From positions 124,001-188,000 of the forward strand of contig NZ_AEDD01000002.1 of assembly GCF_000179615.1 (NCBI RefSeq): 64,000 bases of DNA, given 5' to 3'. Below are positions 1 through 64,000 of this stretch, piece after piece. Origin of the DNA: Paenibacillus curdlanolyticus YK9 (GTDB lineage Bacteria > Bacillota > Bacilli > Paenibacillales > Paenibacillaceae). Numbering within the stretch: the stretch's first letter is position 1; each line of letters begins with the position of its first letter. The notes beneath the pieces were generated by a model. It saw nothing but the letters and a program-made list of their open reading frames with translations, was not told the DNA's origin and searched no databases. The translations under genes and the position numbers were made by a program.

Positions 1-375
1 TCGCTTCTCGCGGAAGAGAATAACATGAAGGCTATCATTAAAGCTGCTAAGCAGTTTGATATTGATCCTTTGCTTATGTTCGCGATAACAGGCCAAGAAC
101 AGGCTTTCGTTCCTCGCAGCAATAAGAAGGCATTTAAGATCGTAAATAATCCGTTTAACGTGTTCCATAGCTGGAAGGAGTACAACACGACGATTGAGAA
201 ATCGGCGATGATCGCAGCCCGTACAATCGTAACATGGAGTAAGGGCCGTCCATCGGATGTCGATGCTTTCACGTGGGTGAACCGAGGGTATGCTGAAGAT
301 TTAAACTGGTCCGACGGCGTAAGAGCGATTTGGAAAGTGATGGACCGTCGAATTGGAGCAAGTACTGCGGATTAG
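1..375 (+). CDS. C-terminal part of a lysozyme/glucosaminidase-like protein (5' end outside window)
   Basis: The frame is open from base 1, so the ATG at 25 is probably internal and only the last 124 residues are visible. They include an IDPLLMFAITGQEQ stretch and NPFNVFHSW, a pattern I associate with lysozyme or lytic-transglycosylase-like domains that carry an early acidic residue (here in GQEQ) and end cell-wall proteins. The conserved Asn-Pro-Phe-Asn-Val-Phe segment resembles a substrate-groove loop. No membrane segment or sorting signal is seen in this part. The function is inferred from pattern only; it could instead be a non-catalytic peptidoglycan-binding domain. It is followed by a terminator and then topB. 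Confidence 0.5.
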   Translation, partial: SLLAEENNMKAIIKAAKQFDIDPLLMFAITGQEQAFVPRSNKKAFKIVNNPFNVFHSWKEYNTTIEKSAMIAARTIVTWSKGRPSDVDAFTWVNRGYAEDLNWSDGVRAIWKVMDRRIGASTAD

Positions 376-470
376 GCTCTTTGATACTATCGTTACAACG
401 TAAAAAGCGTTCTCCTTCATTGCCGTTGATCAAGTATGGATGATAAAATTAACGTAATGAATTGAAGCGT

Positions 471-495
471 GGCTGCCTGTTGCAGCCTCTTTTTG
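471..495 (+). terminator. Rho-independent terminator upstream of topB
   Basis: GGCTGC (471-476) and GCAGCC (482-487) form a 6-bp stem with a 5-base loop, followed by TCTTTTTG. It probably ends the transcript of the partial upstream gene. A GTG at 469 lies at its edge, which argues against that codon as the start of the next gene. Confidence 0.7.
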
Positions 496-528
496 CATGA
501 ACAGAATGCCAAAGGGAGCGATAATCTT

Positions 529-2838
529 TTGAAGACACTCATCATTGCGGAAAAACCCGATATGGGGAGAAATATCGCAGCCGCAATAGATCCTAAAGCA
601 AAAAATTACCGTTCCTACCTAGAAGGCGAGCACTACATTATTACATGGGCAATCGGGCATCTTATCGGGCTTGCAGAGCCGGAGGCTTACGACGAGAAAT
701 ATAAAAAGTGGAACATCAATGATTTGCCCATTATCCCGGAAATGTTCAAGCTTGTGCCGAATCGGAAAACGATGGATCAATTAAAAACGATAGCCGAGCT
801 GGCAAAGCGCAGCAATTTGCTCATTAATTCTTGCGATGCCGGGCGCGAAGGCCAGCATATTTTTTCACTGATCCAGCGGCACTTGAAGCTCAAGCATCCG
901 GTAAAGCGTCTTTGGATATCGGATTTGACGCCGGAGACGATCCGTAAAGGGTTTGCGGAGCTGAAGGAAGGCGCGGAGTACGAGAATCTGACCAAAGCGG
1001 CTAGAGCGCGTAGCGAGGCGGATTGGCTCATCGGGATGAACGGCTCGCGCGCCTTTACGACCAAACATAATGTTTTGTTATCGGTCGGTCGTGTTCAAAC
1101 GCCTGTGTTGGCGATCATTTATGATCGGCAGAAGCAAATTGAAGCATTCTCGTCATTGAAGTTTTTTGAACTGGAAGGCCATTTTGCGCAGGGCGAGCTG
1201 GGTTACAAGGGGATGTGGCAGGGCGAACGAATGACCGATCAAACCAAGGCCGATGCGCTGGCAGCTAAGGTGAAGGGGAAGCCGGCACGAATTGCATCCT
1301 ACGAGGTTAAGGACACGAAGGAGTATCCGAACAAGCTGTACGATCTTACGCTGCTCCAGCGGGAAGCGAATGGGAAGTATGGCTTCTCAGCCAAGAAGAC
1401 GCTGGACACCGCTCAAGCGCTTTATGAGAAGCATAAGGTAATCTCCTACCCGAGAACGAACTCGAACTATGTGACGGAGCAAAATATTCCCGAGATGCAC
1501 AAGTCGCTTTCCGCTCTGCAAGGAACAGAGTATGATGATCTCGTACGCGGAGCGAACCGCAATTTGGTCCATAAAGGAAATAAGTTTATATGCAATCCTG
1601 CCAAGGTTGAGGATCACCATGCCATCCTGCCGACGCATCGCAAAGCTTCAGGGCTGCAGCCGGATGAGAAAAAGCTGTATGACCTGATCGTACGACGGTT
1701 TCTTTCCCAGTTCTATCCGCCCGCGGAGTATAAGGTGCATACGGTTATGACGGAGGTCGAGGGCGAAGCGTTCAAGACAACGGTCAAGCAGCTGCTAAGC
1801 ATAGGCTGGAAGGCGATTTATGCCGACCAGAAAAAAGAAAAACCGCGTTCCACGAAAGGTAAGGACGAAGAGGAAGAGGAAGAAGTCGAGGTGAGCGAGC
1901 CGTTCACGATCGACGGCAACGCTTCTGTCCATTGTACGGATGCGATCGTCAAAGAAAAGGATACGCAGCCGCCGAAGCATTACACGGAAGGCACATTGCT
2001 CAAGGCCATGGAAAGTGCCGGACGGCAAATTGAGGATGAAGAGCTTCGCGATGCAATGAAGGAATCGGGCCTTGGCACGCCAGCTACTCGGGCAGCGACG
2101 ATCGAACGGCTGAAAAACGTCGGCTACGTGGACATGCAGGGCAAAAAAATTATGATCACGCAAAAAGGCCGAACGGCAATCGAGCTCATCCGAGGCGCTG
2201 GCATTGAGCTGCTCACGTCTCCGGAAATGACAGGGCAATGGGAACGCCGGTTAAATGAGATTTCCCGCGGTACAGCGTCGGATGAACAATTTATGGAGAA
2301 TGTAAAACGATTCGCATCCAAAATTGTCGATAAGGTACGGGTTCAATCAAGAGCGGCCAAAACCTCCTTCGAAAGCGAGCCGGATGCTGCAGGAGGTGGC
2401 AAAGGGAAAGGTCGCAAAAAGGCCGAGGGTGCATCTGGTTCGCGAAGCAGCAAAGCGGCAAGTGGCAGCAAAGCTGACGCTGGCTCAACCGCTGTCCGAA
2501 GCAGAGGCAGCAAGCAGAATGCTGCGTCTGACGCCTCCAGTGTGTCTTCGGCATCGTCTGGCCCGAGCGTGATTGCCGTATGCCCGAGCCCTGGCTGCGG
2601 CGGCAGCATCTTTATGGGGCGCAAAGGCTACGGCTGTTCGCACTTCAGAGAGGGCTGTAAATTCGTCATCTGGAAAGAAAGCTACGGGCGTTCGCTTACG
2701 GATCTTCAAGTGAAAGCGCTCATCGAGAAGGGTAGAACAAGCAAGCTTAAGCTGACTTTGCCGGACGGCGCCGCGGTTGATGGCCGAATTGTACTGCGTA
2801 ATCCAGCGAACGGGGAAATTGCAGTCGAATCCGTGTAA
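529..2838 (+). CDS. topB: DNA topoisomerase III
   Basis: Type IA topoisomerase of 769 residues that relaxes negatively supercoiled DNA and decatenates replication intermediates. The N-terminal Toprim domain has AEKPDMG near residue 8 and DAGREG near residue 102. The catalytic tyrosine sits in ISYPRTNS (Tyr307). An acidic insert (poly-Glu) occurs near residue 445, and the C-terminus has a Ser/Ala/Lys/Gly-rich linker followed by a four-cysteine zinc-ribbon-like segment (CPSPGCGG, then GYGCSH and GCKF). I chose the TTG at 529 because AAAGGGAG lies 8 bases upstream and the family N-terminus KTLIIAEKP follows directly. The in-frame GTG at 469 would place a terminator hairpin inside the gene. Confidence 0.93.
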   Translation: MKTLIIAEKPDMGRNIAAAIDPKAKNYRSYLEGEHYIITWAIGHLIGLAEPEAYDEKYKKWNINDLPIIPEMFKLVPNRKTMDQLKTIAELAKRSNLLINSCDAGREGQHIFSLIQRHLKLKHPVKRLWISDLTPETIRKGFAELKEGAEYENLTKAARARSEADWLIGMNGSRAFTTKHNVLLSVGRVQTPVLAIIYDRQKQIEAFSSLKFFELEGHFAQGELGYKGMWQGERMTDQTKADALAAKVKGKPARIASYEVKDTKEYPNKLYDLTLLQREANGKYGFSAKKTLDTAQALYEKHKVISYPRTNSNYVTEQNIPEMHKSLSALQGTEYDDLVRGANRNLVHKGNKFICNPAKVEDHHAILPTHRKASGLQPDEKKLYDLIVRRFLSQFYPPAEYKVHTVMTEVEGEAFKTTVKQLLSIGWKAIYADQKKEKPRSTKGKDEEEEEEVEVSEPFTIDGNASVHCTDAIVKEKDTQPPKHYTEGTLLKAMESAGRQIEDEELRDAMKESGLGTPATRAATIERLKNVGYVDMQGKKIMITQKGRTAIELIRGAGIELLTSPEMTGQWERRLNEISRGTASDEQFMENVKRFASKIVDKVRVQSRAAKTSFESEPDAAGGGKGKGRKKAEGASGSRSSKAASGSKADAGSTAVRSRGSKQNAASDASSVSSASSGPSVIAVCPSPGCGGSIFMGRKGYGCSHFREGCKFVIWKESYGRSLTDLQVKALIEKGRTSKLKLTLPDGAAVDGRIVLRNPANGEIAVESV

Positions 2839-2867
2839 GCTGACGAAGCATAAACGCGGCATATGAA

Positions 2868-2910
2868 AGAGGGCTTGTCGCAAACGCGGCAAGCCCTCTC
2901 TTTGTTGTTG
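2868..2910. terminator. Bidirectional terminator between topB and the HAD gene
   Basis: AGAGGGCTTG (2868-2877) and CAAGCCCTCT (2890-2899) make a perfect 10-bp stem, followed by a T-rich run. It lies between two convergent genes and can serve both. Confidence 0.8.
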
Positions 2911-2928
2911 AATCAACCTGTTGATGCG

Positions 2929-3669
2929 TTAAGGCCGCGCATTCACGTAAGTATGAATGGCTGGCGGAACGTCCGGCAAGCTCTGAAGCGTCATGAATGC
3001 GCCGCGTGGCTGAACCTCGATGGCGATATTGTTATAAGCCCATTCGCTATCGATCTTCATATGAATGGCATGAATGCCGGCCTTCAGGGCTGGTACGACA
3101 TCGGTACGAATGGAATTGCCGATCATCCATGTCTGGTCTCGATCAAACGAGCCCTCGTGCAGAATCGATTCCAACGCTTCGTTGTTCTTATGCCGACGAA
3201 TATAGATGCGAGATCCAAAATATCGTTCAAGCTGCAGTTGTTCGATCTTCCGGCGCTGGATAAGCAGCTCGCCGCCCGTATAAAGATGCAGCTCATGGCC
3301 GGATTCGGCCAAATGATTGAGCGTTTCTTCCATGAACGGATAAGGCTCAACTGCATGCTCATATACGCTGCGTCCGAGCTTCCATAAGAAGTTCTCCTCG
3401 GAATCGGAGCGAGCGCGTCCCGTCAGATCAGAGAAATAACGATACGTATCAATGAACGACTCTGGAAAATGATCGCTCTTGAAGCCGACGATATGAACGC
3501 CAGCAATATCGATCTCGGTCTGTTTGTCTTTAATGACTTGCGGAGTAATGCCCTCATAGCCTTGGAACCAAGTGGCCATAGCATCAGCAAATTGTTCGAT
3601 GACGAGATAAAAATACTTGTTGCAGTAAACGAGCGTGTCGTCTAGGTCAAAAAATAGGTTTTGTTTCAT
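2929..3669 (-). CDS. HAD-family hydrolase (phosphatase)
   Basis: A 246-residue haloacid-dehalogenase-superfamily protein. Motif I is DLDDT (residues 8-12) with the nucleophile Asp8. A motif II-like YTGG occurs mid-protein, and motif III/IV is seen as the Lys-containing block followed by WMIGNSIRTDVVPALKAG. The substrate is unknown; HAD phosphatases of this size usually act on small phosphorylated metabolites. Start chosen at the ATG at 3669, with AAAGGAG (3681-3687) 11 bases upstream; a GTG three codons earlier sits too close to that site. It is a single gene, convergent with topB. Confidence 0.85.
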   Translation of the reverse strand: MKQNLFFDLDDTLVYCNKYFYLVIEQFADAMATWFQGYEGITPQVIKDKQTEIDIAGVHIVGFKSDHFPESFIDTYRYFSDLTGRARSDSEENFLWKLGRSVYEHAVEPYPFMEETLNHLAESGHELHLYTGGELLIQRRKIEQLQLERYFGSRIYIRRHKNNEALESILHEGSFDRDQTWMIGNSIRTDVVPALKAGIHAIHMKIDSEWAYNNIAIEVQPRGAFMTLQSLPDVPPAIHTYVNARP

Positions 3670-3866
3670 CGTTGGCACGGCTCCTTTGTCAGAAAAGATA
3701 ACCGTCGGACATTGCCCGATCGTTCATCTGAGCACGCCAGATTGTTGCATAAATGCAGGATTGGCGGCGTTTCCCTCCTGACACCAATCTACCGTAACCA
3801 ATGACCCGAAGTCAAACGGAATAATGAAACAGAGTGGAGCGAATGCTAAACCCGGAGGTGAGCCAA

Positions 3867-3998
3867 GTGCCTTATAATAAAAGCCAGAAAACGAAAAACC
3901 AGCATAACGAAGCAAGCCTGAAGGAAGAAGAACAAACAGCGAAGGCGAGGAAGCAGGCAGAGCGTCCAGCAAGCCTTAATGGCATTAATAAAAACTAA
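3867..3998 (+). CDS. Small hydrophilic 43-aa protein
   Basis: A short ORF with a GTG start preceded by GGAGG (3854-3858), and TAA at 3996. The 43-residue product is strongly charged and rich in Lys, Gln, Glu and Ala (KEEEQTAKARKQAE), with no hydrophobic segment or cysteine, so it should be soluble and largely helical or disordered. The good ribosome binding site and a terminator directly behind the stop codon support a real gene. Small basic proteins of this type are common among spore-associated proteins of Firmicutes, but I do not recognise a family and give no function. Confidence 0.55.
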   Translation: MPYNKSQKTKNQHNEASLKEEEQTAKARKQAERPASLNGINKN

Positions 3999-4001
3999 AG
4001 A

Positions 4002-4045
4002 GAAGACCAAGACGGGTCCGATTTGTTCGGGATGTCTTGGTCTTC
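4002..4045. terminator. Bidirectional terminator
   Basis: A perfect 12-bp stem, GAAGACCAAGAC (4002-4013) with GTCTTGGTCTTC (4034-4045), between the convergent 43-aa and 73-aa genes. Confidence 0.8.
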
Positions 4046-4059
4046 CGTACTATTATCGA

Positions 4060-4281
4060 TTAAGCATATTTCAGCCGCTTGGCAGCCAAATCGTTCTTAA
4101 TAAATTCGATACGCCGTCTGACATAAAAATCGAAGCTGTCGCCACGCAATTCTTTCGGCGCGATCGAAGTACCAGCGTCATTATCTACGATAGTAAGTTT
4201 GCCGTCGCTATAAAATTTAAACGTAAGGTCACGATAAGGACTTCTTTTCTCTACATAACGATAATTCTCGCAGCGCTTCAT
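4060..4281 (-). CDS. Small conserved-looking 73-aa protein
   Basis: A 73-residue basic protein starting MKRCENYRYVEKRS and ending AAKRLKYA. AAAGGAGG (4291-4298) lies 9 bases upstream of the ATG, an excellent ribosome binding site. A beta-rich middle (FKFYSDGKLTIVDND) and a charged helix at the end suggest one small folded domain. No transmembrane segment or known motif is seen. It is transcribed alone, divergent from the ABC ATPase gene, and probably from the promoter at 4333-4361. Function unknown. Confidence 0.7.
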   Translation of the reverse strand: MKRCENYRYVEKRSPYRDLTFKFYSDGKLTIVDNDAGTSIAPKELRGDSFDFYVRRRIEFIKNDLAAKRLKYA

Positions 4282-4332
4282 GATGATCGGCCTCCTTTAA
4301 TTGGGTGGAATAGAACGTTTGTTCCTGTTTTT

Positions 4333-4361
4333 ATTATACCAAACATTTGTTCGGATGGAAA
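4333..4361 (-). promoter_or_regulatory. Possible sigma-A promoter for the 73-aa gene
   Basis: On the minus strand TTTCCA and a perfect TATAAT are separated by 17 bases, about 50 bases before the start codon. The spacer holds a near-palindrome (CCGAACAAATGTTTGG), which could be an operator. The -35 is weak, so confidence is moderate. Confidence 0.45.
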
Positions 4362-4461
4362 CTGTTTTTTGTTTACCGTAAACTAGAATAATAGAGACAG
4401 ATTTATCCGTCATGTGAACCAGACAGATTGCATACTTCATCGTTTTAAAGGAGAGCACGTC

Positions 4462-5187
4462 ATGATTCGAGTATCGCACTTAACGAAGCAAATTCCGGGT
4501 GGCCCAAAAGTGTTGGATGACCTTAGCTTCGAGATCGAAGCTGGGGAATTCGTCGCGTTGAAAGGGGCAAGCGGAAGCGGGAAATCCATGCTGCTTCGCT
4601 GCTTGGCGCTTCGGGAAAAATGGTCGAAGGGCACTTATATATTTGACCAGGTTAATGTTCAAGAGCAATTTTTGAAGGGCAGGAGCAAAGTAAGGCGCGA
4701 GATCGCTTATCTCGAAGAGTCTCCAAGGCTTTATCAAGATAAAACGGCGCTGCGAAACGTTCAAATCGGTTCAGTCAATCAGACGCCATTCTGGCGCCGT
4801 TGGACCGGCATGGTCCGCAGCGATGATTATATGGGCGCTATGGATACGATCGAGAAGCTTGGACTTCTCGATAAGGCACACATGAAGGGAAACAAGCTGA
4901 GCGGAGGGGAACGGCAGCGTATTGCCATTGCGCGTGCCCTTGTCCATGGGGCGAAGGTCATTTTGGCCGATGAGCCGGTTACAGGATTGGACCCTCATTC
5001 GGCCGACCAAGTGCTGGGGGATTTGAAGCGGCTTTGCAAAGAGCAGGGGCTGATTGTCATTGCAGCGCTTCATCAAGGCGACTACGCCGAGCGGTTTGCG
5101 GATCGGACCTTCGGCTTGAGCGGCGGCAAGCTCTTGTTTGATGTTAAAGGAAGAAGGCTAACGGAGATGGAACGCCGCAAGCTGTAA
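4462..5187 (+). CDS. Orphan ABC transporter ATP-binding protein (PhnC-like)
   Basis: A 241-residue nucleotide-binding subunit. Walker A is GASGSGKS (about residues 37-44), the signature is LSGGERQR, Walker B is VILADEP, and the D-loop (GLDPHS) and H-loop histidine (ALHQGD) are present, so it should hydrolyse ATP. The overall pattern is closest to phosphonate-type (PhnC) or LolD-like importer ATPases. No permease or binding-protein gene is adjacent, so its partner must be elsewhere. Start set at the ATG at 4462 with AAAGGAG 9 bases upstream; the frame is open to 4414 but without a ribosome binding site. A perfect GTTTAC-c-GTAAAC inverted repeat lies about 80 bases upstream. Confidence 0.85.
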   Translation: MIRVSHLTKQIPGGPKVLDDLSFEIEAGEFVALKGASGSGKSMLLRCLALREKWSKGTYIFDQVNVQEQFLKGRSKVRREIAYLEESPRLYQDKTALRNVQIGSVNQTPFWRRWTGMVRSDDYMGAMDTIEKLGLLDKAHMKGNKLSGGERQRIAIARALVHGAKVILADEPVTGLDPHSADQVLGDLKRLCKEQGLIVIAALHQGDYAERFADRTFGLSGGKLLFDVKGRRLTEMERRKL

Positions 5188-5262
5188 CTTTCGAGGCTGG
5201 TATGATGGACAATGGGCTGCGCATACACTGGACCATCTGATCGATTAGGAAGGTGGCTCCTC

Positions 5263-5874
5263 ATGGCGTTTCAACAGCCTCTTGTTATTCAAACCTATCG
5301 GGCGACCCGGCCGAAGACCGAGCTGTACATACCCGTCCTTTCCGGTGCGCCTAATCCGACCGCTGAGCATGCGATGAACACTGAAATAAGACGCGTCGTA
5401 CAGCAGCTGGCGTCGGAGCAGGGCTCGCTCGAGGATCCGCGCTCCGAAATGAACGGCTTTTTTGAAGTGAAGACGAACGAGAAAGGCGTGCTAAGCCTGT
5501 CGCTCTTTAATTATGCTTATACGGGCGGCGCGCATGGCATGACGCTTCAACACTCTCTGACCTTCAACACAGGTACGGGGCATTCCTATAAGCTAGCTGA
5601 GCTGTTCAAGCCCGGTTCTGATTATGTGAAGCGCATTTCTGACCTTGTAGCAGCTCAAATCACAGCGCGAGGCATTGAGACGTTCGAGCCGTTCAAAACG
5701 ATTCGTCCCGACCAAGATTTTTATGTCGCGGATCGCGCGTTGGTCATTTATTTTCAATTGTATGAAATCGCGGCATATGTTTATGGTTTTTTGTATTTTC
5801 CGATATCGGTATTTGACCTGCAGGATATCATTAATGAGAATGGTCCGCTCGGTCCGATGGTCGTGAATAACTAG
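5263..5874 (+). CDS. DUF3298/RsiV-like domain protein
   Basis: A 203-residue protein matching the DUF4163-DUF3298 pattern: an N-terminal part with VIQTYRATRPKTELYIPVLSG, then NYAYTGGAHGMTLQHSLTFN and a C-terminal domain ending YFQLYEIAAYVYGFLYFPI. In Firmicutes this fold occurs in the extracytoplasmic part of anti-sigma factor RsiV (lysozyme binding) and in PdaC. No signal peptide or membrane segment is visible with the ATG at 5263, chosen for the preceding GGAAGGTGG. It may therefore act in the cytoplasm or be exported non-classically. Function unproven. Confidence 0.8.
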   Translation: MAFQQPLVIQTYRATRPKTELYIPVLSGAPNPTAEHAMNTEIRRVVQQLASEQGSLEDPRSEMNGFFEVKTNEKGVLSLSLFNYAYTGGAHGMTLQHSLTFNTGTGHSYKLAELFKPGSDYVKRISDLVAAQITARGIETFEPFKTIRPDQDFYVADRALVIYFQLYEIAAYVYGFLYFPISVFDLQDIINENGPLGPMVVNN

Positions 5875-5927
5875 CTTCCACCGTCAACATGCGATAAACA
5901 ATAATGAGTGCCCCGGAGGGAGCAGAA

Positions 5928-6539
5928 ATGCTAGCGCTAATTGGCAGTGTCATTGTGATTACGGTCGTAGTCACGCTGATCATCATGAGAGGGCTCCGGA
6001 ATCGGAGCCTGCAACGGAAGGACAAGCCTTCCAATGAACGAAACGGGAAAGAAGCGGAGAAAATGCTCGGGCATGCCCAGAGCGGGAATCGCGCTTCTGC
6101 GCAGCACGAAGAAGAGATGCGCATTATTCGTGCCGTCGCAGACAAGCCCACATTATTGATCGTAGATGATCAAATTATGATTCGCCTGCTCATTCGCGAG
6201 GTGTTCGAGTCGGAAGGGGTACGCGTGCTCGATGCGGGCAACGGTCGAGATGCGTGGGAGCTGTTCCGACGGCATGAGGTGCATTTTGTGCTGCTGGATA
6301 TGAACATGCCGGGCATGGATGGCGTTGAGGTGCTGCGAGGCATTCGCCGCATTGATCCGCGAGTGAAAAGCGCGTTCATCTCGGCTTACGGGGATCCGGA
6401 GCGGCTGGAGGAAGGCGAACGGTTAGGCGCGCTGCGTTTTTTTGCCAAGCCGTTTGATATTCATACGGTGAAGAGCTTTGTCTTGGCTGAGCTGCAGGCA
6501 GATGATCGCATCCGCGCTGCGAAGCTCCATTCACGGTAA
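5928..6539 (+). CDS. Membrane-tethered single-domain response regulator (Spo0F-like receiver)
   Basis: A 203-residue protein. Residues 3-21 form a hydrophobic helix (LALIGSVIVITVVVTLIIM), followed by a basic and charged linker to about residue 70, then a complete receiver domain. That domain has TLLIVDDQ (acidic pocket), LLDMNMPGMDG (phospho-acceptor Asp), ISAYGD (switch Ser) and FAKPFD (Lys). There is no DNA-binding output domain. The ATG at 5928 is preceded by GGAGGGAG with good spacing; an ATG at 5904 lacks one. A receiver anchored to the inner membrane face is unusual. It has no histidine kinase neighbour, so its partner is unknown; Spo0F-like phosphorelay or chemotaxis-type roles are possible. 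Confidence 0.85.
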   Translation: MLALIGSVIVITVVVTLIIMRGLRNRSLQRKDKPSNERNGKEAEKMLGHAQSGNRASAQHEEEMRIIRAVADKPTLLIVDDQIMIRLLIREVFESEGVRVLDAGNGRDAWELFRRHEVHFVLLDMNMPGMDGVEVLRGIRRIDPRVKSAFISAYGDPERLEEGERLGALRFFAKPFDIHTVKSFVLAELQADDRIRAAKLHSR

Positions 6540-6550
6540 CAAAAGGAGAA

Positions 6551-6595
6551 GGACGAACGATGATGCTGGGTTTCAGCAGATCGCTCGTCCTTTTT
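6551..6595 (+). terminator. Rho-independent terminator after the receiver gene
   Basis: A long imperfect stem with GGACGA (6551-6556) and TCGTCC (6585-6590) at its base, followed by TTTTTGC. Confidence 0.75.
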
Positions 6596-6668
6596 GCGTA
6601 AGGTGCTGATCGGACGGGATGCCTCATACAATGAAACCATTGAGATCGGAACGTTAGGAGTGGTTTTC

Positions 6669-8327
6669 ATGTTTGCAGGGATTGCGGCGCTGTCGCTGTT
6701 TGCAGCCGTTTGTTTGGTTGCGCTTATTTGTGCGGCAGCAGCAAGCAAAAGCATCAGTCGATCTAAGCATCAATGCTATGGTGTATCGACTTATGTCCAA
6801 TTTGTTCATGACAAAGATGATTTGAACCGATTCGGGTATCCCCAATTGCTGCTGCGCAAATTTGGGCATGCATCGTCATTCGGGCTTTCCTTCCATCAGC
6901 TAAGCTTGGTCGGCGGAACGGTCGCTTTATTCGGCTGGGCGATCAGCGAAGGCGGACTTGCCGTGATTGGATGGGGTTGGCCGATCATCGGGCTGTTCGG
7001 CATTGCCGCGGGAGCGGCAATGGCTGAGCTGTGCTCCGCTTTTCCGACAGCTGGCGGCCCGTATCATTGGGCGTTGGCGCTAGGCGGCGCACGGTGGAGC
7101 TGGCTGGCCGGGTGGCTGTATGTCGCCGGCAATGCAGCGTTCCTTGCCTTTACGAATTATACAGGAGCAAGGGTGTTGTCGAGCTATGCGGCAAACCAAT
7201 TTGGTTATGCGAATGAGTCCTGGATGTGTATGCTTATTATGCTCGTTATGTATGCGATGCAGTGGCGGGTAAATCGGATACGCCAGCATAGATTTAGCGC
7301 CATGCAGACAATCGGCATTTGGCTGGTCGCAGTCATCGCGTTCGGCGCGATTGCGAGGATTATGTGGTTAAGCTGGCCGGGCGTCTTGCCTGCGGAAGCG
7401 TTATTCGGATTCGGAGGCCAGACAGTGGGGTCTGCTGATTTCCTAACAGAGTCGTCTTCTTCGTCGCCTATCGGGTGGCTTGCAGGGGTGCTGCTGCTGC
7501 AGCGGATGTTCATCGGGAGCGAGGGCGCTGCTGCGAGCGCGGAGGAAACGATTGACCCTCGAGTGCGAAGCGCTTGGTCGATGTACTTGGCTCCCGTCTA
7601 TGTCTATATCATTGGCTTCGTAATGCTCGCGATTGTCGCATTGAACATTCCGATTGCTCAAGGTGACTCGGGCGTGCTGGGTATTGGGCTGACTACGCTG
7701 GCTCATGCTTGGAAGGCGGGCGAGCCCATCATCATCGTTGCTGTCTTTCTTGCGATTGGATGGTCTGGCGTACAAGGAATGAATGCGCTATCAAGAATAT
7801 TATTCGCGATGTCCAGAGATGGCGCGCTGCCGGATAAAATGCGTTGGAGCCGTGTGTCGGTCCGCACCGGCAAGCCGAATTCGGCAGTAACCGCTGCGGC
7901 AATAATCTCAGCTGGCGTTGGGATGTCTTATGCAGCGTGGAATGGCGCATCTGCCATTGGCATTCCGCTTGCAGCCTTTGCTGCAACTGCTAGCCAGCTA
8001 GGCTGTGCGATTCCGCTTGGGCTGCGCCTGTTAAGCGCTCGGCAACGTAAGGAACTGCAAGAAGCGCCGTGGTCATTAGGGCGATTAGGGACCCCAATCC
8101 GCTGGATTGCTTGGATCGGGATGATAAGCATGGCAGTCGGGGCAACGGCAGTGCTTAGCTTGAGCGCAGGTTTAGCTGCTATAGGCATTGGCATAATCGC
8201 GTGGGGAGCGGCTGTATGGAGAGGCGCCCGATTCGAGAAGCAGCTGAGGAAATTATTCAAGCGGACGCGACAGGAGCTTCAGCGAATTGAGAGAAAATTC
8301 GGACCGCTCTATTTGGATGGGAAATGA
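6669..8327 (+). CDS. APC-superfamily amino acid permease with an extra N-terminal helix
   Basis: A 552-residue integral membrane transporter. DKDDLNRFGYPQLLLR and SSFGLSFHQLSLVGG match the start of amino-acid/GABA permeases, followed by the conserved GAAMAELCSAFPTAGGPYHWA and about 12 hydrophobic segments. Ahead of this conserved start lies an extra hydrophobic helix (residues 2-22) and a Lys/Arg/Ser stretch. The C-terminus adds a basic tail of about 35 residues (FKRTRQELQRIERKF). Start set at the ATG at 6669 with AGGAG about 9 bases upstream. The substrate is not deducible; the neighbours give no metabolic clue. Proton-coupled uptake of an amino acid or amine is the family expectation. Confidence 0.85.
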   Translation: MFAGIAALSLFAAVCLVALICAAAASKSISRSKHQCYGVSTYVQFVHDKDDLNRFGYPQLLLRKFGHASSFGLSFHQLSLVGGTVALFGWAISEGGLAVIGWGWPIIGLFGIAAGAAMAELCSAFPTAGGPYHWALALGGARWSWLAGWLYVAGNAAFLAFTNYTGARVLSSYAANQFGYANESWMCMLIMLVMYAMQWRVNRIRQHRFSAMQTIGIWLVAVIAFGAIARIMWLSWPGVLPAEALFGFGGQTVGSADFLTESSSSSPIGWLAGVLLLQRMFIGSEGAAASAEETIDPRVRSAWSMYLAPVYVYIIGFVMLAIVALNIPIAQGDSGVLGIGLTTLAHAWKAGEPIIIVAVFLAIGWSGVQGMNALSRILFAMSRDGALPDKMRWSRVSVRTGKPNSAVTAAAIISAGVGMSYAAWNGASAIGIPLAAFAATASQLGCAIPLGLRLLSARQRKELQEAPWSLGRLGTPIRWIAWIGMISMAVGATAVLSLSAGLAAIGIGIIAWGAAVWRGARFEKQLRKLFKRTRQELQRIERKFGPLYLDGK

Positions 8328-8445
8328 TCAGAACATTTATTTCCCGGGGAAACGCATGAAGTTACACAAAAGATAACCGTTCGACAGCGTTTACATGCTG
8401 CTTTGCGACAAGCTGTGTCGAAACGATGGTGACAATACGGCGCAT

Positions 8446-8475
8446 TTGCCAAGGATTGGCGATTCTCGGTATAAT
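8446..8475 (+). promoter_or_regulatory. Sigma-A promoter for the MOSC gene
   Basis: TTGCCA (8446-8451) and a perfect TATAAT (8470-8475) are separated by 18 bases, about 45 bases before the start codon of the MOSC gene. Confidence 0.65.
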
Positions 8476-8519
8476 GAGCGGAGATAAAGAGCATGGATGG
8501 CGATAGGAGGAAACGGGAA

Positions 8520-9194
8520 ATGATTGCGTTGAAAGCAACAATTGCCGCAATAAACGTGGGGATGCCTGCTGAGCTCGCGCATGGCGGTAAATTCGTGCAG
8601 TCCGGCATCGTGAAGCGTCCGGTAACAGGCGCTGTTTTGGCGACGGAGCATGGGTTGCCGGGGGATGGCCAGGCAGATTTAGTCAATCATGGCGGACCGG
8701 ATAAGGCCGTATGCGTGTATGGAACGGACCATTTCCCGTATTGGGAGCAGCTGCTAGGGCATTCGCTTACCTATGGCGCATTCGGGGAAAATATTTCCCT
8801 GAGTGGCTGGAATGAATCGGACTGGTGCATCGGAGACAAAATTCGGTTTGGCGGTGCGCTAATGCAGGTCAGCCAGCCAAGGCAGCCCTGCTTTAAACTA
8901 GCAGCCCTATATGATGTGCCGGAGCTTGCCGATTGGGTAGCCAAAACAGGTTTTACGGGCTTTTACCTGCGCGTACTTGAGGCGGGCGCATTCAGCGCCG
9001 GGGATGAAGCGATTATCGTGGAACGGCATTCTGCAGCCATTACGATCGCAGAAGCGAATCGGGTTATGCATATCGATAAATCAGACGCCGCTGGCATGCG
9101 CAGGCTGCTCGCTGTCGCTGAGCTATCGGATAGCTGGCAGAATACGTTGAACAAGCGACTATTGAAGCTTGAAGGCGGCAATGAGACGGCTTGA
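8520..9194 (+). CDS. MOSC domain protein (YiiM-like)
   Basis: A 224-residue MOSC (molybdenum cofactor sulfurase C-terminal) protein. DLVNHGGPDKAVCVY and GAFGENISLSG are family hallmarks, and SQPRQPCFKL carries the conserved cysteine thought to handle sulfur or molybdenum cofactor. YiiM-type proteins reduce N-hydroxylated substrates such as N-hydroxylated base analogues; that specific activity is only inferred. The ATG at 8520 follows AGGAGGAAACGGGAA. The next gene starts close behind, so the two are probably co-transcribed from the 8446-8475 promoter. Confidence 0.85.
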   Translation: MIALKATIAAINVGMPAELAHGGKFVQSGIVKRPVTGAVLATEHGLPGDGQADLVNHGGPDKAVCVYGTDHFPYWEQLLGHSLTYGAFGENISLSGWNESDWCIGDKIRFGGALMQVSQPRQPCFKLAALYDVPELADWVAKTGFTGFYLRVLEAGAFSAGDEAIIVERHSAAITIAEANRVMHIDKSDAAGMRRLLAVAELSDSWQNTLNKRLLKLEGGNETA

Positions 9195-9232
9195 CTGCAA
9201 GATCGGTTGAAAGGAAAGGGCGAACAGAGGCC

Positions 9233-10303
9233 ATGCATGCAGATGAAGCATCAGCACAGATAAACGATCCCGCACACTCGGATTCGTCAATGGATCGGAC
9301 GCTTGCCGAACTGATCGGGCAATATGATTTGCCTTCGGATTGGCGTGCGATTCAAGGTCCATCAGGGATGAATAATACAACTCGCATAATTGCCTGTTCG
9401 GACGGACAGTTTGTGCTGCGCATATATAATAATCATCAAAATGCCAAGATTGTAAAGCTGGAGCATGAGGTGCTCCAGTTTTTGCTGCGTACAGGTTTTT
9501 CGTTAAAGGTGCCAGACCCGGTTACGAATCGCAATGGGGATACAATCACCGTTGACAGCAACGGGAAATTGGCGTCTTTGTTTCGTTATATCGAAGGCGA
9601 GCGACCTTCTGTCGCGGATCTTGAGCAAGTGGAATCGCTTGGCCGTGCAGCCGGTATGCTGAGCGGAGCATTGGAGAAGCTGCCAGCGATGGAGCAGACC
9701 GTCGCCGAATACCGCCCCTATTACGAGCTTGCGCAAGCGTATGAGGGCTGGTCCGATGAGGCTGTGTTAGCGCTTGCCTATCAAGCGGAGCTGCCGGAGG
9801 AAGCATTGATCAGCATAAGCTGCGTTCTGGCTGCCAGAAAGCAGCTGCAACTGAAGTTAACGACATTAAGCAGACTTCCCCATCAGTGGATTCATGGCGA
9901 TTTGAATGCTTCGAATGCGGTTGCGATTGGCAGGCGCGTGACTGGCATTCTTGATTTTGAGTTTTGTACGATCGATCTGCGCGCCATGGAGCCGGCAGTT
10001 GCCATGGTCGATTTTATCCGAGGCGATCGAACGGAGGCGCAGCGAATCGAAGCGATCGAACGTTTCGCTAGAGGATTCGGGCATGAGAGGCGGCTTGGGG
10101 TCGACGAGACGGCAGCGCTGCCGGATTTGATGCTGCTGCGGATGCTGGATGTATTTTTGCATTTTGCCGTACGCCTGTCCGAAGGGCTGGACGACTCGAC
10201 GGTATGGATCGAGCAAGCCAAGCATGCGGATGCGGTTATCGGCTGGGTAGATCGGCATCGCGTACAGCTGCACGATATGTTTCGAGAGACGATGAGCGAA
10301 TGA
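9233..10303 (+). CDS. APH-family phosphotransferase (aminoglycoside/homoserine-kinase-like)
   Basis: A 356-residue protein-kinase-fold phosphotransferase. The Brenner-type catalytic motif is WIHGDLNASN followed by ILDFEF, the metal-binding DFG equivalent, and the N-lobe has FVLRIYNNHQNAKIVKLEHEVL. The closest remembered relatives are homoserine kinase type II, choline/aminoglycoside kinases and SrkA-like stress kinases; the substrate cannot be settled from sequence. I prefer the ATG at 9233, with GGAAAGGG about 10 bases upstream, over a TTG at 9191 that overlaps the MOSC gene. Probably an operon with the MOSC gene upstream and the ChbG-like gene downstream. Confidence 0.85.
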   Translation: MHADEASAQINDPAHSDSSMDRTLAELIGQYDLPSDWRAIQGPSGMNNTTRIIACSDGQFVLRIYNNHQNAKIVKLEHEVLQFLLRTGFSLKVPDPVTNRNGDTITVDSNGKLASLFRYIEGERPSVADLEQVESLGRAAGMLSGALEKLPAMEQTVAEYRPYYELAQAYEGWSDEAVLALAYQAELPEEALISISCVLAARKQLQLKLTTLSRLPHQWIHGDLNASNAVAIGRRVTGILDFEFCTIDLRAMEPAVAMVDFIRGDRTEAQRIEAIERFARGFGHERRLGVDETAALPDLMLLRMLDVFLHFAVRLSEGLDDSTVWIEQAKHADAVIGWVDRHRVQLHDMFRETMSE

Positions 10304-10371
10304 AAGAGCTATACGACGCCATATAATAGAGCGAATCGAACGAATCGGCATGCCGATGAGGAGGTATCGCG

Positions 10372-11280
10372 ATGAGTACGGCTCGTGCTCTTGGATATGG
10401 GGAAGAGGATCGGCTTGTGATCATTAATGCGGATGATTTTGGATTGTGCCATACGTCTAATGAAACGATTAGCGATTTGTTGGCTGGCGGCTTCGTGTCC
10501 TCAGCGACCTTGATGCTCCCTTGCGGTTGGGCGAGAGATGCAGCGTTGTGGAGCGCGCGGCACCCGGAGATGGACGTCGGCGTTCATTGGACAACAACGA
10601 GCGAATGGGATTTGTACAAATGGGGACCGGTATGCCGATCCTCCGCTACAAGCTCGCTGGTCACCGATGAAGGCTATTTCCCGAAGGATGTCAAGGCGTT
10701 CGAGCGACAGGCTGATCCCGAAGAGGTCAAAGCCGAGCTGATCGCCCAGCTTGAAATGGCGCTAAAGCTTGGCATGCGTCCGACACATGCGGATAGCCAT
10801 ATGGGCAGCCTCTACGGGCTAACGACCGGCCGTGATTTTCTGACGATCGTGTTCGAGGTGTGCGCGGCCTATGGGCTGCCATTCCGGCTTCCTCGCCATT
10901 TGCTCACTGAAACGGGCCAAGTGGCCCCTCCTGAGCTGGCGGATCAAGCGTTAAAGCGGGCGGAAGAGGCGGAAGCCTATGGCGTCGTTGTCTTGGACTA
11001 TTTGTTGGGATTGCCATTCGGCGAGCAGCCTGGCGAAACGTATGAATCGTTTCGGGCGCAATTCATCCATTTGCTTACGTCGCTGAAGCCTGGCGTTTCC
11101 GAAATTATCGTACACCCTTCAGCAGCGACGGCGGAGCTGCAGGCGTTCCACGAGCAGGCTGCGAAGCGTGATTGGGAGCGGCGTTTGCTTCAGGATGAAA
11201 TGGTCATTCGAACGATGGAGGAGCAGCAATTGATCCGTATCGGCTGGCGGGAGCTGCAGAGGCTGCAGCTTTCGATGTGA
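10372..11280 (+). CDS. YdjC/ChbG-family carbohydrate deacetylase-like protein
   Basis: A 302-residue TIM-barrel-like hydrolase. IINADDFG (residues 20-27, with the metal-binding Asp pair), VGVHWT, THADSHMGSL and a C-terminal EIIVHPS supply the Asp/His metal ligands of YdjC/ChbG enzymes, which deacetylate oligosaccharides such as chitooligosaccharides. In the VGVHWTTTSE region this copy departs from the usual GIHLTL, which may affect substrate binding. The ATG follows GAGGAGG. An AT-rich relative lies at 31218-32111. It is the last gene of a possible three-gene operon and is followed by a terminator. Substrate unknown; the chitinase at 59495 offers only a loose chitin link. Confidence 0.85.
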   Translation: MSTARALGYGEEDRLVIINADDFGLCHTSNETISDLLAGGFVSSATLMLPCGWARDAALWSARHPEMDVGVHWTTTSEWDLYKWGPVCRSSATSSLVTDEGYFPKDVKAFERQADPEEVKAELIAQLEMALKLGMRPTHADSHMGSLYGLTTGRDFLTIVFEVCAAYGLPFRLPRHLLTETGQVAPPELADQALKRAEEAEAYGVVVLDYLLGLPFGEQPGETYESFRAQFIHLLTSLKPGVSEIIVHPSAATAELQAFHEQAAKRDWERRLLQDEMVIRTMEEQQLIRIGWRELQRLQLSM

Positions 11281-11315
11281 ACAGGCGAGAACCGCGCTGA
11301 ATGGGGGCAAATAAA

Positions 11316-11363
11316 ACAACCTCTAATCGCGATTAGCCAAATTTTCGCGCGACTAGAGGTTGT
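11316..11363. terminator. Bidirectional terminator
   Basis: ACAACCTCTA (11316-11325) and TAGAGGTTGT (11354-11363) form a perfect 10-bp stem with further GC pairing inside, between the convergent ChbG-like and ypdA genes. Confidence 0.75.
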
Positions 11364-11366
11364 CGT

Positions 11367-12362
11367 TTATCTTAATCGGGTCGCGGACAAATGCTCGGCG
11401 ATCAGGCGGCCGTGATGGCGGCCTGTCTCGATAAACACTTCATTCGCTTCGCGTCGCGAAGCGACGACTCCTGCAAGATACACGCCTGGGACGTTTGTTT
11501 CCATCGTCGCATCGTTAAATTGCGGACTTCCGTCAGCCTCCATTGCAACGCCGATTTTGGTAAGGAAATCACGATCGGGATGAAACCCGGTCAGCGCAAG
11601 CACAAAATCGTTCGGGATCGTTTCCGCGCCTTCGGGACCTTCAATCAGGATGGAAGCGGGATCGATCCGTGTGACGCGCGAGCGGAATCGCATGTGGATT
11701 TTTTCTTTATTGACCATTCCTTCGAACAGCGGCAGCACCCAAGGCTTAATCCCTTTGTAATAAGCCTCTCCCCGGTATACGACGGTGACCTCCGCGCCAA
11801 CGCGTTCCAGCTCAAGCGCAGCATCGATAGCGGAGTTGCTTCCTCCGATTATGGCGACCTTCGTGCGGGTGTAGGGGTGGGATTCGCGGAAAAAGTGGCT
11901 GACCTTCTCGGTTTCTTCTCCCGGGATGCCAAGCGTATTCGGATGGTCAAAATAGCCTGTAGCGATGATGACCGTATCGCATGCGTACTGCTTCATCTCT
12001 CCGAACCGTGTAACGGACGTGACGCTAAACCGCGCGCCGGCGGGCCGCACCTCGGTTACGGTTTCGAAGGCATTGACGCGAATGTCGCGGCGCAGCGTGA
12101 CGGTACGATAATAAGCAAGCGCCTCTTGTCTTGTCGGCTTGTCTCCTGAAGTGGTAAACGGAATGCCGCCAATCTCAAGCAGCTCGGGCGTACTGAAGAA
12201 GCGCATGTAAGTCGGGTATTGGGAAATGGAATGGACGATATTGCGGCTTTCTATAATTAGCGGCGACAGTCCTAGCTGCTGCAGCTCAAGCGCTGCGGCA
12301 AGCCCGCAAGGGCCTGCGCCGATGATGATGGCTTTTTCGTTAATGGGATGAATAGTTTGCAT
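11367..12362 (-). CDS. ypdA: YpdA-family bacillithiol disulfide reductase
   Basis: A 331-residue FAD/NAD(P)H oxidoreductase. The N-terminal FAD motif is IIGAGPCGLAAALELQQLG, including the GPCG cysteine typical of YpdA. SQYPTYMRFFSTPELLEIGGIPF is the YpdA signature region, and a second dinucleotide fold follows in KVAIIGGSNSAIDAALEL. YpdA (Bdr) recycles oxidised bacillithiol (BSSB) with NADPH in the bacilliredoxin pathway, so this organism probably makes bacillithiol. The length matches the family. The ATG at 12362 has AGGAGG somewhat far upstream (about 14 bases). Monocistronic, convergent with the ChbG-like gene. Confidence 0.92.
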   Translation of the reverse strand: MQTIHPINEKAIIIGAGPCGLAAALELQQLGLSPLIIESRNIVHSISQYPTYMRFFSTPELLEIGGIPFTTSGDKPTRQEALAYYRTVTLRRDIRVNAFETVTEVRPAGARFSVTSVTRFGEMKQYACDTVIIATGYFDHPNTLGIPGEETEKVSHFFRESHPYTRTKVAIIGGSNSAIDAALELERVGAEVTVVYRGEAYYKGIKPWVLPLFEGMVNKEKIHMRFRSRVTRIDPASILIEGPEGAETIPNDFVLALTGFHPDRDFLTKIGVAMEADGSPQFNDATMETNVPGVYLAGVVASRREANEVFIETGRHHGRLIAEHLSATRLR

Positions 12363-12534
12363 AAGGTAATAACAGCCTCCTGCCTATAGAGATCGTATCA
12401 ATCATTGTACTGCTCTCTAGTGAACGATGGCAAATCTAGAACTCGAGACGGGCAATAAATCAACGTTTAACACTGGGTACGAGCTTTCGAATCATGTATA
12501 ATAGGAATCAATTGTATGACTGGGAGGTTGCTAG

Positions 12535-13068
12535 ATGCGGCGGCGATTTGTTATAGAGGCAGTCATGGTGGCAACATATGGGCATCTGTTGGTGCCAAGC
12601 CGTCCGGTGGACTATGTCGTTCCATATTCGACGATTGCTGAATTGTACGATATGAAGGATGGAGCAGATCCTGTGATGGAGGATCCGTCCGACGATAAGC
12701 ATGTGAAGGAAAAGATTGGCGAGTTGATCGCATTCTTCGAGGACCCGCTAAACCGGAAGAAAATAGAGCGTGCCTTGCAGGTGCCGTGGCGCGAAAGCTC
12801 ACCGCTGCTGCTGAATGATAAAATTCAATTCACGATTGTGCATGCGCTCGACAACGCGCAATATGGGGAACTGTTCGATCCAATTGAAACGGAAGTGCTG
12901 CTCGCCGGCATGAAGCTGGACACGCCAATCTTGTCGGATCAGATTGAGTTTCAGGAGCGCCTCATCGAGGCGGAAATTCCAGTGCTTATTTATGACATCG
13001 ACGACTTTGAATTCGCTGTTGAAGAAGGCGTTGAGCCGGATGAATTTCAGCAGCATCGCGATTTGTAA
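12535..13068 (+). CDS. Conserved Paenibacillaceae-type 177-aa protein (family often labelled ADP-heptose synthase)
   Basis: A 177-residue acidic protein starting MRRRFVIEAVMVATYGHLLVPSRPVDYVVPY. I recall close relatives in Paenibacillus genomes under the label ADP-heptose synthase. However, neither a nucleotidyltransferase HxGH motif nor a sugar-kinase motif is visible, so that label seems unsupported. The sequence has no membrane segment or signal peptide and ends in an acidic tail (DIDDFEFAVEEGVEPDEF). GGGAGG lies 7 bases before the ATG. A terminator follows the stop codon, so it is a single-gene unit. Role unknown. Confidence 0.8.
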   Translation: MRRRFVIEAVMVATYGHLLVPSRPVDYVVPYSTIAELYDMKDGADPVMEDPSDDKHVKEKIGELIAFFEDPLNRKKIERALQVPWRESSPLLLNDKIQFTIVHALDNAQYGELFDPIETEVLLAGMKLDTPILSDQIEFQERLIEAEIPVLIYDIDDFEFAVEEGVEPDEFQQHRDL

Positions 13069-13075
13069 GGAGAAT

Positions 13076-13109
13076 GACCTGAGTCTAACGGCTTCAGGTC
13101 TTCTTTTTT
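13076..13109 (+). terminator. Rho-independent terminator
   Basis: GACCTGA (13076-13082) and TCAGGTC (13094-13100), followed by TTCTTTTTT. Confidence 0.8.
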
Positions 13110-13144
13110 GAGCAAGAAGCAATGAGAGGGGAGAAAGGAACACA

Positions 13145-14896
13145 ATGTCAACCTTGCTTCGCATCCTTAAATACGTGAAACCAAGCGCAAAGTGGGCATT
13201 CGCTGCACTTGGGCTTATGGTTGTTGCTACGGTTGTCGATCTATTAGCGCCTTGGGTGCTGCGCAACATCTTCGATGAGGGGATCGCTCGGAAAAATATG
13301 GGCACCGTCCTTCTGCTGACGCTGGCTTTGTTGGGCATGCAGGGCGTGAAAAGCTTAGGCGCTTTTGCACAGGGCTATACGCAAGAGCTGGTCGGGCAGA
13401 ACGTCGTATTTACGCTTCGCAAGGAAATGTATGCGCATTTGCAGCGCTTATCCTTTACGTATTATGACAAAGCGCAAACCGGGCAGCTAATGTCGCGAAT
13501 GACAGGCGATATTGAGGCAGTTAAAAATTTCGTCGGGTTCGGCGCGATGATGCTGATTACGGGCATCGCCACCTTCTTCGGGACGTTAATTTTTATGCTT
13601 TCCATGCAAGCTGAGGTTACGCTGCTTAGCTTGAGCACGATTCCTCCGCTCTTGGTTGTCATGTGGCTGTTCAATCGCAAGGTTGGGCCCGCATGGGGGA
13701 ACATCCGGGAGCAAATGGGGCGGCTTACGACAACGCTTCAGGAAAATATATCGGGCATACGCGTCGTGAAAGCGTTCGCAAGCGAAAAGAAGGAGCAGAG
13801 TAAGTTTGCTGAACGCAACGAACAAAATTTTGATACAAACATGCAGCGCGCCAAGCTCGAAGCTACGGCATTTCCGCTCATGGGATTTTTCGGGGGGTTA
13901 ACCTTCCTGATTATGATTTGGCTTGGGGCAGTCTATGTTGCAAAGGGACAAATGTCGCTGGGGACGTTTATGGCGTTTCAATGGTATACATGGGGGCTGA
14001 TTTGGCCGCTTAATATGCTCGGCTGGCAAATTAATATTTTTCAGCAGGCGTTGAAGGCAGCGCCGCGCGTATTTGAAGTAATCGATACGAAAGTCGATAT
14101 CGAATCGCCTGCTGACGGAGGGATCGATGCTGCCCGAATCGGGGGAACTGTTACGTTCGAGAACGTATCCTTCGCATTCGATACGACAGCAGCGGAGCCA
14201 AGCCATGTGCTGAGCAACATCCAGCTCCAAGTCAAGCAGGGCGAAGTGATTGCCATTCTAGGCGCTACTGGCTCAGGCAAAAGCAGCTTGATCGCCTTGC
14301 TCTCACGCTATTATGATGCGACCGCAGGATCGGTCAGCATGGATGGGGTGGACGTGAGGAACTACAATCTCGAAGGCCTTCGCCAGAGCATCGGCATCGT
14401 GCCTCAGGAGACGTTTCTCTTCTCGGCAACGATTCATGACAATGTGGCTTACGGACGGCCAGATGCGACGCAAGAGATGGTGGAGGCTGCTGCGAGGAAA
14501 GCGCAAATCCATGACTTTATCGTCAATATGCCATATGGGTATGAAACGCTGATAGGCGAGAGAGGCGTCGGATTGTCAGGCGGCCAGCGCCAACGCGTAG
14601 CGCTCGCTCGCGCGATTCTGATGGACCCGCCTATTCTCGTGTTGGATGAAGCGACGGCAAGCGTGGATACCGCGACCGAGTCAGCGATCCATGAAGCGCT
14701 ATTAGAGGTTATGAAGGGCAGAACAACTTTCATTATTGCGCAGCGGCTGTCCTCCATACGTCGAGCAGATCGGATTGTTGTGCTGGATAACGGGCGGATT
14801 GCACAAATGGGGACGCAGCAGGAGCTGCTGGAGCAGGACGGATTTTTCCGTCGGCTGTTGGAGCAGCAGGAGATGGCTGCTGCTTCGAATTCGTAA
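13145..14896 (+). CDS. ABC exporter half-transporter A (heterodimeric, BmrC-like position)
   Basis: A 583-residue fused permease and ATPase. An N-terminal six-helix ABC exporter domain spans about residues 1-310. The ATPase domain has Walker A GATGSGKS, signature LSGGQRQR, Walker B ILVLDEA and a D-loop ASVDTATE. The H-loop histidine is replaced: IIAQRLSS has Gln where most exporters have His. This is the asymmetry expected of one half of a heterodimeric exporter such as BmrCD or TM287/288. The partner follows 86 bases downstream with no terminator between. Drug or lipid export is the family expectation; the substrate is unknown. Confidence 0.9.
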   Translation: MSTLLRILKYVKPSAKWAFAALGLMVVATVVDLLAPWVLRNIFDEGIARKNMGTVLLLTLALLGMQGVKSLGAFAQGYTQELVGQNVVFTLRKEMYAHLQRLSFTYYDKAQTGQLMSRMTGDIEAVKNFVGFGAMMLITGIATFFGTLIFMLSMQAEVTLLSLSTIPPLLVVMWLFNRKVGPAWGNIREQMGRLTTTLQENISGIRVVKAFASEKKEQSKFAERNEQNFDTNMQRAKLEATAFPLMGFFGGLTFLIMIWLGAVYVAKGQMSLGTFMAFQWYTWGLIWPLNMLGWQINIFQQALKAAPRVFEVIDTKVDIESPADGGIDAARIGGTVTFENVSFAFDTTAAEPSHVLSNIQLQVKQGEVIAILGATGSGKSSLIALLSRYYDATAGSVSMDGVDVRNYNLEGLRQSIGIVPQETFLFSATIHDNVAYGRPDATQEMVEAAARKAQIHDFIVNMPYGYETLIGERGVGLSGGQRQRVALARAILMDPPILVLDEATASVDTATESAIHEALLEVMKGRTTFIIAQRLSSIRRADRIVVLDNGRIAQMGTQQELLEQDGFFRRLLEQQEMAAASNS

Positions 14897-14982
14897 GGCG
14901 TGATTTTGCAACTACGCCATCAATCATTTATAGCCTATTTATTTAATGACAGTAACTATATGAGGATCAAAGGAGGATATGC

Positions 14983-16803
14983 GTGAGTCAAGTGGAGTGG
15001 GATTCCGTCGATGAGCTAGAAGAAAAGCCGTTTCAGCTCGACTATATGCGAAGGCTGCTGCGTTATGTCCTGCCGTATCGCAGGACGTTAAGCTTTGTCG
15101 TCGCGGTCGTATTGCTGAACATGGCGCTGAGCCTTGCAGAGCCGCTATTGCTCGGATATATTATTGATGAGGGAATTGTTAAGCATAATTATACGTTTAT
15201 ACATGGGGTAGGCGCTGCATTGCTGGGCTTCCGGTTGCTAGGCTGGCTTTTCGGATGGCTGCACACGAAGCTCATTAACTTCACTGGACAGCGCGTCTTG
15301 TTCGACTTAAGGCAGCAATTGTTTAATCATCTGCAGACGTTATCGTTTCGTTTCTTCGATGGACGCCCTGCCGGCAAAATCATGTCGCGCATCACGAACG
15401 ATACGAATGCCATCGGCGAATTGATCAACGGGGGACTCATCACGACCGTTATGGAAGTGACGCATCTGGCCGGTATCGTCGTTATTTTGTTCTGGATGGA
15501 TTGGCAGCTGGCGTTGTTATCGTTTGCGACGATGCCGCTTCTGTATTTGATCGTATCGACGCTGCGGACGCGGATTGAAAGCGCTTGGTCTCGCTCCAGA
15601 CGGACGATGTCAGCGATTAACGGAAACGTGAACGAAACGATTCAAGGCATACGGGTCGTGCAAGCATTTTCCCGGCAATCGGGGAATAACGAGAAGTTTA
15701 ATGACATTAACATTGACAATAAAAAGGCGTTCATGCGCGCTATTCGAATGGAGTCAACCGTGTGGCCGCTCGTGGAAATGGTCGGCATGCTTGGCACCTG
15801 TATCGTCGTTTGGTTCGGCGCAAGGCAGGTCATGAATGAAACGCTGACGATCGGCTTTGTCATGGCTTTCATCAATTATTTATGGCGCTTCTGGGGTCCG
15901 CTCAGCGCGTTATCTAAAGTATACAGCCAGCTGCTGTCAGCGATGGCTTCAGCAGAGCGGCTGTTCGAGATTTTGGATACAGAGCCTGAGGTGAAAAACG
16001 CAGCGAGTGCCTCGGCGCTTCCGCCAATTCGCGGAGAGGTTGTATTGAAGGAAGTCTCCTTCCGTTACGGCCCAGATAAACCCGAGGTTCTTCATGGCAT
16101 TAATGTTTCCATAAAGCCGGGACAACGCGTGGCGATTGTCGGTCCGACAGGGGCAGGAAAAAGTACAATCGTAAACCTGCTCATGCGTTTTTATGATGCA
16201 ACCGGCGGGAAAGTAATCATTGATGGCTATGATGTGAAGGATGTGACGCTAGAGTCATTGCGCAGCCAGATGGGGATCGTGCTGCAGGATTCTTTTATTT
16301 TCTCGGGAACGATCGAAGAGAACCTGCGGTACGGGAATGAGCATGCAACGGATGAAGCGCTGCGCGAAGCGGCACGGAGCGTTCGTATCGATAAATTCGT
16401 AGCTCATTTGCCAGAAGGCTACGATACACAGGTGGAAGAGCGGGGAAGCAAGCTGTCGGTCGGCCAGCGCCAGCTGTTGGCATTCGGGCGCGTGCTGCTG
16501 AGCGATCCGCGCATTCTAATTCTGGATGAAGCAACGTCAAGCGTTGATACCGAGACAGAGCAGCATATTCAAGCCGCGCTTGCGACTGTGCTGGAAGGCA
16601 GGACGGCGTTTATTATCGCCCATCGGTTGTCCACGATTCGAGACGCGGACATGATTCTCGTCGTTCAAGATGGAACCATCGCAGAGAGCGGTACGCATGC
16701 GGAGCTGATGCAAACGAGCGGCTTATATGCGAATCTCGTGCAATCGCAGCTGCTCATGCAGCAGTCGTTCCATGAGGCTTCTTCGAAGCCGCAAGCCGGA
16801 TAA
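14983..16803 (+). CDS. ABC exporter half-transporter B (heterodimeric, BmrD-like position)
   Basis: A 606-residue fused permease and ATPase. It has a roughly 35-residue acidic N-terminal extension, six transmembrane helices, then Walker A GPTGAGKS, a variant signature LSVGQRQL, Walker B ILILDEA and a normal H-loop (IIAHRLST). The variant signature in this half and the missing H-loop histidine in the upstream half would together form one consensus and one degenerate ATP site, as in known heterodimeric exporters. GTG start at 14983 with AGGAGG 6-7 bases upstream. The C-terminus is Ser/Gln-rich. No adjacent regulator gene is seen. Confidence 0.9.
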   Translation: MSQVEWDSVDELEEKPFQLDYMRRLLRYVLPYRRTLSFVVAVVLLNMALSLAEPLLLGYIIDEGIVKHNYTFIHGVGAALLGFRLLGWLFGWLHTKLINFTGQRVLFDLRQQLFNHLQTLSFRFFDGRPAGKIMSRITNDTNAIGELINGGLITTVMEVTHLAGIVVILFWMDWQLALLSFATMPLLYLIVSTLRTRIESAWSRSRRTMSAINGNVNETIQGIRVVQAFSRQSGNNEKFNDINIDNKKAFMRAIRMESTVWPLVEMVGMLGTCIVVWFGARQVMNETLTIGFVMAFINYLWRFWGPLSALSKVYSQLLSAMASAERLFEILDTEPEVKNAASASALPPIRGEVVLKEVSFRYGPDKPEVLHGINVSIKPGQRVAIVGPTGAGKSTIVNLLMRFYDATGGKVIIDGYDVKDVTLESLRSQMGIVLQDSFIFSGTIEENLRYGNEHATDEALREAARSVRIDKFVAHLPEGYDTQVEERGSKLSVGQRQLLAFGRVLLSDPRILILDEATSSVDTETEQHIQAALATVLEGRTAFIIAHRLSTIRDADMILVVQDGTIAESGTHAELMQTSGLYANLVQSQLLMQQSFHEASSKPQAG

Positions 16804-16825
16804 GGGGAATGATAATGCGAATCTC

Positions 16826-16858
16826 AAAAGTCAACGAAATCTCGTGTTGGCTTTTTTT
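16826..16858 (+). terminator. Rho-independent terminator after the ABC exporter operon
   Basis: AGTCAAC (16829-16835) and GTTGGCT (16846-16852, one wobble pair), with flanking A and T runs. Confidence 0.75.
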
Positions 16859-16946
16859 GTGCGGCAATGATTTAATAGAGTAGTATGTCTCTTCATAAGC
16901 TCCACGAAGCGATATCGCCGTCATCAATCAGGAGGGGACTTTGAAC

Positions 16947-17687
16947 ATGAAACTTAGAGAACTCATTACGAGCAAGAATGAAGATCTGTTCAATCGCGTG
17001 ACCGCTCAATACAAAATCAATCTGCAGCCATCCACCGACGAAGGCTGTTGGTCCTCTAACATTGACATCAAATCGAAGCATGCAACGATCTATTGGGCGG
17101 ACAGCCAGCATCCAGAGGAAGCGTTTACACATGAGCTGCTGCATTTTGATATCCAACGGCAGGGCTTTAAGCGTTTGCGTTATGGCATATGCTCAGCGGA
17201 CGGGGCAGGGCATTGGTTCCCGATCTTTATGGAATCGCTAGACAACGAGCTGCAGCATCACAAAATGTATGATCAATATGTCGCGATGGGCTACAATCCT
17301 GACTTTTTCTATGATGATGACGACGCCGTGGCGGTTCCGCTGCTCATCAACGAGATTTTGAACACGCCGATTCCGAACAAAATGACGTTGCTCCCGCATT
17401 ATCTGACCGTAACCTCTGCGGGGATTGAACGATTGCTGCCGGACTTGGATAACGTAAAGCAGCGATTCCGGCAAAAATGCAGCCAAAGGGTCGCAAGCAT
17501 TTTTGACGTCATCGACGAGCAGATTTTGAAATGGATTTCATTCGACGGTTACGACGCGCAAGAGCCGATTACCCAGATCATTCGCAGCATCCCGCATGCT
17601 CAGCAAACCTTTATCGGGTATGGCGAGCGAAGCGAATTCCCGAATAATGGCTTCTTTACCGAGGAACCGTTTAAACTCAACATTTGA
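16947..17687 (+). CDS. Unknown HEXXH-motif protein (putative zinc metalloprotease)
   Basis: A 246-residue soluble protein. The FTHELLHFDIQ segment near residue 62 contains HELLH, a zincin HEXXH motif, in a predicted helix. Candidate third ligands lie in the Glu/His-rich stretch FMESLDNELQHHK. The rest, including a DDDDAVAVP loop and a C-terminal FTEEPFKL, is unfamiliar. There is no signal peptide, so any peptidase would act in the cytoplasm. The ATG at 16947 is 9 bases after AGGAGGGG; a TTG at 16941 is too close. Transcribed alone between terminators. The name rests on one motif, so catalytic activity is a guess. Confidence 0.65.
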   Translation: MKLRELITSKNEDLFNRVTAQYKINLQPSTDEGCWSSNIDIKSKHATIYWADSQHPEEAFTHELLHFDIQRQGFKRLRYGICSADGAGHWFPIFMESLDNELQHHKMYDQYVAMGYNPDFFYDDDDAVAVPLLINEILNTPIPNKMTLLPHYLTVTSAGIERLLPDLDNVKQRFRQKCSQRVASIFDVIDEQILKWISFDGYDAQEPITQIIRSIPHAQQTFIGYGERSEFPNNGFFTEEPFKLNI

Positions 17688-17705
17688 CCCTGCTCCTAAA
17701 ACGCG

Positions 17706-17734
17706 AAAAAAGCAGTCCGCAGGGACTGCTTTTT
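17706..17734. terminator. Bidirectional terminator
   Basis: AAAAAGCAGTCC (17707-17718) and GGACTGCTTTTT (17723-17734) form a perfect 12-bp stem between the HEXXH gene and the minus-strand giant repeat gene. Confidence 0.88.
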
Positions 17735-17753
17735 CTCCTGCATCGATTCAGAC

Positions 17754-19439
17754 TTATTCGTCTTGCTCCTCAATCGGAATGACCAGCTCATTCGCCTCGC
17801 AAATCCCCGAGTAGCTGCTTCCATCGTATTCATATACATATCGAGCCATACAGCGTGTCGCCACTTCATAGTGTTCCCAATCATCCAGCTCTGCACAGAA
17901 GACAAGGTAAGCGACCCGTATGCTGGCATCCGGGGGTAGAAGCCCTAGCGACAATCCTTCATCAGCTGAAAAATAAGCGACGCTCGCGCCGTTCACGCGC
18001 GGATTCCGCAGCTCAAAGCCAGGTGGATACGCGCTGCGATAAAATGTCACGTCCGCATCCCAATTTCCTGTATTCGATACGATGAAGGAGTAATAGATGG
18101 ACTCATCGATGACGAATTCAGCCGGATGGGCAGAAGCTGTGATGGACAGAATCGGACCGATGAGGTTGGTCACCTCTGTATTCGATTGTGCGAATTGCTC
18201 GATTACCCGCCCGTCCGGAAGGCGAAAGGTGTACGTTACCCGAACCCGATTCAGGATAGGCTGAAGACCTGCTGCTTCCGTCGCAGGCGGGATGAGAACC
18301 TGATAGGTGATTACCGTGCGAGAGCCTGCAAGCAAAGTGCCGAGCGGGATTCCATTGGAAATCGTGCCGCCTCTGCGGATGTTTCCGTTCATCCGGAGAC
18401 TGTCCGGTACATAGGTGGTTCCCTTGGGCAATAGGTCAGACAGAACGGCATCGACAGCAAAGCTGCTGCCGTTCGTGATGACTGCCTCATAGGTCACTTT
18501 GGAGCCGACGGGCGCCGTCAGCCGATTCGTCGTAAGACCGACGGAGACGGAAGGCGCAATGACAATCACTTCAACCGAATTTGTATCGGTACTGTACGGC
18601 TCGTTGTTTACGGCGTATTGAACAACGGATTGGATGATGGTTTTAGCAGATGCAGGTGTTCCGTTCACGCGCAAGCCTACGCGAATGGACACTGTCGCCC
18701 CTGGCGCAATCGTGCCGACGGGAATGCCGGCAGTTGGATCGATCCAAGCGGCGTGGACATCGTTCATTATGACGCTGCCGGGAACGAAAGCGAAGCCGGC
18801 TGGCAGCGGCGTCGCAACACTCGTATGGTCGATCGGCTCTAAACCTTCGTTTTTCAATATGACATCATAATATAGCGCATCGCCAATGAAAGTAACGACG
18901 GAACTCAATTGGGCGTATGCATGCAGTTGAAAAGGAACAGCAGCAGTCGTGACCGGATTCGACTGCACGGCTTCGGTCACAACTCGGCCTTCTTGCGTCG
19001 CAAAGCGATATGCGAGATGAGCTTGATTAACGAATACGCGAGTGTTCGGAATCGCGATCATAATTGCTTGAAAAACGAGCTGCACCGTAGCGCCGACTGC
19101 AACCGTGCCAACTGAAATGCCCGTCGCCGGTTTGCTTCCGGGTATCGGCGAGCCATCGCGCAGTACGCTGTTCGGGATGAACGCTAAGCCTTCAGGCAAG
19201 GCGTCGAATACGGTCACCTGAGCGTCGCGATTGCCTTCATTGGCAATCGTTAGCGTATACGTCACCGTCTGTCCAAGCGTGAGCTGATCAGGCGTTGCGT
19301 GTTTGCTGGCTGTAAGAAGCGGACCAATGAGAGGCGTCTGTACAGTATTGGAATACGCGACCTGTTCAAGCGAGCCGCTGCTGAACCGGACATGCGTCTG
19401 GTTCAGCAGCATTATGTCCCGCGCGCCGCCCGGCGTCAT
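17754..19439 (-). CDS. C-terminal section of the split giant repeat protein
   Basis: A 561-codon frame. The first 30 or so residues are the second half of repeat 15 of the upstream frame (LLNQTHVRFSSGSL then SNTV), followed by four more, more diverged units. The ATG at 19439 overlaps the upstream TGA as ATGA, but no Shine-Dalgarno sequence precedes it and the first unit would be decapitated. I therefore read this as the frame-shifted continuation rather than a separate gene. The end (VFCAELDD, then TRCMARYVYEYDG and GICEAN) has three cysteines and an acidic tail. There is no LPXTG motif, hydrophobic anchor or S-layer-homology domain. Expression would need re-initiation, a -1 ribosomal shift, or correction of a one-base error. 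Confidence 0.75.
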   Translation of the reverse strand: MTPGGARDIMLLNQTHVRFSSGSLEQVAYSNTVQTPLIGPLLTASKHATPDQLTLGQTVTYTLTIANEGNRDAQVTVFDALPEGLAFIPNSVLRDGSPIPGSKPATGISVGTVAVGATVQLVFQAIMIAIPNTRVFVNQAHLAYRFATQEGRVVTEAVQSNPVTTAAVPFQLHAYAQLSSVVTFIGDALYYDVILKNEGLEPIDHTSVATPLPAGFAFVPGSVIMNDVHAAWIDPTAGIPVGTIAPGATVSIRVGLRVNGTPASAKTIIQSVVQYAVNNEPYSTDTNSVEVIVIAPSVSVGLTTNRLTAPVGSKVTYEAVITNGSSFAVDAVLSDLLPKGTTYVPDSLRMNGNIRRGGTISNGIPLGTLLAGSRTVITYQVLIPPATEAAGLQPILNRVRVTYTFRLPDGRVIEQFAQSNTEVTNLIGPILSITASAHPAEFVIDESIYYSFIVSNTGNWDADVTFYRSAYPPGFELRNPRVNGASVAYFSADEGLSLGLLPPDASIRVAYLVFCAELDDWEHYEVATRCMARYVYEYDGSSYSGICEANELVIPIEEQDE

Positions 19440-22400
19440 AACGTTACGACCAGCACTTGGAACGTAACGACTGACGAGGCGCCCGCGGCAATCGAGCCGA
19501 TGGAGATGCCGGTGTTCGGATTGCCGGCGGGACGAGGCGTGCCGTCAACGGTTACGCTGCCGGTGACGAATACGGTGCCCGTCGGAACCGGGTCAACGAG
19601 CACGACGTTGTTAACCGTGCTGATCCCTAGATTGGTTACCGTTATCGAATACGTAATCGTATCGCCGACGACCGCATCGATCGCCGACGTGCTTTTGACA
19701 ACCGAAACATCTGGCGAGGATACAGGAATGGATAAGGTGTTGGATGTTACGGTTCCGGTCAGGACGCGGCCGTCCGGCGCTGTATAGGTATAAGTGCCCG
19801 TTGCTGTGTTTACGAGCTGCTGGGAAGGCGGAAGCGTCTGGATAACGACCTCATACGACACGGATACGACGACGAGTTCGCCGGGGTTCACGGTCCCGAT
19901 CGAGAATCCGGCAGCTGGATTGGCGCCAGGCTGCGGCACGCCATTGACCTGCACGCTGTTTGGAATGAACGAGCCGCCCGCAGGGATCGGATCGTTTAAC
20001 GTGACTTCAGCAGGCAGGTTCCCTGTATTGGTAACATGCAGCTCATAGGTAATCGTGTCGCCAACGGTAGCGTTCGTTGAGCTTCCGGTCTTTTGAATCG
20101 CAATAATTGGCAGGTAAACCGGAACAACGACGGTGTTAGAAAATGCTGTGCCGGAGAAGGAACCAGAGGTGAATGTGGCACTCGCTTGGTTGCTAAGCTG
20201 AGCGGGAGTAGGAAGGCTCGTTACGATTACATTGAACATGATCGTAGAGGTCCCGCCCGGCGCAATCGTTCCGATGGCGATGCCCGCCTGCGGAGAGCCT
20301 GCAGGACGAGGCAGCGTATCGACCGTCACGCTTCCCGCTACGAATGCACTGCCATTCGGAATCGTGTCCACGATGACGACGTTATTGATCGGCGCAATGC
20401 CGCTGTTGGTAACGGCAATCGTGTATGTGATGGTATCGCCGACGATCGCTGTCGTAACGCTTGATGTTTTGACAATGGCAACATTCGGGGCGGACACTTG
20501 AATCGTCAGCGTATTGGAAGATAGAGACCCAGTCAGCGTTCGGCTATCCGGCAGCGTATAGGAATAAGTCGCAGACGCTTGGTTGATCAGCTGCTGGCCG
20601 ACAGGCAAGGATTGAATGACGACGGAGAAGGAGACTGTCGTCGTGCCCGTTACATTGCTCAGCGGAATGCCGGTGGACGGGTCTGCGCCTGGCAAGGGCT
20701 GATTTTGGACGATGACGCTGTTGGGCACGAACACGGTACCTGCCGGTATTGTATCGGTTAATATGACATCTGCGCCGTAGTTGCCTGCATTCGTTATCGT
20801 TACCGTATAGGTCACCGTATCGCCGACCGTTGCATTCGCTGTGCTGCCGGTTTTCAAAGCGCTCAGGATCGGCTGATAGACCGGCGTGCTTGTCGTATTC
20901 GAAAACGTGACGCCAGAGAATGCGCCCGACGTAAAGGTGACGGACGATTGATTATCCAGCCGAGCTGGATTAGGCAGCGCCGTGACTGTAACTTGGAAGA
21001 CGATGGTCACGGTTGCGCCTGGCGCAATTGCATCAATCGCGATGCCCGTCGCGGGATTCGCCGCAGGCTTCGTCAGTCCATCAACCGTCAAAGAGCCCGA
21101 TACGAATGCTGCGCCTGCCGGAATAGGATCGGTAAACAAGACATTCGTGATGGACGCAATTCCGCTATTGGTGACCGTCGTCGTATACGTGACCGTATCG
21201 CCGATTGAAACCGCTGTGGAAGGCGTGCTTTTGACGACGACTGCATTCGGCGCCGACACGGGGAAGGTTACCGTATTGGACAGTGCAGTCTGATTAAAGG
21301 TCCGGCCATCTGGAAGCGTATAAGAGATTGCTGCGGTACCTTGGTTCGCCAACTGCTGCGGAGATGGCAGGGAGTTGATGACCACCGAGAACATGACGGT
21401 TGCCGTCGCCCCGCCAGCAACAGACCCGACCGGAATGCCAGTGACAGGATCGACGCCGGGCAGCGGCGAGCCGTTGAGCAGCACGCTGTTTGGCTCGAAG
21501 GAGGTACCCGCTGGAATGTTATCCGTTAACGTAATCGTAGCCGGATAGTTGCCGCTGTTCGTGACCGCGAGCGTGTACGTTACCGTTTGCCCTACCGATG
21601 CATTGGACGTGCTTGCGCTCTTCACCACGGCGATTACTGGCAGATAGACAGGAGTCGAGAAGGTGTTGGAGTAGGTTAAGCCAGAGAACGCGCCCGACGT
21701 AAATGTAACGGTGCCAATATTGTTAAGTACGGCAGGATCGGGAACCGCGTTCACCGCATTATTAAACGTAATCGTTATGCTGCCGCCTGGCGCGATCGAT
21801 CCAAGCTGTATGCCGCCAGTAGGATTAGCGCCAGGGGCGGGCGCTCCATTGATCGTAACGGTTCCCGGAATGAACGATGATCCCGGGGGAGCCGGGTCCG
21901 TGTACTGCACGTTGTTAATCGTTTCGATCCCGCTATTCGAGATGACAGCTGTGTATACGATCGTATCGCCGACTGTAGCCGCAGTAGTTGGCGTGCTCAG
22001 CACAACCGAAACATTCGGCGCAGATACGGGGAAGCTCACTGTATTGGAATTGACAGAGCCGGTCAGTGTACGCCCGTCAGGCGGCGAATACGTGTAGGAG
22101 GCTGTGCCCGTGTTGGACAGCACCTGCGGCGAAGGCAGGGAGGTGACCACGACGCTGAACGTAACGGTGACCGTGCTTCCCGGCGCGACGCTGCCCAGAT
22201 CAATGCCTGTAGCTGGCGAAATTCCAGGAAACGGGAATCTATTTACAATCACGCTATTATCTGTAAAGGTGGTGCCTGCTGGAATCGTATCCGTCAGCGT
22301 GACCGCTGCCGCCAAATTGCCTGTATTCGTCACCGCTAGCGTGTATACAATCGTATCGCCAAGCGTGGCATTGCTGGAGCTTGCGCTTTTCACCACGGAA

Positions 22401-25400
22401 ATTTGAGGCTGCGTGACCGGCGTTATTGTCGTGTTCGAAGACGTAGTTGCCGAGAAGCTGCCGGAAGTAAAGCTGGCGGTCGATTGGTTCGTAATCTGTG
22501 AAGGTATCGCCATCGTTATGATCACCTCGAATGTTACGGTAACCGAGGCGCCCGGCGCCAAGGTTCCGATGGATATGCCGGCATCAGGGGAAGCGTCCGG
22601 CCTCGTTACGCCTTGCACCTGAACGCTGCCAGGAACGAGGCTTGTGTTGCTCTGAAGCTGATCCCGCAATATGATGTTATTCACATTAGCAATTCCATTA
22701 TTAGTAAGCAGCGAAGTGTAGGTCATCGTGTCGCCGACGACAGCCGACGATCTGCTGGCGCTCTTGGCGAGCGAAACGTTCGGCAGGGCAACCTGAACGG
22801 TTACGGAATTGGATGCAGCCGTTCGTGTTACGGTTCGCCCATTCGATAGCGTAAATTGATACGATGCGGAAGCTTGGTTGACCAGCTGTCTGCTCGCAGG
22901 AAACGAAACGACGTTCACGACATAGCTGACGACTGCACTGCCTCCGGCAGGGATAACTCCAACAGGAATGCCAGATGTGGGGTCAACGCCAGGCGTTGGA
23001 GCGCCGTTAATCAGCACGCTGTTGCCGACGAACGTGCTGCCGTTAGGCACAACATCGGTCAAGGTAGCCGTCGCCGGGCTATTGCCTGTATTCGTTAGCG
23101 TAAACCAATATGAATACGTGTCTCCGACCGTCACATTAGGCATACTTGCCGATTTGGCAACCGAAACGACGGCCTCGCCGACTGGCGTGGTTACCGTATT
23201 CGAAATGGAGGTGCCCGAAAATGCGCCTGAAGTAAAGCCGACGCTAGCTGCATTGCTGAGCGAGGCTGTAGCTGGCAACGAGACAACGCGAATCTGGAAC
23301 GTTACGGTGACTGTTGCTGATGGACTAATGGAGCCAAGCGATATGCCTGCATTCGGATTCGCCAGAGGGGCCGCGACGTTGTTGATAATCACGCTTCCCG
23401 TAACGAACGCTGCGCCAGCAGGCACAGGGTCCGACAATACGACGCTGCTGATCGGCGCAATGCCGTTATTGGTTATTAGCAAGGTATAGGTCAGAAATTC
23501 TTGTACCGCAATCGCTGTATCGCTGGCGCTCTTGACGATGCTCACGTTCGGCGAGGAAGCCGGGATCGTTACGATATTCGAGCTGCTGCTGCCAGCAAGG
23601 TTCCGCCCGCTTGGCAAAACGTATGTATAGCTCGATGCGGCTTGGTCTGTGAGCACGGCTGGATTTGGCAGCGATGTGAGCAAGGTCTGGAACGTTACCG
23701 TAACTGAAGCATTCGGAAGCAGGTTGCCGATGGAAATGCCCGTTATCGGGGAAGCAGCCGGGCTAGCAGCGCCGTCGATCGTGACGGAGCCCGCAACATA
23801 GCTTGATCCATTCGGGATATTGTCCGTCAGCGTGACAACGGCGGCACGATTGCCAGCATTGCGCGCAATAATGGTGTACGTAATCGTGTCCCCGACGGTG
23901 GCTGCTGTGGTGCCCGCCGATTTGCTAAGATTAATGACCGGCTGATAGACCGGCGTCGTTACACTGTTGGAGGCAGTCGTCCCGGAAAATGTACCAATGG
24001 AATACGACACATTGGATTGGTTTACGAGCTGAGAAGTGCCGGGCATAGAGATGACCTGAGCTTGCAAGGTTACCGTGATCGAGCTGCCGGCACTTAGCGT
24101 GCCGACTGAAATGCCTGTGCCGGGATTCGCTGACGCGTTTGACGTCCCGCCAACGATGACGCTGCCTGCGACGAAAGCTGTTCCCGCAGGTAAAACATCG
24201 GTCAGCGACACTTTTGTAACAGCCTCCGTGCCGTTGTTCGTAATGACGGATGTGTACGTCAATGTTTCCCCGACAGCGATATCAGTAAGATTCGCGGATT
24301 TGGTTACGGTGACGTTCGGCAGTGAAACAGGAAGCGTGAGCGTATTCGATGACGCGGCGCCCGAGATGGTACGGCCATCAGGCGGCGAGAAGGTGTAGGC
24401 TGCAGTCCCTTGATCGACGAATTGCGGCGGTGAAGGAAGCGAGTTGACCTGCACATCAAAGGTGACGACGGACGTGGCCCCAGCGGCCACCGCTCCGATC
24501 GCTACGCCAGCAACAGGATTAGCGCCGGCAATGACAGTTCCATTCACGCGGAACGAGCCAGTTATGAACGAGCTGCCTGCAGGAATATTATCCGCCAGCG
24601 TAACGGCTGCTCCGATGTTGCCTGTATTGGATACTGACAGCGTGTATGTCACCGTGCTGCCAACGGTTGCGGTCGTGCGATTGGCGCTTTTTGCGATTCC
24701 TATGATTGGCGTATAGACAGGCGTGCTAACCGTATTGGAAGGAATGACGCCGGTAATGACCGAACCGCCCGCAACGCTCTGAAACGTAAAAGCGGCATTC
24801 GCATTGTTAGGCAGGACGAAGCCGTTTGGCGTCGAGGTGACTTTAGCTTGATAGGTAACGACGATTGAGCTGCTCAAATTCAATGCGCCTAGCGGCACCC
24901 CGGATAAGATGTCATTGGTCGGCTTGCTGACGCCGCCTACCGTTACGCTCCCGCTGACAAACGTCAATCCGGCAGGCAGTGCATCGGTCAATACAACGCT
25001 CGCTGCATTCGCGGTTCCCGTGTTGCTGACTGTGACCGTATATTTGATCGTATCGCCGACAACGGAGCCTGTGACGTTAGCGCCTTTGGTGACGGTAATG
25101 GTCGGTGAATTAATGTTGATTTGGATAGCATTGGCATTGACTACATAGGCGTCGCCTGATGTCGTAAGGATCAGCACGGCGGATGACTGATTGTTCACGA
25201 GCCGCGCTGAAATATCGACATTCGTAATATCCCAGCCCTGCCGCCCGCCAATGATATTCGTTCCTGGTGTGCCGTTGGTTTGGTTTCGGCTGCCGAACGT
25301 TCCTGTCGTATTGAGCGCGCCTGTGTCGTTGTTGATCTGTGAAGCAAAGAAGTTATTCGCAAAGTTGTTCGGTCCCGACAGCGCAACAGCCGTCCCTGAG

Positions 25401-26149
25401 GTCGGGCCAAACAAAGCCTGGTCGCCCGTGCGGTTGGCATCGCCTTCCTGGGCGCTGAATAATGCTCTGCCGCCGAGCGCGCCGGAGATCGGCGTGGCAA
25501 AGCCGGTGAGCGTAGTGGATACGGAGCCGGATGATGCCTGTACAAGCACGGCGCCGGCGCGAAGCGACATATTGCGGAAGGGCAATGAAGGATTTTGATA
25601 AATAACGCCTAGTGTCCAGCCTGCATGGTTAGCTGTCGAGTCATTATTAATGACGATTGTGCCTACCACGTTGCCTGTCGTATAGGTGCCAGCCCCGCCC
25701 TGCGAGATAAGCGTGGTCACGTTGGCTGAGCGCGTATAAGCAAAGGCCCCGTTGCCGAGGTTGACCTGGTTGCTCGTGGCAGCGTCTGGCGCGATGCTGA
25801 AGGTGCCTGCGGGCGTCGTAAACGTCACGGCATTGTTGATAAAGGCGCTTAAGTCAACGTTCCCGTTAATGTAAGAGCCGCCCCAGACCAGCTCTGCGTA
25901 TAGGATCGTGCTGCCGGCAGGCAGGGTTAATATCGCAGCCGAGCTATTGCTTGCATATGCGCTCGTCGTACCCGCCGGATAAGATAAGTAGGTAGAGGCG
26001 GTGTTCGTTGTCGTGAACGCGCCAATGCTATCCTCCGTACCTGGCACGCCGATCGTATCCGAACGGCTAAGGCCTAGCGTATTCCCTGTAAACGTTATTG
26101 CACCAGTTGCATTAAACGTTGCACGTGTGATTAACGGAATAGCAATCAC
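19436..26149 (-). CDS. Giant DUF11/TIGR01451-type repeat surface protein, N-terminal section (frame ends inside repeat 15)
   Basis: 2237 residues. Residues 1 to about 345 form a beta-rich domain (AITFTGNTLGLSRSD, YAELVWGGSYING, GRQGWDITNVDIS) like the head of B. cereus conserved-repeat proteins. After it come 15 units of about 130 residues, each starting around VxKSAxxxxATVGDTITYT and carrying LTDxIPAGxxFVxGSVxVxG and ALxNQASAxFTSG. Two unit types alternate: one ends PDGRT then SNTVTFPVSxPN, the other SGxFSGTxxSNTVxTPVYxP. DUF11-like units are cell-surface Ig-type domains. No signal peptide is visible. The start is a GTG at 26149, very close to an AGGGGG, so it is uncertain. The frame stops at 19436 in mid-repeat and continues in -1. 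Confidence 0.85.
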   Translation of the reverse strand: MIAIPLITRATFNATGAITFTGNTLGLSRSDTIGVPGTEDSIGAFTTTNTASTYLSYPAGTTSAYASNSSAAILTLPAGSTILYAELVWGGSYINGNVDLSAFINNAVTFTTPAGTFSIAPDAATSNQVNLGNGAFAYTRSANVTTLISQGGAGTYTTGNVVGTIVINNDSTANHAGWTLGVIYQNPSLPFRNMSLRAGAVLVQASSGSVSTTLTGFATPISGALGGRALFSAQEGDANRTGDQALFGPTSGTAVALSGPNNFANNFFASQINNDTGALNTTGTFGSRNQTNGTPGTNIIGGRQGWDITNVDISARLVNNQSSAVLILTTSGDAYVVNANAIQININSPTITVTKGANVTGSVVGDTIKYTVTVSNTGTANAASVVLTDALPAGLTFVSGSVTVGGVSKPTNDILSGVPLGALNLSSSIVVTYQAKVTSTPNGFVLPNNANAAFTFQSVAGGSVITGVIPSNTVSTPVYTPIIGIAKSANRTTATVGSTVTYTLSVSNTGNIGAAVTLADNIPAGSSFITGSFRVNGTVIAGANPVAGVAIGAVAAGATSVVTFDVQVNSLPSPPQFVDQGTAAYTFSPPDGRTISGAASSNTLTLPVSLPNVTVTKSANLTDIAVGETLTYTSVITNNGTEAVTKVSLTDVLPAGTAFVAGSVIVGGTSNASANPGTGISVGTLSAGSSITVTLQAQVISMPGTSQLVNQSNVSYSIGTFSGTTASNSVTTPVYQPVINLSKSAGTTAATVGDTITYTIIARNAGNRAAVVTLTDNIPNGSSYVAGSVTIDGAASPAASPITGISIGNLLPNASVTVTFQTLLTSLPNPAVLTDQAASSYTYVLPSGRNLAGSSSSNIVTIPASSPNVSIVKSASDTAIAVQEFLTYTLLITNNGIAPISSVVLSDPVPAGAAFVTGSVIINNVAAPLANPNAGISLGSISPSATVTVTFQIRVVSLPATASLSNAASVGFTSGAFSGTSISNTVTTPVGEAVVSVAKSASMPNVTVGDTYSYWFTLTNTGNSPATATLTDVVPNGSTFVGNSVLINGAPTPGVDPTSGIPVGVIPAGGSAVVSYVVNVVSFPASRQLVNQASASYQFTLSNGRTVTRTAASNSVTVQVALPNVSLAKSASRSSAVVGDTMTYTSLLTNNGIANVNNIILRDQLQSNTSLVPGSVQVQGVTRPDASPDAGISIGTLAPGASVTVTFEVIITMAIPSQITNQSTASFTSGSFSATTSSNTTITPVTQPQISVVKSASSSNATLGDTIVYTLAVTNTGNLAAAVTLTDTIPAGTTFTDNSVIVNRFPFPGISPATGIDLGSVAPGSTVTVTFSVVVTSLPSPQVLSNTGTASYTYSPPDGRTLTGSVNSNTVSFPVSAPNVSVVLSTPTTAATVGDTIVYTAVISNSGIETINNVQYTDPAPPGSSFIPGTVTINGAPAPGANPTGGIQLGSIAPGGSITITFNNAVNAVPDPAVLNNIGTVTFTSGAFSGLTYSNTFSTPVYLPVIAVVKSASTSNASVGQTVTYTLAVTNSGNYPATITLTDNIPAGTSFEPNSVLLNGSPLPGVDPVTGIPVGSVAGGATATVMFSVVINSLPSPQQLANQGTAAISYTLPDGRTFNQTALSNTVTFPVSAPNAVVVKSTPSTAVSIGDTVTYTTTVTNSGIASITNVLFTDPIPAGAAFVSGSLTVDGLTKPAANPATGIAIDAIAPGATVTIVFQVTVTALPNPARLDNQSSVTFTSGAFSGVTFSNTTSTPVYQPILSALKTGSTANATVGDTVTYTVTITNAGNYGADVILTDTIPAGTVFVPNSVIVQNQPLPGADPSTGIPLSNVTGTTTVSFSVVIQSLPVGQQLINQASATYSYTLPDSRTLTGSLSSNTLTIQVSAPNVAIVKTSSVTTAIVGDTITYTIAVTNSGIAPINNVVIVDTIPNGSAFVAGSVTVDTLPRPAGSPQAGIAIGTIAPGGTSTIMFNVIVTSLPTPAQLSNQASATFTSGSFSGTAFSNTVVVPVYLPIIAIQKTGSSTNATVGDTITYELHVTNTGNLPAEVTLNDPIPAGGSFIPNSVQVNGVPQPGANPAAGFSIGTVNPGELVVVSVSYEVVIQTLPPSQQLVNTATGTYTYTAPDGRVLTGTVTSNTLSIPVSSPDVSVVKSTSAIDAVVGDTITYSITVTNLGISTVNNVVLVDPVPTGTVFVTGSVTVDGTPRPAGNPNTGISIGSIAAGASSVVTFQVLVVTL

Positions 26150-26344
26150 CCCCTAAGTGGCAAATTCAGGCGTAGAAGAGGGCAGAAACAGAGGATTTCA
26201 AGCCATTCTTAGTAATCCTATGAGCGGATTGGCCAATATATTTGTAATGAAATCGCGATTAAGGGTTGAATTATGGATATAATGAATCTATGATATATAC
26301 GAAGGGAAAGCTCATAGCTGCTCACGATCAGGGAGGGAAAACGT

Positions 26345-27259
26345 ATGATTTACGATTGTGCCATTATCGGCGGAGGACCAGCAGGGCTGAATGCGGCTTT
26401 GGTGCTGGGAAGAGCAAGGAGAACGGTAGCGCTGTTCGATAACGATCAGCCGCGCAATGCGGTGACGCATGCTTCGCATGGTTTTCTAACAAGAGACGGC
26501 GTAACGCCAGCCGAATTCCGGCGAATCGCGTATGAAGAAGTGCTGCAATATCCGACAGTCGAGCATCGCGCCCAGACCGTGATTTCCATTCGGAAGCTTG
26601 CAGAAGGCTTCGAGATTACGGATGGAAACGATCAACGCATTCAATCCAAGAAGCTGCTGATCGCAACCGGACTGAAAGATATTTTACCCGACCTATCTGG
26701 GGTGAAGGAGCTTTACGGCAAAAGCCTCTTTCAATGCCCATATTGCGACGGCTGGGAGCTGAGAGATCAGCCATTGATCGTGATTTCGGAGCAACCTCAC
26801 GTGTTCCATATGGCTAAACTTCTATATAAGTGGAGCAAAGACCTTGTTATTTGCACGAATGGACAAAGCATCCTGACCGATGAGGAGAAACAGCTGCTGG
26901 CATCCCGCGATATTATGGTTACCGAGCAGCAGGTTTCCGCCCTTCACGGCGATGCGAACGGCAAGCTCCAGCAGGTCGAGTTTACGGACGGGACTCGTAT
27001 TGCACGTTCCGGCGGCTTCATTACGCCGCAGTGGACATCTGTGCATGCGCAATGGAGCGAAGCGCTTGGCTACGAAGCGAACGAGCGGGGCGGCATTCAA
27101 GTCGATCCAATGGGCAAAAGCTCCGTACCTGGTTTGTTTGCGGCCGGAGAAACTGCTACAGGGGGTTCTTCCCAATTGATAATCGCGGCATCGTCCGGCA
27201 GTATGGCAGCCGTTATGATCAATACGGAGCTGATGGAAGAGGACTTTCAGCTTACTTGA
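26345..27259 (+). CDS. Thioredoxin-reductase-like flavoprotein (FAD/NAD(P)-dependent oxidoreductase)
   Basis: A 304-residue low-molecular-weight pyridine-nucleotide disulfide oxidoreductase. N-terminal FAD motif CAIIGGGPAGLNAALVLGRA; the redox pair is CPYCDGWE near residue 139, slightly different from the CATCDG of true TrxB. The C-terminal FAD motif is GLFAAGETATGGSSQLIIAASSG. The typical GxGxxA NADPH-binding core in the middle is degenerate here (LIVISEQPHVFHMAKLL), which suggests unusual pyridine nucleotide use. GGAGGG precedes the ATG. An Rrf2-family regulator follows 64 bases downstream, probably in the same operon. The exact partner is unknown. Confidence 0.85.
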   Translation: MIYDCAIIGGGPAGLNAALVLGRARRTVALFDNDQPRNAVTHASHGFLTRDGVTPAEFRRIAYEEVLQYPTVEHRAQTVISIRKLAEGFEITDGNDQRIQSKKLLIATGLKDILPDLSGVKELYGKSLFQCPYCDGWELRDQPLIVISEQPHVFHMAKLLYKWSKDLVICTNGQSILTDEEKQLLASRDIMVTEQQVSALHGDANGKLQQVEFTDGTRIARSGGFITPQWTSVHAQWSEALGYEANERGGIQVDPMGKSSVPGLFAAGETATGGSSQLIIAASSGSMAAVMINTELMEEDFQLT

Positions 27260-27323
27260 CTTATCGGGCGGACAACCGTTATCATGGACGCTTAAAGTCT
27301 TGAATTGAGGCGGGCGATACCGG

Positions 27324-27725
27324 ATGAAATACTCGAAAGCAACCAACTATGCTCTGCACACGATGCTGTATCTGATGGCAGCCACACCGAATAGGCCAAT
27401 TGGCGTTCAGCAGCTGGCAGAGCGGCAGGATGTTTCGTCCACGTATCTGTCCAAAATATTAACGAAGCTTGTCAAAGCAGGCATGGTCGAATCGGCATCG
27501 GGAGCCAATGGCGGGTATCGGTTGAAGCGGGATTGGGAGCAAATCTCGTTTCTTGATATCATTCATGCAATCGAAGGCACGGCTTCGATATTCGATTGCA
27601 GCTTCGACCATGGTCCGCAATGCCCAATTCAACGGGTTGTGCTGGAGGCGGAGCAGCAGATGGAGCAGCACTTAAGCAATCAAACGCTAGCTGCGCTAGC
27701 GCAAACATTCAAAATTGACCTGTAG
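27324..27725 (+). CDS. Rrf2-family transcriptional regulator
   Basis: A 133-residue winged-helix protein. The start MKYSKATNYALHTMLYLMA, then QQLAERQDVSSTYLSKILTKLVKAGMVESASGANGGYRL, is the Rrf2 signature. Two cysteines (CSFDHGPQC) sit in the loop where Fe-S or redox-sensing Rrf2 proteins carry theirs, but there are only two, so classical IscR-type cluster binding is doubtful. The likely target is the flavoprotein upstream and itself. The spacing between the two genes and the absence of a terminator suggest co-transcription. Redox sensing is inferred from the cysteine pair and neighbour. Confidence 0.88.
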   Translation: MKYSKATNYALHTMLYLMAATPNRPIGVQQLAERQDVSSTYLSKILTKLVKAGMVESASGANGGYRLKRDWEQISFLDIIHAIEGTASIFDCSFDHGPQCPIQRVVLEAEQQMEQHLSNQTLAALAQTFKIDL

Positions 27726-27797
27726 CAATGGTCATTTTTTATGCTAATTACAGATATTCCGAGTCTTTAAAATCCATAATGAGAGCGGGCGATTCAA

Positions 27798-28697
27798 ATG
27801 ATCGATTTGTTTGATGAAGGATTGTGGGAGAAAGCCTGGAAGGAAGATCCCCATTCGTTTGCGAATAAGATGAAAAAAGCGGGAATCGATGCAACGCATT
27901 CCTTTGATCATAAAGCAAAAGCATTTAACGAGCAGGTGTTTAATGAGGAAGGTCGATTAAGAACGAAACGGATTATGAACTGGCTGGAAGGACAAGGCGT
28001 GCAGTATAAGGATGCTTCCATACTGGACATAGGCGCTGCTTCGGGCGGCTTCTCTATTCCGTTTGCTGAGCGTGGCGCTAGCGTAACATCGGTTGAGCCT
28101 TGTTTGCCGCTCGCAGAGCTGCTGGAGGAAAATGCCGCCAAGCTGAAGCATGGAGCAATCGACATTGTGACACAGCCGTTCGAGCACATAGATCTTCAGG
28201 GCATGGGATGGGAGAACAAATTTGATCTTGTCTTCGTCTCGATGTGTCCGGTCGTCTCGGACTGGGAGAGCGTGCTGAGGGTGCTTAGCTGTGCAAAGCA
28301 GTACTGTTATATTAGCATGTCCGCCGGTTCACACGTGAGTAGCCTAGTGGATGAGGTGTGGCCGCTCGTCGCTAGCCAATCGTTGAAACCGCAGCATATG
28401 GAGATGGGATACTTGCTTCATTTGCTCTATATCAAAGGCTATGCTTTCCAATCGCTAGTCACGCGTGAAATGAAAACGACAGAATCGTCTCGGGTCGAAG
28501 TGCTGAACGAATTGATGATTCGGTTGAAAATGAATGGACTTGTTGACGATGAACGAACGCGAGGGATCGTTGCGGAGTATCTGGAACAAAAGTATCCGGA
28601 TGATCGCGTGATTTTCCAAGAGGGCGGACGTTATGGCAAGGTGCTTGTCCAGCTGCAGGATCAGAATATGTATACGAGAGAGCTGCAGCAAGCATGA
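27798..28697 (+). CDS. Class I SAM-dependent methyltransferase
   Basis: A 299-residue methyltransferase. Motif I is ILDIGAASGGFSIPFAERGA near residue 74, with the acidic residue of motif II in VTSVEP and a motif IV-like KFDLVFVSMCPVV. An N-terminal helical stretch of about 70 residues (LWEKAWKEDP) and a C-terminal cap of about 100 residues surround the core. The sequence does not reveal the methyl acceptor. Start at the ATG at 27798, with GAGAGCGGGCG about 6 bases upstream. It stands alone downstream of the Rrf2 gene and upstream of the asd T-box. Confidence 0.8.
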   Translation: MIDLFDEGLWEKAWKEDPHSFANKMKKAGIDATHSFDHKAKAFNEQVFNEEGRLRTKRIMNWLEGQGVQYKDASILDIGAASGGFSIPFAERGASVTSVEPCLPLAELLEENAAKLKHGAIDIVTQPFEHIDLQGMGWENKFDLVFVSMCPVVSDWESVLRVLSCAKQYCYISMSAGSHVSSLVDEVWPLVASQSLKPQHMEMGYLLHLLYIKGYAFQSLVTREMKTTESSRVEVLNELMIRLKMNGLVDDERTRGIVAEYLEQKYPDDRVIFQEGGRYGKVLVQLQDQNMYTRELQQA

Positions 28698-28743
28698 TAT
28701 CAACGCCGACCATGGTCAAGACTGATTTTTTATTAAAAAAATG

Positions 28744-28772
28744 TTTACCTCCGATTCGTAATCTGCTATTAT
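28744..28772 (+). promoter_or_regulatory. Promoter for the asd T-box transcript
   Basis: TTTACC (28744-28749) and TATTAT (28767-28772) are separated by 17 bases, directly upstream of the T-box leader. Confidence 0.65.
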
Positions 28773-28779
28773 AACTGCA

Positions 28780-29077
28780 ATATGAAATGCGATGACGAGA
28801 CGAGTAAATAAATCGATTCTTTCACAGAGAGCTCCGTTTAGCTGAAAAGGGGCAAAGGGTTGTTTATTGAATAAAGACTCTGAGCAGCGCATCGGAACTG
28901 GTCCAAACCGGGGATGATGCGACAGGAGCTCCTGTTACAGAGCTAGAGTATAAGCATTACAGCGTAATGCAGTACTTGAAGAGGCTGATATGGCGACATA
29001 TGAGCGAATCTGGGGTGGTACCACGAGTATTCAAATCTCGTCCCTAAGACAATTGTCTTGGGGGTGGGATTTTTTTG
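28780..29077 (+). ncRNA. T-box riboswitch leader of asd (specifier read as AAA, lysine)
   Basis: About 300 nt of leader. Stem I starts CGATGACGAG and closes with GCATCG near 28891. The specifier loop has AGTA (28803-28806) opposite GAA-T-AAA (28869-28875). By the usual GAA-N-codon layout the specifier is AAA (28873-28875), lysine. The T-box core is GGTGGTACCACG (29014-29025). Its TGGT would pair with a tRNA whose discriminator is A, which fits tRNA-Lys and argues against Asn or Asp. A terminator (CCTAAGACAATTGTCTTGGG and a T run, about 29041-29077) follows. The T-box class is secure; the amino acid is my reading of the loop. Confidence 0.85.
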
Positions 29078-29182
29078 TTGTTTCAAAAGAAACATAATCA
29101 CATGCGCTGCATACGGTACACCACATCTAACCAATAGCACAATTAAACTAAACATTCCATACCGAAAGGATTTGAATATCTT

Positions 29183-30271
29183 ATGTCACAAAAACTTAAA
29201 GCAGGTATCGTCGGAGGAACGGGCATGGTTGGCCAGCGTTTCGTTCAATTGCTGGATCAGCATCCTTGGTTTCAAGTAACGGCAATCGCGGCCAGCGCCA
29301 AATCGGCAGGCAAAACGTATGAGCAATCCGTTCAAGGCCGCTGGAAGCTGGATAGCGCCATTCCTGAGGACGTAAAAAATATCGTCGTGCAAGATGCGAT
29401 GGATGTAGAAAACTTCGCAAGCCAAGTCGATTTCATCTTCTGCGCGGTTGACATGAAGAAAGACGAAATCAAAGCATTGGAAGAGGCTTATGCCAAAACA
29501 GGCACGCCTGTTATCTCCAACAACTCGGCGCACCGTTGGACGGCAGACGTGCCAATGGTCATTCCGGAAATTAACCCTGAGCATTTGGAAGTAATCGCTG
29601 CACAGCGCAAACGCTTGGGCACAGAAACCGGCTTTATCGCCGTCAAACCGAACTGCTCAATTCAGAGCTATGTTCCAGCGCTTCATGCGCTGCAAGAATT
29701 CAAACCGAAGCATGTTGTTGTATCGACATACCAAGCGATCTCCGGAGCGGGCAAAAACTTCACGGACTGGCCGGAAATGCTCGACAACGTAATTCCGTAC
29801 ATCGGCGGCGAAGAAGAGAAGAGCGAGCAGGAGCCGCTCCGCATCTGGGGCAACGTAGATAATGGCGCAATTGTAAAAGCAAGCGAGCCTTCGATTACAG
29901 CACAATGTATCCGCGTTCCTGTAACGGACGGCCACCTTGCAACGGTATTCGTATCGTTCGAGAAAACGCCAACGAAAGAAGAAATTCTTGACCGTTGGGC
30001 GCAATATAAAGGACGTCCGCAAGAGCTTGGCCTGCCAAGCGCGCCAGAACAATTTATTACGTATTTCGCTGAAGAGAACCGCCCGCAAACGGGCCTGGAT
30101 CGCGACATCGAGCGCGGCATGGGCGTTTCGGCTGGCCGCTTGCGCGAAGATTCGCTCCACGATTTCAAATTCGTAGGGCTGTCGCATAACACGCTGCGTG
30201 GCGCTGCTGGCGGCGCTGTGCTGATCGCCGAGCTGCTGAAAGCAGAAGGCTACATTCAACCGAAGAAATAA
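29183..30271 (+). CDS. asd: Aspartate-semialdehyde dehydrogenase
   Basis: A 362-residue NADPH-dependent enzyme that converts aspartyl phosphate to aspartate semialdehyde, the branch-point precursor of lysine/diaminopimelate, threonine and methionine. The N-terminal nucleotide motif is GIVGGTGMVGQRF. The catalytic cysteine lies in KPNCSIQSYVPAL (Cys157), and a later histidine in PVTDGHLA contributes to the active site. The sequence and length belong to the archaeal/fungal-type ASADH branch rather than the classic B. subtilis one. Codon use is biased like a well expressed gene. It is controlled by the T-box leader upstream and followed by its own terminator. Confidence 0.92.
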   Translation: MSQKLKAGIVGGTGMVGQRFVQLLDQHPWFQVTAIAASAKSAGKTYEQSVQGRWKLDSAIPEDVKNIVVQDAMDVENFASQVDFIFCAVDMKKDEIKALEEAYAKTGTPVISNNSAHRWTADVPMVIPEINPEHLEVIAAQRKRLGTETGFIAVKPNCSIQSYVPALHALQEFKPKHVVVSTYQAISGAGKNFTDWPEMLDNVIPYIGGEEEKSEQEPLRIWGNVDNGAIVKASEPSITAQCIRVPVTDGHLATVFVSFEKTPTKEEILDRWAQYKGRPQELGLPSAPEQFITYFAEENRPQTGLDRDIERGMGVSAGRLREDSLHDFKFVGLSHNTLRGAAGGAVLIAELLKAEGYIQPKK

Positions 30272-30305
30272 ACTGGCATAACGAACCAATTTCAATTAAG
30301 CTTAG

Positions 30306-30334
30306 AAAAGCCGCAATTGCTGCGGCTTTTTTTT
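30306..30334 (+). terminator. Rho-independent terminator after asd
   Basis: AAAAGCCGCA (30306-30315) and TGCGGCTTTT (30321-30330), followed by more T residues. Confidence 0.9.
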
Positions 30335-30368
30335 GATACATATCCAAACGAAGAGTGAGGGAATAGGA

Positions 30369-31127
30369 ATGGTGAAGCTAATTGACCTGAGCGTGTCGAT
30401 CAGCCCCAAAATTCGCGAGCCGTTGCCAGCGAAGATCGAATACGCGAGCCATAATGACGGAGCAAAGCAGGCGGCAGCTGTGCTTGGCTTGCAGGAGGAT
30501 AATTTCCCGGAAAGCATGGCATGGGCAACAGAAACCGTGACGTTGAATACGCATGCGGGAACGCATATTGACGCGCCATGGCATTATTGGCCAACCTCTG
30601 AAGGAAAGCCTTCGCGAACGATTGATGAGCTACCGCTCGAATGGTTTTATTCCGACGGGGTGCTGCTCGATTTCAGCTCGAAGCCCCCAGGCTATGAGAT
30701 TACGACAGAGGATCTAATCGGGGAACTGGCTAGAATCGGATATACGCTGAAGCCGTTCGATATCGTCCTCATTCGCAGCGATGCGGACAAGCGGCTGTAT
30801 CATGAGCATTATGCTTTTCTCCATGCAGGCGTATCAGCTGAAGCGACGGTTTGGCTGCTGGATCAAGGCATTAAAGTAGTCGGTACAGATGGCTGGGGAT
30901 GGGATATTCCGTTGAATCTTCAAGCTGAGGCGTATAAAAAGGACCCGAAGCCAGGCGTTCTATGGGCAGCGCACTATGTCGGCAAAGACCGGGAATATTG
31001 CCAGATCGAAAAGCTGGCGAATCTGGATCAAATTCCGCAGCCGTTTGGCTTTAAGGTGAGCTGCTTCCCAGTAAAGGTGGAAAAAGCAAGCGCAGGGTGG
31101 GCACGGCCTGTCGCAATTATAGAATAA
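30369..31127 (+). CDS. Cyclase/arylformamidase-family metal hydrolase (KynB-like fold)
   Basis: A 252-residue protein of the cyclase (Pfam Cyclase) family. The metal-binding hallmark is HAGTHIDAPWHYW near residue 70, with an Asp and further His in VLIRSDADKRLYHEHYAF and GTDGWGWDIP. The family includes kynurenine formamidase and isatin hydrolase, which use a divalent metal to open amide or lactam bonds. No tryptophan-degradation genes are nearby, so a kynurenine role is not supported. The ATG at 30369 follows GAGGGAATAGGA; the frame is open to 30333 but without a ribosome binding site. Single gene between terminators. Confidence 0.85.
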   Translation: MVKLIDLSVSISPKIREPLPAKIEYASHNDGAKQAAAVLGLQEDNFPESMAWATETVTLNTHAGTHIDAPWHYWPTSEGKPSRTIDELPLEWFYSDGVLLDFSSKPPGYEITTEDLIGELARIGYTLKPFDIVLIRSDADKRLYHEHYAFLHAGVSAEATVWLLDQGIKVVGTDGWGWDIPLNLQAEAYKKDPKPGVLWAAHYVGKDREYCQIEKLANLDQIPQPFGFKVSCFPVKVEKASAGWARPVAIIE

Positions 31128-31148
31128 AAATACTTTGTTTAATAAGGG

Positions 31149-31178
31149 CGCAAACACTTCATGGTGTTTGCGTTTTTT
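31149..31178 (+). terminator. Rho-independent terminator
   Basis: CGCAAACAC (31149-31157) and GTGTTTGCG (31164-31172), followed by TTTTTT. Confidence 0.9.
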
Positions 31179-31217
31179 ATTGTTTTATATATGAAATAGT
31201 TAGTGGAGGGAACTGCT

Positions 31218-32111
31218 ATGATTCAAAAATTAGGCTTTGCAGCCAATGACCGATTGCTCATCATCAACGCGGACGATTTTGGAATGACCAAGGGAACGAA
31301 TGAGGCCATTGTTCACTTGTTTGAAAAAAATAGTATAACATCGACATCGATTATGATTCCTTGTATGGATTCGACTGAAGCAATGGCAGTAAGCAGATTA
31401 AAAGGTATGAAGGATATTGGCATTCATCTTACGCTCACAAGCGACGAGTTGAATCCATATGCCCCCGTTTACGATAAACGTGCATTGCATAGTTTAATTA
31501 CCACGGAAGGGCATTTTCATACTGATGTTGCTCTTTTTGAAAGAAATGCTGATGAGGATGAGGTCTTACTGGAGATGGAATCTCAGATTCGATGCGCAAT
31601 TTTGAACGGGATTGATCCGACCCATCTTGATAACCATGCGGGCAGCATCTTGGGATTATTTACAGGTAGGGATTTTTTGGAATTATCGTTTGACTTATGT
31701 GAGAAGTATCGTCTCCCATTTCTTTTACCTAATCGGATAGTAGAACAGCCCTTGTTTAATACGGATCAACGGAGGTTGTTTCAAAAAAGAATTAATTCGG
31801 CAAAAGGTAGAAAAATTTTATTAATCGATGACATCGTTTCTCTTCCATATTGCTTTAATCCCGTAATTCCTTACAGCAAATTGAAGAAACAATTGGAAGA
31901 TACATTAAGTAACATTAAGCCTGGAATTACCCAGTTGACCTTACATCCGTCTAAAATTACCGACCAGTTAATGGGAATAACAAGCTGTTATAAAGAAAGG
32001 GAGATGGAATATAGGCTGCTAAATGATAGTGACATTAAACGATTGTTTCGCAGGGAGCGGATCAAGCTTATATCGTGGAGAGATATTCGAGACTTGCAAC
32101 GAAGCATGTAA
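31218..32111 (+). CDS. Second YdjC/ChbG-family deacetylase-like protein, AT-rich
   Basis: A 297-residue paralog of the 10372-11280 product: LLIINADDFGMTKGTNEAIVHLF, IGIHLTL, DPTHLDNHAGSILGLFTGRDF and LTLHPS keep the family metal-binding Asp and His residues. Unlike its relative it has the canonical GIHLTL. Its base composition is clearly more AT-rich than its neighbours, with long A runs and AAA/TTA codons, which suggests acquisition by transfer. The ATG at 31218 follows GTGGAGGG. The carboxy end (SWRDIRDLQRSM) matches that of the other copy (GWRELQRLQLSM). Substrate unknown. Confidence 0.85.
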   Translation: MIQKLGFAANDRLLIINADDFGMTKGTNEAIVHLFEKNSITSTSIMIPCMDSTEAMAVSRLKGMKDIGIHLTLTSDELNPYAPVYDKRALHSLITTEGHFHTDVALFERNADEDEVLLEMESQIRCAILNGIDPTHLDNHAGSILGLFTGRDFLELSFDLCEKYRLPFLLPNRIVEQPLFNTDQRRLFQKRINSAKGRKILLIDDIVSLPYCFNPVIPYSKLKKQLEDTLSNIKPGITQLTLHPSKITDQLMGITSCYKEREMEYRLLNDSDIKRLFRRERIKLISWRDIRDLQRSM

Positions 32112-32299
32112 TTGGTTAACTGGACAAGCAATTGGAAAAAAAAGATTTACAAGCAGGCACGGCTGTCTTATAGTATGCATAAAGAAAGTTTCTTTAAGGA
32201 AACATTTTGTCTTTGATGAAAAATAAATTTTTTTGTAAATAGTTTTGCCTATAGTAAACTTTCTTGCCTATCACAAAGAATTGAGCAGGAGGCGTTAGA

Positions 32300-33340
32300 A
32301 TGATCGATCCTCAGCAAAATATTTCGAGAAGAAGCATGTTAAAGGTTGGCGCAGCGGGTTTATTAGGCGTTCTTGGAGGAGCGCTGCTTGGCCAGTCATC
32401 CCTATTCACGAAAACAGCCAAAGCGGAGTCCAAGCATGACATGCATAACAAGCTGCAAGCGCAAGCCCATCATGGCATGTCGCATGGCTATGATCCTGGA
32501 ACCGATCAATCCGATGCGCTGGAGCGGGCGGTGAAGGCATTAACGGCGTTCGATTACGGGAAAGTAAGCATGAGAGCGGATGGCAAAACGGTGCGGGATT
32601 ATGAGATGCACGCGGTGGAGCTCGAAGTGGAAATCGCCAAAGGCGTCAAGTTTCCGGGCTGGGCGTACAACGGTACGATTCCAGGGCCGACGCTGCGGTG
32701 TACAGAAGGCGATATCGTTCGCGTCACCTTCCATAACGGTTCGTCCCATCCGCATTCAATTCACTTCCATGGCATTCATCCGACCAATATGGATGGGCTT
32801 GAAGCTGTTGCACCCGGGGAGTCGTTCGTCTATGAATTTGAGGCGAAGCCAGCGGGGATGCAGGTCTATCATTGCCATGTGCAGCCGTTCACCCGCCATA
32901 TCCATAAAGGATTGTACGGCAATTTCATCATCGATCCTGTTGTAAAACGGAAGCCGGCTAAGGAGTTCAGCATGGTGATGAATGGATTCGATCTCGATTT
33001 GGATGGCGAGAACGAAGTGTACACCGTGAATGGCTATGCATTTGCTTACCTATCCAGGCCGATCAAAGTGAAAGCCGGAGAGCTTGTCCGCATCTATATC
33101 AGCAACATGACCGAGTTTGATTTGATTAATTCCTTCCATTTGCATGCCAATTATTTTCACTATTACGCGACTGGGGCAGATCCGGAGGCACGCCCGTATT
33201 TCACAGACACCATCGTGCAATGCCAAGGCGAACGTGGACTGGTTGAGGTCGTGTTTCCAGCACCCGGCAAATACATGTTCCATGCGCATCAAAGCGAATT
33301 TACGGAGCTCGGCTGGATGGGATTCTTTGAGGTCGAATAG
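32300..33340 (+). CDS. Tat-exported two-domain multicopper oxidase (nitrite-reductase-like)
   Basis: A 346-residue secreted copper protein. The twin-arginine signal is SRRSMLKVGAAGLLG (about residues 9-23), followed by a His/Met-rich mature start (HDMHNK, HHGMSHG). Two cupredoxin domains carry the copper sites: HSIHFHG, then VYHCHVQPFTRHIHKGLYG (type 1 Cys-His) in domain 1, and SFHLHANYFHYY plus MFHAHQSEFTELGWMGFFEV in domain 2. The two-domain size resembles NirK or small laccases. The ATG has GCAGGAGG upstream. It lies 15 bases before a ZIP transporter gene and shares a cluster with tatA, which suggests dedicated folded export. Electron donor and substrate are unknown. Confidence 0.9.
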   Translation: MIDPQQNISRRSMLKVGAAGLLGVLGGALLGQSSLFTKTAKAESKHDMHNKLQAQAHHGMSHGYDPGTDQSDALERAVKALTAFDYGKVSMRADGKTVRDYEMHAVELEVEIAKGVKFPGWAYNGTIPGPTLRCTEGDIVRVTFHNGSSHPHSIHFHGIHPTNMDGLEAVAPGESFVYEFEAKPAGMQVYHCHVQPFTRHIHKGLYGNFIIDPVVKRKPAKEFSMVMNGFDLDLDGENEVYTVNGYAFAYLSRPIKVKAGELVRIYISNMTEFDLINSFHLHANYFHYYATGADPEARPYFTDTIVQCQGERGLVEVVFPAPGKYMFHAHQSEFTELGWMGFFEVE

Positions 33341-33355
33341 AGAGGAGGGGTCGGC

Positions 33356-34546
33356 GTGCATACGCAAACTAGCTCAAGAAAAGCGATATGGCTATGGGGT
33401 GTTGCACCGCTTATCGCATTAATCGCAATTATTACCGTTATTACCAAGCTGGGAACGGGCGTAGAAGAGAAGCAGGCAGCGCCTATCGAGATATTGGATA
33501 TTCAACGAATCGTCATCCAAGACGAAGGCTTTCAAGTATCTGTACTCAACTCCGGACCTAAGGCGGTTACAATCGCTCAGGTCATCGTGGATGACGCGTT
33601 CTGGAATGCATCGTTCAGCCCGAGCGATACATTGGAACGGTTTGATTCGGCAACGATCCATATTCCATACCCGTGGGTGGAAGGCGACCCGCATGCGATT
33701 AAGCTCATTACCTCCAATGGCTTGATCTTCACAGGAGAAGTAGCGGCAGCGATGAAAACGCCTGAGGCGGACGCTAACCGTTTGCTGCAGTATGCGTTGA
33801 TCGGTTTCTATGTCGGTGTCGTACCGGTAGGGCTGGGCTTGCTCTGGTTCCCGTTTATGCGCCGGTTTTCGATCAAAGGCACGCAAGCGATACTCGCCTT
33901 TACAATTGGCTTGTTGTTCTTCCTTGCAATCGATACGCTTCAGGAGGGGCTGGAGCTGGGGGCCGAGGCGCCGGGCGTGTTCCAAGGGACCGGATTGGTA
34001 TGGTTCGGACTCATTCTTAGCTTCTTGTTCTTGACAGCAGTCGATCAGAGCGGGAAACGGAAAGGAAGCGCGAAGGCGGAGGAAAGCGGAAAGCGAGTTG
34101 CGTTTAAAATTGCCGGTGGCATCGGATTACACAATTTGGGCGAAGGTTTAGCGATCGGCGCTGCTTTTGCCGCAGGCGAATCCGCACTAGGCACCTTCTT
34201 GATCATCGGCTTCACGCTGCACAACATTACCGAAGGGGTCGGCATTGCAGCTCCGCTGCTTAAGGATGCGCCAAAGTGGCAAACGTTCCTCAGCCTGACC
34301 TGTGTAGCAGGCGCGCCGGCCATTCTTGGGACATGGGCAGGCGGCTTCGTATTTAATGACACGCTGGCCGCGTTATTTTTCGGAATTGGCGCAGGGGCAA
34401 TTATTCAGGTCATCATGGTGATTGGCCGCATGATTATGCGAGATGCGCAGCGCTTTGAGCTCGCTTCCGTCAGTTGGCGTAATTTTGCCGGCTTCACGCT
34501 TGGGGTTGCGCTTATGTATGCGACGGCATTGTTGGTTAACTTTTAA
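33356..34546 (+). CDS. ZIP-family metal transporter with N-terminal extracytoplasmic domain
   Basis: A 396-residue membrane protein. Residues 10-30 form a signal-anchor helix, and residues 40-120 look like an extracytoplasmic beta domain (IQDEGFQVSVLNSGPKAVTIAQVIVDD). The C-terminal two-thirds is a ZIP transporter: GLHNLGEGLAIGAAF and TLHNITEGVGIAAPL are the metal-binding helices with HNxxE motifs. ZIP proteins bring Zn, Fe, Mn or similar cations into the cytoplasm. The soluble N-terminal domain is unusual for bacterial ZIPs and could pass metal from the adjacent multicopper oxidase. GTG start at 33356 after GAGGAGGGG, 15 bases downstream of the oxidase gene. Operon with tatA. Confidence 0.88.
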   Translation: MHTQTSSRKAIWLWGVAPLIALIAIITVITKLGTGVEEKQAAPIEILDIQRIVIQDEGFQVSVLNSGPKAVTIAQVIVDDAFWNASFSPSDTLERFDSATIHIPYPWVEGDPHAIKLITSNGLIFTGEVAAAMKTPEADANRLLQYALIGFYVGVVPVGLGLLWFPFMRRFSIKGTQAILAFTIGLLFFLAIDTLQEGLELGAEAPGVFQGTGLVWFGLILSFLFLTAVDQSGKRKGSAKAEESGKRVAFKIAGGIGLHNLGEGLAIGAAFAAGESALGTFLIIGFTLHNITEGVGIAAPLLKDAPKWQTFLSLTCVAGAPAILGTWAGGFVFNDTLAALFFGIGAGAIIQVIMVIGRMIMRDAQRFELASVSWRNFAGFTLGVALMYATALLVNF

Positions 34547-34570
34547 TTCACTTAGACAGGAGGCGAATCC

Positions 34571-34741
34571 ATGCCATTCGGAATCGGCGCAACGGGATTG
34601 ATCCTAATCGTTCTGGTAGGCGTTTTGTTGTTCGGGCCTTCTAAGCTGCCGCAGCTCGGCCGCGCGATTGGCTCCACATTTTCGGAGTTTCGCAAAGGAA
34701 CGAAGGAATGTATCGATGAGGTTGAGGCGAAGAGGGACTAA
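34571..34741 (+). CDS. tatA: TatA-family twin-arginine translocase subunit
   Basis: A 56-residue protein: a short N-terminus, one membrane helix (about residues 7-21, IGATGLILIVLVGVLLFG), the hinge GPSKLPQLGRAIG, and an amphipathic basic helix (FSEFRKGTKECIDEVEAKRD). This is the TatA/E pattern; TatA forms the export pore for folded proteins. It starts 24 bases after the ZIP gene with ACAGGAGG as ribosome binding site. In the same operon as a Tat-signal oxidase it is probably a partner-specific TatA. No tatC is visible here, so TatC must come from elsewhere. Confidence 0.92.
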   Translation: MPFGIGATGLILIVLVGVLLFGPSKLPQLGRAIGSTFSEFRKGTKECIDEVEAKRD

Positions 34742-34848
34742 GGAGGGATAGGCGAACGCAGGAAAGGGTAACTTTGGCGTAATAGTTTACTTCTGGTTGT
34801 GCGCATGCTATAAGTGAAGAAAACGACCAACAGAAAAGTGGAGATACG

Positions 34849-36324
34849 ATGACAGCTAACCAATCGACGAATCCTACGGGCTGGCGCTTTGACAATAGCT
34901 ATGCTCGCCTGCCGAACCTGTTCTTCACCCAACAGTCCACCAATCCTGTTAGCGAGCCAGCACTTGTAAAATGCAATGAGCCATTCGCAGAGTCCCTTGG
35001 CTTGAACACGCAATCGTTAAAAAGCGATGAAGGCGTCGCTTCGCTTTCCGGAAACGCGATTCCAGAAGGCGCAGCGCCTTTGGCGCAAGCTTATGCAGGG
35101 CATCAGTTCGGGCATTTCAACATTCTCGGGGATGGACGCGCGCTGCTGCTCGGCGAGCAGATCACGCCAGAAGGCAAGCGTTATGATATTCAACTCAAAG
35201 GCTCGGGCAGAACGCCATACTCACGCGGAGGCGACGGTCGCGCGGCGCTTGGGCCGATGCTGCGCGAATACATCATTAGCGAAGCCATGCATGCGCTAGG
35301 CATCCCGACGACGCGCAGTCTTGCCGTCCTGACAACAGGCGACCCGGTTTATCGGGAAACAGAGCTGCAAGGCGCGATTCTGGTACGCGTAGCAGCTAGC
35401 CATTTGCGAGTCGGTACGTTCCAATATGCAAGAGCGATGGGGACAATCGACGACTTGCGCGCTTTAGCTGATTACACGCTGGAACGGCATTATCCAGAGG
35501 TGCAGGCGCAAGAGAACCGGTATCTCGGGCTGCTGCAGGAAGTGATTAACCGGCAAGCGGCGCTTATTGCGCAGTGGCAGCTCGTTGGCTTTATCCATGG
35601 CGTCATGAATACGGACAATATGGCGATTAGCGGGGAAACGATCGATTACGGACCTTGCGCATTCATGGATGCTTATGATCCATCGACCGTTTTCAGCTCT
35701 ATTGATGCACAAGGCCGTTACGCTTACGGCAATCAGCCGAAGATTGGCGTTTGGAACTTGGCTAGATTCGCCGAGACGCTGCTGCAGCTGCTCCATGAGG
35801 ATGAAGACAAGGCTGTGGAGCTCGCTGAAGCCGAGCTTTCTCGCTACTATGACCTGCATCACCAACATTGGCTGGCGGGGATGAGAGCAAAGCTTGGCAT
35901 GATCAATGAGGAGCCCGAGGATGAAGCGCTTATCGAACGGCTGCTCGAGCTGATGAAGGTGGATGGCGCGGATTTCACAAATACGTTCCTTGCGCTAACC
36001 TATGGGGAGCCAGTCGAAGCCGCATTGGCGGACAGCGCGGAATATAAAGAGTGGCATCAGGTGTGGCAGGCGAGACTCTCGAGGGAGGAAGCGGGAAGCG
36101 AGGCTTCTTCGCGACTGATGCGAGCCAGCAATCCTGTCGTCATTCCGCGCAACCATCGGGTGGAAGAAGCGATCCAAGCCGCGGTTAATGATGGTGATTA
36201 CAGCGTGATGGATCGACTGCTCAGCGTGCTGGCTACTCCGTTTGTGCGGTCAGAAGAGCACGCAGCGTACGCCGGGTTGCCAACGCGAACGGACTTGCCT
36301 TATCGGACGTTTTGCGGGACGTAG
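34849..36324 (+). CDS. selO: Protein adenylyltransferase SelO (YdiU/UPF0061 family)
   Basis: A 491-residue pseudokinase-fold enzyme. [40 protein letters not shown] and [29 protein letters not shown] are SelO hallmarks, and it ends in the family tail RTFCGT. SelO binds ATP inverted and transfers AMP to Ser/Thr/Tyr residues of proteins, linked to redox stress responses. Bacterial members such as this lack the selenocysteine. The ATG at 34849 is preceded by GTGGAGA. Single gene, followed by a hairpin-repeat region and a terminator. Confidence 0.92.
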
Positions 36325-36334
36325 CTTAGCGGTT

Positions 36335-36460
36335 TTATAGGGAAGAAATATATGCCTATAAGCGTTTTGGCGTGGTGGGTGGCTGAATAGGGCAGAATGA
36401 TCTGCCCTATAAGTGCTTAGGTGGGATAGGTGGTTGAATAGGGAACAATTATCTGCCCTA
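36335..36460. repeat. Tandem hairpin repeat, about 52-bp period, 2.5 copies
   Basis: Three hairpins begin at 36335, 36387 and 36438, so the unit repeats every 51-52 bp. The middle one is perfect: ATAGGGCAGA (36387-36396) with TCTGCCCTAT (36401-36410). The outer two are decayed (TTATAGG with CCTATAA; TAGGG with CCCTA). Between stems a G-rich, T-poor strand (GGTGGG, GGTGG, TGA) is shared. It lies between selO and its terminator, so it is in the 3' untranslated region. Function unknown. Confidence 0.6.
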
Positions 36461-36498
36461 ACAGCACGCAAGTTTGCTAGCGATCCGAATTGAAGAGA

Positions 36499-36526
36499 AA
36501 GTCGCATTCCTTGCGGCTTTTTTTAT
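36499..36526 (+). terminator. Rho-independent terminator (selO transcript)
   Basis: AAGTCGCA (36499-36506) and TGCGGCTT (36512-36519, one wobble pair), followed by a T run. Confidence 0.7.
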
Positions 36527-36552
36527 TTTGCAAATAAAGGAGCAAAACTTGC

Positions 36553-37134
36553 ATGTTCGGCATTCTCAGAAAAAGGAAAATAAGCTTGGAAGAACAAGTT
36601 TCTACGCTCAGGCAGCTTGGGTTTGCTTTTCATATAGATGATGAACAGCTTATCCCTTCTTTATTGGAAAGCCATTCGAGCAAAGATTACGAGTCAGAAC
36701 CCTATTTTTTGTTGCTGCTTACGATTAATGAAGAACATTGCGATGAAATCTGGACATTCGATATGGAGTGTGTTGAAGATGAGGATATTTATACCTACAT
36801 CGTTAATCAGTTTTGCAACTTGTCGAACGGCAGGTTTTCATTATCGAATGTAGAGAGTTTCGTTGATTTCGAGAAAGAGATCGCAAGCGTCTCTTTTGAA
36901 TTCCGAGGGGCTGCTTATATCTGGGAGCTGGATTTTGAGCATGATTGGCTTGATCCGAATCTGTTACGAAGGTTAGCCAATTTAGCGGATGCAATGGGGG
37001 AAACCAAGCATTACTATTACTTCAGTGATGGCCAACAATTGACGATCGTTTACTGCACGCATGAAGCGATGTACCAATTGAACCGTAAAATGAGGCTCCA
37101 TTTTGATTTATTGACTTGGAAATTACAGGACTGA
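36553..37134 (+). CDS. Unknown 193-aa acidic protein
   Basis: A 193-residue, acidic, aromatic-rich soluble protein (MFGILRKRKISLEEQVSTLRQLG at the start, HYYYFSDGQQLTIVY near the end). It has no signal peptide, membrane segment or motif I know. The composition (many Glu/Asp, Phe and Tyr, single domain) resembles polymorphic-toxin immunity proteins, but no toxin gene is nearby, so I do not press this. AAAGGAG precedes the ATG by 11 bases. Base composition is lower in G+C than neighbouring genes. Confidence 0.7.
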   Translation: MFGILRKRKISLEEQVSTLRQLGFAFHIDDEQLIPSLLESHSSKDYESEPYFLLLLTINEEHCDEIWTFDMECVEDEDIYTYIVNQFCNLSNGRFSLSNVESFVDFEKEIASVSFEFRGAAYIWELDFEHDWLDPNLLRRLANLADAMGETKHYYYFSDGQQLTIVYCTHEAMYQLNRKMRLHFDLLTWKLQD

Positions 37135-37161
37135 TTCCTGCTATTCATCCATAAACGCTAT

Positions 37162-37278
37162 CTACTTCCAGCAAAAGTACAACGGCGTGCAGCAAGCAAC
37201 GACGACGATGACGACGGCAGTCATGCTTGTTAACGAGCGGTTAGGCGAGGTTTTGTTTACATATTTCATTCCCAGCAT
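37162..37278 (-). CDS. Putative 38-aa single-pass membrane peptide
   Basis: A short minus-strand ORF with AGGGGGAG five bases before its ATG. The product has a charged start (MLGMKYVNKTSPNRS), then one hydrophobic segment (MTAVVIVVVACCTPLYF) with three cysteines, ending CWK. The good ribosome binding site is the main support. Small membrane peptides of this size are often sporulation or toxin-like peptides in Firmicutes. It is divergent from the MFS gene. It could be chance, hence the moderate score. Confidence 0.45.
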   Translation of the reverse strand: MLGMKYVNKTSPNRSLTSMTAVVIVVVACCTPLYFCWK

Positions 37279-37308
37279 GGAAACTCCCCCTGAGAAGAAG
37301 GCGATCGC

Positions 37309-38568
37309 TTGAGGCCAAGCAACTACGAAGTGGAAAAACAACAGGTACGAGGCAACAAAACGTACGCCATACAGTTGGTTACGATTTTTCTCGGCTTTAT
37401 CGTGTTTGGCTTGTCTGAAAATATTAAAGGCCCGGCAATCCCGCGCATTCAATTTGATTTCGGCTTAAGCGAAGGGCAGCTTGGCACTTTATTATCGCTT
37501 AATGCGCTTGGGTATTTGATCGCCTGTTCCTTCACCGCATTTCTCGCGCGTAGGTGGGGAATTAAAGCGGTCAGCGTGCTCGCTTTTGGGACGATGGCGT
37601 TATCTGGCGTATTTATTTATGTGTCCCATAGTTATCCGTTATTTTCGGCATCGTATTTCCTCATGTATATCGGCAATGGCATATTGGAGATCGCGCTTGC
37701 CATTTTGAGTGCCAGAATTTTCGTGCGAAACACGGGCTTGATGATGAATCTTACGCATGGTTTTTATGGGCTTAGCTCCACGATTGCGCCATTGCTTGCA
37801 ACAGGCCTTATGACGGTTCACATAGGCGGACATACGCTCGATTGGCGTGGCATGTACCTCATTATGCTGCTGTTATCGTTCGTACCGATTCTATTTGCCC
37901 TTGGGAGCAAATTCCCAGCAGACGATGCAAACCATGACGAGCGTATGCCGTTTAGATCACTCTTGCGGGATCGCGCATTATGGCTGTTAGTGCTCATTCT
38001 GTCCTTCGGCGTCGTTTCGGAGCTGGCAGTAGGAGGATGGCTCGTCAATTTCTTGGAAAAGGCGTATGATTGGCATGCGGTTTCCGCTTCCAGCATGCTG
38101 TCGGCTTTTTTCCTCTGTTTTGCATTGGCAAGGCTGTTATTAGGAGCGATCACGGACAAAATCGGCTATAACCTCTCGCTGATGGTGTTCTCGGCCTTCT
38201 CGGCGATCTGTACATTTGCTGCGATTATCGGCGGGGAGCAGTGGGCGTTCTTGTTCGCTGCATCGGGCATCGGCATCGCAATGATTTATCCGACCGTAAT
38301 GGCGTTCATCGCCAAACGATATGCAGGCGGCAGCGATAACGCCATTACGATAACCGTCACGCTCATGGGGGTAGGCAGCGTTATCGGCAACTACCTGATC
38401 GGGGGCATTATGGAGCTGGTGAAGGATCATTATGGCGCAGGAACGGAGCTTGGTTTGCTGCGTGGATTGCAGGCAGGATACGGGTTTATCGGGCTGTGCG
38501 CCGCGATTTGCACCGTGTTTAGCTTCATGCTGTACCGCTATTTGAAGAGCCGTAAGGAACTGATTTAA
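37309..38568 (+). CDS. MFS transporter
   Basis: A 419-residue major facilitator protein with 12 predicted membrane helices. It has an MFS loop 2-3-type motif (FTAFLARRWGIKAVSV) and a loop 8-9 analogue (LLLGAITDKIGYNLSL). A charged central loop (FPADDANHDERMP) separates the two six-helix halves. The pattern, with WGIKAVS after helix 2 and NLTHGFYGLSSTIAPLLA in helix 5, suggests a sugar- or FucP-like subgroup, but substrate and direction are not readable. TTG start at 37309. A terminator follows. Confidence 0.85.
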   Translation: MRPSNYEVEKQQVRGNKTYAIQLVTIFLGFIVFGLSENIKGPAIPRIQFDFGLSEGQLGTLLSLNALGYLIACSFTAFLARRWGIKAVSVLAFGTMALSGVFIYVSHSYPLFSASYFLMYIGNGILEIALAILSARIFVRNTGLMMNLTHGFYGLSSTIAPLLATGLMTVHIGGHTLDWRGMYLIMLLLSFVPILFALGSKFPADDANHDERMPFRSLLRDRALWLLVLILSFGVVSELAVGGWLVNFLEKAYDWHAVSASSMLSAFFLCFALARLLLGAITDKIGYNLSLMVFSAFSAICTFAAIIGGEQWAFLFAASGIGIAMIYPTVMAFIAKRYAGGSDNAITITVTLMGVGSVIGNYLIGGIMELVKDHYGAGTELGLLRGLQAGYGFIGLCAAICTVFSFMLYRYLKSRKELI

Positions 38569-38617
38569 CTGTTATACGGGATTTCATCGAATGGGGGGTC
38601 ATAACAATGAAAATAAT

Positions 38618-38658
38618 GAAGGCTGCCCGACCGTCAATCGGTCAACAGCTTCTTTTTT
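38618..38658 (+). terminator. Rho-independent terminator after the MFS gene
   Basis: GAAGGCTG with CAGCTTC around a GACCG/CGGTC inner stem, followed by TTTTTT. Confidence 0.75.
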
Positions 38659-38698
38659 GTGCTACAATGACAAAAACCAAAATAAGGAGTGACAATGA

Positions 38699-39223
38699 AT
38701 GAAACGAATTGCCATCGATATGGACGAGGTTATTGCTGATTTTAATACCAAACATTTGCGCTTGTTTAATGAGCAGTACAACGAACAGCTTACGGTACAT
38801 GATTTGCAAGGGACAAGGCTTCGGTTATTGCGTCCCCATCTAAAAAACGAAATCATCGGCTACTTGAAGGACCCGTCATTTTTCCGCGATCTAGACGTAA
38901 TGGCGAATAGCCAAGAGGTCATCAAGCAATTAAGCGAGCAGTACGAAATTTACATCACAACCGCCGCAATGGAGTATCCGACCTCGTTCGCAGCCAAATA
39001 TGAATGGCTGAAAGAGCATTTTTCGTTTTTGAGCGATATGAATTTTGTATTTTGCGGCGATAAAAGCATCATTCGGGCAGACTACTTAATAGATGATAAT
39101 GTTAGGCATTTTGAGCATTTCGCAGGACAAGGGATTCTGTTTCATGCGCCGCACAATGTGAACGAGCATGCAGAGATCAGGGTTCATAATTGGCTGGAAA
39201 TTAGAGATTATTTCTTGCGATGA
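38699..39223 (+). CDS. 5'(3')-deoxyribonucleotidase (NT5C/YorS-type HAD)
   Basis: A 174-residue HAD-fold nucleotidase. Motif I is IAIDMDEVIADF (Asp9 nucleophile, Asp11 acid/base), motif II is YITTAAM, and the end is FVFCGDKSIIRADYLIDDNVRHF (motif III Lys and motif IV DD). These match the cytosolic 5'(3')-deoxyribonucleotidase family, which dephosphorylates dUMP and dTMP and trims nucleotide pools. The ATG follows AAGGAGTG. It lies just upstream of gntR but has no evident link to gluconate use. Confidence 0.88.
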   Translation: MKRIAIDMDEVIADFNTKHLRLFNEQYNEQLTVHDLQGTRLRLLRPHLKNEIIGYLKDPSFFRDLDVMANSQEVIKQLSEQYEIYITTAAMEYPTSFAAKYEWLKEHFSFLSDMNFVFCGDKSIIRADYLIDDNVRHFEHFAGQGILFHAPHNVNEHAEIRVHNWLEIRDYFLR

Positions 39224-39278
39224 TATTCCATGTTTACAGCTGAAGCGATTGCGGGTAGAATAAGAGAGCGCTTTAACC

Positions 39279-39294
39279 TGTATACAAGTACACA
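39279..39294. promoter_or_regulatory. GntR operator-like site before gntR
   Basis: TGTATACAAGTACACA lies about 20 bases before the chosen gntR start. It matches 13 of 16 bases with the site at 40027-40042 before gntP and resembles the known B. subtilis gnt operator core (ACTTGTATACAAGT). It suggests autoregulation by GntR. Confidence 0.65.
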
Positions 39295-39313
39295 ACGTGA
39301 GGAGGGAACCAGG

Positions 39314-39991
39314 TTGGCTTATCCGGCAGCTTGGCTGCGCGGCGCATCGCTTGGGGAAGCGATTGCATGCGAGCTTCGATTAAGCATTATTATGGGAACC
39401 ATCAAGGGCGGAGAGAAGCTGTCCGAGAATCGCATCGCTGCCGATTTTGGAACAAGTCGATCTCCCGTACGCGAAGCGCTGCGAACGCTTTCCGATGAAG
39501 GGCTGATTCGGTTAGAACGAATGGGCGCTGTCGTGCTTGGGCTGAATGAAGAGGAAGTCGATGAACTATTCGACGTCCGATATTTGATCGAAAGCTTCGT
39601 TCAGGAACGATTATCGCGAATGGACCGAGATTCGGTCATTATTCAGCTGGAACGCATTATCGACAAAATGACATTGGCTGCGAAGCATCTCGATGCAGAA
39701 GAGTTTGCTTACCAGGATTTCATGTTCCATGAAACGATCATCGCTGAAGCGAAGCATTCACGTATCTGGCAGCTTTGGCGGAGTATTCGTCAAATCGTGC
39801 TCGCTCTCATGCTGGTGACGACGCAGCGCGTATTCAAGGAAGGACCGGAGCGCATTGATCGTGTAATTGCCAAGCATAGCGTCATTTTGCAAGGGCTGCG
39901 TACGGGGAATAAGGAAGAAATTCAGCAGCAGGTGCGCAACTATTTCGAGGATTCCTTCATTACCTTGCATAATAGCTTTGGCCAATCATAA
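39314..39991 (+). CDS. gntR: GntR-family gluconate operon repressor
   Basis: A 225-residue FadR-type regulator. The winged helix-turn-helix covers about residues 20-85 (LSENRIAADFGTSRSPVREALRTLSDEGLIRL), followed by the helical FCD effector-binding domain with its Asp/His metal residues (FDVRYLIES, FHETIIAEAKHSRIW). In B. subtilis GntR represses the gnt operon and is released by gluconate or gluconate 6-phosphate. I start at the TTG at 39314, 7 bases after GGAGGG. An in-frame ATG at 39230 would put the operator inside the coding region and lacks a ribosome binding site. gntP and gntK follow. Confidence 0.9.
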   Translation: MAYPAAWLRGASLGEAIACELRLSIIMGTIKGGEKLSENRIAADFGTSRSPVREALRTLSDEGLIRLERMGAVVLGLNEEEVDELFDVRYLIESFVQERLSRMDRDSVIIQLERIIDKMTLAAKHLDAEEFAYQDFMFHETIIAEAKHSRIWQLWRSIRQIVLALMLVTTQRVFKEGPERIDRVIAKHSVILQGLRTGNKEEIQQQVRNYFEDSFITLHNSFGQS

Positions 39992-40026
39992 GGACGGGAA
40001 CTTTCCCGGCTTCCTTTGCTTTAAGT

Positions 40027-40042
40027 TGTCGACAAGTATACA
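40027..40042. promoter_or_regulatory. GntR operator-like site before gntP
   Basis: TGTCGACAAGTATACA with a TTGTCGACAA palindrome at its left, about 100 bases before gntP. Together with the site at 39279 it supports control of both transcription units by GntR. Confidence 0.65.
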
Positions 40043-40141
40043 TGATAAAAGTTCACTATTTCGGTTACACTATCCTATCCAAGCCAACCGAATCCACAAC
40101 AAACAGCTTAGAGAAAAATCCATTCGCAACTGGAGGACAAT

Positions 40142-41503
40142 ATGGATACATTATTCGGTATGAGCCACAGCGCAACCTTGTTATTTTGGACGTTTGTTGC
40201 AATCGCTTTCTTGATCGTGATGATTTCCAAATTCAAATGGAATCCGTTTGTTACGTTATTAATTTCGAGTATCGGTTTGGGCCTTGCTACGGGCATGAAG
40301 CCTGCTGATACGGTTACTTCGCTTACGAAAGGCTTGGGCGGTACGCTTGGTACAATCGCAATCGTCATCGGGTTAGGAACGATGTTAGGCAAGATGATGG
40401 CAGAGTCGGGCGGCGCGGAGAAAATTGCCACGACGATGATCGATCGTTTCGGGGAGAAGCGGGTTCACTGGGCGATGATGCTCGTCGGCTTCTTGGTTGG
40501 TATCCCTGTATTTTTCGAGGTAGGCGTCATTTTGCTTATCCCGATCGTCTTTATCGTTGCTCGTAAAACGAAAATGCCGCTGTTGCAAATCGGCATTCCG
40601 GTATTGGCTGGCTTGTCGACCGTTCATGGACTCGTACCGCCGCATCCAGCGCCAATGATCGCAATCGATGCCTATCATGCGAATCTGGGCCGAACGATCA
40701 TGTATTCGATTCTCGTCGGACTGCCTGTTGCGATTGTTGCAGGACCGTTGTTCGGCAAATTTATCGGCAAACGGATTGCCGTGACGCCTGACGAGAAGCT
40801 CGTCGAGCAGTTCGCGTTGAAAGAAAACCGCAACCTGCCCGGCTTCGGCATTACGTTATTTACAATTTTGCTGCCGGTTATCCTTATGCTTACTGGCTCG
40901 ATTGCGAGCATTTCGGATCCTGAGGCAACGCGCGGCATTACGCAGTTTTGCGAATTTATTGGACATGAAGTCGTTGCTTTGCTGATCTCGGTCGTCTTCG
41001 CGTTCTTCTCGCTCGGCTTCGCTCGCGGGTTTACGAAAGAAGAGGTATCGGCGTTTGCATCCGAAAGCTTGGCGCCAATCGCTGGCATCGTGCTTATTAT
41101 CGGAGGCGGCGGCGCCTTCAAACAGGTGCTTATCGATAGCGGCGTTGGCCAAGCCATTGCGGACATGGCGACGAACGCACACATTAACGTTATTTTGTTC
41201 GCATGGCTCGTAGCTGCGCTCATCCGCGTAGCGACTGGTTCTGCGACGGTCGCGATGACGACGTCAGCCGGCATTGTGGCCCCGGTGCTCGCAATGACGC
41301 CAGGCGCGAATGTTGAGCTAGCCGTACTTGCCACAGGAGCAGGCTCGCTCGTCCTGTCCCATGTCAACGACGCCGGCTTCTGGATGGTGAAAGAGTTTTT
41401 CAACATGACCGTACCGCAGACGCTCAAATCGTGGACAGTGATGGAAACGATCCTGTCCGTGATGGGATTAATTCTTATTTTGCTGCTTAATGCAGTCGTA
41501 TAA
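40142..41503 (+). CDS. gntP: Gluconate permease, GntP family
   Basis: A 453-residue proton-coupled gluconate transporter with about 12-14 membrane helices. GIPVFFEVGVILLIPIVF, GLSTVHGLVPPHPAPMIAI and RVATGSATVAMTTSAGI are strong GntP-family signatures. It brings gluconate into the cytoplasm for GntK. The ATG is at 40142 with CTGGAGG nearby. It lies downstream of an operator-like site and 48 bases before gntK, so the pair is co-transcribed. The gene order (R, P, K) differs from B. subtilis (R, K, P, Z) and no gntZ follows. Confidence 0.93.
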   Translation: MDTLFGMSHSATLLFWTFVAIAFLIVMISKFKWNPFVTLLISSIGLGLATGMKPADTVTSLTKGLGGTLGTIAIVIGLGTMLGKMMAESGGAEKIATTMIDRFGEKRVHWAMMLVGFLVGIPVFFEVGVILLIPIVFIVARKTKMPLLQIGIPVLAGLSTVHGLVPPHPAPMIAIDAYHANLGRTIMYSILVGLPVAIVAGPLFGKFIGKRIAVTPDEKLVEQFALKENRNLPGFGITLFTILLPVILMLTGSIASISDPEATRGITQFCEFIGHEVVALLISVVFAFFSLGFARGFTKEEVSAFASESLAPIAGIVLIIGGGGAFKQVLIDSGVGQAIADMATNAHINVILFAWLVAALIRVATGSATVAMTTSAGIVAPVLAMTPGANVELAVLATGAGSLVLSHVNDAGFWMVKEFFNMTVPQTLKSWTVMETILSVMGLILILLLNAVV

Positions 41504-41550
41504 AACGTTATAATAAACAATGGAAGTACAGTGGAGAGAAGGGGAAAACA

Positions 41551-43104
41551 TTGACGGATCGCAACACTTACATGATCGGAATCGATATGGGCACGACCAG
41601 CACGAAGGCGGTCGTTTTTGATACGGCAGGTCGTGCGGTGTCGACAGCTAATGTAGAGTATCCGCTCTATACGCCTACGCCTTCCGTTGCTGAGCAGGAT
41701 CCTGATGAAATATTCGCTGCAGTCGTTAGCGCGATTGGGCAAGCAGTCCGAGAAGCAGCTGCAGCGCCTGAGAACATCCGATTCGTGTCCTGCAGCTCTG
41801 CAATGCACAGCATTATTCCGATTGACGCCGACGGCAAGCCTTTGATGAGAGTGATCACCTGGGCGGATAATCGCAGCGCAGATTGGTCGCGGCGGTTGAA
41901 GGATGAGATGAATGGGCTTGCATTGTACCGGAGAACGGGAACGCCGATTCATCCGATGTCGCCAATAACGAAGCTGCTGTGGCTTCGCAATGATCAACCC
42001 GAGGTGTTCAGCCAGGCTGCCAGATTCATATCGATCAAAGAATATGTGTTCGCAAAGCTATTCGGACGCTATGTCGTGGACCATTCCATCGCTTCTGCGA
42101 CAGGGTTATTCAATCTGTCGGAGTTGGATTGGGATAAGGAAGCGCTAGCGATCGCTGGCGTGTCGCCTGACCAGTTGTCCGAGCTCGTACCGACAACCTA
42201 CACGCTCGCTGGCATGACGAATTCGGCAGCTGCTGCTGAGATGGGTTTAGCTATATCGACTCCATTCGTAGTAGGCGCAAGCGACGGCGTGTTGTCCAAT
42301 CTCGGCTTGGATGCGACTGATCCTGGCGTAATTGCCGTCACGATCGGCACGAGCGGGGCGATTCGCACTGTGATCGACGAGCCTGCTACCGACCCCAAGG
42401 GGAGATATTTCTGTTACGCCTTGACAGACAAGAAGTGGGTCATCGGCGGACCTGTCAACAATGGCGGCGTCATCTTCCGTTGGGTACGGGACGAATTCGC
42501 CGCGTCAGAAACCGAAACTGCGAAACGGCTCGGCATCAGCGCATACGATGTGCTGACTCGGATTGCCGAACGCGTGCGACCGGGAGCGGATGGGCTCTTG
42601 TTCCATCCCTATCTCACAGGCGAACGGGCGCCGCTTTGGAACCCGGACGCGCGAGGATCATTTTTTGGCCTGACGCTGCATCATCAGAAGGAGCACATGA
42701 TTCGGGCCGTTCTTGAAGGCGTGATCTACAATTTGTATACGGTTATGCTGGCGATCGAGCAGACGACAGGCGTACCTAGGCAAATTAAAGCGACAGGCGG
42801 CTTCGCTCGATCACCGCTTTGGCGGCAAATGATGGCCGATATTTTCGATCAGAGCGTCGTCGTGCCCGAGAGCTACGAGAGCTCCTGTCTGGGTGCGGTC
42901 GTGCTTGGGATGGAAGCATTCGGAGACGGCGATGCGTTCACGATCATTAAGAAGATGGTCGGAACGACGCATGAGCATGCTCCGAATCCGGAAGCGGCCA
43001 AGGTGTATCGCGAATTGCTGCCGATCTTCGTCAGCATCTCCCGCAAGCTGGAAGAGGAATACGCGAGCATTGCGAAGTTCCAGCAGAGTTTGTTTCAACA
43101 ATAG
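41551..43104 (+). CDS. gntK: Gluconokinase, FGGY family
   Basis: A 517-residue sugar kinase. The N-terminal phosphate-binding loop is GIDMGTTSTKAVVFD, the FGGY middle region includes VTWADNRS-like VITWADNRSADWSRRL, and the C-terminal ATP site is TGGFARSPLWRQMMADIF. It phosphorylates gluconate to 6-phosphogluconate, feeding the pentose phosphate pathway. TTG start at 41551 after GGAGAGAAGGGG. It follows gntP in the operon and is ended by a strong terminator. Confidence 0.93.
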   Translation: MTDRNTYMIGIDMGTTSTKAVVFDTAGRAVSTANVEYPLYTPTPSVAEQDPDEIFAAVVSAIGQAVREAAAAPENIRFVSCSSAMHSIIPIDADGKPLMRVITWADNRSADWSRRLKDEMNGLALYRRTGTPIHPMSPITKLLWLRNDQPEVFSQAARFISIKEYVFAKLFGRYVVDHSIASATGLFNLSELDWDKEALAIAGVSPDQLSELVPTTYTLAGMTNSAAAAEMGLAISTPFVVGASDGVLSNLGLDATDPGVIAVTIGTSGAIRTVIDEPATDPKGRYFCYALTDKKWVIGGPVNNGGVIFRWVRDEFAASETETAKRLGISAYDVLTRIAERVRPGADGLLFHPYLTGERAPLWNPDARGSFFGLTLHHQKEHMIRAVLEGVIYNLYTVMLAIEQTTGVPRQIKATGGFARSPLWRQMMADIFDQSVVVPESYESSCLGAVVLGMEAFGDGDAFTIIKKMVGTTHEHAPNPEAAKVYRELLPIFVSISRKLEEEYASIAKFQQSLFQQ

Positions 43105-43120
43105 GGACTGAACGGAATTG

Positions 43121-43153
43121 GGCTGCCAGCATTGCTGGCGGCTTCTTTTTTTG
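43121..43153 (+). terminator. Rho-independent terminator after gntK
   Basis: GCTGCCAGC (43122-43130) and GCTGGCGGC (43134-43142, one wobble pair), followed by TTCTTTTTTT. Confidence 0.9.
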
Positions 43154-43266
43154 CGACCGTTGCAATGAAGGAGTTGCAACATTATTAAGGCCGGTTCCGT
43201 TATTTGGATAGCAAGGAATGCTTACTTATCTGAGAAGGATATGTTTATTTTTACAGGGGGGAGTAA

Positions 43267-43689
43267 ATGAAAAAAATATTTGTTCAATTGCTGATGGTGT
43301 TATCCATACTTTCTCTTTTCGGATGCAGCTCATCTGAAGGGAAGTTGAAGTTTTCTGAAATCGTAAAGGACGATCTATCCAAAATCTCTAGCCGCAATAG
43401 TGGAAGTGGATTGTTTTATTCAACGACAAATAAAGAAATAATAGCCCATTTTGTCAATACTATGAGCGCTACAACTTATTCAAAGACTGGACCATATGAG
43501 CCTGTCACAGGTAATTCTAGTTTAGGGCTATATAATGAAGAAAATGAAAGAATTACATTTATAACCTCAAACGGAGATGGTGTTTTTGCAATTGGTGATG
43601 GATTTTATAAGATGAATGAGGATATTAACGATGAGTTGTCATCTTTTTATAAAGAACTATACAGCGACAGCAATCTCATCAAAGAGTAA
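43267..43689 (+). CDS. Small lipoprotein of unknown function
   Basis: A 140-residue protein with a lipoprotein signal: a basic MKK start, a hydrophobic core (LLMVLSILSL) and a lipobox LFGC with Cys20 as the predicted lipidated residue. The mature domain (about 120 residues) is Ser/Asn/Glu-rich and contains no known motif. The AT-rich codon use differs from the gnt genes, suggesting transfer. ACAGGGGGAG precedes the ATG. It sits alone between the gnt operon and the ABC-F leader. Confidence 0.75.
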   Translation: MKKIFVQLLMVLSILSLFGCSSSEGKLKFSEIVKDDLSKISSRNSGSGLFYSTTNKEIIAHFVNTMSATTYSKTGPYEPVTGNSSLGLYNEENERITFITSNGDGVFAIGDGFYKMNEDINDELSSFYKELYSDSNLIKE

Positions 43690-43709
43690 ATCACAGTTAC
43701 GTCGGCTGG

Positions 43710-43738
43710 TTGAAATCATCGAAAGAGCGTGGTATGAT
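43710..43738 (+). promoter_or_regulatory. Strong sigma-A promoter of the ABC-F gene
   Basis: TTGAAA (43710-43715), 17-base spacer, TATGAT (43733-43738). It lies about 260 bases ahead of the ABC-F start codon, so it leaves a long untranslated leader. Confidence 0.8.
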
Positions 43739-43744
43739 ACACCT

Positions 43745-43975
43745 AATTTCCAGATTGGAGTGAAGTGGAACATGTAAGATACTTTCTTGCTGACGTATAA
43801 ATCAATAAAACAGCATATGCGTGGTTTGTTTGCGCATGTTTTATTTTTTATATGCAAGAAAGTTACGACATTTTCCAAACTCAATCCATATATCCTTATC
43901 TGTCTCCGCTAGGGGGCTGGATTTGCTGTTATATTTATTTGAGCTACGAGAAAGTAACTTTCTTGCAGCTCTTAT
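43745..43975 (+). promoter_or_regulatory. Antibiotic-type attenuator leader with alternative stems
   Basis: Three copies of one 10-base sequence build a switch: ACTTTCTTGC at 43781-43790 (A), its complement GCAAGAAAGT at 43854-43863 (B), and ACTTTCTTGC again at 43957-43966 (C). Terminator 1 (43805-43848: ATAAAAC and ATGCG with CGCAT and GTTTTAT, then T residues) lies between A and B. Terminator 2 (43941-43978: GAGCT and AGAAAGT with ACTTTCT and AGCTC, then TTATTTTTA) uses C. A:B pairing leaves terminator 2 free; B:C pairing breaks it. This is the layout of drug-induced attenuators ahead of ABC-F and Erm genes. Confidence 0.75.
43772..43777 (+). other. Start-stop upstream ORF (ATG TAA) in the ABC-F leader
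   Basis: ATG followed at once by TAA, preceded by GGAGTG (43757-43762) at normal spacing. A ribosome held here would cover attenuator arm A (43781-43790), 3 bases downstream of the stop codon. A minimal uORF would sense slowed initiation or termination rather than a particular peptide. Confidence 0.6.
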
Positions 43976-44000
43976 TTTTATTTCAGGGGGATAACCATAT

Positions 44001-45479
44001 ATGTCATTAATTAATGTAACAAACCTAACGTTCGCCTACGACGGCAGCTATGACAACATATTCGAGGACGTGAGCTTTCAGCTCGATACCGATTGGAAAT
44101 TAGGCTTCACGGGCCGCAACGGACGAGGGAAGACGACGTTTCTCAATTTGCTGCAAGGGAAATATGAATTTCAAGGTACGATTTCAGCCAATGTCAGCTT
44201 TGAGTATTTTCCATTCCAAATCGAGGACAGAGCCAAGCTTACGGAGCACATTGTCAGCGACATTGTGCCAGACTACTTGCATTGGATGTTAATGCGCGAG
44301 CTTTCGCTGCTTAAGGTGTCGGAGGATGTGCTGTACCGGCCCTTCGATTCGCTATCCAATGGCGAGCAGACGAAGGTGATGCTAGCCGCCTTATTTTTGA
44401 AGGAAAACAGCTTTCTCTTGATCGATGAACCGACTAACCATCTAGATATTCATGCGAGAAAAATCGTTAGTCAATATCTCAATTCCAAGAGCGGATTTAT
44501 TCTTGTTTCGCATGACCGGGCTTTCCTGGACCGATGCGTCGATCACATTCTGTCCATCAACAAAACGAACATCGACATTCAGCGCGGGAATTTTTCTGAC
44601 TGGTGGGAAAATAAACAGAGGCAAGACAACTACGAGCTGGCGGAGAACGAGAAGCTGAAAAAAGACGTCAAGCGCTTATCTGAGGCAGCCAAGCGAACGA
44701 GCAATTGGTCCGACGAAGTGGAGAAAACGAAGAACGGGACTCGGAATTCGGGTTCGAAGGTCGATAAAGGCTACGTTGGCCATAAGGCTGCCAAAATGAT
44801 GAAACGCTCCAAATCGATCGAACAGCGGCAGCAATCCGCGATTGATGAGAAGTCGCAGCTGCTTAGAAATGTCGAGAAGGCCGATCAGCTGAAAATAAAA
44901 CAGCTTCCGTATCATAATCGGCTGCTAGCCGAGTTCGACCATGTATCGATTTATTACGGCGAGAAAAAGGTTACCTCCGATTTAACCTTTACGATTGAGC
45001 AGGGCGAACGGATCGCGCTCTCGGGCCAGAATGGCTCTGGCAAATCAAGCATTATCAAGCTTTTATGCGGCGAGGATATCCCACATACGGGCACGCTCAG
45101 AAAGGGAAGCCAGCTGAAAATATCGTATGTGTCGCAAGACACCTCGCATCTGCAGGGTAATTTAACAGATTATGCGCGAGCGCATGGCATTGACGAGAGC
45201 CTCTTTAAATCGATTCTAAGGAAGTTAGACTTTGCTAGGGTGCAATTTGAGAAGGATATTGCATCCTTCAGCGGCGGGCAGAAGAAGAAGGTGCTGCTAG
45301 CAAAAAGCCTCTGCGAGTCTGCGCACCTGCATATTTGGGACGAACCGCTTAATTTTATTGATGTGATCTCCCGAATGCAGATTGAAGAGCTGCTGCTCGA
45401 ATACGCGCCAACCATTCTGTTTGTGGAGCATGATAGCGAGTTTTGCAAAAATATTGCTACTAAAGTTGTTAATCTATAA
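44001..45479 (+). CDS. Lsa-type ABC-F ribosomal protection protein
   Basis: A 492-residue soluble protein with two ATPase domains and no membrane segment. Domain 1 has GRNGRGKT, LSNGEQTK and LLIDEPTNHLD; domain 2 has GQNGSGKS, FSGGQKKK and a shifted HIWDEPLNFID. The linker between them (about residues 195-300) is helical and charged (the antibiotic-resistance-domain region). The start MSLINVTNLTFAYDGSYDNIFE is characteristic of the Lsa family, which displaces lincosamides, streptogramin A and pleuromutilins from the ribosome. CAGGGGG precedes the ATG. It is controlled by the attenuator leader upstream. The spectrum cannot be read from sequence. Confidence 0.9.
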   Translation: MSLINVTNLTFAYDGSYDNIFEDVSFQLDTDWKLGFTGRNGRGKTTFLNLLQGKYEFQGTISANVSFEYFPFQIEDRAKLTEHIVSDIVPDYLHWMLMRELSLLKVSEDVLYRPFDSLSNGEQTKVMLAALFLKENSFLLIDEPTNHLDIHARKIVSQYLNSKSGFILVSHDRAFLDRCVDHILSINKTNIDIQRGNFSDWWENKQRQDNYELAENEKLKKDVKRLSEAAKRTSNWSDEVEKTKNGTRNSGSKVDKGYVGHKAAKMMKRSKSIEQRQQSAIDEKSQLLRNVEKADQLKIKQLPYHNRLLAEFDHVSIYYGEKKVTSDLTFTIEQGERIALSGQNGSGKSSIIKLLCGEDIPHTGTLRKGSQLKISYVSQDTSHLQGNLTDYARAHGIDESLFKSILRKLDFARVQFEKDIASFSGGQKKKVLLAKSLCESAHLHIWDEPLNFIDVISRMQIEELLLEYAPTILFVEHDSEFCKNIATKVVNL

Positions 45480-45490
45480 TGAATCAATGC

Positions 45491-45520
45491 GGAAAGACTT
45501 TACAAGTCTTTCCTTTTTTA
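45491..45520 (+). terminator. Rho-independent terminator after the ABC-F gene
   Basis: GGAAAGACTT (45491-45500) and AAGTCTTTCC (45504-45513), followed by TTTTTT. Confidence 0.88.
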
Positions 45521-45557
45521 TTGATCAATTGCATGTTTTGATAGGTGTATAGTCATA

Positions 45558-45586
45558 TTGCCAATTGTATGATCTTAAGCTAATAT
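45558..45586 (+). promoter_or_regulatory. Promoter P1 of the biosynthetic cluster
   Basis: TTGCCA (45558-45563), 17 bases, TAATAT (45581-45586). The same promoter with the same spacing and similar flanks (CATATTGCCAATTG; AATATTCACT) occurs at 46993-47021, so the element was duplicated with its gene. Confidence 0.75.
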
Positions 45587-45697
45587 TCACTTTAAGTACC
45601 GAGGAAGCCTTTCATATTCGGAAAATTTAAAAGGGCGGTGGATGGCAAGCGCACGAACAACAGTGCTGTATGGAGCAAGAAATGCGTTTTTTTACGC

Positions 45698-45721
45698 AAT
45701 AGCGCAAACGTTTGCGCTATT
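45698..45721. promoter_or_regulatory. 24-bp perfect palindrome in the P1 leader (LacI/CcpA-like operator)
   Basis: A perfect 24-bp palindrome with the core GCGCAAACGTTTGCGC. The central CG with flanking AAA/TTT is typical of LacI-family (including CcpA cre-like) operators. It lies about 112 bases downstream of the -10 and 60 bases before the coding region, so it would block elongation or act as an RNA hairpin. A shorter version (GCAAACGTTTGC) occurs in leader 2. Confidence 0.7.
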
Positions 45722-45780
45722 TTGGATTGATTACGATTACAGACACGAGCAACATGAATTGGCTAAAAGGAGGAGCAGCA

Positions 45781-46899
45781 ATGATGATCAAAACGGAAGG
45801 GCCTTCCGTTAATATTCCCAGCTATGTGTACTGCTTGATTCCTTATATTCACGAGAAGTTAAAGTCGGAAGGATCGGCGAGCGCAATAAGCTTAATGTCG
45901 AATTTGGATCTTGCCGCACTGCCTGCTTACGTTCGCGGAGCGACTTTTGAGTCGGCGAGGACAGACTTTCACATCAAAGGTATTTTCGGTTTCGATTCAT
46001 TTACGAACCTAATGAAGCTCGAATTGATTGAACATCATTACGATTCGTTTGAGTCAGGGCTTGCTAGCATCAATCGTTCGTTTGCAGAGGGGAAAGCCGT
46101 TATTTTGAGCGGAAGCTCCTATCATTTGCCCTATTTTTCCGATTATCATAATCCGTGGTTCATCGATAATTTTGGTTACACCATTAACTCGACGATGTAT
46201 ATTGTTGGAAACCACTGGTTTTCGGTGTATGGGATCGATGAATCCGGCGTTCGCATTTATGATCCTATTCCTAGCAAATTTGCCGGAACGATTCCGATGG
46301 AGGACTTTCGACTCGCATGGGGAGGCAATGGGCTAATCGCCGAGCTAGCTCATAAGAAGGATATTGAAAAGTGTAAGGCCTACGGTCAGCTCAATGTGGG
46401 CGTTGGCCATATTTTCGACCAAACCGAACTGAACGATCTCTTCCTAAGTACGGCCATCACGACGGCAAGCCTCTATTTGAAAGGTGACAAATTTAACTTA
46501 GAGGCGGAGCACTGCTGGTTCGGGCATGCGGCGTTAGCGGAATTTATCTCTGATCTGGAACAGTTAGCTGGCGATAATCGACACGTGCAGCGGATTGAAG
46601 GATGCTTATACTCGATGCGGGTTAACCGGTACCAGATCGGTGATTTGCTGCATGATATGAGGAAACTAGGTCTGATTCCACAAAATATACTAGATGCGTA
46701 TCTGCCGCTTCACAGGAAATGGGAAACGACCTATAACGCTTTTGCGATTAATATGGCTCGGAAGAAGGACGACTTGATTGAACGGACGATCGTGCTTCTG
46801 AAGGAGGCACTAGACATGGAGAAGCATTTGTTTACGCTTCTGTACCGTTATCTTAAGGGAACGCCATTCCTAGCGCGCTCGGCGGGAAGAGGAGAATAA
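45781..46899 (+). CDS. BtrH/AsbE-like acyltransferase, copy 1
   Basis: A 372-residue protein with a C39-peptidase-like N-terminal half. The candidate triad is Cys18 (YVYCLIPY), His145 (GNHWFSVYGID) and Asp161 (YDPIP). The fold resembles BtrH of butirosin synthesis, which moves an acyl group from a carrier protein to an amine, and AsbE of petrobactin synthesis. The C-terminal half is helical and may bind the carrier. The ATG at 45781 follows AAAGGAGGAGC. It is close to the protein at 47221-48342 over its whole length, including the ends. It has its own promoter and terminator, so it is transcribed apart from the main operon. The function is inferred. Confidence 0.7.
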   Translation: MMIKTEGPSVNIPSYVYCLIPYIHEKLKSEGSASAISLMSNLDLAALPAYVRGATFESARTDFHIKGIFGFDSFTNLMKLELIEHHYDSFESGLASINRSFAEGKAVILSGSSYHLPYFSDYHNPWFIDNFGYTINSTMYIVGNHWFSVYGIDESGVRIYDPIPSKFAGTIPMEDFRLAWGGNGLIAELAHKKDIEKCKAYGQLNVGVGHIFDQTELNDLFLSTAITTASLYLKGDKFNLEAEHCWFGHAALAEFISDLEQLAGDNRHVQRIEGCLYSMRVNRYQIGDLLHDMRKLGLIPQNILDAYLPLHRKWETTYNAFAINMARKKDDLIERTIVLLKEALDMEKHLFTLLYRYLKGTPFLARSAGRGE

Positions 46900-46916
46900 C
46901 GGGATATTTCGTTTTT

Positions 46917-46952
46917 AAAACCAGCAGATACTCGATTCTGTTGGTTTTTTTT
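46917..46952 (+). terminator. Rho-independent terminator after copy 1
   Basis: AAAACCAGCAGA (46917-46928) and TCTGTTGGTTTT (46937-46948, one wobble pair), followed by T residues. Confidence 0.85.
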
Positions 46953-46992
46953 AACAAGTATAATTTCTTATTATGTTAGGTACTAGATCATA

Positions 46993-47021
46993 TTGCCAAT
47001 TGCTAGATCTTGAGATAATAT
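46993..47021 (+). promoter_or_regulatory. Promoter P2 driving the main biosynthetic operon
   Basis: TTGCCA (46993-46998), 17 bases, TAATAT (47016-47021). A duplicate of P1. The genes from 47221 to 58025 are tightly packed with no terminator between them, so P2 probably drives all eleven. Confidence 0.75.
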
Positions 47022-47137
47022 TCACTATAAGCACCATGGAAACATTTCTCACTCTGTTATTTTCGTAAAGGTGGAGATTACTAAACCGTGAACAAAAGTG
47101 CTGCATAATGGCAAATCAGTTGTTTTTACTCAAATGT

Positions 47138-47149
47138 GCAAACGTTTGC
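47138..47149. promoter_or_regulatory. 12-bp palindrome in the P2 leader
   Basis: GCAAACGTTTGC, the core of the P1 palindrome, 117 bases after the -10 of P2. The flanks have diverged from those of P1, which suggests that only the core is under selection. Confidence 0.65.
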
Positions 47150-47220
47150 GCGTTTAATGGTATGAAATTGCTCTTGAAAAGCACATAAGCTATGCCATTT
47201 TGAGAAGAGGAGGAGCAATA

Positions 47221-48342
47221 TTGATCGAAACGCAAGAGCTTACCGTGGATATTCCTAGCTATGTGTACTGCCTAATTCCATATATCCATGCAAAGCTAAA
47301 GTCAGAGGGCTCCGCAAGCGCAATCAGCTTATTATCCAATCTGGATTTGGCAGGATTGCCTGCTTATACGCGGGGCGAATCGTTTGACTCGGCGAGAATC
47401 GATTTTCACATCAAGGATATCCACGGCTTCGAGCGGTCAACGAACATCTTGAAGCTCGATATGCATGAGCATAAGCATGATACGTTTGAAGCTGGGCTTG
47501 CAAGCATCAGTCAGACGTTAGCGGAAGGAAAAGCGGTTGTTTTGAGCGGGACCACCTACTGTTTGCCTTATTCATCCGAATATTATAACCCTTCGTTTAT
47601 TGAGACGTTTGGTTATGGGGTCAATGCGACCATGTATATCGTTGGCGATCACTGGTTTTCCGTATATGGAATCGACGAGACGGGCGTTCGAATCTATGAT
47701 CCGATTCCAAACAAATTTACGGGAACGATTCCGTTAGAGGATTTTCGGCATGCATGGGGAGGCAATGCCCTCGTGCCTGAGCTAGCAGATAAGAAGGATG
47801 TCGAAAAATGTACGATTTATGGCCAGCTTGATATTCATGTCGGCCATATTTTCAGCCAAGCTGAGCTCAACGATCTGTTCTTGCGTACGGCCAATACGAT
47901 TACGACTCTTTATTTGAAGGGCGAAAGCTTTAACTTAGGGGAAGAACGATGCTGGTTCGGGCATGCGGCGGTAACGACGTTTATGCATGATTTGGAGCAA
48001 TTCGCAGGCCAAGCTATTCCAGCTGAACGGATTGAAGGCTGCCTCTACTTCATGCGAGTCAATCGCCTGCAAATGGGCGTGCTGCTTACGGATATGAGGG
48101 AGCTTGCGCTCATTCCGCAGGATATCATGGATGCCTATTTGCCACTGCAACGAAAATGGGAGACGATCTATAATTCCTTCGTCATTAATGTAGCGCGTAA
48201 AAGAGCCGATGTCGTTGAACGGACGATCGCATTTTTGAAGGAAGCGCTCGATTTGGAGATGCACTTGTTTATGCGCTTGCAGCTTCATTTGAACGGCACG
48301 CCGCTGCTAGACCGTGCTCCGGCGATAGGGGCAGCAGACTAA
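47221..48342 (+). CDS. BtrH/AsbE-like acyltransferase, copy 2
   Basis: A 373-residue paralog of copy 1 with the same candidate triad: Cys17 (YVYCLIPY), His144 (GDHWFSVYGID) and Asp160 (YDPIP). The TTG at 47221 follows GAGGAGG and aligns with the copy 1 start. It is the first gene of the eleven-gene operon, and the AsbC-like ligase starts one base after its stop. The two copies differ most in the middle third and at the C-terminus, so they may use different acyl groups or acceptors. Acyl transfer from a carrier protein is inferred from fold and context. Confidence 0.7.
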   Translation: MIETQELTVDIPSYVYCLIPYIHAKLKSEGSASAISLLSNLDLAGLPAYTRGESFDSARIDFHIKDIHGFERSTNILKLDMHEHKHDTFEAGLASISQTLAEGKAVVLSGTTYCLPYSSEYYNPSFIETFGYGVNATMYIVGDHWFSVYGIDETGVRIYDPIPNKFTGTIPLEDFRHAWGGNALVPELADKKDVEKCTIYGQLDIHVGHIFSQAELNDLFLRTANTITTLYLKGESFNLGEERCWFGHAAVTTFMHDLEQFAGQAIPAERIEGCLYFMRVNRLQMGVLLTDMRELALIPQDIMDAYLPLQRKWETIYNSFVINVARKRADVVERTIAFLKEALDLEMHLFMRLQLHLNGTPLLDRAPAIGAAD

Positions 48343-48343
48343 T

Positions 48344-49600
48344 ATGTTCATCGTCGACAAAGAACGTTATGACAAAAGCATGCTGGCGCAAAGGCACGAG
48401 GAGCTGGCCAAGCTTCCTCATTTCTCAGCTCCGGAGACGAAGCTGTATGCGATCTGTTTCACGCACCCGTTCGATGTACTCAGTACGGTCCTATACTTAC
48501 GCGAGCGCGGGGGCTCCGTGCTGCTGCTTCATGGGGAAACGCCGTTCGAAGCGGCGCTATCGCTAGCGAATCGTGCTGGCTGTAACGTTCTGCTCCATAC
48601 GAATTGGCGGGAGGCTGTGGTCGTGAGCAAGCCGCAATATGTTGGCGAGCCGTCCTTATGCCAGTTCAGCTCCGGAACGACGGGCGAACCCAAATTAATT
48701 GCGAGACCGTGGCGCGAGGTAGAGCGGGAAATCGAATCGTATAACCTCCGGCTTCAGGCAACGCCCGATGAGCAGCCGATTATTCTCGTACCGGTATCGC
48801 ATTCGTTCGGACTCGTTGCCGGCACGCTTACCGCGCTTGCCAGAGGCGTTGAGCCGATCATCGTCGCGGACAAAAACCCGAAATTTGCGCTTCATTTGTT
48901 GAAAGCTGCCGGACCTTCGATTTTGTACGCGGTGCCGTTTTTGCTGCATCTTATCCAAACGCTTGGCCGAAAGGAGCTTCGCCTCCATAAGCTCATAAGC
49001 TCCGGCGCTCCAATGAGCGAAGCTTTGCTTCACCGTCTGCAAGCTTGCACCGAGCAGGTTTGGCAGCAATACGGTTGTACCGAGGCCGGCTGCATCTCGC
49101 TCGGATCGGATCCGTCTTCGCCTTATGATGTTGGGCAGGTGCTCCCGCATTTGCAAATCGCGCTGCACGAAACCGCTTTAGCGGAAGGTTCGGCGGCGAA
49201 GGAAATCGTCGTATCCACTGGCGATAAATTGATCCATACGCAGGACCTCGGCATGCTGAACCCGCAAGGCAGAATCCAAGTTTTCGGTCGAATGGATGAC
49301 TTGATTAATGTCTCGGGACTTAAAGTGCTGCCATCCGAAGTAGAAGCAGTCATCGAACGACTATCCGGCGTGTCGGAGGTTGTCGTCTGTAAGGCGCGGC
49401 ATCCGGTATGGGGCGAGTCGATTCGAGCGCTTGTCGTTGCCTCGGAGGGGGTAGGGAAAGAAGAAATTAAAGCGTGGTGTTTGCTGCATTTGCCGCCGTT
49501 TAAAGTACCGAGCATCATCGATTTGGTTACATCCATTCCTCGGCTGCCGTCAGGCAAAATAAGCCGAAAATTTATCCAAGAACAGGAGATATCGTCATGA
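48344..49600 (+). CDS. AsbC-like 3,4-dihydroxybenzoyl-AMP ligase
   Basis: A 418-residue adenylate-forming ligase, short for this superfamily but close to the roughly 410 residues of AsbC. Phosphate-loop motif FSSGTTGEPKLIARPW, then PVSHSFGLVAGTLTAL, QQYGCTEAGCISL (A5-like) and the C-terminal hinge GRMDDLINVSGLKVLPSEVE, with the catalytic Lys in LPSGKISRKF. Much of the chain matches what I remember of B. anthracis AsbC, which activates 3,4-dihydroxybenzoate and loads it on AsbD. The likely acceptor is the carrier encoded next, whose ATG overlaps this stop codon (ATGA). Aromatic specificity is inferred. Confidence 0.8.
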   Translation: MFIVDKERYDKSMLAQRHEELAKLPHFSAPETKLYAICFTHPFDVLSTVLYLRERGGSVLLLHGETPFEAALSLANRAGCNVLLHTNWREAVVVSKPQYVGEPSLCQFSSGTTGEPKLIARPWREVEREIESYNLRLQATPDEQPIILVPVSHSFGLVAGTLTALARGVEPIIVADKNPKFALHLLKAAGPSILYAVPFLLHLIQTLGRKELRLHKLISSGAPMSEALLHRLQACTEQVWQQYGCTEAGCISLGSDPSSPYDVGQVLPHLQIALHETALAEGSAAKEIVVSTGDKLIHTQDLGMLNPQGRIQVFGRMDDLINVSGLKVLPSEVEAVIERLSGVSEVVVCKARHPVWGESIRALVVASEGVGKEEIKAWCLLHLPPFKVPSIIDLVTSIPRLPSGKISRKFIQEQEISS

Positions 49601-49866
49601 GCATGGAGAGAGAGCAGAATATCGCTAAACTGAGAGAAGTTATCGTTGAGAATATGAATATTCAAGTGCCTGAGCAATTGAAGGAGTCGGATCGCCTCTA
49701 TCATGATCTGAACATCGACTCGATTATGGTGCTGCAGCTCGTCGTCGATCTGGAGGACGCTTTTGAGGTTTCGGTACCGGAAGAGAATCTGGACCAAGCG
49801 GTCTTCGAAACGGTCGGGACGCTGATTTCCTTCATTGAATCGCTAGTTAGCGCGAAGGTGGGTTAA
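49597..49866 (+). CDS. AsbD-like carrier protein (ACP/aryl carrier)
   Basis: An 89-residue stand-alone carrier protein. The phosphopantetheine attachment serine is Ser42 in DLNIDSIMVLQLV, and the helix IV region FETVGTLISFIESL fits AsbD. It needs activation by a phosphopantetheinyl transferase not seen in this window. It overlaps the ligase gene by 4 bases, so the pair probably acts together: the ligase adenylates 3,4-dihydroxybenzoate and loads this carrier. A second ATG lies two codons downstream. Confidence 0.8.
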   Translation: MSMEREQNIAKLREVIVENMNIQVPEQLKESDRLYHDLNIDSIMVLQLVVDLEDAFEVSVPEENLDQAVFETVGTLISFIESLVSAKVG

Positions 49867-49868
49867 GC

Positions 49869-50129
49869 ATGGTCACCGATCCAAGGCTTCCTTCTCTAAG
49901 ACAAGCTGTCGCTGAATTGTTGGGAAGATCCGATCTATCCCAAACGCTGGACGAGAACGAATCGCTGCAAAGCTTAGGTCTCGACTCTGTAAAGCTAATT
50001 AATCTCGTTATTATGATAGAAAAGCAATATGCGGTCATGTTCGATGATAGCGAGCTGCTCAATGAAAACTTCGATACGCTGAATAAGATTATGGCGAAAA
50101 TCGATGAAAAGGCCGGTGCTCGGGCGTGA
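49869..50129 (+). CDS. Second stand-alone carrier protein
   Basis: An 86-residue acyl carrier protein with the attachment serine Ser40 in LGLDSVKLINLVIMIEKQY. It differs clearly from the upstream carrier, so it is a separate specialised carrier rather than a recent copy. It starts 3 bases after the first carrier and overlaps the glycosyltransferase start by GTGA. Which ligase loads it is not evident; the ligases at 53228 and 55043 are candidates. Confidence 0.8.
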   Translation: MVTDPRLPSLRQAVAELLGRSDLSQTLDENESLQSLGLDSVKLINLVIMIEKQYAVMFDDSELLNENFDTLNKIMAKIDEKAGARA

Positions 50130-51484
50130 GCCTTTTACGAATCGGCTGCGTCGGCGGGCATTCAGGCCGGCTTAATGAACGCGCCATTGACGATCAGTGG
50201 GTTCGATACCTGGGCGAGCATACGGAGCTTGTTCCCATTCCGCCATTAAGCTTTGTTAAATTGTTCGGCGGGCGCGTCGATCGATGGCTGGAGCGGTTTC
50301 CAGAATCGCTGGACAAGCTCGCGGCATCTTTGCAAGAGCTTGCTGAGCGGCATCAAGTGAATACCTTTTATATGAATCTGCCATTTCTGATTCCTTATCT
50401 GCTCATGGCTCGTTCCTATGCGGGGCTCGATATCGGGTTTCTGTTCATTACTCATTCCGTTGGATCGCCGTTCTGGCTGAGGCAATGGCTTGCGGTTGCG
50501 CCATGGCTGACAGAGCGAGACGTGTTGCTGGCAAGCACGCCATCAAGTCGAGAAGCGCTCCTGCAAATTTCTGACCGTTACCAAATGGCAAGCTTGATTC
50601 CGTTATGCATTGAGCAACTTGCTAGCGAAACGACCGAGGCTGCGAGAGCAAGCCGAACGGGCCGCAAGCTTCTCTCGATTGGTCGGTTGGAAGATGTGAA
50701 AAATATCGATGTCCTACTTGAATGTTTTGCCAGCATTCGCGAACATGCGCCTCATGCAGAGCTGCACATTGCAGGCGAATATACGGGCCACTCATCGGAA
50801 CAGATTGAGCGGTATCGGGAGAAGCTAAAGCGCTTGATGGAGAAGCACGAGCTGCAAGACAGCGTAATCTTCCATGGTCCGGTCGAGGGCGAAGCCAAAA
50901 TCGAGCTGTTTCGAACATCCGACCTGCTTATTAATCTATCGACTGATCCCGGTGAAACGTTCGGATTTAACTTGCTGGAAGCCAAAGCATGGGGAATTCC
51001 GGTCGTCTGCACGAATTGGAATGGTTTCCGGGATATTGTGGAGGACGGTGTCGACGGCTTGCTCGTGGATGTCAGCTGGGACGAAGACGACAGCATGCCG
51101 CAGATCGATAACGATCTAGTCATTCATCATACGCTGCGATTGCTGAACCATTCGATTGAGCGGAACGTTTTATCTGCTAATGCCATTAAGGCAGCCGAAC
51201 GTTACGACTACAAACGTATCGTTCCAGAAATCGTTCAAGCGCTTGAGCATGCATCCAAACAGCTTGTTTACCCCATCCGCGATGCTAAAGCTTTAGCCAT
51301 GACCCCGGTAAACGAATTAAGGGAGATTTACCGAAACGAGAATCTTCATCATTTATTATGCATGCTAGAGAAACCGGTTTCCATCGCTTCCGGGCCGATT
51401 GATACCCCGATGCAGGAATGGATGCCGCAGGCCAAAGCGATCATTGCTCATTTTGCAGGGAGGTGCAGTCATGCAAAGCATTAA
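50126..51484 (+). CDS. GT4-family glycosyltransferase
   Basis: A 452-residue GT-B fold glycosyltransferase. The C-terminal nucleotide-sugar domain starts GRKLLSIGRLEDVKNIDVLLECF and ends in the family EX7E motif (GETFGFNLLEAKAWGIPVVCTNWNGFRD). An additional C-terminal extension of about 80 residues follows. No signal peptide or membrane helix, so it works in the cytoplasm. In this operon it would glycosylate the product or an intermediate. The donor sugar is unknown, and no sugar-nucleotide synthesis genes are in the cluster. GTG start at 50126 overlaps the previous stop. Confidence 0.85.
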   Translation: MSLLRIGCVGGHSGRLNERAIDDQWVRYLGEHTELVPIPPLSFVKLFGGRVDRWLERFPESLDKLAASLQELAERHQVNTFYMNLPFLIPYLLMARSYAGLDIGFLFITHSVGSPFWLRQWLAVAPWLTERDVLLASTPSSREALLQISDRYQMASLIPLCIEQLASETTEAARASRTGRKLLSIGRLEDVKNIDVLLECFASIREHAPHAELHIAGEYTGHSSEQIERYREKLKRLMEKHELQDSVIFHGPVEGEAKIELFRTSDLLINLSTDPGETFGFNLLEAKAWGIPVVCTNWNGFRDIVEDGVDGLLVDVSWDEDDSMPQIDNDLVIHHTLRLLNHSIERNVLSANAIKAAERYDYKRIVPEIVQALEHASKQLVYPIRDAKALAMTPVNELREIYRNENLHHLLCMLEKPVSIASGPIDTPMQEWMPQAKAIIAHFAGRCSHAKH

Positions 51485-53231
51485 ATTATTTATGCGCCTA
51501 ACCTCTTACATTAACGTCAATTGGAAGCTGACGAGCTTGGCTTACCTATGCACCATACTGGCGTTAACGTTAAATTTGGCGCAGCCGTTTATTTTCTCGT
51601 ATCTCATTGACGAGGTGTTGATTGCAGGGCATCAAGAGAAGCTAGTTTTCTTGCTCACGTTATTCGGAAGCTTCGCGCTCGGCTCGGTTGTGCTATCGAT
51701 CATTCGCACCGGCCTATTCCGTTACCTCGGCATTCGCCACATGCTGGATTTAAGAGATGTGCTGCTGGCTCATATTCGCAGAATCCCGCTGACGGAGATT
51801 GAGAAGCACGGAGTAGGCAAGTATTCCGCGCTGCTTGGCTGGGATACAGCCTCGATGGGCAATTTCCTCAACCATATCGTTGTTGAAATGGTTACGCAGT
51901 GGTTTACAATGCTGTTCGCGATTTCGATGATCTTCTATATGGACGCGCGCCTCGGGTGGATTACGGTTGCCAGCATCCCTGTGCTGTTGGCGATTCCGCG
52001 AATTTTCGTCAAACCGATGAAAAAATATGCGGACGGCGTACGCTCCCACAATGAAGAGGTAGGCACCTATCTGTATGAAAGCATCGAGGGCTCCAAGGAA
52101 ATCCGAGCATATGGCTTGGAAGGCTGGGAACGCAAAAAAAACCAATCGATGTACAAAGATTTGGTGGCGGTAAGCACCAAAGAGACGTTGTTTCGCATGT
52201 TCTCGGGCCAAACGGGCACGCTCGCATTTAGCTTCATTCTCATCGCGGTATATAGCATGGGAAGCAAGCAGGTTCTAGCGGGTACCTTGTCGGTCGGCAT
52301 GCTCGTAGCAGCTGTTCAATACCTCAACAACGCACTGCAGCCGATTCAAGTGATGAACAATTTCTTCGGCGAAATGCAGCAAAGCGAAGTCGCCATGAAA
52401 CGAATCGAGCAATTCCTCGAATCGCCGGTCGAGCAAGCTGCGCAGCAGAAGAACAAGGCGGTTAGCATTCCTTTCCCTGGAGAGAGCGCAGAGGTATCGT
52501 GCAAGCAGGTCCATGTTTCTTATGAAGGCACGCAAATATTGAGAGACATCGATATTACGGTTCGGAAAGGGCAAGTGGCCGCATTCGTCGGTCCAAGCGG
52601 CTCGGGCAAATCGACGTTGTTTAAAACGCTTGCCGGATTCATGGAAGCAGAGGCAGGCGATATTCGCATCCGCAATCTGCCGATGAACCAGATGAGCCGC
52701 AGCGATTTAACCGCGCATATGGCTATCCTCTCGCAAGACAGCTATTTGTTCTCTGGTACGTTATACGAGAATATCGCCATCGGGCGCTTAGATGCTACCG
52801 AGGACGAGATCAAAGAGGCGGCGCGCTTAGCGAGCCTGCAATCGTTGCTCGATACGCTGCCTAACGGGCTGCAAACGGTCGTGGATCATCAAGGGTTCCA
52901 GTTATCCGGCGGACAACGCCAGCGATTTGCCATCGCGCGCGCGCTGCTGAAGCGTCCAGACATTCTTATTTTGGATGAACCGACCTCTGCGCTTGACCGT
53001 GAGACGGAGGAGCAGGTTATGGTTCAAATCAAACAAGCGATGAAGGGCAAAACGCTGCTGATTTCCACGCATCGGCTCGATATCATCCGCAATGCCGACA
53101 TCATCTATGTGATGGATCAGGGAACCGTGCTTGATTGCGGAACGCATGAGGAGCTTGTCGGACGATGCCGGAAATATGCAGCATTGGTCGCTGGCCAAGA
53201 GCAAGAAGAGCTGCTGGAGAAAATCGGATGA
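51471..53231 (+). CDS. ABC exporter (fused permease and ATPase), likely product export
   Basis: A 586-residue half-transporter that probably works as a homodimer. Six membrane helices occupy about residues 15-310; the ATPase has Walker A GPSGSGKS, signature LSGGQRQR, Walker B ILILDEPTSALD and H-loop histidine in ISTHRLD, all canonical. No peptidase domain is fused to it, so it is not a C39-type bacteriocin exporter. The ATG at 51471 after AGGGAGG overlaps the end of the glycosyltransferase gene, and the next ligase starts in an ATGA overlap. Position inside the operon points to export of the final product. Confidence 0.88.
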   Translation: MQSIKLFMRLTSYINVNWKLTSLAYLCTILALTLNLAQPFIFSYLIDEVLIAGHQEKLVFLLTLFGSFALGSVVLSIIRTGLFRYLGIRHMLDLRDVLLAHIRRIPLTEIEKHGVGKYSALLGWDTASMGNFLNHIVVEMVTQWFTMLFAISMIFYMDARLGWITVASIPVLLAIPRIFVKPMKKYADGVRSHNEEVGTYLYESIEGSKEIRAYGLEGWERKKNQSMYKDLVAVSTKETLFRMFSGQTGTLAFSFILIAVYSMGSKQVLAGTLSVGMLVAAVQYLNNALQPIQVMNNFFGEMQQSEVAMKRIEQFLESPVEQAAQQKNKAVSIPFPGESAEVSCKQVHVSYEGTQILRDIDITVRKGQVAAFVGPSGSGKSTLFKTLAGFMEAEAGDIRIRNLPMNQMSRSDLTAHMAILSQDSYLFSGTLYENIAIGRLDATEDEIKEAARLASLQSLLDTLPNGLQTVVDHQGFQLSGGQRQRFAIARALLKRPDILILDEPTSALDRETEEQVMVQIKQAMKGKTLLISTHRLDIIRNADIIYVMDQGTVLDCGTHEELVGRCRKYAALVAGQEQEELLEKIG

Positions 53232-54814
53232 AGCATGAGTCCCTCTTGCAGTTTTTCAAACGTACCGCTCGTGATGACCGAGGCATTTATTATGAAAGCG
53301 GCGAACCAGCGGTAACGCATTGGATGTCCTACGCTCAGATGGCGGAAGCTGCAGAGCAAATTGCAAATAAGCTGAAGCATCATAAACCGCGTTCCCGCAT
53401 GATGGCGGCGATCTGGATGGAGCAAACGCCGGCTTGCTTTATCGCCTTTATGGCTACCGTGTTTGCGGGCGGCATACCGATTCCGATTCATGCCTATTAC
53501 AAGAAGCATGAGGTTGAACCGATCCTTAGCCGTTTAAAGCCAGATTTTTTGCTGACATCGGCATCACGGAGCGCCGAATTTTTGGGAGAGAAAGGCGAGG
53601 GGCTTTCATCAGGACTGGCAGATGGTCCCTTGCTTGTTGATGGGGAAACGGGAGACTCGCTCGGAACGGAGCAGGCACATGTGCAATCAAGCTTAGATGC
53701 CGAGAACGGCTTCCAAGCGCCGCCGGATACCGCTGTCATCTTTCTATCGTCCGGCTCTACGGGCGTCCCGAAGGGGATTATGCTGAGCCATCGCAACCTT
53801 ATATCCAATGTTGATGCAATACAAGGCTATTTGAAACTGACGCCCGAGGATCGGGTGCTGATCGCCAAATCATTCGGGTACAGCTCTACCATTACGGGAG
53901 AATGGCTGCTCGCATTGGAGGCGGGCGCCACGATCAATCTCACGCAGGGCATTTTTCATCCGCTGCAGCTCGTTCGGTTGATTCGAGATTACAAAACGAC
54001 GTTTCTCTGTACGGTCCCATCGGTGCTCGTTCCGCTGTTGAAGACCAATCGCTGGGACCCGGAAGCGCTCCGAAGCTTGCGACAGCTGATCGTCGTTGGC
54101 GGACCGGTGTCGCCTGAGCATCTTGTCAGCTTGCAGAAGCTGCTGCCATGGACATCGATCATGCCTTGCTATGGCCAGACCGAAGCGTCACCGCGGGTGA
54201 CGTACTTGCCCGCACATCGGCTTGCCGATAAGCCGCAATCTGTGGGCATTGCAGTGGATGGCGTTGAAATTAGCATTTATTCCAATGGCATTCGGGCAGA
54301 AATCGGCGTGATCGGCGAGGTTGTCGTTAAGGGCCCTAACGTTATGCTTGGCTATTGGGACGACCCGGCCGCCACTTCAGCCGTCTTGTCCGAACATGGA
54401 TTATGTACGTCCGATATGGGTTATCTCGACGAGGAAGGCTTCCTCTTTATTGCCGGGCGTAAGGATAATGCGTTAAATGTAGGCGGACATACGTTTTTTG
54501 CGGAAGCGGTAGAAAAACAGCTGTCTGAGCATTCGCTTGTACAAGAAGCGGCAGTGGCGGGCATTACCGATTCCGTGTGGGGGCAGCGGCTTGTTGCCGT
54601 CATCGTAGCGGATCTGTCTTGCATGGATGCAGAGCAGGCGAGAAGCGAATTGTTCGCGTTTTGCCAGACGCAGCTGACCTCCGTACAACGGCCCAAAGCG
54701 ATCTACATTGCCGAGCAGCTGCCCAAGACGACAACGGGAAAGCTTGACCGCAAAGCATTGCAATCCATCGTTAAGGAGTGGGAATATGCAGCAAACAACA
54801 GCACACGAGCTTGA
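53228..54814 (+). CDS. AMP-dependent acyl ligase (second adenylating enzyme)
   Basis: A 528-residue adenylate-forming enzyme of the fatty acyl/aryl-AMP ligase type. The motif VIFLSSGSTGVPKGIMLSHRN is a clear phosphate loop, followed by MPCYGQTEASPRVTYL and DMGYLDEEGFLFIAGRKDNALNVGGHTFF, with the catalytic lysine in TTTGKLDRKAL. It should activate a carboxylic acid as an acyl-AMP and load a carrier. The next gene encodes one and overlaps it by 29 bases, so the pair is probably dedicated. The substrate is not deducible; fatty acids, amino acids and aryl acids are all possible. Confidence 0.85.
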   Translation: MKHESLLQFFKRTARDDRGIYYESGEPAVTHWMSYAQMAEAAEQIANKLKHHKPRSRMMAAIWMEQTPACFIAFMATVFAGGIPIPIHAYYKKHEVEPILSRLKPDFLLTSASRSAEFLGEKGEGLSSGLADGPLLVDGETGDSLGTEQAHVQSSLDAENGFQAPPDTAVIFLSSGSTGVPKGIMLSHRNLISNVDAIQGYLKLTPEDRVLIAKSFGYSSTITGEWLLALEAGATINLTQGIFHPLQLVRLIRDYKTTFLCTVPSVLVPLLKTNRWDPEALRSLRQLIVVGGPVSPEHLVSLQKLLPWTSIMPCYGQTEASPRVTYLPAHRLADKPQSVGIAVDGVEISIYSNGIRAEIGVIGEVVVKGPNVMLGYWDDPAATSAVLSEHGLCTSDMGYLDEEGFLFIAGRKDNALNVGGHTFFAEAVEKQLSEHSLVQEAAVAGITDSVWGQRLVAVIVADLSCMDAEQARSELFAFCQTQLTSVQRPKAIYIAEQLPKTTTGKLDRKALQSIVKEWEYAANNSTRA

Positions 54815-55046
54815 AGCAAAAGTGAAGAGTATTCTTGCTGATATTTTAAAATGCCAGGCCGCCACGATTGAGGCAGACGCTAATCTGACGACTGATCTTG
54901 GAATGGATTCGATCCAGTTTCTCGACATGTTGGCGAATCTGGAGGAGCAATTCGGCTTTGAGCTTGATGTTGACGATATGCATCCTGACCGCTTCCAATC
55001 CGCGCAAGCGATCATTCGCTTTATTCAAGGGAGAGCAACGGCATGA
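54786..55046 (+). CDS. Third stand-alone carrier protein
   Basis: An 86-residue acyl carrier protein. The attachment serine is Ser42 in LGMDSIQFLDMLANLEEQF. It begins inside the last 29 bases of the ligase gene, with AAGGAGTGG as ribosome binding site, and its stop overlaps the next start (ATGA). It is the expected partner of the 53228-54814 ligase, and possibly of the 55043 ligase too. Confidence 0.82.
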   Translation: MQQTTAHELEAKVKSILADILKCQAATIEADANLTTDLGMDSIQFLDMLANLEEQFGFELDVDDMHPDRFQSAQAIIRFIQGRATA

Positions 55047-56185
55047 TTTCGTCGCCACCTTCCGTAGAGGAAAAGCTGCAAGGCCTCGTGCAAGAGCTTG
55101 TTCAGCATTATCCCTATTACCAGGCACTCGACAGGGAGTCGCTGCCGTTTCACGAGCTGCCGCTTATCGATAAACGCATGATTAATGAGAACCGCGAGCA
55201 ATTCACGCGAGCGATGTCGGAACCAACGGTTGAATCGTTCACTTCAGGAAGCACAGGCATTCCATTTCGCTGCATCAAAACGGTAAAGGAGCAGGCGGAG
55301 CTGTCAATGGCTATCCAGCGGCAGCGCCTAAAGTGGGGGCTGCCGATGCGATACCGTTCGGTGCTGCTTGGCAACTCGCTTTATGCTGAGCCGCGCATGG
55401 TTTCCTCCTTTGCCTATCAAATCGAGCGAAATGCACCGCATATGATCCAAGGACGCTGCTCTGCGCTTTACTTGGTCGCCTGCTATATGGCCGAGAAGGG
55501 GCTCAACGTGCCGGACAGCCTGCGATTCGTTCAAAATTGGGGAGAGCTCATTCAACCCGTGCAGCGCCAAAAAATCGAAGAGGTATTCGGTGTTCCTCTG
55601 CTCGATTATTACGGCATGGAAGAGCTTTGGCTCATTGCCTTCACGAACAAGGACAAGCAGCTCCAAATCAACGAGCAAAGCGTGTATATGGAGGTGCTGG
55701 ATCCGCTTACGGGCCAGCCGCTGCCAGAGGGCGAAGCGGGAGACTTAGTCGTAACTTCCTTCGTGATGAAAAGCACGCCATTCGTGCGGTACCGGACGGG
55801 AGATTTGGGCCGGCTGAAGCGTGATGCCGAGAACAACCTGATCTTGGAGCTATTGCCGTTCCGCGGCTCCCAAATCATTTTGCCCGATCGATCCGTATCG
55901 CCTTCGATCTTCCGTTACCTGGATCAGTTCTATAAGCAGCTGGCTGAAGATTCCGGGATGAAGCAGTTCCAGATGGTGCAGGAAACGTATACGACATTCC
56001 GATTGCGCATCGTGGCCGATGAGGTGCAAGACGAGGTGCTGCATGATGCGGCGCTTAAATTGGAAACGCTTCTTAAGCAGTGCCTGCTTACCGATCAGGC
56101 GAGCATCGTGATCGAACGCGTCGCAGCGATACCGCCGCATCCGGTCAGCGGGAAATTCCAGCCTTTTGTCAGCATGGTGTCTTAG
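55043..56185 (+). CDS. PaaK/AMP-ligase-like enzyme (third adenylating enzyme)
   Basis: A 380-residue adenylate-forming enzyme of the phenylacetate-CoA-ligase (PaaK) type, a little shorter than the usual 430. The phosphate loop is VESFTSGSTGIPFRC, then DYYGMEELWLIAF and the hinge VRYRTGDLGRLKRD. The C-terminal catalytic lysine would be in HPVSGKFQPF, near the very end. Such enzymes activate aryl or acyl acids and can load stand-alone carriers. It is flanked by the third carrier and the third BtrH-like gene, which suggests that it supplies an acyl group to them. Confidence 0.8.
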   Translation: MISSPPSVEEKLQGLVQELVQHYPYYQALDRESLPFHELPLIDKRMINENREQFTRAMSEPTVESFTSGSTGIPFRCIKTVKEQAELSMAIQRQRLKWGLPMRYRSVLLGNSLYAEPRMVSSFAYQIERNAPHMIQGRCSALYLVACYMAEKGLNVPDSLRFVQNWGELIQPVQRQKIEEVFGVPLLDYYGMEELWLIAFTNKDKQLQINEQSVYMEVLDPLTGQPLPEGEAGDLVVTSFVMKSTPFVRYRTGDLGRLKRDAENNLILELLPFRGSQIILPDRSVSPSIFRYLDQFYKQLAEDSGMKQFQMVQETYTTFRLRIVADEVQDEVLHDAALKLETLLKQCLLTDQASIVIERVAAIPPHPVSGKFQPFVSMVS

Positions 56186-56212
56186 ACGAGGGAGCGAAAG
56201 GGGAAAACGGGT

Positions 56213-57172
56213 ATGAAAAAAAGGGTAGCCCCTGACGAAATCATAAAGCTGGCGGCAATGGAATGCGCCGCTTCTTGCATCACGACGGCTCTAAATTTGT
56301 TCGGCTGCGATTACCGTTATTTTTTGCTCGGTTATTGGAATTTAACGTATTACGCCGGGACGCTAATGTCAGGCAAGCATGTTCGCCAGCTTGATCTCGA
56401 ATCGGTTTTCGGCATTCAAAAAACGCTCCATGCAGGATCGGCAGTGAGCCTTCGGGAGTCCTTGGATGAACAGTCGATCGTGCTTATGCTGTGCCATGCG
56501 TCCAAGCTTGATTTTTTCCCAAGAAACGAGCTGTCGCTTGAAGCCGAAGGCTTCCAGCATTATATATTGATCTACGGCTATGACGCTGTGTCCAAGCAGT
56601 ACCTGATCATTGATCCGATTGCCGATTATATCGGCGGGATGACGGAGGAGGCATTATACGCGAGCAGCGTCCGTGAAGATCTGCGGTACTATCGCTTGGT
56701 TTTCCCGACGGATAGGCAGCAACCGGATCATCTGGCAATCATTCGGATGGAAACGGAGCGTAATTTGTCCTGTTATACGTTGGATGAAGCAAATGCCGAA
56801 GGCAATGCAATCGATCAATTCAGCATCGATTTGACAGCCATGGCGGAGCGTCCCGTAGACGAGCGCAATGCGTGGATCGACCGGAACAACATTTCGATCT
56901 CTTCGGTCATTAAGAGCAGAGGCTTGATCGGCGAAATTTATCGCTCGTTTCATTTGTTGGAGGAGGAAGACTTGCGTCATTATGCCAGCTCGATCGACCA
57001 GATCATCAAGCTATGGACGACAGTCAATTTCCTGCTCATCAAATTTAAACGCAACCCTGCGCAGGCGGGACTAACCGATTCGATACGCCAACGGCTTGAA
57101 GCGGTGAAAGCATTAGAGAAAGCGTTTCTCGATTTCCTGCATCTGAAGGGGCGTGAACGGATTGAAGTATAA
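56213..57172 (+). CDS. BtrH/AsbE-like acyltransferase, copy 3 (diverged)
   Basis: A 319-residue protein with a C39-like N-terminal half: Cys18 (AMECAASC, with Cys22 near it), His116 (FQHYILIYGYD) and Asp134 (IIDPIAD). It is only distantly related to copies 1 and 2. In position it matches AsbE, which precedes asbF in petrobactin loci and transfers the 3,4-dihydroxybenzoyl group to an amine. The C-terminal half is helical and charged. It starts 27 bases after the ligase, following GGAGCGAAAGGGG. The acyl acceptor is unknown. Confidence 0.65.
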   Translation: MKKRVAPDEIIKLAAMECAASCITTALNLFGCDYRYFLLGYWNLTYYAGTLMSGKHVRQLDLESVFGIQKTLHAGSAVSLRESLDEQSIVLMLCHASKLDFFPRNELSLEAEGFQHYILIYGYDAVSKQYLIIDPIADYIGGMTEEALYASSVREDLRYYRLVFPTDRQQPDHLAIIRMETERNLSCYTLDEANAEGNAIDQFSIDLTAMAERPVDERNAWIDRNNISISSVIKSRGLIGEIYRSFHLLEEEDLRHYASSIDQIIKLWTTVNFLLIKFKRNPAQAGLTDSIRQRLEAVKALEKAFLDFLHLKGRERIEV

Positions 57173-58025
57173 CCTGTGTACGATTTCCTTTCGCCATCAG
57201 CTTGTCTCGTTACGCGAGTTAGTTGTTTTTGCGAATAAAACGGGTTATACCGGAATCGAGCTATGGGGCGTGCATGCCCGCTCGCTCATTCGCCATGATC
57301 CAATCGGATTAGCCCGATTGGTGCCGGAGATGCAGCGTCTTCAGATTGAAGTGGGCATGATTAGCGATTATCTTGACCTGCTGACGCCTGAAGGCTTCGA
57401 AGAGCAGGAAGCCAAGTGGAAGGAGCTGCTTAGCTTAGCCCGCTTGTTCCAAACGAACAAGCTGCGGATTTTTGCCGGCAACCGGGCAAGCGAATCGGCG
57501 TCGAGGGAGGAATGGGAGCGCTGCATGAAGCGGCTTCGCGATTTGGCGGATATGTCGTCAGCGTACGGCATCTACCTGATCGTCGAAACACATCCGATGA
57601 CCTACGCCGATTGTTTGCCATCCGTCCTTAAGCTGTTGGAAGATACCGATCATCCGTATATTCGGCTGAATCTCGATTTTCTTCATATGTGGGAAGCAGA
57701 CTGCTCGCCAGAGGAGGCTTATCGAAAGCTTAAGCCTTGGGTTCACCATTTTCATTTCAAAAATGTCCGCGACCGCGATAGCCTGAGCGTGTTCGCTCCG
57801 GATAATGTCTATTCGCCAAGCGGACATCGGCAAGGAATCGTCTCCTTAAGTGAAGGCGCGCTTTCCTTCTCAGAGATCGTGAAGCTGCTGGAGCTGGACC
57901 AGACGCCATTTTCCGCTTCGATTGAGTGGTTCGGGGACGATCCTTACCATCAGTTGAAGGAAGAAATGCGTTGGCTTAGGCAGGTAGAGGATGAAATCGG
58001 AAAGACCGTGACGCGAATCGGTTAA
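57162..58025 (+). CDS. AsbF-like 3-dehydroshikimate dehydratase
   Basis: A 287-residue TIM-barrel protein whose start (KYNLCTISFRHQL) and GIELWGVHA, MISDYLDL and FQTNKLRIFAG segments match what I remember of AsbF. The metal-binding residues are in place: Glu in VETHPMT, Asp in LNLDFLHMWE, His in HHFHFKN, and Glu in ASIEWFG. AsbF converts 3-dehydroshikimate to 3,4-dihydroxybenzoate. I prefer the TTG at 57162, 9 bases after AAGGGGCG, because it yields the family's MKY start; a GTG at 57153 is possible. It is the last gene of the operon and overlaps the previous one by 11 bases. Confidence 0.85.
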   Translation: MKYNLCTISFRHQLVSLRELVVFANKTGYTGIELWGVHARSLIRHDPIGLARLVPEMQRLQIEVGMISDYLDLLTPEGFEEQEAKWKELLSLARLFQTNKLRIFAGNRASESASREEWERCMKRLRDLADMSSAYGIYLIVETHPMTYADCLPSVLKLLEDTDHPYIRLNLDFLHMWEADCSPEEAYRKLKPWVHHFHFKNVRDRDSLSVFAPDNVYSPSGHRQGIVSLSEGALSFSEIVKLLELDQTPFSASIEWFGDDPYHQLKEEMRWLRQVEDEIGKTVTRIG

Positions 58026-58046
58026 GCTGCGCTGAATGAAACGAAC

Positions 58047-58086
58047 AACCCCGTACTCCGGCCAGACCGGAGGCGGGGTTTCTGTT
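58047..58086 (+). terminator. Strong terminator ending the biosynthetic operon
   Basis: AACCCCG (58047-58053) and CGGGGTT (58074-58080) around an inner CTCCGG/CCGGAG stem, followed by TTCTGTTT. Confidence 0.88.
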
Positions 58087-58166
58087 TGATCTGAATAAAC
58101 AAATGCGTATCGGAACAAACTTCATTTGTTAAATTCAGGGGATAGAGAAGAGAGGGAAAGTTAAGC

Positions 58167-59429
58167 ATGGAACACCATGTGCTGCAAGCCATAGCTAGAC
58201 TAGCTAGGACTTACACGGGACCGGAAGAAGCGACAAGCGTCATGGAAAGAGCGAGTAAATCGCGTTTTGTTTTATTGGGTGAAGCATCGCATGGCACATC
58301 TGAATTTTATACCGATCGTGTTGCATGGTCCAAGCAGCTCATTACCGATCACAAGTTTCGGTTTATTGCGGTTGAGGGAGATTGGCCTTCTTGTTACACC
58401 TTGAACCGGTATGTCAAAGGCTATTCCAATACAGGGGATGACGTGCGCGACGCCTTGCAGGATTTTGTCCGTTGGCCGTCCTGGATGTGGGCAAATCGCG
58501 AGATTGCCGAATTGGCGCAATGGCTTCGAAGCTATAATGCCGACAAGGCGGATGCAGAGAAGGTCGGATTTTATGGCCTGGATATGTACAGCCTGTGGGA
58601 ATCATTGGATGAGATTATGAAGTATCTCGAATCGAAGCCGGGTTCAGATTTGGAAGCTGCCAAACGAGCTTTTGAGTGCTTTGAGCCGCATGGCAGAGAT
58701 GAGCAGCGATATGGCGTATCCGCATCCTTGTATGGTGAAGGCTGCCACGGGGAGGTTGTGGATTTGCTTCGCACGCTCCAAAACAAGTGGAAGGAAGTAG
58801 GGCAGGATGATCGGGAGAAAGCGCTGAGCGCAGAAATGAATGCACTCGCCGTGCAGGGGGCCGAGGCTTATTATAGCACAATGATCCGGCATGATGCGGA
58901 GTCTTGGAACATTCGAGATCGCCATATGGTCGAAGCGTTAGCGAAGCTGATGGCGTTTCACGGCAATGAGGCTCGCGCCATTGTTTGGGAGCACAATACG
59001 CATATCGGCGATGCCCGATGGACGGATATGGCGGAAGAAGGCATGGTGAATGTAGGTCAGCTGCTGCGCGAGAAATATAATGAAGAGGTTTTTGCAATCG
59101 GTTATGGCACGTACCAAGGCACCGTCGTAGCCGGAAGATCATGGGGAGCGCCGCTGTCCGAAATGAAGGTTCCTAAAGCGATTTCGAACAGCTGGGAGGA
59201 GCTCCTTCATCGGTCAGGAGCCGAGGATAAGATTCTTTTATTCGATAAGCGCGCGAAGGAGCTAGATGAAGTCACACTCGGCCACCGGGCGATCGGCGTC
59301 GTCTATCATCCGGAACGCGAACGAGGCAATTATGTGCCAACCGTTATTTCGAAGCGATATGATGCGTTTATTTACTTTGATCAGACGCATGCATTGACAC
59401 CTTTGTCTAAAATGGTCGTACACCCTTAG
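58167..59429 (+). CDS. Erythromycin esterase-family hydrolase
   Basis: A 420-residue enzyme of the EreA/SucA-like family. FVLLGEASHGTSEFY carries the catalytic His-Gly-Thr region, followed by FIAVEGDWPSCYTLNRYV, GFYGLDMYSLWES and AIVWEHNTHIGDARWTDM. Ere enzymes open the lactone ring of 14-membered macrolides, but many chromosomal family members act on unrelated substrates. The start is the ATG at 58167; GAGAGGGAAAG lies upstream. It follows the biosynthetic operon after a strong terminator, so it is a separate unit. Its link to the cluster or to macrolide resistance is unproven. Confidence 0.85.
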   Translation: MEHHVLQAIARLARTYTGPEEATSVMERASKSRFVLLGEASHGTSEFYTDRVAWSKQLITDHKFRFIAVEGDWPSCYTLNRYVKGYSNTGDDVRDALQDFVRWPSWMWANREIAELAQWLRSYNADKADAEKVGFYGLDMYSLWESLDEIMKYLESKPGSDLEAAKRAFECFEPHGRDEQRYGVSASLYGEGCHGEVVDLLRTLQNKWKEVGQDDREKALSAEMNALAVQGAEAYYSTMIRHDAESWNIRDRHMVEALAKLMAFHGNEARAIVWEHNTHIGDARWTDMAEEGMVNVGQLLREKYNEEVFAIGYGTYQGTVVAGRSWGAPLSEMKVPKAISNSWEELLHRSGAEDKILLFDKRAKELDEVTLGHRAIGVVYHPERERGNYVPTVISKRYDAFIYFDQTHALTPLSKMVVHP

Positions 59430-59447
59430 TGCTTATATCGAATGAAA

Positions 59448-59480
59448 CAAGCTAGCACCTGTTCGGTGCTAGCTTGCTTT
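59448..59480. terminator. Bidirectional terminator
   Basis: CAAGCTAGCACC (59448-59459) and GGTGCTAGCTTG (59465-59476), a perfect 12-bp stem between the convergent esterase and chitinase genes. Confidence 0.88.
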
Positions 59481-59494
59481 GCGCTCCCAAGAAA

Positions 59495-61231
59495 CTACGG
59501 CATGCTCACGAGGAACGGCTTCACCGTATTCGCAAGATTGTAGCCGCTCGAAGCATCCCAGTTTACCGACCACGTCATCGCACCGCGGAAGTCCGGATAC
59601 TTGGCAACTGGCTTATACGAGCCGCAGTTCGTTCCCGTTGCCAAGCAGCCGAGCGCTTGGTTGACTACTTGAGGGCTTACATAACCGCCGCCAGCCGCAG
59701 ACGTGGTAGCCGGAACGCCAATGCCCAATTGCGATGGCGCAACCCATTGCAGCGTCAGATCGGACAGGGCAGTCAGGAAGTCGACCGTTCCTTGGGAATA
59801 GCATTTGCCGTCGCGGCCGAGCATACAGCCGGAGTTGTAGTATTGGACATTGATGACCGACGTAATGTCTTTCAAATTGTTATAGAGCTGCATGTAAGCT
59901 GAGCTTTGGCTTTGCATGTCGATCGTCTGCGGCGCCATCGTCAGGATGAAGCTGGAGCCGACCTTTTGCTGGAGCTGGCGTACGGCGGATGTGACGTTCG
60001 CGACATTCAAGCCGTTTTCCAGATCGATGTCGATGCCGTCAAAGCCGAATTGCGTGATCAGGCCATACATGCTGTTGACGAAGTTATTGACGTTCGGCGA
60101 GGCGCTGCCGAGGTTCACATTGCCTTTTTCGCCGCCGATCGATAAAATGACTTTCTTGCCTTGCGCATGCTTCTGGCTAATGTCGCTAATCAGATTAGCG
60201 TTCGTGTAGCCGCCAAGCGCGGCAGACAAGCCGGAGTCAACGTTGAAGGTAACGCCGCCCGGATTGTTCACATCCATATCGGCGAACGATACGACGATAA
60301 TATCGTATTGGCTCGGAACTGCGCTAAGTCTGAGGTTCGTCGCGCCGTTCACGAAGTTTTGCCAGTAGCCGGTCAGCGTATGCTTCGGAAGGACGCCGCC
60401 GCCCGGATCGGTCGGCCCGGTCGTCACGGACAATGCGGAGCTTGCTGCGGATTGGTTGCCCGCTGCATCCTTGGCTTTAACGGTGAAGGAGTAAGTGGTT
60501 GAAGCGGACAGGCCGCTCACGACTGCCGTAGTGCCAGAAACGGATGCGGCAAGCGTGGAGCCTCTGTACACATCATAGCTCGTTACGCCGACATTGTCTG
60601 TCGAAGCATTCCATGCTAAGGATACGCTGGTAGAAGTAGTAGAGGTCGAATGAAGGTTCGTTGGCGCGGAAGGGGCGGTTACATCGGTTGAAGTGAGTGT
60701 CGTTGCAGATACCGCAGCGCTTGCTGCAGATTGGTTGCCTGCTGCGTCTTTCGCTTTAACGGTAAACGAGTAAGAGGTGTTGGCGCTCAGGCCAGTGTTG
60801 GTGAAGGCAAGCGTTCCGCTCGCCGTGCTGCCTACGAGCGTCGAACCGCGGTACACATCATAGCCGGTAACCGCGACGTTGTCCGTCGATGCATTCCATG
60901 CGAGTGCAATGCTGGATGAAGTCGTTGCGGTGACGCGCAAGTTCGTCGGCACGCTTGGAGGCGTCACGTCGCCGCCGCCAGCTACAGGTCCCCATAGCGC
61001 GGGTACAACTGGCGGTTCCCAGCCAACCAGCGACGTATGGCTTTGAATACATTTGTACGTCGTGCCGCTGTACGTGACGGTGTCGTTCACAGCATAGGAG
61101 ACATTGGGCGCCCAAGCGCCCCGATCGGCGGCAGATGCCGCGGCTGGAATGAATACGAGCACGAGTGCGATGGATAGTACGAGCGTTAATAAGGTGCGTG
61201 TGATGCGTAAATCTTGAATAGCTTTCAACAT
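59495..61231 (-). CDS. Secreted GH18 chitinase with CBM5/12 and two FnIII domains
   Basis: A 578-residue exported chitinase. Residues 1-34 are a Sec signal peptide (basic start, hydrophobic core, ending ASAAD). Residues 37-85 (WAPNVSYAVNDTVTYSGTTYKCIQSHTSLVGWEPP) are a chitin-binding CBM5/12. Two fibronectin type III domains of about 90 residues follow (DVTPPSVPTNLRV and DVTAPSAPTNLHS), very similar to each other. The GH18 barrel begins at LTGYWQNFVNG and has the catalytic FDGIDIDLE, the YDIIVVSFA strand and a final MTWSVNWD. It hydrolyses chitin outside the cell. GGAGGAG precedes the ATG. Monocistronic. Confidence 0.93.
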   Translation of the reverse strand: MLKAIQDLRITRTLLTLVLSIALVLVFIPAAASAADRGAWAPNVSYAVNDTVTYSGTTYKCIQSHTSLVGWEPPVVPALWGPVAGGGDVTPPSVPTNLRVTATTSSSIALAWNASTDNVAVTGYDVYRGSTLVGSTASGTLAFTNTGLSANTSYSFTVKAKDAAGNQSAASAAVSATTLTSTDVTAPSAPTNLHSTSTTSTSVSLAWNASTDNVGVTSYDVYRGSTLAASVSGTTAVVSGLSASTTYSFTVKAKDAAGNQSAASSALSVTTGPTDPGGGVLPKHTLTGYWQNFVNGATNLRLSAVPSQYDIIVVSFADMDVNNPGGVTFNVDSGLSAALGGYTNANLISDISQKHAQGKKVILSIGGEKGNVNLGSASPNVNNFVNSMYGLITQFGFDGIDIDLENGLNVANVTSAVRQLQQKVGSSFILTMAPQTIDMQSQSSAYMQLYNNLKDITSVINVQYYNSGCMLGRDGKCYSQGTVDFLTALSDLTLQWVAPSQLGIGVPATTSAAGGGYVSPQVVNQALGCLATGTNCGSYKPVAKYPDFRGAMTWSVNWDASSGYNLANTVKPFLVSMP

Positions 61232-61483
61232 AAACTCCTCCTGTCTTCATTTGGAATTATGCTTGCGGTTATATTATCAAATGGTAAAGACTAGCTCTCA
61301 AGAGGAAAAATATCTCATTCGGGGATACAATTTATTCATCTAGTGACGCGCTGGATTTACTGGACTTTCATGCGGAGCAGAGGGATCGTGGCAATCGGTT
61401 GGAGAACGAAGTAAGATGGAAGTAAGCCATTACAAAGCATAGGAACAAACCCTATCGGACAGCAGCAAAGGAGCTATTCTTTC

Positions 61484-62236
61484 ATGAAAATAAATGTTCA
61501 AAACCGAAACGTAATGATCACAGGCGCTGGTGCTGGCATCGGGAGACAATTAGCGCTCGCATACGCAAAGCATGGCGCAAATGTCATACTCGTCGATAAG
61601 CAAGAGGAGGCGTTGCGCCAGACCGTCCAGCTTATTCAGCATGCAGGTGTGGAGCCCTTATGGCGGGTTGTAGATCTGAGTGATGCGAACGCGATTGCGG
61701 CCTGCTTCGTCTGGTTGGAGTCAACAGTCGGGCATCTGGATATTTTGATCAATAACGCGGGGTTCGGTATTACGAAATCGCTTTTTGACCTGACGATTGA
61801 GGAATGGGACAGCGTGCTGAATACGAATCTGCGGGGAACGTTTCTATGCGCGCGAGAAGCAGCCAAGCTTATGAAGAAAGCTGGCGCTGGCGCCATTGTC
61901 AACTTGGCTTCGACGCGTGCGCTCATGTCAGAGCCTGACACGGAAGCTTACGCCGCTTCCAAAGGCGGGATTGTTGCGCTTACGCATGCCATGGCTGTTT
62001 CGCTTGGTCCAGACCGGATTCGCGTGAACGCGATTAGCCCGGGATGGATCGAGACGGGGGATTACGAGCAATTGAGAGAGATTGACCATCGCCAGCATCC
62101 TGCCCAGCGTGTAGGCAAGCCGGATGATATCGTACGCGCGTGCTTCTATTTGACCGACCCGGACAATGATTTCGTGACAGGGACGAATCTGGTCGTTGAT
62201 GGAGGCATGACTAGTAAGATGATTTATGAGGAGTAG
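61484..62236 (+). CDS. Short-chain dehydrogenase/reductase
   Basis: A 250-residue SDR with the cofactor motif TGAGAGIGRQ near residue 13, NNAG, catalytic Ser in VNLASTRAL and YAASK. An Asp after the second strand (VDKQ) suggests NAD(H) rather than NADP(H). Family substrates range widely (sugars, steroids, acyl carriers), so no reaction is assigned. The ATG at 61484 follows AAAGGAG. Its own unit; the gap 61232-61483 ahead of it holds only the upstream regions of it and the chitinase. Confidence 0.88.
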   Translation: MKINVQNRNVMITGAGAGIGRQLALAYAKHGANVILVDKQEEALRQTVQLIQHAGVEPLWRVVDLSDANAIAACFVWLESTVGHLDILINNAGFGITKSLFDLTIEEWDSVLNTNLRGTFLCAREAAKLMKKAGAGAIVNLASTRALMSEPDTEAYAASKGGIVALTHAMAVSLGPDRIRVNAISPGWIETGDYEQLREIDHRQHPAQRVGKPDDIVRACFYLTDPDNDFVTGTNLVVDGGMTSKMIYEE

Positions 62237-62335
62237 AGAATTAATGCGATTGAATTTCGATTATGAGCAAAAGTAGCAAATGCCCACGGTCAACAAGAGT
62301 GCGTTGGAAACGGCGCGCCTTTGACATTTTTTATA

Positions 62336-62371
62336 TATTCCTTGACAGGAATATTCCTTATGAGGTATATT
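62336..62371 (+). promoter_or_regulatory. Promoter with overlapping operator before the ArsR-family gene
   Basis: TTGACA (62342-62347), 18 bases, TATATT (62366-62371). The -35 sits in the middle of an inverted repeat TATTCC-ttgaca-GGAATA (62336-62353), a typical place for ArsR-family repression. Confidence 0.7.
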
Positions 62372-62449
62372 CAATTCAACAAGAAAACAGCAATGCGTCG
62401 AAGGAGCTGAAGCGAATAAGGGAAACGAGTACATAACGGGGTGAGCGGC

Positions 62450-62791
62450 ATGCCAGAGAACAATTCGGGCAAGGAAGTGACGACGCTAGGCGCATTAGCT
62501 GAGCCTAATCGTATGGCAATCGTCGAGCTCTTGCGTGATGGGCCTCTGACCGTGGGGGAAATCGCCGACCGGTTACAGCTGCGCCAGCCACAAGCCTCGA
62601 AGCATTTGAAGGTGCTTAGCGAAAGCGGGATTTTGGAAGTGAAGGCGGATGCCAATCGACGGATTTACAAGCTTCGGCTCGAACCGTTTCAAGCGCTGGA
62701 TAGTTGGCTTAGCTCATTTCGGAAGCTGATGGAAGAAAGATTCGACAATTTGGAGGAATACTTAAGGGAACTGCAAAACAAGGACAAATAA
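62450..62791 (+). CDS. ArsR-family transcriptional regulator
   Basis: A 113-residue winged-helix protein. LGALAEPNRMAIVELLRDGPLTVGEIADRL and QASKHLKVLSESGILEV are the ArsR helix-turn-helix. No cysteine metal-binding pair (CxC) is present, so it is not a classical metal sensor. It is co-transcribed with an AHSA1 protein 32 bases downstream, an association common in this subfamily. I favour the ATG at 62450; a GTG three codons earlier is possible. Confidence 0.88.
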   Translation: MPENNSGKEVTTLGALAEPNRMAIVELLRDGPLTVGEIADRLQLRQPQASKHLKVLSESGILEVKADANRRIYKLRLEPFQALDSWLSSFRKLMEERFDNLEEYLRELQNKDK

Positions 62792-62823
62792 ACCAATCAT
62801 TCATTCAATGAGGAGGAATTACA

Positions 62824-63339
62824 ATGTCAAATCAAGCGATGGTATCAAGAGTAGAAAATGAAAATGTGCTGGTGCTGGAGCGCGTATTCGATGCGCCTCG
62901 CGAGCTCGTATTCCAAATGTTCAAGGAGCCTGAGCATCTTAAACGCTGGTGGGGACCGAGAGGCTGGGAGCTTCCTGTATGCACTGTCGATTTTCGTCCG
63001 GGCGGCGTATGGCATTATTGTATGAAGTGTGTAGATAAGAGCCATGGCGATTTCTACGGCATGGAGTCTTGGGGCAAAGGAATCTATAGGGAGATTGCCG
63101 AACCGGATATGTTCAGCTACACCGATTATTTCTCGGATGCGGAAGGGAGCCAAAATCCGGAAATGCCGTCTACCGATGTTACGCTAACCTTTATTGAGGA
63201 AGGCGGCAAAACCAGACTGGTCAACCGTGGCGTGTATGTCTCGGCAGAGGCGCTCAAAACCGTTATGGACATGGGCATGCTGCAAGGCATTACCGAAACG
63301 TGGGACCGTCTGGAAGAGCGCTTAAACGAAGTCAAGTAG
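62824..63339 (+). CDS. AHSA1/SRPBCC-domain protein
   Basis: A 171-residue START-like fold protein (activator of Hsp90 ATPase homolog 1-like). Family features are RVFDAPRELVFQMFKEPEHLKRWWGPRGW, then VDFRPGGVWHY and a long C-terminal helix (MDMGMLQGITETWDRLEERL). Such proteins bind small hydrophobic ligands; many are neighbours of ArsR-type regulators and take part in stress or detoxification, but the ligand here is unknown. GAGGAGG lies 9 bases before the ATG. Part of the ArsR, AHSA1, VOC group. Confidence 0.88.
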   Translation: MSNQAMVSRVENENVLVLERVFDAPRELVFQMFKEPEHLKRWWGPRGWELPVCTVDFRPGGVWHYCMKCVDKSHGDFYGMESWGKGIYREIAEPDMFSYTDYFSDAEGSQNPEMPSTDVTLTFIEEGGKTRLVNRGVYVSAEALKTVMDMGMLQGITETWDRLEERLNEVK

Positions 63340-63392
63340 CTGCATGACAGGCATGATCATAGCTATTATCTAAACAATAGGGAGTGTTTATC

Positions 63393-63773
63393 ATGATTAA
63401 TCAAATTGGCCAAATTATGCTGTATGTGAATGACCAAGACTTAGCAAAACGATTTTGGACGGAGAAGGCCGGGTTTGTCGTCGTTTCGGAAGAGGACAAC
63501 GGCCAAGGATTCCGTTATATTGAGATTGCCCCAGTAAAGGGTGCGCAAACGACCTTCGTTCTGCACAACAAACAATTCATTGCGCAGATGCAGCCGGAGC
63601 TTAACCTCGGAACGCCATCGATCATGCTGTTCACTGACGAGCTTGATAGCCTGTATCAATCGTTCAAGGAAAAAGACATCACGGTCGGAGATCTGGTCAG
63701 CATTCCTGGCGGGCGCGTGTTCAACTTTGCCGACGATGAGAACAACTACTTTGCGGTAATGGAAAAGAAGTAA
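63393..63773 (+). CDS. VOC-family (glyoxalase/bleomycin-resistance-like) protein
   Basis: A 126-residue vicinal-oxygen-chelate protein. Two betaalphabetabetabeta modules are apparent: IGQIMLYVNDQDLAKRFWTEKAGF and IMLFTDELDSLYQSFKEKDITVGDLV, with Glu/His metal positions in part retained and the end VFNFADDENNYFAVMEK. Members include glyoxalase I, fosfomycin and bleomycin resistance proteins, and dioxygenases; the exact role is unknown. The ATG at 63393 has GGGAG about 9 bases upstream. Probably co-transcribed with the AHSA1 gene. Confidence 0.85.
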   Translation: MINQIGQIMLYVNDQDLAKRFWTEKAGFVVVSEEDNGQGFRYIEIAPVKGAQTTFVLHNKQFIAQMQPELNLGTPSIMLFTDELDSLYQSFKEKDITVGDLVSIPGGRVFNFADDENNYFAVMEKK

Positions 63774-63805
63774 TCGCATTATTCATGGCATTGAATATGG
63801 GGATT

Positions 63806-63837
63806 AAAACGTCACTGCTTCGCGCGGTGGCGTTTTT
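63806..63837. terminator. Bidirectional terminator at the window end
   Basis: AAAACGTCAC (63806-63815) and GTGGCGTTTT (63827-63836, one wobble pair) between the VOC gene and the minus-strand partial gene; it overlaps the latter's last codons. Confidence 0.75.
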
Positions 63838-64000
63838 GCGTTGGACGGTTCATGAGCGCATGGAGCGCTTCTGTTTGTTGCTTTAAGAAGTCAGGATGCT
63901 CATGACCGAGAATCGATGGGGCGCCCAAGCATATCCAGTCGTTCACATCGTCATACCAGACAACTATTGCAGTGAGGAATAGCCCTACATGCAGATTGGC
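63812..64000 (-). CDS. C-terminal fragment of an unidentified protein
   Basis: The frame is open from base 64000 to a TGA at 63812-63814, giving 62 residues that start ANLHVGLFLTAIVVWYDDVND and end KRHRAKQ. The 5' part lies outside the window. The visible part has a hydrophobic stretch, a Trp-rich segment (DDVNDWICLGAPSILG) and a basic tail. I do not recognise the family. The terminator just beyond the stop supports a real gene end. Confidence 0.5.
   Translation of the reverse strand, partial: ANLHVGLFLTAIVVWYDDVNDWICLGAPSILGHEHPDFLKQQTEALHALMNRPTQKRHRAKQ

Follow-up and report, generated by a model that had tools for sequence, protein, structure and literature searches.

The question raised by this locus is how an antibiotic resistance gene could be controlled by a reading frame made only of a start codon and a stop codon. 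The locus lies in the window, the 64,000-nt stretch of Paenibacillus curdlanolyticus YK9 DNA that was analyzed (contig NZ_AEDD01000002.1, positions 124,001 to 188,000, in a genome of 5.4 Mb). The gene encodes an ABC-F protein that scores 759.1 bits against NCBIfam NF000167, above the curated cut-off of 750 for this Lsa family. Its nearest solved structure is Lsa(A) (7nhk, E 3e-131). Attenuation by upstream open reading frames (uORFs) is established for ARE-ABC-F genes, including vmlR, cplR, vga(A), and are5sc (PMC9226507, PMC10201436, PMC12421871). The window leader likewise holds a short uORF with a ribosome binding site. This uORF is not of the erm or msrD stalling-peptide type, as it codes for nothing past fMet, and it is not the three-codon, MIN-like uORF of a vmlR-type leader, as it reads ATG-TAA.

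The features of the leader are collected in Table 1. The leader has a predicted minimum free energy of -80.7 kcal/mol, compared to -54.5 +/- 4.6 in shuffled sequences (z -5.75), and the 64-kb window holds just one pair of arms A and B at the leader spacing, with none in 100 shuffled windows. The original prediction placed an ATG-TAA reading frame with a ribosome binding site here, and both are present, the latter as an SD-like GGAG-TGA. It also described three arms that complement one another. Arms A and C share one sequence, to which B is exactly complementary, so this description holds for A:B and B:C but not for A and C. The full B:C pairing comprises 14 bp without a mismatch (43853-43866 with 43954-43967), and the A:B stem is longer than first described, also taking in the start codon of the uORF and some of its ribosome binding site. 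The strong promoter of that prediction has a counterpart in a promoter-like TTGAAA-17-TATGAT site, but a single such match is at chance level on consensus alone. A TTGAAA/TTGCAA...TATGATA-like element is found at the equivalent place in the relatives inspected. No Rfam covariance model matched the leader region 43690-44010 up to an E value of 1. An inverted repeat (43887-43900 and 43990-44003) is in line with the partial pairing predicted between the ABC-F gene Shine-Dalgarno sequence (SD) and upstream bases.

Table 1. Features of the leader and the ABC-F gene, in window coordinates
Feature	Position	Strand	Remarks
Promoter-like site TTGAAA, 17 nt, TATGAT with TG extension	43710..43738	+	consensus match
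uORF Shine-Dalgarno GGAG-TGA (family form GGRGNTGA)	43757..43763	+	125/126 start-stop leaders
Start-stop uORF ATG-TAA	43772..43777	+	start 43772-43774, stop 43775-43777; 126/190 distinct leaders
Arm A (ACTTTCTTGC)	43781..43790	+	end 19 nt from start-codon A; family mode 16
Hairpin in the A:B loop ("terminator 1")	43804..43845	+	weak, AU-rich
Arm B (TGCAAGAAAGTTAC)	43853..43866 (core 43854-43863)	+	partner A (OFF) or C (ON)
B extension, OFF-state partner of the uORF start codon and upstream bases	43868..43877	+	folding
CTCAA, antiterminator partner of TTGAG 43939-43943	43880..43884	+	97.7% of cells paired in 60 relatives; forms in masked fold
Hairpin P3, between B and terminator 2	43898..43922	+	covariation: both-sided changes in 6/9 pairs
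Terminator 2: stem 43941-43971, U-rich tail 43972-43980	43941..43980	+	99.2% of cells paired; 2 compensatory pairs
Arm C (GTAACTTTCTTGCA), terminator 2 loop and 3' half	43954..43967 (core 43957-43966)	+	complement of B
ABC-F gene Shine-Dalgarno GGGGG	43986..43990	+	partly paired with upstream sequence (predicted)
Lsa-family (ARE3) ABC-F ribosomal protection protein, 492 aa	44001..45479	+	NCBIfam NF000167; Lsa(A) 7nhk

Two terminators had been proposed. Terminator 2, with a local fold of -15.7 kcal/mol in the window, is conserved and covarying, but the upstream hairpin is not supported as a terminator. A stable hairpin is retained in the A:B loop in 166 of 167 relatives, while its U-rich tail is present in only 83 of 167. 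The presence of the tail in only about half of the relatives makes a terminator function doubtful, and termination as its main function was rejected. This hairpin is likely a pause or scaffold hairpin.

Conservation separates these pairings into two groups. Among the compared loci, which were selected for having the arms, terminator 2 and P3 together are paired in 94.4% of cells with 8 pairs changed on both sides, and their covariation score of 0.258 compares with 0.12 or less for slid versions. The B:C antiterminator is paired in 99.7% of cells and is almost invariant, and the A:B pairs are also nearly invariant among relatives, so covariation speaks neither for nor against these two pairings. 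A B arm obliged to pair with A as well as with C would leave the arms invariant, but their invariance does not count as positive evidence of this double pairing. In the OFF fold, the uORF SD is largely paired (median 0.87), as is, to a lesser extent, the start codon (0.64).

The proposed switch was examined in silico using ViennaRNA, where each leader was folded free or with a ribosome footprint from -14 to +16 of the start codon held single-stranded; the folding is at equilibrium and not co-transcriptional. Across 166 loci, the footprint mask lowered the median pairing of terminator 2 from 0.990 to 0.001 and raised that of B:C from 0.000 to 0.986, while a control mask of similar length in the loop produced no change. 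The mask flipped 111 of 113 start-stop leaders and 38 of 53 leaders with other uORFs. In the window leader, the masked minimum free energy structure consists of the B:C antiterminator, which encloses CTCAA:TTGAG and P3, and the flip occurs once the 3' edge of the mask passes +11 to +14. This range falls inside the toeprint at +16 reported for vmlR (PMC9226507). Fold prediction and conservation thus agree on a terminator and an antiterminator that exclude each other, and on an anti-antiterminator containing the uORF. The original prediction that a ribosome on the start-stop codons masks A, lets B pair with C, and abolishes terminator 2 is supported by these folds and by the comparative anatomy of the leaders. 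With or without the mask, the SD of the main gene is predicted to stay largely paired (median 0.81 and 0.82, respectively).

The uORF itself varies, and its position varies little. In total, 190 distinct leaders were classed, and a uORF was assigned in 184. The start-stop form is found in 126 of the 190, where codon 2 is TAA in 72, TAG in 39, and TGA in 15; a few of these leaders begin with GTG. Among the 184 assigned uORFs, ME occurs in 5 and MK in 3. The remaining uORFs are mostly 3-8 codons long (such as MDISC, MDFSC, MYISC, MD[SN]FLA), and those of distant Bacillota include MRNFSC, MRKLSC, MINLSC, and MYNFSC. Across relatives, mostly 0 to 7 sense codons follow the start. The nearest relative (L013) has ATG-TGG and an 8-codon uORF. 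A FastTree tree of 167 ABC-F proteins implies 21 changes of the start-stop state by parsimony, and no fewer than 5 when well-supported branches are relied on.

The distance from the start codon to the end of arm A is 15-20 nt in start-stop leaders, being 16 in 94 of 126, and is 15 or 18 nt for uORFs ending in SC. This is where the front edge of a ribosome held at the start codon would lie, and the distance agrees with the vmlR toeprint at +16 (PMC9226507). Among uORFs that are not start-stop and whose frame includes the codon directly after the arm, 30 of 34 end there, while start-stop leaders in their commonest frame have a stop triplet at that place in only 37 of 101. Together with the start-stop forms, this means that almost every uORF closes either right after its start codon or just past arm A. 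The SD form GGRGNTGA is present in 125 of 126 start-stop leaders, with N sometimes missing, as in the window, and it is complementary to an extended anti-SD with only N free. The spacing from GGAG to ATG is long, mostly 12 nt. A sensor that does not depend on a stalling peptide, as originally proposed, is supported by the occurrence of ME, MK, MDISC, MYNFSC, and MRNFSC at a nearly constant start position.

From sequence, conservation, geometry, and modeled folds, the leader is very probably a ribosome-controlled transcription attenuator of the Lsa-type ABC-F gene, with the start-stop uORF as its sensor. Ribosome occupancy, termination, and drug induction of the leader are steps that we infer. 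In the absence of drug, a ribosome starting at ATG-TAA would release fMet and depart, leaving A free to form a long stem with B, and this stem would close off the uORF as well. Terminator 2 would then fold and transcription would stop upstream of the ABC-F gene. A drug of the peptidyl transferase center (PTC), such as a lincosamide, pleuromutilin, or streptogramin A (the Lsa spectrum), would hold the ribosome at the start codon, where its footprint to about +16 would cover arm A. The free B would then pair with C and CTCAA with TTGAG, so that terminator 2 is barred and the gene is transcribed. Because nothing is translated past fMet, such a sensor would read the failure of the first step after initiation and not a stalling peptide. 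On a start-stop uORF, the step blocked would not be peptide bond formation but the freeing of fMet, which depends on a release factor. Classical assays measured fMet release with AUG plus UAA and reportedly found it inhibited by peptidyl transferase drugs. Since this is a release step with no sense codon after the start, the start-stop form should ignore amino acid starvation. The further proposal is that the start-stop uORF is a distinct sensor of release factor-dependent fMet release, which would report any PTC block, including termination inhibitors, would be blind to starvation, and would have been adopted as one module by Lsa-type ABC-F and Cfr genes across Paenibacillaceae and their relatives. 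The chances for and against this proposal are considered even.

Other readings of the leader can be weighed against this evidence. The attenuator may be real but the stop at codon 2 incidental, GUAA being kept only to pair with UUAC in an otherwise ordinary short-uORF attenuator. The GUAA of ATG-TAA does pair with UUAC in arm B, a pairing that wobble preserves for TAG and TGA, so that GUAA, GUAG, and GUGA are all accommodated and conservation of the stop could partly reflect pairing. The TGG in place of the stop in L013 and the many relatives with short uORFs of other kinds point the same way. However, 32 leaders with a start-to-arm distance other than 16 still have the stop right behind the start, and all 8 leaders that begin one codon further upstream (ME, MK) have it in frame. 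MDISC-type uORFs without GUAA also still close at the arm, at the 30 of 34 given above against 37 of 101 where the frame needs no stop. An incidental stop is therefore judged unlikely. The leader may instead sense initiation in general, such as 30S occupancy or ribosome supply, and not drugs. A 30S or 70S bound for any cause would mask arm A, and the amino acid sequence is irrelevant, as this reading would have it. Against this, initiation is frequent in ordinary growth, and a switch responding to occupancy only would presumably be always on. Moreover, the leader precedes two unrelated types of PTC-protecting genes, Lsa-type ABC-F and Cfr, making a general initiation sensor quite improbable.

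Control could also be mainly translational, through hiding and exposing the gene SD, with terminator 2 in a minor role. The vmlR and cplR systems combine transcriptional and translational layers, and the main SD is predicted to be largely paired. This pairing is constant across the switch, though, while terminator 2, which is conserved and covarying, changes, and mainly translational control is given only a slim chance. That the repeats are chance inverted repeats before a constitutive gene has in its favor the chance-level promoter match by itself. This reading has next to no probability given the z of -5.75 and the lack of the A and B pair in shuffles, and it is refuted by conservation of the leader in hundreds of genomes.

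The preferred reading, a drug-responsive attenuator with a start-stop sensor, has close counterparts. The B. subtilis vmlR leader (uORF Met-Ile-Asn; Takada et al. 2022, PMC9226507) likewise precedes a PLSA-resistance ABC-F gene. In both, the uORF lies within the anti-antiterminator stem, an intermediate hairpin is present, a stalled initiating ribosome frees the antiterminator (as proposed for the window leader), and there is little dependence on uORF sequence, which has been found to matter little in vmlR (PMC9226507). The vmlR leader differs in its three sense codons, its sequence, and its ARE2 ABC-F gene, whereas the window gene is Lsa (ARE3) and its leader family is mostly start-stop and common to cfr-like genes. 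C. difficile cplR (uORF MR[I/M]) and the LsaA uORF (MAGN) are also short and combine transcription and translation attenuation, and LsaA belongs to the protein family of the window gene; these uORFs differ in containing sense codons (PMC10201436). In Streptomyces are5sc and tiaA, toeprints placed the ribosomes stalled by LSAP drugs on the start codon of the uORF, and this stalling sets the antiterminator, but these systems are actinobacterial, with uORFs MLV and MVGDDDISG and unrelated sequence (PMC12421871). Outside bacteria, the AUG-stop minimum uORF of plant NIP5;1 also uses a start followed by a stop as a regulatory sensor, but it is eukaryotic, responds to boron, and does not involve transcription termination. 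The plant AUG-stop uORF acts through stalling, reinitiation, and mRNA decay. The start-stop sites of E. coli were reportedly first published by Meydan in 2019. Ribosome profiling start-stop sites in E. coli and C. jejuni are translated two-codon ORFs in bacteria, as proposed here, though an antibiotic-responsive switch is not described for them in PMC11955535. A literature search, thin on subscription papers, returned no start-stop antibiotic attenuator and none common to lsa and cfr; relative to known ABC-F attenuation, a conserved start-stop sensor common to both types of gene is what was not found in the literature searched.

The leader is widespread. A covariance model spanning arm B through terminator 2, with the uORF left out, was built on 60 relatives. 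It matched 236 of 400 family genomes (14 of 19 genera), 165 of 300 order-level, 53 of 399 class-level, and 17 of 398 phylum-level genomes, samples that overlap in part. Most of 80 named ABC-F orthologues carry the leader, and 100 further leader loci were fetched beyond these. Six close orthologues or paralogues of the ABC-F gene (L020, L023, L034, L039, L055, L087) lack it, and some of these genomes have another ABC-F copy that does carry the leader (L080 vs L023; L086 vs L039). At another locus (L208), an ATG-TGG leader is followed directly after terminator 2 by an unrelated sequence resembling the start of a group II intron, and the ABC-F gene is absent from the stretch fetched.

The start-stop leader also precedes genes for Cfr-family 23S rRNA methyltransferases at 11 fetched loci (L154, L161, L163, L209, L219, L243, L244, L250, L252, L261, L268; the TIGR04432 assignment was tested at 2 of the 11). 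The in silico flip is clear at 10 of the 11 and weak at L252. Cfr and Lsa are known as families that share a role against PTC drugs. Both counter such drugs (PMC10201436), and a leader common to their genes is independent support for the proposed PTC-drug signal. A second conserved uORF of ~37 codons (e.g. MEIEVVDDYVNRFLLYEAVHKKTNRLPEGYQSIDRCT) lies after the cfr-like attenuator, perhaps with the exception of L261. It contains GCCGG[AG]G, complementary to CTCCGGC beside the cfr Shine-Dalgarno sequence (TTCTCC...GGAGAA hairpin). Judged by its sequence, this uORF resembles a second attenuator, one acting at the level of translation.

The same leader, with a six-codon uORF (MYNFSC), is found before lsa(E) on an Enterococcus faecium plasmid (L280, approximately 301-570), and this gene is probably inducible in the same way, given its leader. 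The inducibility of this clinical gene is thus directly testable. The lnu(B) gene comes after lsa(E) in L280. No such leader was seen at lsa(B) (L281) or at the Enterococcus raffinosus relative. On a Paenibacillus urinalis plasmid from a human blood isolate (L283), an ATG-TGA leader precedes an Lsa-family ABC-F gene.

An antibiotic sensor of this kind would need little: a start codon, a stop codon, and the right spacing to an RNA arm. It joins ABC-F and Cfr resistance under one switch module, and the start-stop, ME/MK, MDISC, and MYNFSC forms on one scaffold are a natural series on what a stalled initiating ribosome requires. Start-stop sensors escape ORF annotation and three-codon uORF finders. 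The uORF4u tool, used to define several ARE-ABC-F uORFs, skips ORFs under three codons by default and would miss start-stop forms (PMC10219788). With such sensors overlooked, inducible resistance may be under-recognized.

Elsewhere in the window, the only Rfam match is a T-box leader at 28783-29048 (RF00230, 104.9 bits). Downstream of the ABC-F gene, a tandem pair of related ~390-aa proteins (45712-46899 and 47200-48342) resembles a duplicated biosynthetic gene and is followed by an acyl-CoA ligase-like protein (48344-49600).

Follow-up and report, generated by a model that had tools for sequence, protein, structure and literature searches.

Gene content and layout of the operon

The window (64,000 nt of contig NZ_AEDD01000002.1 of Paenibacillus curdlanolyticus YK9) contains an operon of 12 genes, all on the forward strand, at positions 45781-58025. 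They code for three ligases, three carrier proteins, a GT4 enzyme, an ABC exporter, an AsbF-type dehydratase and three acyltransferase-like proteins of the Cys-His-Asp type. The features of the locus, with the basis for each assignment in brackets, are:

45540-45780, +: promoter/leader of BtrH1 (aligned with the upstream regions of BtrH2 and of Paenibacillus sp. MMS18-CY102)
45781-46899, +: BtrH1, putative stand-alone BtrH_N/C39-like acyltransferase, 372 aa (PF14399, 24.1 bits; triad conserved)
46975-47220, +: duplicate promoter/leader with a second GCAAACGTTTGC (upstream alignment)
47221-48342, +: BtrH2, tandem paralogue of BtrH1, 373 aa (PF14399, 27.2 bits; 67% identity)
48344-49600, +: B, AsbC-type aryl-adenylating ligase, 418 aa (NF006167; identity to the genome's own AsbC; tree)
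49597-49866, +: C, AsbD-type carrier protein, 89 aa (PF00550; PRK07639; identity to the genome's own AsbD)
49869-50129, +: D, second stand-alone carrier, 86 aa (PF00550; neighbourhoods of D-like carriers)
50126-51484, +: E, GT4 glycosyltransferase, 452 aa (domain search)
51471-53231, +: F, MsbA-type ABC exporter (TMD+NBD), 586 aa (domain search)
53228-54814, +: G, adenylate-forming ligase, 528 aa (domain search, motifs)
54786-55046, +: H, third carrier protein, 86 aa (domain search)
55043-56185, +: I, short PaaK/phenylacetate-CoA-ligase-like adenylating enzyme, 380 aa (intact core motifs)
56213-57172, +: J, predicted C39-fold amide-forming acyltransferase, 319 aa (AF2, Foldseek, HHalign)
57153-58025, +: K, AsbF-type 3-dehydroshikimate dehydratase, 290 aa (PDB 3dx5 match; motifs)
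58068-58084, +: terminator-like hairpin 3' of K (consensus scan only)

A Pfam search of the 12 proteins returned AMP-binding, PP-binding and BtrH_N (three matches each), Glycos_transf_1 (GT4), ABC_membrane plus ABC_tran, and AP_endonuc_2. All three BtrH_N matches, including that of J (19.7 bits), lay below the cut-off of 29.7 bits. The carriers C, D and H each contain the D-S-[IV] attachment motif. Condensation, ketosynthase and IucA/IucC domains were found in none of the 12 proteins; ligases and carriers that stand alone, with no condensation domain, are the mark of an NRPS-independent thiotemplated system.

From BtrH2 (TTG at 47221) to the last gene, the successive intergenic gaps are 1, -4, 2, -4, -14, -4, -29, -4, 27 and -20 bases. 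Between BtrH1 (ATG at 45781) and BtrH2 lie 321 bases, which include the second copy of the promoter region. This inventory, in type and position, is that of the original prediction, which had also described the genes from 47221 onwards as overlapping or lying at most 27 bases apart (the audit gave a range of -29 to +27) and had seen no NRPS condensation domain, ketosynthase or citrate-condensing NIS synthetase. Its total of eleven genes was a miscount, since the parts it listed sum to 12, and its starting point, 45558, is not a gene start; it falls on the first hexamer of a promoter-like element (TTGCCA-17-TAATAT, 45558-45586) upstream of BtrH1. The perfect palindrome GCAAACGTTTGC lies in the BtrH1 leader at 45704-45715 and recurs at 47138-47149, in the leader duplicate ahead of BtrH2.

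The catechol cassette and the acyltransferase-like proteins

The same genome contains a real petrobactin operon, with the IucA/IucC synthetases AsbA and AsbB, located at C33. The AsbC, AsbD and AsbF of that operon share 42-43% identity with B, C and K of the window (42% for B with AsbC, 43% for C with AsbD). B scored 464 bits with NF006167 (cut-off 513) and C 78.1 bits with PRK07639 (AsbD; cut-off 100), both therefore below the NCBIfam equivalog cut-offs. K matched the AsbF structure 3dx5 with an E-value of 3.9e-76 and keeps the AsbF motifs ETHP, NLDFLH, HFHFK and EWF. At the level of sequence, the labels AsbC, AsbD and AsbF hold for B, C and K, and the supply and activation of 3,4-dihydroxybenzoate proposed earlier is supported, as is the co-occurrence of a GT4 enzyme and an exporter with the cassette. 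Gene content likewise supports the proposed logic of ligase, carrier and acyltransferase without NRPS condensation domains.

Among the other ligases, G resembles the exosortase-A-associated ligase TIGR03098. An amino acid:[carrier] ligase homologue (35%), a candidate partner for carrier D, is present elsewhere in the genome. The window contains no acceptor-making genes, neither a C3-aminotransferase with a Gfo/Idh gene nor an ATP-grasp gene with a decarboxylase; the best DegT match elsewhere in the genome was partial (37%).

The AF2 model of J was confident (pLDDT 90.5), and its best Foldseek matches in the PDB were CtaG (9qvj, E 6e-9), AziU3 and CcbD. The TM-score with CtaG was about 0.67-0.71, at a sequence identity of only about 12%. 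Cys18, His116 and Asp134 were invariant in the alignment of J. With DUF6005 (PF19468), used as the AsbE model as in PMC11317620, J scored 23.8 bits, below the cut-off of 25, and blastp found no match between J and the genome's own AsbE; an HHalign profile comparison with DUF6005 gave 98.5%. The families of J, DUF6005 and BtrH1 are related at the profile level, with Cys, His and Asp conserved in each, and no true AsbE (DUF6005) is encoded in the window. J was therefore rejected as an AsbE orthologue, which it had been taken to resemble; by its model and profile it is a distant cousin of AsbE with a fold like that of CtaG (from the closthioamide pathway), AziU3 and CcbD.

For BtrH1 and BtrH2 the alignment showed C17, H144 and D160 to be invariant. 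The BtrH1-family profile matched C39 chains weakly over the His-Asp region (E 0.015-0.03), and the AF2 model of BtrH2, made from a three-sequence alignment, was poor (pLDDT 49.6). Of the three proteins, J alone has a good model for the predicted C39 fold. The two proteins are 67% identical, and the sequence identifies them as a tandem duplicate, promoter included. Since the closest relative has one BtrH copy as against two here, the idea that 'three of each part' was a meaningful, ancestral design was discarded.

Neighbourhoods in other genomes suggest how transferases and carriers might pair. In loci L098, L053 and L038-L045, genes for BtrH-like proteins and for amino acid:[carrier] ligases adjoin D-like carriers; in L098 the gene for a BtrH1-type protein neighbours that of a D-like carrier, and the ligase gene belongs to the same run. 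In L099 and L100, BtrH1-type proteins are fused to a carrier domain, with a ligase gene adjoining. This would pair D with BtrH1/BtrH2, and H with J. Because the true AsbE is missing, C is possibly served by J or BtrH1.

Relatives, conservation and iron control

Using the GT4 enzyme (E) as a family marker, relatives of the operon were identified in about 30 other bacteria, 26 of them as named genomes or syntenic loci; no close relative of the GT4 was present in plasmid records. The AsbC-AsbD pair and the GT4 occur in all 26. Over the 27 loci that include the window, B, C and E are present in every one, J in 26 and AsbF in 24 (for G, H, ligase 30 and DUF6005, whose profiles cross-match relatives, a best-hit map was taken). 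As AsbF is missing from three relatives that retain B and C, the substrate of B may sometimes be other than 3,4-dihydroxybenzoate. The GT4 gene also lies within the petrobactin operons of Paenibacillus caseinilyticus and genome G123, which ties it to the 3,4-dihydroxybenzoate cassette. Many relatives add either C3-aminotransferase and Gfo/Idh genes, suggestive of an amino sugar, or ATP-grasp and decarboxylase genes. Kanosamine (NtdA/NtdC) found no support as the specific amino sugar: NtdA is a more distant match for the aminotransferase than are other C3 sugar transaminases and an entry for a scyllo-inositol transaminase. A literature search covering BtrH, AsbE, AsbF, DUF6005, closthioamide and Paenibacillus found no described cluster of such make-up, in keeping with the first impression of an undescribed operon.

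All genes of the operon have a homologue in Paenibacillus sp. MMS18-CY102, at 67-83% protein identity, and dN was well below dS throughout (dN 0.10-0.22; dS 0.8-1.9 where unsaturated), which indicates purifying selection on every gene. Together with the syntenic relatives in 26 named loci, this speaks against a chance assembly of genes. These data bear on whether the locus is what is left of a petrobactin-like cluster, decaying or chimeric and without a product. The window does lack DUF6005 and the amino-sugar genes common in relatives; however, none of the 12 genes is broken, they are translationally coupled, purifying selection acts on each, and the sister species shows the same reduction while retaining BtrH1. 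Such a remnant is very improbable.

Another alternative is that the operon makes a siderophore for scarce iron, a glycosylated 3,4-catecholate complementing petrobactin. A product with at least two 3,4-dihydroxybenzoyl groups would be an iron chelator, and the homology to AsbC, AsbD and AsbF and the GT4 genes within real petrobactin operons agree with this. However, in a scan that allowed up to two mismatches, the window and 24 of the 26 related loci gave no Fur box; the petrobactin locus of P. caseinilyticus gave none either, so that the scan does not settle the question in other species. The positive control was the asb operon of the P. curdlanolyticus genome itself, whose Fur box is perfect. 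Nor was any siderophore-uptake family present among the sampled flanking genes, and petrobactin genes already exist in the genome. Given the absence of a Fur box here and in nearly all relatives, as against the perfect asb box, the sequence makes a siderophore for iron starvation unlikely, and the iron-limitation idea of the original prediction loses ground.

The GT4 and the MsbA-type exporter could instead belong to a system decorating a cell-surface polymer or glycolipid, with Dlt-like activation by ligase and carrier, a flippase and no free metabolite. The resemblance of G to TIGR03098, and of the relatives' decarboxylase to TIGR03099, both named for polysaccharide clusters, would fit. The operon, however, encodes neither a membrane O-acyltransferase nor a lipid-carrier glycosyltransferase nor a polymerase; AsbF and the amide-forming C39 enzymes speak for small-molecule amides, and the distribution of the operon is very patchy. 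We consider surface decoration improbable.

Proposed pathway and known systems

The gene identities, catalytic motifs, layout and conservation seen in the sequence, together with the modelled fold of J, are best explained by a condensation-domain-free thiotemplated pathway leading to an exported, probably glycosylated 3,4-dihydroxybenzoyl amide (probability about 0.7), more likely a specialised metabolite outside Fur regulation than a housekeeping siderophore. K would convert 3-dehydroshikimate into 3,4-dihydroxybenzoate, which B would adenylate and load onto carrier C. We infer that G and I activate one or two more acids for H and/or D. J, BtrH1 and BtrH2 would take the acyl group from the carrier onto their Cys and pass it to a presumed amine acceptor, forming an amide bond as proposed for CtaG, CcbD, AziU3 and BtrH. 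E would add a putative sugar to the aryl amide or to the acceptor, and F would export the product. This is probably a multi-amide that is glycosylated and bears one or more 3,4-dihydroxybenzoyl groups.

More tentatively, and at somewhat less than even odds, the operon may belong to a widespread, undescribed family of Paenibacillaceae pathways that place a petrobactin-type 3,4-dihydroxybenzoyl cassette and a dedicated GT4 on interchangeable amine scaffolds, yielding exported glycosylated catechol amides outside Fur control. The scaffold would be an amino sugar in some species and a decarboxylated or ATP-grasp-ligated amine in others. If so, petrobactin operons with the same GT4, such as that of P. 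caseinilyticus, would yield glycosylated petrobactin. The operon offers a concrete test case connecting the chemistry of petrobactin to that of glycosylated natural products. The small set of carrier-based pathways lacking condensation domains (closthioamide, lincosamide, the butirosin side chain) would be widened by a broad family of clusters from soil bacteria that can be cultured, many being type strains. The natural swaps of modules (DUF6005, J, BtrH, amino acid:carrier ligase) could teach how C39-type transferases pair with carriers.

The AsbC-, AsbD- and AsbF-type proteins and the adjacency of B and C recall petrobactin asbABCDEF and its rhodopetrobactin and methylolanthanin relatives. 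Unlike these, the operon has no IucA/IucC synthetases, DUF6005 AsbE or Fur box, and it adds a GT4, an exporter, two ligases, two carriers and the J/BtrH-type transferases.

Acceptors are an amino sugar for CcbD and an aminoglycoside for BtrH. The butirosin (BtrH), lincosamide (CcbD) and azinomycin (AziU3) systems share with the operon C39-like enzymes that act, in the operon by prediction, on carrier-bound acyl groups with an amine acceptor; no aminoglycoside or lincosamide scaffold genes occur in the window, however, and its BtrH_N scores fall short of the curated cut-off.

Closthioamide (cta) biosynthesis in Ruminiclostridium cellulolyticum likewise uses a stand-alone ligase and carriers, and a hydroxybenzoyl type of substrate. 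In this NRPS-independent pathway CtaG has been proposed as the peptidyl transferase by which 4-hydroxybenzoyl passes from carrier to carrier, and the ATP-grasp and decarboxylase genes of the operon's relatives resemble CtaD and CtaF (PMC6772006). The 12 proteins include no AANH thioamidation enzyme (CtaC), whereas AsbF, the GT4 and the ABC exporter are present here. J shares with CtaG its fold and a Cys-His-Asp order like that of the CtaG residues mutated in PDB entries (C11, H128 and D144).

Operon layout and upstream sites

The operon occupies one strand of the window, in a 5.4 Mb, Paenibacillus-family genome whose nearest located relatives bear the name Paenibacillus. Relevant features of the window are:

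17754–26149, minus strand: two adjacent DUF11-repeat proteins (2237 and 561 aa)
44001–45479: gene for an Lsa-family ABC-F ribosomal protection protein (759 bits against a cut-off of 750), immediately upstream of the operon
45704–45715 and 47138–47149: palindrome GCAAACGTTTGC
45781–58025, + strand: 12-gene operon, in the order BtrH1, BtrH2, B (AsbC-type ligase), C (AsbD-type carrier), D (carrier), E (GT4), F (ABC exporter), G (ligase), H (carrier), I (PaaK-like enzyme), J (C39-fold acyltransferase), K (AsbF-type dehydratase)
58167–59429: erythromycin-esterase-family gene, after the operon

With gene starts picked by ribosome-binding-site context, successive genes from BtrH2 (47221) through K are spaced by 1, -4, 2, -4, -14, -4, -29, -4, 27 and -20 bases, in keeping with the overlaps or spacings within 27 bases originally noted. 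BtrH1 is separated by 321 bases, a spacer in which its promoter region is repeated as a second, homologous copy. Pfam and NCBIfam searches of the operon proteins returned BtrH_N (weak), three AMP-binding and three PP-binding domains, GT4, an ABC exporter and AP_endonuc_2. They found no condensation, ketosynthase or IucA/IucC domains, as expected from the original reading that NRPS condensation, ketosynthase and citrate-condensing NIS proteins were lacking. In a comparison with Paenibacillus sp. MMS18-CY102, dN was far below dS for all operon genes, which indicates that they are real and maintained. The Lsa-family gene is likewise upstream in MMS18-CY102 (86%); the esterase-family gene is not common to the two.

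A perfect Fur box, TGATAATGATTATCA, is present in the petrobactin operon of the same genome (L073:18350). Allowing up to two mismatches, the window has no Fur box, nor do 24 of the 26 related loci; the Paenibacillus caseinilyticus petrobactin locus has none either, which may mean that the consensus is too strict outside this species or that the box lies beyond the scanned stretch. The perfect 12-base palindrome GCAAACGTTTGC, LacI/cre-like by consensus only, lies 65–71 bases upstream of both BtrH1 and BtrH2, and MMS18-CY102 has it in the corresponding position; a copy is placed at L035:7023, in a compared locus. The genome has ten copies (stretches L136–L145), versus zero for a reversed control pattern. 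Several stand 35–95 bases upstream of operons that look like specialised metabolism (NRPS-sized genes; a sugar-nucleotide and ABC exporter operon), hinting at a LacI-type regulator common to the GCAAACGTTTGC-bearing operons. Read from sequence, the genes that other copies precede are an NRPS-sized operon, an 820-aa oxoamine-synthase-like gene and a sugar operon of heptose type that includes two ABC exporters.

The aryl cassette and the C39-like proteins

A separate petrobactin-type operon of the same genome (at C33; asbA-asbB-asbC-asbD-asbE-asbF) served as a control. B is 42% identical to its AsbC, C 43% to its AsbD and K 43% to its AsbF. K also matches the solved AsbF 3dx5 (E 3.9e-76) and retains the ETHP, NLDFLH, HFHFK and EWF segments, which in this fold are expected to carry the metal ligands.

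The family taken as AsbE is DUF6005 (PF19468; PMC11317620). Of the AsbE-like protein originally described, what holds is a distant kinship between J and DUF6005 in profile comparison (98.5% probability, E 1.5e-15); J gave no BLAST match to the AsbE of its own genome, however, and no protein of the window scores above the DUF6005 cut-off.

The fold proposed for the three C39-like proteins is borne out by a structural model for J, and rests on sequence profiles for BtrH1 and BtrH2. The J model is confident (pLDDT 90.5, pTM 0.89); its best solved matches are the closthioamide biosynthesis protein CtaG (E 6e-9, TM about 0.67–0.71), AziU3/U2 and CcbD, with phytochelatin synthase and C39 peptidase domains far behind. 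In its NRPS-independent, 'unusual thiotemplated' pathway, CtaG is proposed to act as a peptidyl transferase, passing 4-hydroxybenzoyl from one carrier to another (PMC6772006). Cys18, His116 and Asp134 of J are invariant in 21 sequences. BtrH1 and BtrH2 are tandem paralogues (67% identical) with an invariant Cys17-His144-Asp160, and profile comparison relates BtrH1 to J (96% probability). In locus L098 a gene of their wider family and a D-like carrier gene overlap, and the run that holds them also encodes an amino acid:[carrier] ligase. Other members of the family have a carrier domain at the C-terminus and lie beside an adenylating ligase, each in a three-gene run with that ligase and a putative esterase:

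L099 (a relative), 9048–10466: BtrH-like protein fused to a carrier domain
L100 (own genome), 9010–10449: BtrH-like protein fused to a carrier domain

A second NRPS-free cluster of the genome (L074, C37:455000-472000) encodes a ligase and an ABC transporter along with three BtrH-like proteins and several stand-alone carriers.

Related clusters and the glycosyltransferase

A GT4 profile search identified 26 named loci, in Paenibacillus, Cohnella, Fontibacillus, Longirhabdus, Fictibacillus norfolkensis and one Spirochaetales metagenome bin. Counting the window (n = 27), B, C and E are present throughout, J in 26 and AsbF in 24, while 22 have the exporter within reach. In 21 loci DUF6005 occurs as a best hit; it is missing from the window, MMS18-CY102, L037, L044, L057 and L059. 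Ligase G–carrier H–PaaK-like I–J forms a recurrent unit, whose place can be taken by J–carrier–ligase. Sixteen loci have a Gfo/Idh/MocA dehydrogenase and DegT aminotransferase pair, mostly between C and GT4; the nearest solved aminotransferases include several C3 sugar transaminases (QdtB, WbpE, NtdA). Other loci have an ATP-grasp protein and a PLP decarboxylase, or else combine a BtrH-like protein with a D-like carrier and an amino acid:[carrier] ligase. Amino-sugar and decarboxylase genes are both lacking in the window variant. This changing gene complement indicates that the acceptor side varies among loci, the 3,4-dihydroxybenzoyl side being nearly constant.

In P. caseinilyticus (L056, 290–12401) the order is asbA (59% identity), a monooxygenase that reads as IucD-like from its sequence, MFS, asbB, asbC, asbD, asbE, GT4, asbF. 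In another genome (G123, L117) GT4 and asbE are neighbours among other asb genes; coverage of the closely related G133 locus (L118) stops earlier. These positions place the window's GT4 family inside true petrobactin operons as well. In a tree of AsbC-type ligases, a 98/94-supported branch has petrobactin AsbC and the NIS-free loci L055, L058 and L060 on one side; B of the window falls outside this group, with the remaining NIS-free GT4 loci. The arrangement points to the 3,4-dihydroxybenzoyl unit or its amide as the substrate of GT4, though it falls short of proof, and a glycosylated petrobactin is possible where GT4 follows asbE (L117; L056, between asbE and asbF).

A proposed pathway

K would supply 3,4-dihydroxybenzoate, to be loaded by B onto carrier C; further acids, activated by G and I, would go onto H and/or D. 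Carrier thioesters would become amides through J, BtrH1 and BtrH2, E would attach a sugar and F would export the product. Gene neighbourhoods suggest that D pairs with BtrH1/2, and H with J. If C works as in petrobactin, the lack of AsbE means that its unloading must fall to J or a BtrH protein. No cluster of such make-up is described in the accessible, largely non-subscription literature. The operon merits attention, since many cultivable species conserve it and it lends itself to direct tests; we rate it as a variant of the carrier-based, condensation-free amide pathways, equipped with a petrobactin-type aryl cassette.
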